The notes under the pieces were generated by a model. It saw nothing but the letters and a program-made list of their open reading frames with translations, was not told the origin of the DNA and searched no databases. Both the position numbers and the translations under genes were made by a program. From positions 1 to 26,307 of the IMG/VR virus record IMGVR_UViG_3300000116_000096: a stretch of DNA of 26,307 nucleotides. One strand, given 5' to 3'. Shown piece by piece: positions 1 through 26,307 of the stretch (positions are counted from its first letter, which is position 1; each line of letters opens with the position of its first letter). The DNA is from a virus.

Positions 1-3000
1 CGCATGTATTCGAGAAGTATCAGCAATGTTCCAGATATGAATAGGGCTTCCCATGCACTCAGGGTCTTTTACTAAGCTCGTACTTGGAAGGGTTCCGTCT
101 TCATTACGGTAATACATACCTAGCTTGGTAGAACGAGTACCGGAAAACCCATCCCCAAACACTTCGGTGCTTCCAGGCTGAGCGTTATTTTGGAATTGTG
201 TGTTATTGTTATTTCCCTTACCTGCTGCAGTATAGATAGCGCCTTGTCCGTCGTTGTCGTCATAAGAACCAACCGTGTTGGTTATGATGTCATCTTGAAT
301 CCTTCCCACGCGTCTTCCACTTCGAACATTCCTTGTAGACCCACCATCTGGGTTTCCATCATCCAGGTCTCCAGCGAGTACAGATGCTGCTGGTGGGATT
401 TCATCTGCGAGATACCCAGGACCAGTCGGAGGGTCTGTGGGACCATCGTCTCCCCCACCGACATCTTCAAGGTACTCACACCCGCTGCCATCCCAGTTAA
501 AGAAGGCTCCGGAAAGAGTTCCTGGTTGGCAGAACATTTGAAAGTTAATTAAATTTAAATCTAAGTTACTTCCGCCAACCGCTCTTGCTACCATGCCTCC
601 TGTGGTTCCATTTCCATGACGGTCCGATGGGTCGGTCGCCTCGTTATCAAGCAAATACCGTACAGTCGGGTTAAGAGCAGCAGCAAAATCGCACGCAGGT
701 CCGTTCTCAAAAACTAAACCGCTAACAAAAGCATTCGGGTAAAACTTCGCGTATCCTCCTGAGGTAGAAAGGGCGAATTGATTGTTTTGGTCTCCTAAGT
801 AGGTGTCCGCGTATCCGGTGGCTAAAACATCAACAGAGTCCAGGACTTCGCTTCCTGCGCTATCTCCAACAACTTTACCTCCAAGCGCATACATTCTAAT
901 GTTAGATTGTTTGTTCGCTACCATACATGAACGCGTGGAGTGTAACTCGAGCGAAGTATGATTACTTGAAGTGTCTGTACCTCCGGTAGGGTCAATTAGA
1001 TTGTACCCAGATACGTCTAGAATATTATCTGTACCTACTAAGGTAGGAGGATTTACTGAGAAGTTGGAGTTATTTTCAGCCAGTACGGGAATACCGAATC
1101 GGGACATTTTGGTTGGTCCGGTCATCTCCACATTAGAGTTATCAGTACCTAGAACACCAGCAGCTAACCAACTTCTAAATTGCCTTGCTTGAGTGTTTAC
1201 AGGAAAGTAACTCATAGTAGTTGCGCACCCTGAAGTTCCTCTAAAGATTAGATTGGAACCATTAGATGCAACAGCAACCTTTCCTTTGCCTGTGTCTGTA
1301 GAAGACGTGAGGTAGTTTACATTCACTAGCTCGGCATCAGAGTTGTTAGTGACCACCATTCCCGGAAGATTATTTTGTCGGTATGGAGTCGCGCCAAAGT
1401 GGGTCATAGGGGTGTAGAATACAGACGTGCCAATATCAAAATTACTAGAGTTCGTGCTAATCCAGTTAGCTCCACCCCATCTTCCATAAAATGCAGGGAT
1501 GTTATTCATCCTCTGTGGAGATATCGCAGACGATTTAGTAATTAAAAGATTTTGGTTGTTGTCACTGCAGTGAAATTGAGCGCGGTTTCTTATTCGAAGA
1601 GCTGCGTTGGCGGCTGAGTTGTTGAGAGCTGTATTCGTGTAGATTATCCCGTCATAGCTGTCAAGCTTTCTAAAGTTGCTGCCGGTGTCATCGATAATCT
1701 CGTCTACGCCCCAGCCATACGTTATTTGGGACCCTTGGGAATGAATACCATATCCACCGTTATGATTACAGGTAAATTGAGGTAATCTTACTTGGGAGCG
1801 CAGGGCTCTAATACCATCCTCTTGGTTGAGGTAACTGTTAACTCGTCCGTAAAACTCTACGTCACTCCCCTCTAAGTGCAAACCTGATTCGTTGCAGTCG
1901 GCGAAGTTAAGGATAGTAGTCATTACATCTCCTCCAGCTCCCGAGCAGTATAGTAAAGAAACTCCTGCACTGTTTGTGGCATCGAGTCCTAATGTTTGTG
2001 AGCCTCCGTTCGGAACCCCCGACACAACGGTAGAATAGATACCTCCGCGCATCGTACTATTTCGCAATTCCATACCTCTCTTGCTTTTACCAAACCAATT
2101 CAAATACTTACGGCTATCATGGTAATACGTCGAATCCCAAAGCATATCTGTGTTCACAGCTAAAACGCCGGTACCATCTTGTTTTCGGTCCGCTACGAGT
2201 TTGCCTGTTTTGGTATAGTTTCTCCATGCCATAAAGTGCCCAGTAAGTCTCAGTCGAGAATTTTTGAAGAAGTAGCCTTGCGCAGAGTTGCGGATTGATG
2301 CGGTATTATCTAAAATTACATCGCTACTTTCGATGTTCCACCCAGTCTCCGTAGTATGGATACATCCCGCGGCGTCATTATCAGATAATTGGTTTGAACC
2401 GTCTTGAAGAATATTTCTAAAAATAATCGTTCCTTGGCAATCCTTAACATTAATACTTGAAAACCAGTTACCGAAACCAGCTAACGTGCTTTGTCCACGA
2501 GTGAGTTGGCTTTCTCGCTTCGTTACCATAAAAGGGAAATCTCCTGGTACCGCGGGAAGGCGGTCTTCTGCAGTTCCCGACCCGAAGACAGGGTTAGCGT
2601 CACCCGTTGGAATAGTATAATCTACTGACGATGTATAAGCGGGCAATCCGAAACCGCCCTGGGTGAAGGTACCACCAGCGAACGCTCCTAAATCGTTTCC
2701 ACTAAAAATAGATACTGTCAGGTTATTCGCCTGTCTGTCAGTGTCAGGACCCTGCATAGTAAAGGTACGTGCATTAGAATTCCAACTAGCTTGGTTTCCG
2801 TATACGAGTTCCGTGCGAGTAGAAGAAACTCCCAACATCATTGCAGATGCAGGAATTGAGATGGAGCTGGCTAAGGTTGGTGCGTCGCCCGCAGGGCTAG
2901 TCACCGCGTTAACAGTGTTGCTGGCAGAGGCGTTTATATCCTCAAAGTAGGTTTGGTTTCTAAACTCCAGACTTCCATACCCTTCACAAGTAATATTAGC

Positions 3001-3348
3001 TACATCTAATTCGCCAAGTGCGCCATAGGTACATAACTCCACAAGAACCGGAAACTTAAGACGTTTAGGTATTCGTTCTACAATATCATCTATGTTATCA
3101 TAGATTCCCAAAGCTTCGTCGAAACTTCCTAGGGAAGATAATGTGAATGTCATGCCTGCAGGGTTTCCTCCAGGGAATCCAGCTTGGCTCCATAAAGTGT
3201 TACCTCTTTCCTCTAAAACCCATAATGGGATGTTATCTTGTTCCCAATTATAAAAGGAGCTAGGGTCATACTTAGGTACTCCCTCGCTGAAATTTAGAGG
3301 AGAGAGTGCGTCTCCACCTGAGCTTGTAATATCTTTAAAACTTACCAT
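1..3348 (-). CDS. Partial beta-helix tail spike/fibre protein (at least 1116 aa)
   Basis: A frame open from ATG at 3348 to the left edge (1116 codons, no stop), so the C-terminus is missing. The N-terminal 110 residues hold FYNWEQDNIPLWVLEERGN, YDNIDDIVERIPKRLKFP and VELCTYGALGELDV, probably an attachment region. The middle looks like a right-handed parallel beta-helix: SGLHLEGSD at 488, DGIRALRSQV at 511 and YGIHSQGSQI at 533 repeat at about 22-23 residues, the usual rung length of pectate-lyase-like folds. From about 950 to 985 there is an acidic Gly/Pro/Asp-rich linker (VGGGDDGPTDPPTGPG), followed by a distinct domain that continues out of the window. Such proteins often bind or cut surface polysaccharide; no catalytic residues can be assigned here. 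The start is in a TAATG overlap with the 208-aa gene, so it belongs to the same operon. Confidence 0.72.
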   Translation of the reverse strand, partial: MVSFKDITSSGGDALSPLNFSEGVPKYDPSSFYNWEQDNIPLWVLEERGNTLWSQAGFPGGNPAGMTFTLSSLGSFDEALGIYDNIDDIVERIPKRLKFPVLVELCTYGALGELDVANITCEGYGSLEFRNQTYFEDINASASNTVNAVTSPAGDAPTLASSISIPASAMMLGVSSTRTELVYGNQASWNSNARTFTMQGPDTDRQANNLTVSIFSGNDLGAFAGGTFTQGGFGLPAYTSSVDYTIPTGDANPVFGSGTAEDRLPAVPGDFPFMVTKRESQLTRGQSTLAGFGNWFSSINVKDCQGTIIFRNILQDGSNQLSDNDAAGCIHTTETGWNIESSDVILDNTASIRNSAQGYFFKNSRLRLTGHFMAWRNYTKTGKLVADRKQDGTGVLAVNTDMLWDSTYYHDSRKYLNWFGKSKRGMELRNSTMRGGIYSTVVSGVPNGGSQTLGLDATNSAGVSLLYCSGAGGDVMTTILNFADCNESGLHLEGSDVEFYGRVNSYLNQEDGIRALRSQVRLPQFTCNHNGGYGIHSQGSQITYGWGVDEIIDDTGSNFRKLDSYDGIIYTNTALNNSAANAALRIRNRAQFHCSDNNQNLLITKSSAISPQRMNNIPAFYGRWGGANWISTNSSNFDIGTSVFYTPMTHFGATPYRQNNLPGMVVTNNSDAELVNVNYLTSSTDTGKGKVAVASNGSNLIFRGTSGCATTMSYFPVNTQARQFRSWLAAGVLGTDNSNVEMTGPTKMSRFGIPVLAENNSNFSVNPPTLVGTDNILDVSGYNLIDPTGGTDTSSNHTSLELHSTRSCMVANKQSNIRMYALGGKVVGDSAGSEVLDSVDVLATGYADTYLGDQNNQFALSTSGGYAKFYPNAFVSGLVFENGPACDFAAALNPTVRYLLDNEATDPSDRHGNGTTGGMVARAVGGSNLDLNLINFQMFCQPGTLSGAFFNWDGSGCEYLEDVGGGDDGPTDPPTGPGYLADEIPPAASVLAGDLDDGNPDGGSTRNVRSGRRVGRIQDDIITNTVGSYDDNDGQGAIYTAAGKGNNNNTQFQNNAQPGSTEVFGDGFSGTRSTKLGMYYRNEDGTLPSTSLVKDPECMGSPIHIWNIADTSRIHA

Positions 3349-3974
3349 TAGAATTCGATTGTCCACCTGAATACAAGTATAAAGGCGTCAGTTTTATATA
3401 CTGGTTTAAAATACCTGTAGGCACATAAAAGAGAGCCTTCGGTCGCTTGTTGGTATGGGTTCTTGCTGTATAACCCAATTTCGTTTAGAGCTTCTGCGCT
3501 TCCCGGTCCGAACGGTGTTTCTCCGACATTAGCGGTCTGTTCATCTAACACAATTTGCCACATACATTTCGTATCGGTTACTCGCTTGATGTATGCATAA
3601 GGGATGGTTCCGAAAGCATCGTCTGTATTGGCTGTCCCGTCAATAATCGTATTATGTACAGATACTCCTAAATTGCCAGAACCATATTGGGTCTGGGTAA
3701 GAGCCGCGGACAAATCCCCTGTTGTAGATAATTGGAGGCTATCTCCGTATGACGTCGCGGTATCACTGCCCGATACACCTACTTTAAAGTATGGTATTTG
3801 AAAATTTTCTACGTTTGAGTCACCGGCAGCATCAAACATCTCAGCTAACGTCGCGCCCATTCCACTACAAATAACATTTTTGTCTTCCCAGTGCAATTCT
3901 TTAGACCCGTCAGAGAAATGTTTCCATATCTCTAAGTGTCCGTTAATATCTTTATTTAATTCAGAAAATTTCAT
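3348..3974 (-). CDS. Small tail-fibre-associated structural protein (208 aa)
   Basis: A single-domain structural protein that I would place at the periphery of the baseplate. The end carries a recognisable phage pattern: EALNEIGLYSKNP at about 160-172, then LLCAYRYFKPVYKTD at 182-196, and RWTIEF at the C-terminus. This 'EIGLy ... L.A...F.pv.K.....i.f.WtI.F' signature recurs at the ends of many phage fibre or structural proteins (recalled, not searched). The N-terminus has NGHLEIWKHFSDGSKELHWE followed by DKNV and a helix GATLAEMF. Both ends match the neighbouring 1500-aa protein in order. The ATG comes 3 nt after the TAA of that gene, in an A-rich leader without Shine-Dalgarno, and the stop forms a TAATG with the next gene. 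Confidence 0.68.
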   Translation of the reverse strand: MKFSELNKDINGHLEIWKHFSDGSKELHWEDKNVICSGMGATLAEMFDAAGDSNVENFQIPYFKVGVSGSDTATSYGDSLQLSTTGDLSAALTQTQYGSGNLGVSVHNTIIDGTANTDDAFGTIPYAYIKRVTDTKCMWQIVLDEQTANVGETPFGPGSAEALNEIGLYSKNPYQQATEGSLLCAYRYFKPVYKTDAFILVFRWTIEF

Positions 3975-3977
3975 TTT

Positions 3978-6900
3978 TTATTTAAGAAAGTCTATATCCC
4001 ATATTATAGTAAGCCAATCAGTATTTTGGTAATCAATATGTAGTCCAGGAGCAAAAGTTACTTTTTTGTTAGTTAACCTAAACACAGGATTGCGGGAAGG
4101 GTCAGCTACATTATATAGTGCCACTCTACTTCCTTGCGTATATGTCTCATCAGTCGAGCTTACCATTAAAGAAGTTCCTAATTTTTCGTAAGTTTTTTTG
4201 TAATCGAAAGTGTTTAAACCTAAGGCTCCGATACCTCCCATGTAATAGTCTAAGAACTTCCAATCGTCTTTATGTATTTTAAGAGCATACCGCACTACTT
4301 TTGGTTTGTGGGTCCATCCTGCATAAGGTGCAGTTACATAGGAGGAGGTGATAAAACCTGCACTAGCATCTAACTCATCTGTAACGGAATGTGGGTGTTG
4401 GTAAATATACCCATCACTATTCAAAACTCCCATGGTGTTCAAAGTTCCCGATAAAACTCCAGAAGAATTATATGTCCCAAAAGTACTAGAGCCGAAGAAT
4501 AGTCCTGCTGACGGTAAGTAGGCTCCCATAGCCACCGCTTCTTCCATGGTTACCTCTCCTGTTTTGGAAGGAGCCATGGGATTGCCGATACATTGAATAG
4601 AGCTGTAAGTAGAGCCAGCTGTCCCGCCAGTTCCCCCGGAAAAATCAAAGTACTGTATTCGATTTAAGAATTGTCCCAGTTCGCCCGGCGTACCCGGTCT
4701 TCCTTTTGATTGAAGGGTCTCATCCATTGGGGTAGGGAATTCAGGAAACAAGAACGTATCTCCGGAAACTCGGTACTGTTCGTATAATAAAGTATCGTAC
4801 CGATTAGCCTCTATGGTTCTATACACTCGGAAATCTTTAACAACAATATCATTTCTAGAAGTAGAATCAGGAACTAAACGTAGCGTTGCAATAATTTTTG
4901 TATTAGGTCCAAAGGTTGGTGCTTGAAGCTCAGGGGATGCTATCTTTGTCCATTGAGTTACATCTTGATAAGAGGAAACTCCTAAAGTATCTCCTCCTGC
5001 TCCTCCAATCCCTACCTCTTTAACTGAGTAAGCTTTTTCTCTGCGCTCAGCACCAGGAACCCAAACACTTGCATTAAAATCATAATGATAGCTGGTGCCT
5101 TGGTATTGGGTCTCAGCGCTAATATACGCGGTTATATTTCCTCCAGTAGAGTAGGTGATAGCGGTGTCGAATCCGAAAGCGAAGGAATCGCCTCCTTGCA
5201 AATCGTAATCAGCTAACATGAAACTACGGACCGCCCACGGGTAACGAGGAACATCGTTCTTGACGTTTTTAAACTCAATGGAAGGGGTCTTTCCGTCTGG
5301 CGTTGGTTCTCCTCTATAGTTACGAGGTTGGAATGCCGGTGGGTAAGTGGGCGCTACGGACCCTATTGCAATGGTTGACGGGTCAAACACATTCGTTAAT
5401 GTGCTGTAATATTTAAAGACAGTGGCGTTATCAAATTCATCGTAATGGGAATTTCCATAAAACTCACTTGTGAAGACAGAGCTATCCCTGACCCATCTGT
5501 CCGCTCCATCCGCGGCAATCAATGAAGCATCTGTAAGGCTTACATCAGTCAACATGAACTCCCCCCCAGATGTATTGATAATGTTTATTTGGTATTCGGT
5601 ATCTTCATCCAACCCGTAGAAGCACATATTAGATATATTGGTTTCTGGTGTGCAGAGAAAATTCCGTGTAGCTGTTTCAGCGGAAAGGTATCCCTCAAAA
5701 GAAGCAGCGTCGTAAGCGGTCGCCCAAGCGCCCGTATCCCATTGGTAATATAAATCTTTCCAAATGTCTACATTAGGTTCTTCTCCGTCGCCCAGAAGTT
5801 TAATATTTTTAACTAGAGTGCTGCCTTCAGTTGAGTTGGGTCCAAAAAGACCAGCCGTAATTTTGTAAGTGCCTAACAGCCCGTTTGAATCTGGGCTTGG
5901 GTCAGATGTAGGGGTTAGATTAATACTTTGAAAAGGTATTGGGTGCGGGTATTCAAAAGACGTATAGTCTTTGGAATTAACTGTTTTCGGTAACTCTAAA
6001 AAGTAGGCTCCCGAAGTGCTAGACCTGTAAGATGGTAGGGTGGTTGTAATATTATCCCATCCACCAGATTCCCAATTAAAGAAGGCGTTAGGTGCACTAC
6101 TCAACACAAAATACGAGCCCTCGTTATGGGAATTAAAAACATCCATAGAAAGATAATAAGGGCTCTCATTTCCTCGGGAGTCCTCAAACACATTATTACT
6201 TCCATCACTCATTGAGGAGCATCCTAGTAAAACGCCCCAATCCGTCGGCTTAGTTGAAGAGTCTGCTAAAGTTTTTTGGAAGTTTGGGAATATTCTTCTA
6301 AACGATTGTCCGTCATTAGAGTAAGGGTTTAGATGTGATACAGGGTAAGTGGTTGAAACCACCCCTGTATTATACTGAGCAAGTATATTATTTTTTCCAG
6401 GGGTTCTTACTTTCCCTCTAGTTCTAATTGAAGCCTTGAATGCGTCCCCGGACACAGTAGTGCCGTCCTTGAAAGCTCCTTTTAAGGCTAACCGATAACT
6501 TTTAGTCGGTGCTAAACCATGAAAGTTCTGGACAATCTGATTCTTGTATTGGTCTTTTGTATTGTTTACTGCCTGAAGATACCCTGCACTCCAACCGTAG
6601 CTTTGAGTATATGGACCACTAAAGGATAACCCTGAGTAGTTGAGTCCGGACGCCATTTGCGCATAAGTGTTGGAACTTAAACCCCACGCAGCAACACCAC
6701 TTTGGTCATATATGTAAGTCCTCCAACCTTCTAACTCGCCGAAGCTAAAATCTTTTATAGCGTAGTTGCAGAATCCGCGGGCGTCAGTGCGCCCCGAAGC
6801 TTTTATGCTTAAAGTGTAAGCATCTCTGTTTGCATCAGCGGGTAACAAAACAGGAACGGCTACATTAAACCAAGTGTCTTTAGCAGAGTATGGTATGATA

Positions 6901-8480
6901 AGAGGGATGTCTAAAGGCTCAAACTTATTGGATGTTTGTGTATTTGAGTTGGCACTAAAAGAATAGAGATATCCATCGGAATTTCTTAACAAGGAAATTT
7001 GAAGATGACCGGAGCCGGCGGCAGTACCAGCTCCCGAAACCATAGTATCAAATGAAAGTAAAAAAGTAGGGTTGTTGTCTGCCTGACCATTCGCTTCATT
7101 TAAATTTGTAGGGGTGTTAGAGAGGAGATTGGGGAATGCAAAATTATTTCTAACGTCGTCACCCAGCCCGAAAGCTTGGGATAAGGAAACAGCGCCACTA
7201 AAATCTCCAATGTTTGTTCCGGATGTATGCATTATAACTCCATCACTCATTGAGGAAAAGACAGTGTTAGCTAACTGGGAGGTGGAAGCGGGCTTAACGT
7301 ACCCAACGACATCCTGTAACTCTTCGGACGCAGGGTCGGCGGACCCCAAAATAGGGTTAACGATTGCCCATCCAGCTATATTCCTGTACCCAAGAGAATT
7401 ACATAGTCCGGGTTTTTGGGCTTCTTGCTCTGTTAGAGGAGCGGAATACCTAAAATCATTATTGACCATCCTGCTCTGATGAGTTAGGAAATTTGGGTTC
7501 TTAAGAATTTGATGTGATGCGTCACAAATTTCGATTCTGGCGATATCCACATATGGATTTTGCTGCTCAGTATCCCATGGGCGGAAATTAACATCTATAA
7601 AGGATTTGGAGGGGAATACAAACTCTGCGAAATACTCGTTGTTTTCTTCGAATGCTTGGTCTACTTCGTTACCCTTCAACGTGAAATTAAATTCATTTAC
7701 GTCAAACGTGTCTGTTAATAGAATAGAAGTTTGTGTGTTAGCTTTTAAGTTTGTTTTTGTAACAAATGTCCTTGTAGTGAAATCGTAGTATTCAAAAGGA
7801 ATTCCATTCCTACCCCGGGCAATCCTAAAATCGAAGGTAGCTTCATAAGCCTTTCCGTTGGTGTATAAGTAATAACTGTCGCCCAGACTCAAAGGAACTT
7901 GCTGGCGAATGGTTACGGCTTGTTGTCCTTTCACAAGCTCAAATCGTGTGACGGGTTGAGTGCTTCTCCCAAAGCCTTCTGCTCTTACAGAGATTGGGTT
8001 GGGGAGAGGGTCTTCCTTATAAAGCACTTCCCAGTTTCCCGCGGAATTAAAGGCTCGATTACGACCCACTAGTTGAGGAGACTTCAGAATATTTGCGTCT
8101 ACTGTGCTGTCGTATTTCCAAGAGTTGTATCCAATCCCGGAATAACAATCGTACATTTCAAAATAATCGTCCGGCTTTAAAGGAAGTTGTTGGTAGTTGT
8201 AAGAAGAATACTCCATAGCACTATACCAAAATCTACTGTCCCTTTTGTCGTAGTACCCTTTCGCGCTTCCTAAACTCATCGCTTGAATTTGATAACTTGA
8301 GACAGAGCTTACCCCTGGCTCCAAGTACTGTACTTCTCCAGGGACTGAGCTAGGGTCTGGCATGTACGTCATAACATCTGCTATTGCTCGGCGTACCCCA
8401 TCCACTGCCATATTCTCTTCTTGGAATATGACCTTCTGGCTATTGCCATAGTTTTGAATTATTTGTATGTTACCTTTCAT
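3978..8480 (-). CDS. Giant multi-module tail-fibre/adhesion protein (1500 aa)
   Basis: Probably a peripheral tail or receptor-contact protein. It is almost wholly beta-rich and Gly/Ser/Thr/Asn/Tyr-rich. Several divergent beta-sandwich modules can be discerned, each closing with a similar strand: near residue 310 (DIARIEICDAS), about 474-582 ending AIKDFSFGELEGW, near 890 (TLVKNIKLLGDG), about 939-984 ending FMLTDVSLTD, and about 1084-1222 ending IVVKDFRVYRT. Such endings are typical of carbohydrate-binding-module-like jelly rolls. The first 82 and last 107 residues resemble the first 80 and last 70 residues of the adjacent 208-aa protein, which suggests a common ancestral domain opened by insertion. 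The ATG lies 11 nt inside the end of the preceding gene and lacks a Shine-Dalgarno. No enzyme motif was seen. Confidence 0.65.
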   Translation of the reverse strand: MKGNIQIIQNYGNSQKVIFQEENMAVDGVRRAIADVMTYMPDPSSVPGEVQYLEPGVSSVSSYQIQAMSLGSAKGYYDKRDSRFWYSAMEYSSYNYQQLPLKPDDYFEMYDCYSGIGYNSWKYDSTVDANILKSPQLVGRNRAFNSAGNWEVLYKEDPLPNPISVRAEGFGRSTQPVTRFELVKGQQAVTIRQQVPLSLGDSYYLYTNGKAYEATFDFRIARGRNGIPFEYYDFTTRTFVTKTNLKANTQTSILLTDTFDVNEFNFTLKGNEVDQAFEENNEYFAEFVFPSKSFIDVNFRPWDTEQQNPYVDIARIEICDASHQILKNPNFLTHQSRMVNNDFRYSAPLTEQEAQKPGLCNSLGYRNIAGWAIVNPILGSADPASEELQDVVGYVKPASTSQLANTVFSSMSDGVIMHTSGTNIGDFSGAVSLSQAFGLGDDVRNNFAFPNLLSNTPTNLNEANGQADNNPTFLLSFDTMVSGAGTAAGSGHLQISLLRNSDGYLYSFSANSNTQTSNKFEPLDIPLIIPYSAKDTWFNVAVPVLLPADANRDAYTLSIKASGRTDARGFCNYAIKDFSFGELEGWRTYIYDQSGVAAWGLSSNTYAQMASGLNYSGLSFSGPYTQSYGWSAGYLQAVNNTKDQYKNQIVQNFHGLAPTKSYRLALKGAFKDGTTVSGDAFKASIRTRGKVRTPGKNNILAQYNTGVVSTTYPVSHLNPYSNDGQSFRRIFPNFQKTLADSSTKPTDWGVLLGCSSMSDGSNNVFEDSRGNESPYYLSMDVFNSHNEGSYFVLSSAPNAFFNWESGGWDNITTTLPSYRSSTSGAYFLELPKTVNSKDYTSFEYPHPIPFQSINLTPTSDPSPDSNGLLGTYKITAGLFGPNSTEGSTLVKNIKLLGDGEEPNVDIWKDLYYQWDTGAWATAYDAASFEGYLSAETATRNFLCTPETNISNMCFYGLDEDTEYQINIINTSGGEFMLTDVSLTDASLIAADGADRWVRDSSVFTSEFYGNSHYDEFDNATVFKYYSTLTNVFDPSTIAIGSVAPTYPPAFQPRNYRGEPTPDGKTPSIEFKNVKNDVPRYPWAVRSFMLADYDLQGGDSFAFGFDTAITYSTGGNITAYISAETQYQGTSYHYDFNASVWVPGAERREKAYSVKEVGIGGAGGDTLGVSSYQDVTQWTKIASPELQAPTFGPNTKIIATLRLVPDSTSRNDIVVKDFRVYRTIEANRYDTLLYEQYRVSGDTFLFPEFPTPMDETLQSKGRPGTPGELGQFLNRIQYFDFSGGTGGTAGSTYSSIQCIGNPMAPSKTGEVTMEEAVAMGAYLPSAGLFFGSSTFGTYNSSGVLSGTLNTMGVLNSDGYIYQHPHSVTDELDASAGFITSSYVTAPYAGWTHKPKVVRYALKIHKDDWKFLDYYMGGIGALGLNTFDYKKTYEKLGTSLMVSSTDETYTQGSRVALYNVADPSRNPVFRLTNKKVTFAPGLHIDYQNTDWLTIIWDIDFLK
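6201..6218. repeat. 18-nt direct repeat, copy 1
   Basis: The bases tccatcactcattgagga occur here and again at 7239-7256, in the same orientation and the same reading frame of the 1500-aa gene. Both copies encode SSMSDG. The flanking codons differ, so this is a short relic of module similarity or a conserved local motif, not a mobile or regulatory repeat. Confidence 0.6.
7239..7256. repeat. 18-nt direct repeat, copy 2
   Basis: Second exact copy of the 18-nt sequence at 6201-6218, about 1 kb away in the same gene. The translated context is NTVFSSMSDGVIM here and VLLGCSSMSDGSNN in the other copy. Confidence 0.6.
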
Positions 8481-11400
8481 TATCTACAAAGCCGTATACG
8501 CCGTCTGTTGCGGAGTGGCTACCACCCCAGTATTGGAGGTACTCATTTCGAGAGCCTCCATGTGTTAGGTAGGTGCCCGATGAGTCTTGTGCGTCTCGTG
8601 ACGATTTAGTGTTGTTTAAATCGTCGAAGAATTCGAAAACATCTCTAAAATCTTTTCTTGTATAATCCGCAGCATAAATATTATAGTTTTTATTTATTAA
8701 GTTTGTGTCTAATAATGTGACACCATTATTTAACCCAGTATTAGTAGGTTTTCCAATTTCTATGTAATAAACCGAATTGGAATCGTGAACTGGTCCTGCT
8801 GAAGTGAAGTATCCGTTGAGAGGTCCGTCTAACGCAAAGTATCTTAGTGGAGTCCGGGAGTTAAACGTATTGAACTCTAAACCAAACTCTTGTCCTTTGG
8901 CAGTCGTAGAGGTGACGTCCAGAGCTTTCCACATTTCGTTTCTCTCCGTAGTAGCAGTGTCATCCCAACTCTTAGTACTCCAGTTATACGCCCAAGATTT
9001 TGCAACTTTATTCCACCCATTGCCAACAAATGGTTTTTGTTCAACTACAACGCGAACCTGTAATCTTTCGTTTACCCCACTCAACCCTTGATTGATATTG
9101 GCTACGCGGGCGCGAACGCCCAACTTGTACTCTTGTTCAGCGAACAATTTATTTCCATCACCCCCATAAAAAGATTTTGTGGTTTGTAAAGGTCCTTTGA
9201 AATGAGTTCTAATATCTCGAACCCCAATAGTGTGTACTGCTGTGTTGGTCGCGTTAATAGGGAGAGTCCATAACTGGTAGCTGTCTCCTTTTTCGAAAGT
9301 GTAATCTGTGGTGAAGTCAGTAGTGTATTCTTTCCAAGTTTCTGTTTCTTGTGCTGCAGAGGTAAGAGGGTTTGTACCACTCGCTAAACCGAATACGGCA
9401 TTGCCAGACAAAGCAACTGTGTTAGAAGCCCACGACGTTCCGTTCCAATGTTTTCCTTTGGTCACATTAAATAAAGCGCCTACGATAGAGGGGGCTCCTG
9501 TGCTGAAGGTAGATGACGCCTCTAGCGTAATACTGTAACGGGTATTGGGTTCAAGGTCACGTAAATTTTTAGGGGTTTGTCTGTCCGTGGTCTCCACTAC
9601 TGTTACTAATGCAGGGTTGTCTTGGTTTCCTAAAGGTTTAGTACCTGCGCTATTTATATTTCCCCGACCTTTACAGGACAGGTAAACAGCAGGCAAAGCG
9701 CTTGTGCCCGGAGTCTCCATTAAGAGTGCTTGACGTCCAGCCGCAATAGTTCTGTTTCCATCGTACTGAGCTATGTTAGGTGCTCTGAACTTATCTACCA
9801 GGCGCCATCCCGCGATAGAGGACAAGGCTGCGTTTTGCAGAGCGTCATCCAAAGGAGGAAACTTGAACTGCCCGTTATAAGAGTAATTCATATTTCCGTT
9901 CAAAGGGAATCTAACCCTCATCCCTTCTCGTACATTATCCGTGTTATGCCTTTGAATTAAAGTTAACCCGTTAGGTTTAATATTATCAACATTGTAACTT
10001 TCGTTTTCAGGAGCGTTCCATACAGCTATGCTGTTTACAGCAGGGCACACCATTTCGATTCCTGAAAGGAGTGTGCCGTTGGAAAAAACAATTTGGTTAG
10101 GGGCTTCGAAAACATCCAGAGGATGGAAATAGGTTCCATAGGCTCCAGCTTGAAGGATTCCTTCGGACAAATCTTTTCCATTCCCATCAGAAGTATGTAA
10201 ATGGAAATCTTCTCCGATTGCTTGCGTAGCTACCACCGAACTCCAATCATAGTTTAGAGAGGAGATACTTGCGCTTCTTTGGTTTAGAGCTATAGCAGAC
10301 ATATTAGAAATAACCCCTCCCTTTATAGAAAAATTATTATTAAATAACCCAGGACCAAATACGTGTGCTAGGATGTTGAACCCTCCTGCGTAGTCTTGTC
10401 GGGGTTGTAATGTAGCACCCGGGACAACATTTAAAAGTTGTCGGCTAAACTTAGTATTATACTCTTGGTAGAGGGCAATTATCTCACGACCAAATTTAAA
10501 ATTTTGAAAACTAGCGTTGGAAAAATCTAACCAACGAGAATCGGATTTACTTCTTGTTACAAATATCTGCGTAAGCGCGCGCAAAATCTGGGACCCGAAT
10601 ACATCCCTATACTGATTCCAGCTTGATGCGTTAGTATTGTAATCCGATACGGCTCTAACAGGGAAGTTGGACGACCCAGCAAATTCGAAGAATGGTGTGG
10701 CTGACGTATTGTATTGAGAATACACAGAGGATAGGCTTCCACTAGTACTTACATATTGTTGTGCTGAGAAATCGAATCCTTTAGGGACAAAGCCAGGTAT
10801 TTCTAAGCTTCGTTCGGTATTGGTTCCGGTTAAAAAGTAATCAGTAGGACCAGGTTGGTTTAGTCCCTCTCTATTTTGTGCCCACCCAATAAACTTATAT
10901 TTTAAATTTTTTCTTCGACCTGCGGTTCGTGGAAGGTCTGTAAGGGCTTTTAATGCACTCGGTCCGGTAATAGTTCCTCCACTCCAAAAATACCCATCGC
11001 TTAACAAGGTAGCCGAAGGTATCCAGCGAGCTTGCTTAGGGTTGTATACACTAGGAGAGATGCCTACACTTGAGAAATATCCGTGGTCTGGGGCTTGGGT
11101 TCCAGGGAATCCGTCATACGCGTACGAACTGTTAAACTGGTCGGCGTCTGACTGTATCGTGTTAATGATTTGCAGGTCGTTAGTACCAGACCAAGCGCTT
11201 GTCGGGTCATCATCTCCAGGAGCATTGTGGCGTCCTCCATAATTTTCATCAATCCCCGAGCCAACAAATATTTTGTTTAATGCATGGAAGGGAGCAAACT
11301 GTCTAAAAATATCAATAATAGTAGGGATGCCTTTTCTCCCTAACTTTGTTTTGGTTACATCTAAGTAATCATCCCGGGTAAAATCAATAGAGGAAAGATT

Positions 11401-13323
11401 AAATTTGGAATGCACTTCCGAAGATTTGGCGTTCCAGTAATCGAATACTGACATACCATCGATGTTACCTTCCCTGATTATTGTCCCGTAATTGTAAGGG
11501 AGGTTGAGCGATGAGCTCATAAACTTAAAACTGTTATTATCTCCAAACCCAGGCTCTAAGAAACCGTTCTGGTTCTTTATTCCTATTGAACTAACGATGT
11601 ACTCCGCTACTTGGTGACAACTGGACGTCTCTATTCCAAGCCCTAAGTTTTCTATTGGTCGCGACATTAAAGATGACATCGAGCGGACAAGAGGTTCCGT
11701 TAGAGTACAGTTTTGGTAAAACCTATGTTCTTCCCAAGGTGGTATTTGAAAATCATACCCACGATAAAAATATTTTCCTTTGCTTATATCTCCAGTCGAA
11801 CTTACTTGTCCTGCAATATATGCAGTAGAGCTAACAGGTTCTGTTCCTATTAACAAATATGGGTCAGTTATGTTCAGGTATGTTAGAATAAAGTCTACGA
11901 TATACCTAGCGTTATTATCCGGGTTGACAGGGTCATATGGTTTGGTACCTATTTTAAGTCCAGAGGAATCAAATCTTCGCTGCCACGCTTTCGCTAAGGA
12001 TAAATAAGCTGCTGGGTCGGTAGCAAAATTAGTCTCGGTCTTAATAGTATAATAAATTAAGTTAGGGAAATATGATTCCCATAGTTCTTGAAGTCCACTG
12101 GTTTCCGCGTTTACATTATAAACGGAAGAAGGGATGACCATGTTAACAGCATTCGCTAACGCTTGTCGGGTACCTTTCGATTTGTAAAGAAAAATAGCTT
12201 GTTTTAATTGGTCGCGCCATTGAGCTGGGTCGGTTGTGAAGAAGGTCCAACCTAAGTATCTTCCCAAGTATTGTAAAAATTCCTCAGGACATTCTTCGAT
12301 ATCCAACAAGAATTGAACGTCTCGCACCGTATTCTTTACATCATAAAAAGCGTATGCCAATGCTTTGAGCATTTTCCCCATTGGACCGGCGTTCTCCATA
12401 CGAGAAACATTTAATCCTAGAAGAGAAGCGTTAACAATATCTCTAAAGTAAAGGGAGTTAGGGTCATCCTCATTTACCCATACTTTTACCAGGGTGTCCA
12501 AGGAACTAACTAACTGTCCGCCAGATGCCCAGTAATTATCTACATAAGTGGATGATGGGGCATTAAAGGGCGGGCTTATATAATTAGACCCTGCGGTTTC
12601 CCATGCTGACCCTCCGCCTTGAACATTCAAAGCAAGCCATTTTACTAAGTCGGAAACTCCTGTCTCCGTAGTAAAGTTCTGTCCGTAATACAAATCCTCG
12701 TTTAAAGAACTTAATAGGACAGAGCTAGGAGCAATAGAGTTAGCATCCGAGATTAAACCACTTGTGTTTAGAAAATACGCAAACCCCAGTTCTTCGATAA
12801 GTTTATCCTGAACCAAAGCAACAGAGCTTACCGTGTTGTCGACGATAGCCTCGTAGTTGGATGCAAAGGAGGGTGTTACTAGGTTGAGGTGGGTCTCAGG
12901 AAGAGCGCTCGTAATAAGAAACGAGCTGAAGTCTGATACGCTAGGAAAATCGTTAAATGTTTTGTTGTAAGGTCGAAGGATATGGTTTTCAAACCTTTGA
13001 GGAGACACATTCGTGAGTTTATTGAAGGGGACAAAATACGGAATCAGCGCCTGGTTTCCGCTTAAGGCAGATGCTTGGCTCGTTTCCGGGGTTGCGATAA
13101 CAGAGGACAGATTACTAGCTAGGCTTAATAAACGCGCTAGTACATTGTACTGCAAATCTTCCTCCTCTCCAAAGAGGGAGTATTCCGTCTCCTCGTAGAA
13201 CTCAGGGACAATACGTCGAAGCACTTCAATATAATTAGACTTGAAGTGCTGTTGGTTAGGACCTACATCGGTATTGCGAGTAGGACGGTACCCAGCGTTT
13301 TTCCTGTTGGGGTTAATAGGCAT
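8470..13323 (-). CDS. Giant wedge/adhesion protein with gpI-like domain (1617 aa)
   Basis: Occupies the gp7/Afp12 position after gp25 and gp6, and probably links the wedge to the peripheral fibres. Residues about 315-400 carry the tail-protein-I signature: a helix followed by LDIEECPEEFLQYLGRYLGW (near 342), WRDQLKQAIFLYKSKGTRQA (near 365-384) and ALANAVN. In P2 gpI and relatives this 'CP...L..La..lg ... R..i..a...yr.KGT' pattern anchors the protein on gpJ/gp6. The C-terminal 1000 residues are beta-rich; two jelly-roll or carbohydrate-binding-module-like units are visible at about 1255-1378 (LEPNTRYSITLEASS to TIGVRDIRTHF) and about 1392-1530 (EYKLGVRARVANI to YYIEIGKPT). The N-terminus begins MPINPNRKNAGYRPTRNTD, disordered-looking. 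The start is in a TAATG overlap with the gp6-like gene, and the stop overlaps the next gene by 11 nt. Wedge assignment is firm; adhesion is inferred. Confidence 0.75.
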   Translation of the reverse strand: MPINPNRKNAGYRPTRNTDVGPNQQHFKSNYIEVLRRIVPEFYEETEYSLFGEEEDLQYNVLARLLSLASNLSSVIATPETSQASALSGNQALIPYFVPFNKLTNVSPQRFENHILRPYNKTFNDFPSVSDFSSFLITSALPETHLNLVTPSFASNYEAIVDNTVSSVALVQDKLIEELGFAYFLNTSGLISDANSIAPSSVLLSSLNEDLYYGQNFTTETGVSDLVKWLALNVQGGGSAWETAGSNYISPPFNAPSSTYVDNYWASGGQLVSSLDTLVKVWVNEDDPNSLYFRDIVNASLLGLNVSRMENAGPMGKMLKALAYAFYDVKNTVRDVQFLLDIEECPEEFLQYLGRYLGWTFFTTDPAQWRDQLKQAIFLYKSKGTRQALANAVNMVIPSSVYNVNAETSGLQELWESYFPNLIYYTIKTETNFATDPAAYLSLAKAWQRRFDSSGLKIGTKPYDPVNPDNNARYIVDFILTYLNITDPYLLIGTEPVSSTAYIAGQVSSTGDISKGKYFYRGYDFQIPPWEEHRFYQNCTLTEPLVRSMSSLMSRPIENLGLGIETSSCHQVAEYIVSSIGIKNQNGFLEPGFGDNNSFKFMSSSLNLPYNYGTIIREGNIDGMSVFDYWNAKSSEVHSKFNLSSIDFTRDDYLDVTKTKLGRKGIPTIIDIFRQFAPFHALNKIFVGSGIDENYGGRHNAPGDDDPTSAWSGTNDLQIINTIQSDADQFNSSYAYDGFPGTQAPDHGYFSSVGISPSVYNPKQARWIPSATLLSDGYFWSGGTITGPSALKALTDLPRTAGRRKNLKYKFIGWAQNREGLNQPGPTDYFLTGTNTERSLEIPGFVPKGFDFSAQQYVSTSGSLSSVYSQYNTSATPFFEFAGSSNFPVRAVSDYNTNASSWNQYRDVFGSQILRALTQIFVTRSKSDSRWLDFSNASFQNFKFGREIIALYQEYNTKFSRQLLNVVPGATLQPRQDYAGGFNILAHVFGPGLFNNNFSIKGGVISNMSAIALNQRSASISSLNYDWSSVVATQAIGEDFHLHTSDGNGKDLSEGILQAGAYGTYFHPLDVFEAPNQIVFSNGTLLSGIEMVCPAVNSIAVWNAPENESYNVDNIKPNGLTLIQRHNTDNVREGMRVRFPLNGNMNYSYNGQFKFPPLDDALQNAALSSIAGWRLVDKFRAPNIAQYDGNRTIAAGRQALLMETPGTSALPAVYLSCKGRGNINSAGTKPLGNQDNPALVTVVETTDRQTPKNLRDLEPNTRYSITLEASSTFSTGAPSIVGALFNVTKGKHWNGTSWASNTVALSGNAVFGLASGTNPLTSAAQETETWKEYTTDFTTDYTFEKGDSYQLWTLPINATNTAVHTIGVRDIRTHFKGPLQTTKSFYGGDGNKLFAEQEYKLGVRARVANINQGLSGVNERLQVRVVVEQKPFVGNGWNKVAKSWAYNWSTKSWDDTATTERNEMWKALDVTSTTAKGQEFGLEFNTFNSRTPLRYFALDGPLNGYFTSAGPVHDSNSVYYIEIGKPTNTGLNNGVTLLDTNLINKNYNIYAADYTRKDFRDVFEFFDDLNNTKSSRDAQDSSGTYLTHGGSRNEYLQYWGGSHSATDGVYGFVDNER

Positions 13324-14942
13324 TATACGAACTCAATAGTAAATTCAAAGTTGTTTAGTTGCGCAATCTCATTGAAGTTCAAGAAGATATCAGCGGGGAG
13401 GTTGTCTATATTAAAGAACCTAATTTCAGGAACCTCTAACATAAAATTAGTAACGGATGCTATAGATAGCTTCTGTCCGAACGCCATATTATCTACATTA
13501 AAGTACTCTACCAATTTGTTAGCAGCTTTAGCTTTAATACTGTCCGCGTTGGCACGATTAGATTTATCAATAAATATAGTAGCGACAATATCTAAGGTTC
13601 TGATGACTCCGTCCGAGATTACCACCTCATCAGTTAGCATTTTATAACTTTTAAAGTAGTCTAGCATTTCCTTCTTGAACGCAATCGAAGCCCGCTCCAA
13701 CTGGTTGCTTGATGCTTTCGACAGAATAAATAAATCAATTACGTTGGCAGCTGCTCCATTTTTACGTAAGGATGCCATAGCTTTAGCCGTTACCCCAGTA
13801 TTTCCTACAAAGGAATTAGCTAACGCGTTGTAGTCTTCCCCTGTGACGGCGCGATACTGAGTTCTGAAGAAATAGGGGGCGTAGCGTTTCGCATGTTCTA
13901 CCGTCTCAGCGGCTTGTCCTCCGGTGCCTTTCGTGGTATTAGTTATCGTAGCGTTAGCAGTAATACCACCAATCCTTACAGTTACATTCTGGTTAACGTT
14001 GCCTCGCACGATATCACCATTTACCCCTCCGCCTTGGCGATAGGTTACGATGTAAGTAGCTCCAGGGTTAGGTAGGCGTCCACGAACACCGTCACCAAAC
14101 TCCAGCACTGCCCCAAATCCATCAGTGTATTGTTTTTGGAAGACAGGGTCGCCGCCTCCAGACGCAACAAACAAATTCGATATTTCGTTATAGTAGATTC
14201 CCTCGCTAGAGGAAACTCCGATACTGCCTTCAATGATTGGACCATCTTGAATGGTTATCGTTTGGCGGCTATCAGCCGCATTAAATTGACCCGATTTAAC
14301 TTGTAGGGAGCCCTCTAAAAGAAGAAGTGAGTCGTTGACTCTGGCCGTAAAATCCGAGTTCGGAATCGATAAGTCTTGAGTGAACAAATCTAATTCTCCA
14401 TTGGTTTGTTGTTGGCAAATGGTGTAGGTTAAAGGAGTACCGCTTCTTTGGTTAACGATATTAATCCTTCTTTGTGATTCAGAGATAATAACGTTACCGC
14501 CCATGGACAAGGCGATATTGGAGGGGAGCGTAAGTGAAGCGTTTGCGCGGGAAGCAGTAGGTCCCTTCATAGAAACCCCAATCAATTGCAAAAGTCTTTT
14601 TAAATTATTTTCGTCTTTAACGGTGTCAACATACATCTCGTTCGCAGTCATGTCTGCTCTAAGTGTTAGGACAGACCCCATGTACGCAAACATCTCTACC
14701 ATCATCTGCCCTAAGTCGGACGAAGCAAAGTTGTTGTAATCTAAAGGGTAAACTGCTTTGAGATAGTTTTGTAATGCTACGCGGTAATCATCAAACCCTT
14801 TAAGATTGTAATCAATAAGATTTGATTTTCTATCATCAGGTATTTGACCTAATTTTAAAAAATCAGATTCAATAGAGCCATCAAAGCCGGATACATTGTA
14901 TACGCCTTGAAAAAATTTAGAAAAGTCGGTTTGGTTTGCCAT
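13323..14942 (-). CDS. Baseplate wedge protein, gp6/baseplate-J-like (539 aa)
   Basis: The dimer-forming wedge protein that builds the iris ring of the baseplate. The core motifs of the J family are visible: FGDGVRGRLPNPGATYIVTY at about 282-301, GGGVNGDI at 304-311, then TNTTKGTGGQAAETVEHAKR at about 334-353, and RAVTGEDYNALA at about 364-375. The last pair matches the 'tN...a.GG.d.Es....k..ap ..RaVT..Dy' signature of baseplate J/gp6/gp47 proteins. The N-terminal 120 residues are helical and include AYPLDY-like contacts (VYPLDYNNFASSDLGQMMVE), as in gp6-type proteins. The C-terminal third is an alpha/beta region with repeated IFID/ITV-type strands. T4 gp6 has about 660 residues, so this is a compact member. 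TAATG overlaps occur at both ends, with gp25 before and the gpI-like gene after. Confidence 0.9.
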   Translation of the reverse strand: MANQTDFSKFFQGVYNVSGFDGSIESDFLKLGQIPDDRKSNLIDYNLKGFDDYRVALQNYLKAVYPLDYNNFASSDLGQMMVEMFAYMGSVLTLRADMTANEMYVDTVKDENNLKRLLQLIGVSMKGPTASRANASLTLPSNIALSMGGNVIISESQRRINIVNQRSGTPLTYTICQQQTNGELDLFTQDLSIPNSDFTARVNDSLLLLEGSLQVKSGQFNAADSRQTITIQDGPIIEGSIGVSSSEGIYYNEISNLFVASGGGDPVFQKQYTDGFGAVLEFGDGVRGRLPNPGATYIVTYRQGGGVNGDIVRGNVNQNVTVRIGGITANATITNTTKGTGGQAAETVEHAKRYAPYFFRTQYRAVTGEDYNALANSFVGNTGVTAKAMASLRKNGAAANVIDLFILSKASSNQLERASIAFKKEMLDYFKSYKMLTDEVVISDGVIRTLDIVATIFIDKSNRANADSIKAKAANKLVEYFNVDNMAFGQKLSIASVTNFMLEVPEIRFFNIDNLPADIFLNFNEIAQLNNFEFTIEFV

Positions 14943-15352
14943 TATAGTAGAAGCTCTACAAATTCAGTGTTCAGTAAGTCATCCTTTGAGCTTAATGATA
15001 ACTTGATTGTTAATTTATTGGTTTCCCAATCAGGAATTAAGTTTAAACTTTTGAGAACTACTCGTGGTTCGTACTTAGCGATAGTAGAGGTTATTTGAGC
15101 CCGTAAAGTATCCATTAACCGTGAGTCCATAGGTTCAAACATGCTGCTGCGGATGTCCGTGCCGTAGTCGGGTCGCATTACCCTTGCACCACGACGCGTC
15201 ATGATTAATTGAATTACACAATCTCTTAGTGAGCCCATATTCTCATTAGCGGTTAAATAACCTCCAACCCCGTCATTTCTCATAGGAAATGCTAAGCCCA
15301 GGATTCTGTTTTTTCCTGGGACGCTTACGTATTCTAAATCAAAGTTACTCAT
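14942..15352 (-). CDS. 25: Baseplate wedge protein, T4 gp25-like (136 aa)
   Basis: The sheath-baseplate connector found in almost all contractile tails. Its diagnostic motifs are all present: a short helix SLRDCVIQLIMT at 41-52, RRGARVMRPDYGTDI at 53-67, FEP at 72-74, and the EPR triad at 95-97 preceded by AKY. In gp25/Afp9 proteins the EPR motif helps build the core bundle with gp6. Length (136 aa) is normal for the family. It ends in a TAATG overlap with the gp6-like gene, its physical partner, and starts 2 nt after the preceding gene's stop. No Shine-Dalgarno is seen, so it may rely on translational coupling. Confidence 0.93.
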   Translation of the reverse strand: MSNFDLEYVSVPGKNRILGLAFPMRNDGVGGYLTANENMGSLRDCVIQLIMTRRGARVMRPDYGTDIRSSMFEPMDSRLMDTLRAQITSTIAKYEPRVVLKSLNLIPDWETNKLTIKLSLSSKDDLLNTEFVELLL

Positions 15353-15354
15353 TG

Positions 15355-18300
15355 TTATAATAGTATGTTTTTAAAGAAACCTTTTTGGGAATCAAAATTA
15401 AGTGTTGCCTCTGTAGTAGATAGAGGTTTTGCGTAAATCTTGAAACTACCAACATATCCGTCTAACCCACTTCGTGGTATCTGGTAACGGCTGCCGTTAG
15501 ACCCTCCTGAACCATTGGAGAGAGGGGGTGTGTGTTGTCCTGTAATAAAGGTACCGTAAGAACCTAGTGATTCGGTAACAACAGTCTGACCTAATGTGGT
15601 TTCCTGGTAAGTATTATTTGTGTTGCTCCCCAGGAATCCTTGTGGGCGGTAGCTGGTACCAGCGATACTTGGCATATTATCGCTATACCCACCCCCGATT
15701 ATCCAAGGAGTAAATACCGGGAACGCTACTCGTTCAGGTGTTACATACTCATCATAAATATCATTTCCTAAAAATGACTCTTTGGTAGGATTATTGTAAC
15801 TAATGGTATCCGACTTGTCAGCTAAGTCTATTCGGACAGCAGTAGGTGTTTGTAGTACTTCAGGTTTAACTCCTAGAACATCTGTGATTGAAGATGTTAC
15901 GAGATGTTTCCCGTCTAACATAATTCTAGTTTCATTATTAGGGTAATCAAATGAGATGTTAAAGTGAACGAATGAGCCGCTGGCATCGCCGATACCAGAG
16001 CCGTCGGAGGTTCTGATTGAGCTTGTTACGTACATCCCTACCTCAGACGTCTCCGTCGGGCTAGGAGCTAAAGAAGTACCGTCCCATTTTTCTGCTATAC
16101 AGGTACTGTGTCCCCAAGAAACTGTCGGGTTTTCTGTGTAGTACTGGTTCTGTGAAACTGTTGGGCTTATAATAAACTCCAACCCACTTGAAGAGGTTAA
16201 GCGTGTGGTGCCGGCTCCTTGAGGGTCTCCCTTGTCTCGCCAACCAATCATCATACCTACAGTTCGATTAGTGGACTGGTTTAAGCCAATAGTAGTTGGT
16301 CCCCCATTTTTACTTAAAATTCCTGCATTTACATAATCATTAACTACTGGTCCACTGTTTTCGTTAGATAGCACAAGTCTATATCTATGAAAGGGGGTTA
16401 AAGCATCTGTAAGTGTAGGTACGTAGGTCCAGAAATCGAAGCTAACGCCACTGGTACCATAAAAAATATTATCCAGGGGTTTGCTTCCTTTGTAAGGCGT
16501 TCCAAAGGTCTCATAACCTTTTGTTATGTTAGGTAGGCTAACATAAGACCCTTTTATACCTGACCACTGAGTGCCATATTTGGCTTCTTCATCAAAGATG
16601 GTTCCACCCATATACGCAGTACCTACTCCCGAAGGGAATACGAAGGAAGGGCTATACCCTACAAGTTTACCGTCCATTCGCGGGGAACCTTCGGCTGCAT
16701 TATTTAAACCATATAAAGTTCCTGAAGGTTGTGTAACTGCTTCAGGGTCCAAGAAATTATAACATGCCACCAGCTCGTCTGACGCTATGTCATCGGTTAG
16801 GGATTTATAAGAAGGAGTAATCGAGCTGATACTTCCGGAGGATTCCCGGTGGACCCAGTCACCATACCCTATCATATCAACAGCAAGCGCGTCTGTGAAG
16901 TTTTCTGGGGTTTCTGGTGCAACTACGTACTTTGCTTGGTACGGCGCTACAACCGTGTCTAAATCCTCTGAGAAGAGGGTTATTTTTCTTTGGAGAGGTA
17001 ACGGAACATCGCTGCTTTTTAAATACGAGAAGTCGTTAATAGGAACACGAGGAATCTCTTGCCATTTACCTTGTATAGCAATAACGTTTGCCGCGTCAGG
17101 AACATCAACTACCTCATTACTTACAGTGTCCCAAGCTACAGTTGCCCCACCCTCACCTTCCAAAAAAGACGTTGTCTTCATAGAGTCCGGCTGGTCATCA
17201 TACTTTAACTTGTATTCAAATAATTTACCTGTAGGGGCTACGTACTCAAAAAATATACCCTCTCCTAGAGGATGGTCTCTGTCTGTTACTATAAAGGAAT
17301 TTCTACCGTAAATTGCCGCAATCTCTAACTGGCGTTTTCGTTTACGAATTTTAGTATCGTAGATGGCTACGACGCTACCTAGCTGAGAATAATAAGATTG
17401 GACTACGGCATCCGTCTCAGAGTAACCATTATTTTTAATCTCCGAAATATACCCCGAAACTTCCGTTAGTTGAGCTTGTCTGTCATCAGCAAACTGTTGA
17501 AGCACATCGTCGTACTCGTAAAAATCTATTACACGTTGACTGTTTTCTCCTAAATCAGTTTCTAATGCAAAGATAGTACCTGCCTGTGTGTACCCATCTT
17601 CTTCCGTAAACTGGGCGCCTCTACCCCCTTTATTGGAATCGTAGTCAAGGGTCCACATAGTGGACGATAGGGGGTCGAGAGGTATTTGGGGAACCTCCTG
17701 GGTGCGTGAGTTGTAATAAAGACCGTCTTGAGATAATACAAACTTATTCCCGGCAGATATCGGAGGTCCATACTCCAAATCAAAGGTGGGGGATACTATA
17801 TCAATCCCAGAAAGCTGTGCTGTTAAGGCTTCAATAAATAATTCGTTCTGGGCGAAAGGGGCGATGATGGTGTCTTCGACAAACTCCTTCAGGTTTTCTT
17901 GTGAAGTAGCCACCATTCGCCGGACTCCCGGTGGAAGAGTGTCCATATCTAAAGCCTTTAGATTGAGTTGGGGCTCTGGTAACTTACCGTCCGCCCGTTT
18001 TTGTAAAATGTCAGCGATTAGAGCTTGTGTTACATCAATTTGATTGATGTCCGTTTGTAGTGCAGAAGATTTCTGGTTGAGCATTGCTACAGTGGACTCT
18101 AATCTCGGGGAAGCTTGGTTTGGGGAGCTCTCGTCAAAAAAGGATTCAATCTCGGAGTTCATTTGTGTTACGTCGTCCTGTGTTGCGATTTCATCGGTCG
18201 TCCCCGGCACAAACACTGGAATGTCCTGCGGGTTTGTTAGCCCGTTGTTTAGTACGTTAGCGCCGTTAGCCCACGCTAAAGACGGGGAGGACATACCTTG

Positions 18301-18519
18301 TTGGGCTGCATTAGCACTCTGTTCTCCTCCTTGATTAACAGTTAATCTTCCAGCGGTAGGGGTTTTAATAATTGCTGTTCCTTGTAGCTTTGAAACTTTA
18401 GCATTAGCGGATTGTTGCTCACTTAATTTTTTATTTTTCTCAACCATAAGTGAGTTGCTTAAACCAGTTAACCCATTAGAAGGCATTAACTTTAACGATT
18501 TTTCTGTGAATGAAGACAT
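15355..18519 (-). CDS. Large structural protein with C-terminal LamG-like domain (1054 aa)
   Basis: A two-part structural protein. Residues 1-120 are Ser/Asn/Gln-rich and low in structure. About 120-260 and 340-405 are helical, with heptad-like stretches (ESTVAMLNQKSSALQTDINQ and TKIRKRKRQLEIAAIYG). From about 580 to the end the protein reads like a concanavalin A/LamG-type beta-sandwich: ELVACYNF near 582, GVSFDFWTYVP near 690, FNISFDYPNNETRIMLDGKHL near 850, and finally GSFKIYAKPLSTTEATLNF with a terminal QKGFFKN. The 'F.iy.kpLs..E...nf..qkg' ending is characteristic of LamG-3 type domains, which often bind sugars. The gene lies between the 365-aa protein and gp25, with a 9-nt gap before and 2-nt gap after, so it should be part of the baseplate. 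It has no Shine-Dalgarno; the ATG follows an A/T-rich TAATAACAACTA leader. LamG fold is fairly sure; a carbohydrate-binding role is inferred. Confidence 0.65.
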   Translation of the reverse strand: MSSFTEKSLKLMPSNGLTGLSNSLMVEKNKKLSEQQSANAKVSKLQGTAIIKTPTAGRLTVNQGGEQSANAAQQGMSSPSLAWANGANVLNNGLTNPQDIPVFVPGTTDEIATQDDVTQMNSEIESFFDESSPNQASPRLESTVAMLNQKSSALQTDINQIDVTQALIADILQKRADGKLPEPQLNLKALDMDTLPPGVRRMVATSQENLKEFVEDTIIAPFAQNELFIEALTAQLSGIDIVSPTFDLEYGPPISAGNKFVLSQDGLYYNSRTQEVPQIPLDPLSSTMWTLDYDSNKGGRGAQFTEEDGYTQAGTIFALETDLGENSQRVIDFYEYDDVLQQFADDRQAQLTEVSGYISEIKNNGYSETDAVVQSYYSQLGSVVAIYDTKIRKRKRQLEIAAIYGRNSFIVTDRDHPLGEGIFFEYVAPTGKLFEYKLKYDDQPDSMKTTSFLEGEGGATVAWDTVSNEVVDVPDAANVIAIQGKWQEIPRVPINDFSYLKSSDVPLPLQRKITLFSEDLDTVVAPYQAKYVVAPETPENFTDALAVDMIGYGDWVHRESSGSISSITPSYKSLTDDIASDELVACYNFLDPEAVTQPSGTLYGLNNAAEGSPRMDGKLVGYSPSFVFPSGVGTAYMGGTIFDEEAKYGTQWSGIKGSYVSLPNITKGYETFGTPYKGSKPLDNIFYGTSGVSFDFWTYVPTLTDALTPFHRYRLVLSNENSGPVVNDYVNAGILSKNGGPTTIGLNQSTNRTVGMMIGWRDKGDPQGAGTTRLTSSSGLEFIISPTVSQNQYYTENPTVSWGHSTCIAEKWDGTSLAPSPTETSEVGMYVTSSIRTSDGSGIGDASGSFVHFNISFDYPNNETRIMLDGKHLVTSSITDVLGVKPEVLQTPTAVRIDLADKSDTISYNNPTKESFLGNDIYDEYVTPERVAFPVFTPWIIGGGYSDNMPSIAGTSYRPQGFLGSNTNNTYQETTLGQTVVTESLGSYGTFITGQHTPPLSNGSGGSNGSRYQIPRSGLDGYVGSFKIYAKPLSTTEATLNFDSQKGFFKNILL

Positions 18520-18528
18520 TAGTTGTTA

Positions 18529-19626
18529 TTATTTAGGTACGGTACCGTTAAACCAAAAAGCTGGGGCTTGTCGGTAGTAGTACTGGTTGCTGAGGTTTCC
18601 GCCGAGTGCGGAGCCGTTGTAATATATGCGAACAAAGAGTTGTTGTCCTTTCTTTAGGTTGACAGGTCCTTTGAGTAATTCCCGGTAGTCTAGTACGGCT
18701 CCTGTATTTCCAGCCGTATACGACATGTACTTACGCAATGTATAAAGTGCGGGAGGGTTATTTTCCGTCCTAACCATAATATCGTACATGTAATTTGAGG
18801 CAGATGCTCCGGTGTCTGTAAATCCACCGAAAGGATAACCACTTCTAAATGAAAGACTGTCTAGTTGAAAGTGGTTATCATCAGTTAACTCCGTAAAAGG
18901 GTCTTCTTCTAAAGTCACGCTACCTTCATATAAATCCAAAATGGTTTGGTCCGCATAACCTTGGGAGATTTGGTCAGCATTGAATTCCGGTCTTTTCGTC
19001 GCGGTGGGGGCGACTCCAAAGGTATCGTTGGTTGCTACTCTTCCATAATACCGCTCATTAGGGTCGTAATCCTCGTAGGCTATTCTGACGGTGACAACAT
19101 CGTCGTCATTATAAAAGGCGTTCGATGTTGCGGATTGACCTCCCTGCCTTACTGCTTTGTGCATACGCACATTCAGCGATTCATAAGGATGAACAATAAA
19201 TGGGTCAAAGTAAACTCTGTCATTAGGTACTCCCTGTGTAGTTCCAGAAAATGCGTTTAACTCCCACTCCGCATTTGTGTTAGCAGAAAAAACAATATAT
19301 TCCTTAGTACTGGTGTTGTTGCCTGAAGATTTCCAACCCGTTCCGACTGTGGTTATAAAGGGAAGAACTTCAACATTATACATAAAGTGAGTTTGATTCG
19401 CAAGGAAGTTAGGAGTCCACGTAGGAAGAACTTCAATACTATGAACTTTAATCGCGGATTTAGGCTGGTTACTTGGCTCCGGCTCCGCTCCTCGATATAC
19501 CTCAACTCCATCATGGGAAATTTGCGGAACGTTGAATTCGCCGCCACCTGCCCATAGCGGTGCTCCATTAATAATCCCATCAAAAGCAAGGTCCGCGCCG
19601 CTTATAGTCTGTGTTATGTACTTCAT
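18529..19626 (-). CDS. Unrecognised baseplate-cluster protein (365 aa)
   Basis: I do not recognise this protein. It has no signal peptide, membrane segment or catalytic motif that I can see. It is rich in Tyr, Asn, Gly and beta-type strands, as in structural proteins. Two parts look alike: residues about 59-160 (KVHSIEVLP, then FMYNVEVLPF, then FIVHPYESLNVRMHKAV) and about 253-340 (FQLDSLSFR, then NYMYDIMVRTE, then PVNLKKGQQLFVRIYYNG). This suggests two related beta-sandwich domains. The gene sits between the spike and a LamG-like protein, and its ATG shares its A-T with the spike stop (TAATG), so expression with the spike is likely. By position it could be a hub- or wedge-attached accessory or adhesion protein; that is inference from context only. 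Confidence 0.6.
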   Translation of the reverse strand: MKYITQTISGADLAFDGIINGAPLWAGGGEFNVPQISHDGVEVYRGAEPEPSNQPKSAIKVHSIEVLPTWTPNFLANQTHFMYNVEVLPFITTVGTGWKSSGNNTSTKEYIVFSANTNAEWELNAFSGTTQGVPNDRVYFDPFIVHPYESLNVRMHKAVRQGGQSATSNAFYNDDDVVTVRIAYEDYDPNERYYGRVATNDTFGVAPTATKRPEFNADQISQGYADQTILDLYEGSVTLEEDPFTELTDDNHFQLDSLSFRSGYPFGGFTDTGASASNYMYDIMVRTENNPPALYTLRKYMSYTAGNTGAVLDYRELLKGPVNLKKGQQLFVRIYYNGSALGGNLSNQYYYRQAPAFWFNGTVPK

Positions 19627-20720
19627 TAAAGTGGAGGGCTTGTTGGGGCGCCTTTATTACCAATATGCTTATGATTTACTAGGCTCTTTGTTGCGACTAC
19701 TACGTCGCCGGAGTTACCGTTTATGGTAATTTTATTAGCACTAATATCAATTCCTGATTTAGATATCGTAATCGTAGACCCTCCAACCGCTAAAGTTATC
19801 GAGGTGTCTGCGTCAATCCGAACCTTACCTTGCAAAGCATCTAAAGTAATATCACCCGTACCAGCATTTGACAGTTCGATATTGCCTTTCGATTCAGAAC
19901 TGACGGTATGTCCGATAAAACCTTCCTTAGAGATAAGGTCAATATCTTGCTTAGCCTCAGCGATGATGGAGTTATCACCAATCCCCTTTCCGTTACCTTG
20001 GCTCGTGATGCGAATAGAATTGTTATTTTCGTCTACGAGCTGTATACACTCCCCGCCAGCGGCAGGGGGTGCGTCACTCATAATTATTCTCTTGTTCTCA
20101 GCTGTTTTTAATTTAATTTCGTTAACCAATACGTCAGCACGTTTATCGGTCATAGAAATTAAGTGCCCAGACGGGTGTTTTAAAATGAAAGAATCAGGTA
20201 AATCATTTGTTCCATAGTTAGAAGTAGAGTTTGGGCATCCATAAGTAGCCTGTACAATATCAACGGTAGGACCGCTATCGTCATCTTTTACCTCCGTTCG
20301 GCTTAACTGTCTTCCATTGGGGTCATGAGGTCCCACGTAATAAGGCTGCGTTTTTAAAGTATCACTTTGTTCTTGTCCCGCAGCGTATAGACATCCCATC
20401 CAGAAGTATTTTGTTGGTGGGTCACTAAACGGTACAGACCCCACTAAAACAATAGCCCCAATCCCTGGCAAAGCAAAGAAGCCATAACCAGCTCCCCCTA
20501 CAGGAGAGACGTAATCACACGCCATTGGTCCGTGAGGAAATGCTGGGGAGTCTACCATTAAGCGACCTGCATGCTCTAAATCTAGACATTGAGTTACTTT
20601 ACCGAAGGCGAGGAAAGGTACTTTGTTTGCGCTTTGGGACGCTACCTCTTCCTGAATGGGCGTGTATTCTTTTCCGATAGCTTTTACTTCAGCCTTAGCT
20701 CCGATATATTCGTTAGGCAT
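19626..20720 (-). CDS. Central baseplate spike, gp5/gpV-like, no lysozyme (364 aa)
   Basis: Forms the membrane-piercing needle under the hub. An OB-fold-like region lies at about residues 38-112 (FGKVTQCLDL, then FFALPGIGAIVLVG, then YFWMGCLY). The segment from about 225 to 345 has short alternating polar and hydrophobic strands (SIRITSQGN, then NIELSNAGTGDITLDA, then TITISKSGIDISANKITING), typical of the triple-stranded beta-helix of spike proteins. The end reads LVNHKHIGNKGAPTSPP; the HKH (residues 350 and 352) fits the HxH iron-binding tip of gpV-type spikes. Unlike T4 gp5 there is no lysozyme domain. The frame is open to an earlier ATG at 20753, which would add 11 residues, but only the ATG at 20720 has a GGAGGT site 5 nt upstream. 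The start overlaps the hub stop by 8 nt, so the two are probably translated together. Confidence 0.82.
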   Translation of the reverse strand: MPNEYIGAKAEVKAIGKEYTPIQEEVASQSANKVPFLAFGKVTQCLDLEHAGRLMVDSPAFPHGPMACDYVSPVGGAGYGFFALPGIGAIVLVGSVPFSDPPTKYFWMGCLYAAGQEQSDTLKTQPYYVGPHDPNGRQLSRTEVKDDDSGPTVDIVQATYGCPNSTSNYGTNDLPDSFILKHPSGHLISMTDKRADVLVNEIKLKTAENKRIIMSDAPPAAGGECIQLVDENNNSIRITSQGNGKGIGDNSIIAEAKQDIDLISKEGFIGHTVSSESKGNIELSNAGTGDITLDALQGKVRIDADTSITLAVGGSTITISKSGIDISANKITINGNSGDVVVATKSLVNHKHIGNKGAPTSPPL

Positions 20721-23700
20721 TTGGTACCTCCAACCCTCCGGCAAGGTTAACATCTAAATCGGTATCCACACGGTAAAGCCTTAGCTTTGTTTTGTACCCT
20801 TCAGAGGAATCGACCGTGTGATTGATTCCTAATATTCTATACCAGCCGCTAAGCCAATGTAGTGTGTTGGTGGAAAGGCGAGCATCATATACCCTAAGCC
20901 CCACATACCTTTGAGCAAATTCGACAATAGGGTTATCAAGTTCAGGGATACCTAGTGTTTCCAACTCAACCTCCCAGGCTGTTTGTTGCATAGCTTGTGT
21001 AAAGAAGAAGTTAGTGTCCATCATTTTTCGTTGTAGCTCCCGTTGATTATCCTCACCTAACATCATGTAGGTTGTTTGGAAATCTACTCTTCTGGTTAAT
21101 ATAGGGGCTGACCAGGTTTTCTTAGCGCCTTGCACAGCCAAAATACTCTCTTGTTCGTTTGTACCTGCCTGAAATTTCATTTCAGGGAACAGTAACTCAA
21201 GGGTGTAAGGGTCGTTAACCAGACACGAAATTATAGTTAAATCTTTGGCGTTTTGGTCTCCCACTCTATCCTTCAAATCAGAGAAATTATAATAAGAAAC
21301 AAGTTCTGGTAACAAAGCTAAGATGTCCGAATCAATGTATAAGTAAGAGTCTATTTGGTTAGGGCGCCTGTTATATTTATCAAGCAGTGCTTGGCTTTCC
21401 GCTAAAGTATAACCGCCTTCTGTGGCTACGTCATCTGGGTGTTCCCGCAATCTATCTATACGGGCTTGAAGCTCTTGTCCTAAGTACCTATTAACAAGTC
21501 GTCCCTGTAAGGTTTCTTTGTCAAAATATTCATTTATACTTCCGAAATACCTATTCATGAAGACCGCCTGTGATATACCCAGTAACCATCTATATTCCCC
21601 TTCAAATTTTAGGTCCGTAACGATGGAATCTTTGGTAGCGTAATCTAAATATAAAATATTTTCTTTATCTATCCCATCCACTGTGATTTCTGGGAAGGAG
21701 TATACGCGGTTAACATTGGAAGCAGTCCAGTTATTTATCGTGTCGTCGGTTGCGACAAACATAATAGTCTTGGACTGCTTCACCATATCCTCTCTGTCCC
21801 TCTTACTGAACTCAGGGAGGTATCCATTTGTATCCAAGATAAAATCGTCGCTCTGTTGTTTATTAAGTCTTCCTAAGTCAAGCACATTGATTTGTATCTT
21901 TGATGCGGAGCCAACTAAATAGCTATTTAAAGCATTAACCACTTTCTCTAAAGAAATCGTTATGTTGGGGGCATCGCCTTCCGTACCTAAGGACAAATAA
22001 CCTTGAAGGTCAGCTGGTGGGGTAGCCTTTACCTCTTTTGGTTTAGGGGCTTCGGGAGGAGGAGTTAAATCGCGGAACCTTAACCGGTCTCCCTGTTCCG
22101 CAAACAATTGGGTAGGGATGTCGGACAGGTAGTTCCAGGTTTCTACTGTTGGTTCCAAATACAACTTCTGGTTTTCAATTCTCTGCCAATTGTCTAAACT
22201 TCCTACTGGGTCAGTCCTATTCGAATTGTAACCAAGTCCGTATGTCCACCTATCAGGAAATACAGCCTTGTTATTCCCATCTACATGTTTTTCCCACTCG
22301 GGGCAGTAAGTGGCTCGCCATGATGTAAATTCGTTTTCTTCTCCCATAAGACCTGACTGGCTGAAATCTAAAAGCTGCATGTTTTCCTTATTAATTATTG
22401 GGTACTTATCGGGGTGAAAAGCTTTATCTATAGGAGGGGGAAACATCTTGGTTACAGTCTCTCTCCCGAGACAATAGGCAGTATTCGCATTTGCTACATT
22501 CGCGGGCACGTAATAAGGCGGAATGCTCTTAGTAGATTCGAGTTCCTCAGGGTCATACTTATTCATCGAGAATTGATAAGGGGTGGGTACCGCGCAAAGT
22601 ATGGGAGGTAATGAGTGACTGTAAACACTTCCACCTAATGTCTTCTTAGGGAACATTCTAAGCAAATCGGAATAAGAAAAAGTATAGTCTTGTGTCCAAG
22701 TATTATAAGATGTCAACTGACCTGGTTGGGCTCCGTGTCTAAAAGGTTCGTTTTGTCTATTCAGCTCAGTATTTACCGGACCTGGCAATAACCAAATAGG
22801 AGCACTTCCATTGGCTACAGCAGACTGCTTTTCATCACCGGTCATTGCGCGTAATTCTCTAGGTCCGTCCGACGGAGGGGACTTCTGTACCGTACTTGGG
22901 GGGTATATAGCGCCTGACGGGCTAGGTTCGAAAGGGAGTACCTCCTGCCCTTCCGGGAAATTTTCCGTAGTCAATATACTAGCTAAAGCAGCCTCATAAT
23001 CGGTTGGCATGCCCTCTAACAAGAACGCGGAGTTTATCGAGTTGCCGTTAGGAGAGGTGTTAGGGTTGAAGAGAAAATAGGAAGTTCCTCCTTCGTCGGT
23101 ATCTAACTCTGAATTCAATACGACAGTTCCGTTAATCTCGAAGAACTTGACAGGGGTGACGGGGGTGAAAATATCTTCTTCGGTCTCAGCATCAAATCCC
23201 TGGTACTGAATAACCTCGTCCAACATAACTTCATCAAATGTGACGAGTATTGCATTAGGTATATCGGTAGCTTCTCCATCCCCATATACTTCCCCAAACG
23301 TGTACGAGTCTACGGCGTTTCCTGAGCCGTTTATTTCGATATTCGTAACTTTAGCTATAGGTGTTCCCACAATTTCTGGAGCCTCAGTTAAATCTAATAT
23401 AGGCGGCCAAAAAGTTAATCTTTCACTCGCAGTTGAGGTATGTCCAGCACTTACAAGACCAGGAGGTTTTTCTTTTACATAATCAAATAAATTTATTTCT
23501 AAATGCTCATCGGCAGTTATTGTAGCCCGGTCTATATCGTCCTGAGTAGGGACAATGCCTGCATCAATCTGATTCTGCGCTGGTGTCCCGTTGGTGAATA
23601 CCTCTATATTACCTGATTCATTAGTTTCCCACTGCAAACCTATTTGGTTGAAGAATATTTTAAACGCTTGCAGTTTGTGGGCATCGGTAACACCGTTGGT

Positions 23701-24870
23701 CTTAGCCCTAGCTTTATCCCACTCGATAATAGTTGCCATAGGGGCGTTTAGCTGCGCCTCAAATTTCCTCTTAGCTTCAGGGTCGCTCTCAAGCCGCTTG
23801 TACACAGCTCCCCACTCTTCCCGTTTTTTACTGCTATCGTCGTTACTGTAGTTATAGTTTTGCCCTAGCACCGTACCTTTGGCTGCGTTGGCAGCTCTTC
23901 CTCCTTTTTGATAGCTGACGCCTCCACCAAAATCTGCGCCTTTTGAACTATCTTTAAGTGAACCAGGTTCAATGTATCCGGCTACGTTAAGAAGGCTCTG
24001 TCGGGCGACGTTAAACTGTGCCTCCGCTTTCTGCTGTGAGTCTTTAGCAATTTGCTTTGCGATACCCGCCACGTTCTCGTCTATCTTGGACCCAAAACTA
24101 TTATCCGCGTTGAAGGGGTTAAGTAACTCAGAAACAACTACAAGCTCGGGGTAATTGGCTGCAAATGCGCCGAGAACCTCAGCTAACATTTGAGAAACTT
24201 CCCTTCCTTCAGGGAACTCAGGGGTTATCCATGGAACAGTCGCAATGTGCTCCCTTTTATTGTAAATGTTAGAGGTTCTGGTAAAGGTAAACAAATCCAC
24301 CAGCATTAACTCAACAACTTTATCTTTGTTAGCGTTAATTTGATAACGTACATCACTGACCCGGCATTTATGGATTTGGGAAATACCGTTATTTTCCTCG
24401 GTCCCGTAACCCCACCTCAAATAAACCGTCGGGACCGTGTTTCGGGAACCCTGTCCAGTAGCAAGATAGTAATCGTCTACTTCACCCGTAACGCTCTCTA
24501 GAGTCTCCTGTCTTTTCGCCACGGATGCCCAATCATTTACTACACCATGAGAGGTGGGATATATCTGCTGAAAGAACTGAGCGAACTGGTACTCTAATTC
24601 CGTAGTCGGGTTAAGCAACCTCAATTTATACATTTGAGTGTTGGCTCCATACGCGAAATCACACTCAAATCTTTCCATGGAGCTGCGTAAGTTTAGAGGG
24701 TCGGACATTCCATAGAAACCCGGCTCTAACGTCGCGCCCGCGGACACGGTTAGCAAGTCGTTTCTATCAAACGACATAAACACCTGCGCTACTTCATTGG
24801 CGTTGAAGGCTCGGGTGTCTGTGCTTGCGGGTACCGGGGATGATGCCGGTCGGTCATTAAACGTGGGCAT
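20713..24870 (-). CDS. Giant baseplate hub protein, gp27-like ends (1385 aa)
   Basis: Probably the central hub of the baseplate, the ring that joins tube and spike. The N-terminal 200 residues are beta-rich and domain-like. The C-terminal segment, about residues 1337-1364, reads LSGWYRILGINHTV, then YKTKLRLYR. This matches the 'G.Y.V..V.H....G.F.T.L.L.R' signature of gp27/VgrG-type hub domains. Between the ends lie roughly 1000 residues without a recognised fold: a likely coiled coil at about 259-302 (GIAKQIAKDSQQKAEAQFN), a Pro-rich linker at about 936-952 (PPPEAPKPKEV), and a helical segment at about 1150-1200. T4 gp27 has about 390 residues, so this is more than three times the usual size. 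No peptidoglycan-cleaving motif was seen. The ATG lies 1 nt after the stop of the previous gene and has no Shine-Dalgarno. The spike gene follows with an 8-nt overlap. Confidence 0.68.
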   Translation of the reverse strand: MPTFNDRPASSPVPASTDTRAFNANEVAQVFMSFDRNDLLTVSAGATLEPGFYGMSDPLNLRSSMERFECDFAYGANTQMYKLRLLNPTTELEYQFAQFFQQIYPTSHGVVNDWASVAKRQETLESVTGEVDDYYLATGQGSRNTVPTVYLRWGYGTEENNGISQIHKCRVSDVRYQINANKDKVVELMLVDLFTFTRTSNIYNKREHIATVPWITPEFPEGREVSQMLAEVLGAFAANYPELVVVSELLNPFNADNSFGSKIDENVAGIAKQIAKDSQQKAEAQFNVARQSLLNVAGYIEPGSLKDSSKGADFGGGVSYQKGGRAANAAKGTVLGQNYNYSNDDSSKKREEWGAVYKRLESDPEAKRKFEAQLNAPMATIIEWDKARAKTNGVTDAHKLQAFKIFFNQIGLQWETNESGNIEVFTNGTPAQNQIDAGIVPTQDDIDRATITADEHLEINLFDYVKEKPPGLVSAGHTSTASERLTFWPPILDLTEAPEIVGTPIAKVTNIEINGSGNAVDSYTFGEVYGDGEATDIPNAILVTFDEVMLDEVIQYQGFDAETEEDIFTPVTPVKFFEINGTVVLNSELDTDEGGTSYFLFNPNTSPNGNSINSAFLLEGMPTDYEAALASILTTENFPEGQEVLPFEPSPSGAIYPPSTVQKSPPSDGPRELRAMTGDEKQSAVANGSAPIWLLPGPVNTELNRQNEPFRHGAQPGQLTSYNTWTQDYTFSYSDLLRMFPKKTLGGSVYSHSLPPILCAVPTPYQFSMNKYDPEELESTKSIPPYYVPANVANANTAYCLGRETVTKMFPPPIDKAFHPDKYPIINKENMQLLDFSQSGLMGEENEFTSWRATYCPEWEKHVDGNNKAVFPDRWTYGLGYNSNRTDPVGSLDNWQRIENQKLYLEPTVETWNYLSDIPTQLFAEQGDRLRFRDLTPPPEAPKPKEVKATPPADLQGYLSLGTEGDAPNITISLEKVVNALNSYLVGSASKIQINVLDLGRLNKQQSDDFILDTNGYLPEFSKRDREDMVKQSKTIMFVATDDTINNWTASNVNRVYSFPEITVDGIDKENILYLDYATKDSIVTDLKFEGEYRWLLGISQAVFMNRYFGSINEYFDKETLQGRLVNRYLGQELQARIDRLREHPDDVATEGGYTLAESQALLDKYNRRPNQIDSYLYIDSDILALLPELVSYYNFSDLKDRVGDQNAKDLTIISCLVNDPYTLELLFPEMKFQAGTNEQESILAVQGAKKTWSAPILTRRVDFQTTYMMLGEDNQRELQRKMMDTNFFFTQAMQQTAWEVELETLGIPELDNPIVEFAQRYVGLRVYDARLSTNTLHWLSGWYRILGINHTVDSSEGYKTKLRLYRVDTDLDVNLAGGLEVPNA
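20726..20731 (-). promoter_or_regulatory. Shine-Dalgarno deciding the spike start
   Basis: The minus strand reads GGAGGT, 5 nt before ATG at 20720. A second purine box, GGAGGG, lies just upstream at 20734-20739. Nothing comparable precedes the earlier in-frame ATG at 20753, so the downstream start is preferred. Confidence 0.7.
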
Positions 24871-24871
24871 A

Positions 24872-25171
24872 TTAAACTTGTGGAATTATAATCTGGTTCC
24901 CTGCGGCTAAGTCTACTTCGTAGTCATAGGCGCTGTTAGCAGCAACTATTAACCACCAGAGAAGTTCGTTTCCATAAGCAGCATAGGCAAGCAAGTCAGG
25001 TCTCGCTTCCATAGTCGTAGGTATTATAGCAACTTTTGAATTGGTTGCATCATAAACATTTTGCATAAATTTTTGATATTGAGAAGAACTTCCTATATCT
25101 GTTAAAGTTTTTCCTCGATGAGAAACAACTTTACCTGTAAAAATCTGGGCTCTGTCATTATACATAGCCAT
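24872..25171 (-). CDS. LysM/gp53-like baseplate adaptor (99 aa)
   Basis: A small baseplate protein that should link the tube end or hub to the wedges. Residues about 55-99 read as RPDLLAYAAYG, then LWWLIVAANS, then YEVDLAAGNQIIIP. This is the classic pattern 'RPDLIAY..YG...LWW.IA.AN...DP..L.AG..I.IP' shared by T4 gp53 and short LysM-type tail proteins. The first 50 residues are an unrecognised extension. The upstream gene's stop lies 2 nt before this ATG, and a long GGAGGAGG-type ribosome binding site overlaps the last codons of that gene. ATG also occurs two codons later (MAM), so the start could be 6 nt shorter; the first fits the ribosome binding site spacing of 7 nt. The family call is confident; the T4 gp53 equivalence is inferred. 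Confidence 0.78.
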   Translation of the reverse strand: MAMYNDRAQIFTGKVVSHRGKTLTDIGSSSQYQKFMQNVYDATNSKVAIIPTTMEARPDLLAYAAYGNELLWWLIVAANSAYDYEVDLAAGNQIIIPQV

Positions 25172-25173
25172 AA

Positions 25174-26292
25174 TTATTCTCCTCCTCCACCTGGAATAGG
25201 AACTGGTTCGGGGTTAGTTCTGAACTGAACATTATCTTTAATTGACTGGTATCCCGTCTCGAAAGGTCCTACAGGTTCTTCGGGAGGATTTTCCATACTA
25301 CCCAAAGCCATAATAGAATCCCACCCAGGGAGGTCACCAGTAACTGAAGGGTCTCCCCAACGCTGTCCATGGACAGCGCGGAATTCCTCAAGGCTTAAAG
25401 ATACTTTCATCCTCTGACTAAACAAGGACTTAGGGTCATACCCTGCATCCTCTATAGGCTGAATCCGGTAGTCGGTTACAATACAAGGTACGAAATTATA
25501 CATAGTACCCCATTTTAACTCAACGATGGGAGGACCTTTGACGGGCATAGACCTAGTTCCTATTACAGAACTACGAATATGATTAAGAGCATACTGTAAC
25601 AAGCCAAATATTTCCTGGTATCCTTTGGTAACAAACATCGTGTATACCAAACCCACATTAAACTGTGCATCCACTTTCCCGGGAATAGGACCGTAAGGAC
25701 CTTCCGACCCGTCCGCCGCTCTCTCATGCATCTGCTTAATAGCCTCTTCCATAGCATTGTAATTACCATGGGAGTTATTGGCAAGTCCAACGTCCTTGGA
25801 AACCACATCCCGCACATACTTCTTAATACTTGTCATTTCGTACTGAGCGAAGTCCCGTTCCTCCCCTGTAAACATTTGAAGAAGGAGACTAGTAGGACAC
25901 ATCATAGCCATGTGATAGATGCTGTAATGAACATCGACTTTAAACTTACGAGCCTCGCTTCCGGTGTATAGCCGTACAGGCTCATTACGGAGAAAGACGT
26001 CAGTAGCAGCGTATTTTGCGCGTCTACTTTCGACAATCAAGGGGTTTTCATAAAAGGGAAGCCATCTTACTGCAGGGCTTTTGCTGTGTTGGTCAGGTAT
26101 ATCAAAGAAGTTTCCTGCACCCGCTACACCATAAGCATAATTAAACCTAAGCCCACCACGACTCTCAATAGCTTGGTTTACCTGAAACTTTCGGGTAGGA
26201 CCAAGTTGGTCGTTAAGCTTAGAAATGTTCTTCGTACCTACATTGGTTAAAGTACCCCGTTCGTTTTCGTTAGTTAAATTAAAAAATACCAT
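25174..26292 (-). CDS. Tail-tube-initiator-like baseplate protein (372 aa)
   Basis: Probably caps the tail tube where it meets the baseplate hub. Around residues 265-315 it has the pattern PPIVELKWG, then CIVTDYRI, then QRMKVSLSLEEFR. This resembles the 'PPKV.F.WG ... G.V...... R..VSLT..E' core of tube-like baseplate proteins such as the N-terminal part of Afp7-type proteins; this is from memory of the family, not from a search. The N-terminal 250 residues are not recognised. The C-terminus is Pro/Gly-rich and ends in four glycines and a glutamate. The start is supported by GGAGGG about 9 nt upstream. The next gene codes for a LysM/gp53-like adaptor, which fits: in other contractile systems the tube-like and LysM domains sit in one chain. 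It is the first gene of the visible operon. Being a structural tail protein is fairly secure; the exact role is inference. Confidence 0.55.
   Translation of the reverse strand: MVFFNLTNENERGTLTNVGTKNISKLNDQLGPTRKFQVNQAIESRGGLRFNYAYGVAGAGNFFDIPDQHSKSPAVRWLPFYENPLIVESRRAKYAATDVFLRNEPVRLYTGSEARKFKVDVHYSIYHMAMMCPTSLLLQMFTGEERDFAQYEMTSIKKYVRDVVSKDVGLANNSHGNYNAMEEAIKQMHERAADGSEGPYGPIPGKVDAQFNVGLVYTMFVTKGYQEIFGLLQYALNHIRSSVIGTRSMPVKGPPIVELKWGTMYNFVPCIVTDYRIQPIEDAGYDPKSLFSQRMKVSLSLEEFRAVHGQRWGDPSVTGDLPGWDSIMALGSMENPPEEPVGPFETGYQSIKDNVQFRTNPEPVPIPGGGGE
25179..25188 (-). promoter_or_regulatory. Shine-Dalgarno for the LysM/gp53-like gene
   Basis: The minus strand reads GGAGGAGGAG, ending 7 nt before ATG at 25171. 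It lies inside the codons for the glycine run and glutamate at the C-terminus of the upstream protein, so one sequence serves as both coding and ribosome-binding DNA. Confidence 0.75.
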
Positions 26293-26301
26293 AATAAATT
26301 A

Positions 26302-26307
26302 CCCTCC
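26302..26307 (-). promoter_or_regulatory. Shine-Dalgarno for the 372-aa gene
   Basis: The minus strand reads GGAGGG, then 9 nt, then ATG at 26292. It is one of only three convincing purine-rich ribosome binding sites in the window and it fixes the start of the first gene. It touches the window edge, so it may extend further. Confidence 0.7.

Follow-up and report, generated by a model that had tools for sequence, protein, structure and literature searches.

The window, meaning the whole stretch of 26,307 nucleotides that was analysed, is contained in a virus record of 32.9 kb. Every large gene lies on the minus strand, and the genes follow the order of a T4-like baseplate operon: gp25-like, gp6/J-like, a gp7/gpI-like protein of 1617 aa, p1500, p208 and a large fibre-like protein. 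The slot occupied by p1500 is here called alpha and that of p208 gamma, while beta indicates a middle paralog that is absent in the lineage of the window. The features, from the start of the operon, are as follows.

14942..15352, minus strand: gp25-like wedge protein (phrog_261, E 1.2e-23)
13323..14942, minus strand: gp6 / baseplate J-like wedge protein (phrog_219, E 1.8e-33)
8470..13323, minus strand: 1617-aa gp7/gpI-like wedge protein (BW3), p1617, with Tail_P2_I at residues 319-396
3978..8480, minus strand: alpha (p1500), ORF of 1500 aa, a gamma-type domain opened by an insert
8193..8480, minus strand: N-terminal block of alpha, residues 1-96, strand-strand-helix-strand, on the upstream side of the insertion site (hmm 1-91, 46 bits)
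4758..8192, minus strand: lineage-specific insert, alpha residues 97-1241, the gap separating the two profile blocks
3978..4757, minus strand: C-terminal block of alpha, residues 1242-1500 plus stop (hmm 117-305 at 1242-1437, 39 bits)
3978-4301, minus strand: part of alpha matching the C half of gamma, residues 1394-1500
3348..3974, minus strand: gamma (p208), ORF of 208 aa, minimal protein of the putative connector domain, with orthologs of 189-231 aa; N half at about 10-70, variable loop at 71-135, C half at 136-208
1..3366, minus strand: ORF of a large fibre- or spike-like protein downstream of gamma, running off the window

The ORFs of p208 and p1500 lie where the sequence-only reading had placed them, with 3 bases between. 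The Tail_P2_I domain of p1617 (PF09684) scores 29.0 bits, above the gathering score of 20.6. The protein at 1..3366 is presumably a fibre or spike, to judge from its position; in complete close relatives it measures 1403-1447 aa and its homologs adjoin gamma.

The two genes and their neighbours are conserved in 10 close IMG/VR contigs, where p1500 has 10 close homologs of 1487-1553 aa, and in close and distant viral contigs alike the alpha and gamma genes lie side by side. In many distant relatives the third paralog, beta, is found between them and bears long C-terminal extensions of up to 1355 aa. Proteins in the gamma slot always measure 189-231 aa in the related viral contigs, about 95 in number, and those in the alpha slot span 327 to 2161 aa; of the 94 contigs placed on the tree described below, 47 have an alpha ortholog as short as 327-427 aa.

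Neither p208 nor p1500 gave a match above cut-off in Pfam and NCBIfam, or any tblastn match in 50,697 phage records. Likewise, tblastn with the gamma or beta protein of the relative L049 or with the alpha protein of L169 retrieved no named relatives, and named phages were found only with the gamma protein of L102. The named relatives of gamma include gp15 of Salmonella phage Arash, gp16 of Vibrio phage D69 and gp28 of HGTV-1, which are encoded directly after J and gpI-like genes, some of these neighbours being recognised by order only; other phages encode gamma-like proteins of 164-188 aa in a single copy. The gamma relatives match phrog_5417, a PHROG that itself has no assigned function: the match reaches E 0.0026 over residues 153-208 for the gamma of the window, is found in all 18 gamma members tested (best 3.7e-8) and reaches 3e-16 for Arash gp15, and the short alpha of L042 gives none.

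Homology of p208 and p1500

An alignment by eye had suggested that p208 matches both ends of p1500, in order. Pairwise BLASTP of the two proteins gives no link (best E 1.5), so that from the sequence pair alone the resemblance is not above chance. Comparison of profiles of shallow families links the N-terminal 41 columns of gamma and alpha (E 3e-4) and gives no link between their C-terminal halves. With deep families (96 gamma and 53 short alpha sequences) the N halves are linked at E 1e-7 with a score of 47.4, the top of 100 column shuffles being 19.4. For the C halves the score is 26.7, where 100 shuffles reach at most 21.4, a link that is weak when taken alone (E about 1e-3). Beta is linked to both, to alpha in the N halves (E 5e-10) and to gamma over the whole domain (hhalign prob 100, E 1e-45).

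The register of the alignment made by eye is reproduced by the family profiles at both ends of p1500, and the profile-profile comparison of the ends, which the sequence-only reading had named as a check, thereby found the link. At the N end GHLEIWKHFSDGSKELHWEDKNV..ATLAEMF pairs with KGNIQIIQNYGNSQKVIFQEENMA..RAIADVM and FQIPYFKVG with YQIQAMSLG; at the C end the pairing covers the preceding strand, the EIGLY / ALGL block and ILVFRWTIEF / LTIIWDIDF.

Structure prediction was carried out with AlphaFold on the short alpha of the distant relative L042 (357 aa, 54 rows), not on p1500, and gave a model with pLDDT 83.7 and pTM 0.85, whose elements follow the order E2-10 E16-23 H28-39 E59-65 .. E258-265 E281-287 E313-320 E345-352. 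The AF2 model of p208 is poor (pLDDT 50, from a shallow alignment of ten rows), with the order E11-19 E25-35 H40-50 E60-67 .. E136-144 E161-170 E181-187 E199-207; the predicted order of strands and helix is thus the same in the two models. In a comparison with predicted viral structures the alpha model aligns along its entire length, over 350-380 columns, with proteins that measure 150-214 aa (TM, by target, as high as 0.67), and these matches appear in the models as the small domain with a gap at the extra part of alpha. Eight of the top 15 structural matches of the gamma model are also in the top 15 of the alpha model, so that the models of short alpha and gamma share fold matches; neither of the two outcomes that the sequence-only reading had named as refuting it was thus obtained. 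A Foldseek search of the PDB with the alpha model returned no significant structure (best E 0.8 among the matches listed), and its function is therefore not fixed by any solved member.

Convergence of short phage beta-strand motifs, with no homology behind the likeness of the ends, is extremely improbable: pairwise identity is very low and the C halves are weak by themselves, but the profile links, ordered from terminus to terminus, beat all shuffles, and the adjacency of p208 and p1500, the intermediate beta and the common set of structural matches also speak for descent. p208 and p1500 go back to an old tandem duplication of a single small baseplate domain. The tandem duplication proposed earlier holds as tandem paralogy; it is not, however, local to this virus, being old and common to the whole clade.

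Position, size and content of the insert

When 53 short alphas (327-427 aa) are combined into a profile that contains no sequence of the window, p1500 aligns with it in two collinear blocks, over residues 1-96 with 46 bits and over residues 1242-1437 with 39 bits (full E 1.8e-25). This indicates that p1500 gained 1145 residues (97-1241) at a single point, about 25 residues past the third strand. A second profile, of nine alphas of 357-630 aa and likewise without rows of the window, gives blocks at 1-78 (i-E 5e-10) and 1245-1499 (i-E 2e-11). The insertion of about 1300 residues first proposed is correct with respect to gamma; with respect to the orthologous short alphas it amounts to 1145 residues, because the alphas share an elaboration of their own of 150-200 residues.

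The same two-block pattern is found in the remaining long alphas, intermediate lengths (551-1198 aa) included. In most of these the insertion site falls at model positions of about 90-110, as in p1500, while a second site lies at about 171 (L185, L192, L193, L196, L203) and a third at about 301 (L102, L107, L191); L032 and L033 appear to bear a second insert close to the third site. These patterns bear on a further explanation, in which p1500 is a fusion of an N fragment of one paralog and a C fragment of another around an unrelated gene. Neighbouring paralogs do exist in the relatives, and the C-terminal extensions of beta place large coding stretches between paralog heads; nevertheless, short alphas, encoded at the same place in the operon, combine the two blocks within a single ORF, the short-alpha profile recognises either end of p1500 as alpha and not as beta or gamma, and the alphas of intermediate length have the same two blocks, which makes a fusion very improbable.

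As regards content, the insert of p1500 has no Pfam match above cut-off and no match of its family in the PDB. In a search for internal repeats in p1500 and for modules in common with p1617, the best hhalign score in 1131 comparisons was 24.7, which is not convincing. The description of the insert as a series of beta-sandwich modules finds no backing in these searches, which gave no Pfam or PDB family and no significant internal repeats. An aromatic motif noticed in the insert by eye was discarded, having been chosen post hoc and giving 4 matches against 0.8 expected, with up to 5 in 1000 shuffles.

Probable growth of alpha and modules of the relatives

When 94 gammas are placed on a tree with 8 betas as the root, the earliest branches (30 rows) are all paired with short alphas, and the clade of the window (21 rows, support 99) is paired with long alphas only (1198-2161 aa); the branches starred on this tree require at least three changes for the state 'long'. 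The inserts of the window's clade give no BLAST alignment with the inserts of other clades, and several align within the clade. Since the first branches carry short alphas and the inserts are unalignable across clades, growth is favoured, and more than once: the tree favours growth of alpha in at least three places, although the root and the long branches leave some doubt. Growth by insertion, as proposed from the sequence, is also supported because orthologs of 327-427 aa are present in 47/94 contigs and the long ones hold the insert between two collinear blocks.

The opposite path, in which alpha began as a large two-ended protein and deletion of the central part produced gamma, beta and the short alphas, draws on the fact that counts of label changes on an unrooted tree cannot separate gain from loss, and on an old duplication with an uncertain root. 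It is nonetheless quite unlikely, considering that with the beta root the earliest gamma branches all go with short alphas, that long alphas fall in separate clades with unalignable inserts at three sites, and that the gamma-like proteins of other phages are short and single-copy; loss would call for unrelated inserts to be cut out precisely, many times over.

Recognisable modules are carried by several relatives. RCC1-like propellers are present in the alpha inserts of L184 (4e-51), L201, L118 and L109, L192 and L203 have a sulfatase with the signature C-x-P-T-R (C-S/T-P-T-R) after beta, and the beta extension of L121 carries an alpha/beta hydrolase with GFSQG. The sulfatase and esterase modules suit modification of surface polysaccharide, and the propellers would fit binding.

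Proposed role and comparison with known systems

The explanation that accounts best for these results, and that we consider probable, is that p208 and p1500 are old tandem baseplate paralogs, that p1500 was opened by insertion and that its insert binds host surface polysaccharide. The homology and its register, the site of insertion, the conserved order of genes, the repeated growth in other lineages and the modules of the relatives are shown by computation; the roles in docking and binding are inferred. In this scheme gamma would keep the domain nearly bare, and the alpha domain would have been opened between the third strand and the C-terminal strands, first by the alpha-specific elaboration of 150-200 residues and then, in the lineage of the window, by a single additional insertion of about 1145 residues. 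The domain may dock on the gp7/gpI-like wedge protein and link fibres or spikes to the baseplate, like T4 gp8 and A511 gp105; once closed again around the insertion it would retain docking, with the insert hanging outside and binding host surface polysaccharide. The modules of the relatives may alter this polysaccharide chemically, and decoration would widen or strengthen adsorption. Since the insert of the window has no known family, its role in binding is one that we infer.

An alternative that concerns this functional half only is that the insert is purely structural, a spacer or an enlargement of the baseplate with no host contact. Structural elaborations occur in large baseplates and the insert of the window has no recognised binding or catalytic domain, but RCC1-like propellers at the same site and a sulfatase or hydrolase on the neighbouring paralog fit surface contact better than scaffolding, and the inserts diverge fast or are unrelated between lineages, like adhesion modules; a purely structural insert is accordingly regarded as unlikely.

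A broader and more tentative proposal, with chances somewhat short of even, extends the binding scheme to the whole set of paralogs: the two or three tandem connectors would form a 'plug-in rack' in which alpha, with at least three insertion sites, and beta, with a C-terminal port, take interchangeable host-surface modules and gamma stays bare, so that host recognition could evolve with the fibre genes untouched. The modules received by such a rack would be RCC1 propellers, sulfatases, hydrolases and inserts of unknown kind that reach about 1500 residues.

Decoration of tail proteins is known mainly from the evolved Dit of siphophages of Gram-positive hosts and from one wedge protein of a Bacillus myophage. 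Here the same decoration turns up in uncultured contractile phages, in a baseplate family that carries no name; the bare paralog next door serves as a built-in control, the lengths form a series running from 327 to 2161 aa, the insertion sites number three, and the modules of the relatives include sulfatases. Insertion looks like a means by which the virus attaches parts for host recognition to a tail connector of standard type, and comparison of paralogs followed by a cut at the insertion site offers a testable rule for hidden host-recognition parts in phage dark matter. A literature search of incomplete coverage found no report of this combination.

On our best reading, alpha and gamma would constitute a family of tail-fibre connectors bearing host-surface modules, the contractile-tail counterpart of 'evolved Dit'. 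In lactococcal skunaviruses and other siphophages, evoDit proteins have internal insertions that carry carbohydrate-binding modules and aid adsorption (PMC10688798). As in p1500, the short form aligns over its full length with the two ends and the insert lies between, an analogy of architecture in which no membership is claimed. In contrast to p1500, which belongs to another family beside gp7/gpI in contractile tails, Dit belongs to the baseplates of siphophages and has its gene at another place; its inserts measure 168-319 aa in the cases compared, against 1145 residues in p1500, and, unlike Dit, the p1500/p208 family occurs in two or three tandem paralogs. The family searches gave no Dit match for p208 or p1500, and this, together with the gene position after gp7/gpI, argues against Dit membership.

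The BW3TFN connectors (T4 gp8, gp105 of Listeria phage A511 (6HHK) and the garland proteins of Milano; PF25691) tie fibres to the wedge (PMC10811340). Their gene directly follows that of BW3 (gp7/gpI/gp104), in the order J-like, gp104, gp105 in A511 and 6-7-8 in T4, as p1617 is followed by p1500 and p208; they too are small domains, and by eye an EIGLF / RQVGVF block and the layout of the C-terminal strands look similar. With the PF25691 profile, Arash gp15 (E 0.061) and D69 gp16 (E 0.11) fall short of cut-off; in hhalign comparisons with gp8 and gp105, the C halves of four named gamma relatives score at or just above shuffles and that of the marine gamma not above them. T4 gp8 was rejected as a profile-detectable homolog, no link being found for marine gamma, beta or alpha, and the chains of 6HHK / 1N7Z are absent among the PDB matches listed for the alpha model. 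As the sequence results lie at threshold, the family is said to work like T4 gp8 and A511 gp105, not to be one with them.

A further parallel is given by Bacillus phages, where the wedge protein Gp119 of Vp4 has extra carbohydrate-binding modules and Gp177 of Deep-Blue does not, and only the decorated one binds cells (PMC11406892). Gp119 has recognised CBMs in a protein of 831 aa, whereas in p1500 the insert, of unknown family, opens the domain itself. With respect to these systems, what is new here is the other domain family, the tandem bare and decorated copies, the much larger inserts and the three insertion sites.

Insertions in the alpha paralog of relatives

RCC1-like beta-propeller repeats are found within alpha, the tandem baseplate paralog to which the 1500-aa window protein corresponds, in four related contigs, and are located at or near the insertion site of the window protein; the RCC1_2 matches in these proteins reach a best E of 4e-51, and a weak Kelch match is also present in L184. 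In the alphas of 2132-2161 aa encoded by L032 and L033, the first and the third site each appear to hold an insert of their own.

Alpha with RCC1-like repeats:
L184:5998-9246
L201:3622-6567
L118:1451-4432
L109:2672-5941
Alpha with apparent double insert:
L032:1580-7978
L033:1493-7978

Enzyme-like extensions of the beta paralog

Beta, the third paralog of many relatives, bears a C-terminal sulfatase domain in three contigs, with Cys-type active-site signatures (MCSPTRSTIMAG, ACTPTRGTFLTG); such a predicted virion sulfatase would need formylglycine maturation. In L121 the extension resembles an alpha/beta hydrolase or an acetyl-xylan esterase.

Beta with C-terminal sulfatase:
L192:7914-11981 (Pfam)
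L203:7809-10970 (Pfam)
L193:7905-10778 (similarity)
Beta with hydrolase/esterase-like extension:
L121:5989-8460 (weak Pfam matches, GFSQG motif)

Other window genes and structural matches

In the gp7/gpI-like window protein (8470-13323, 1617 aa) Tail_P2_I begins only at residue 319, and the greater part of the chain has no assignment. The 1054-aa protein (15355-18519) gave no match in PHROG, and the 365-aa protein (18529-19626) none in either Pfam or PHROG.

The predicted models of window p208, the gamma paralog (3348-3974), and of the short alpha L042:6242-7315 both matched B2CRN3, which comes from a lipothrixvirus, a filamentous virus of archaea; A7WKQ9 was a further match of the p208 model. 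This lipothrixvirus is a different kind of virus from that of the window.
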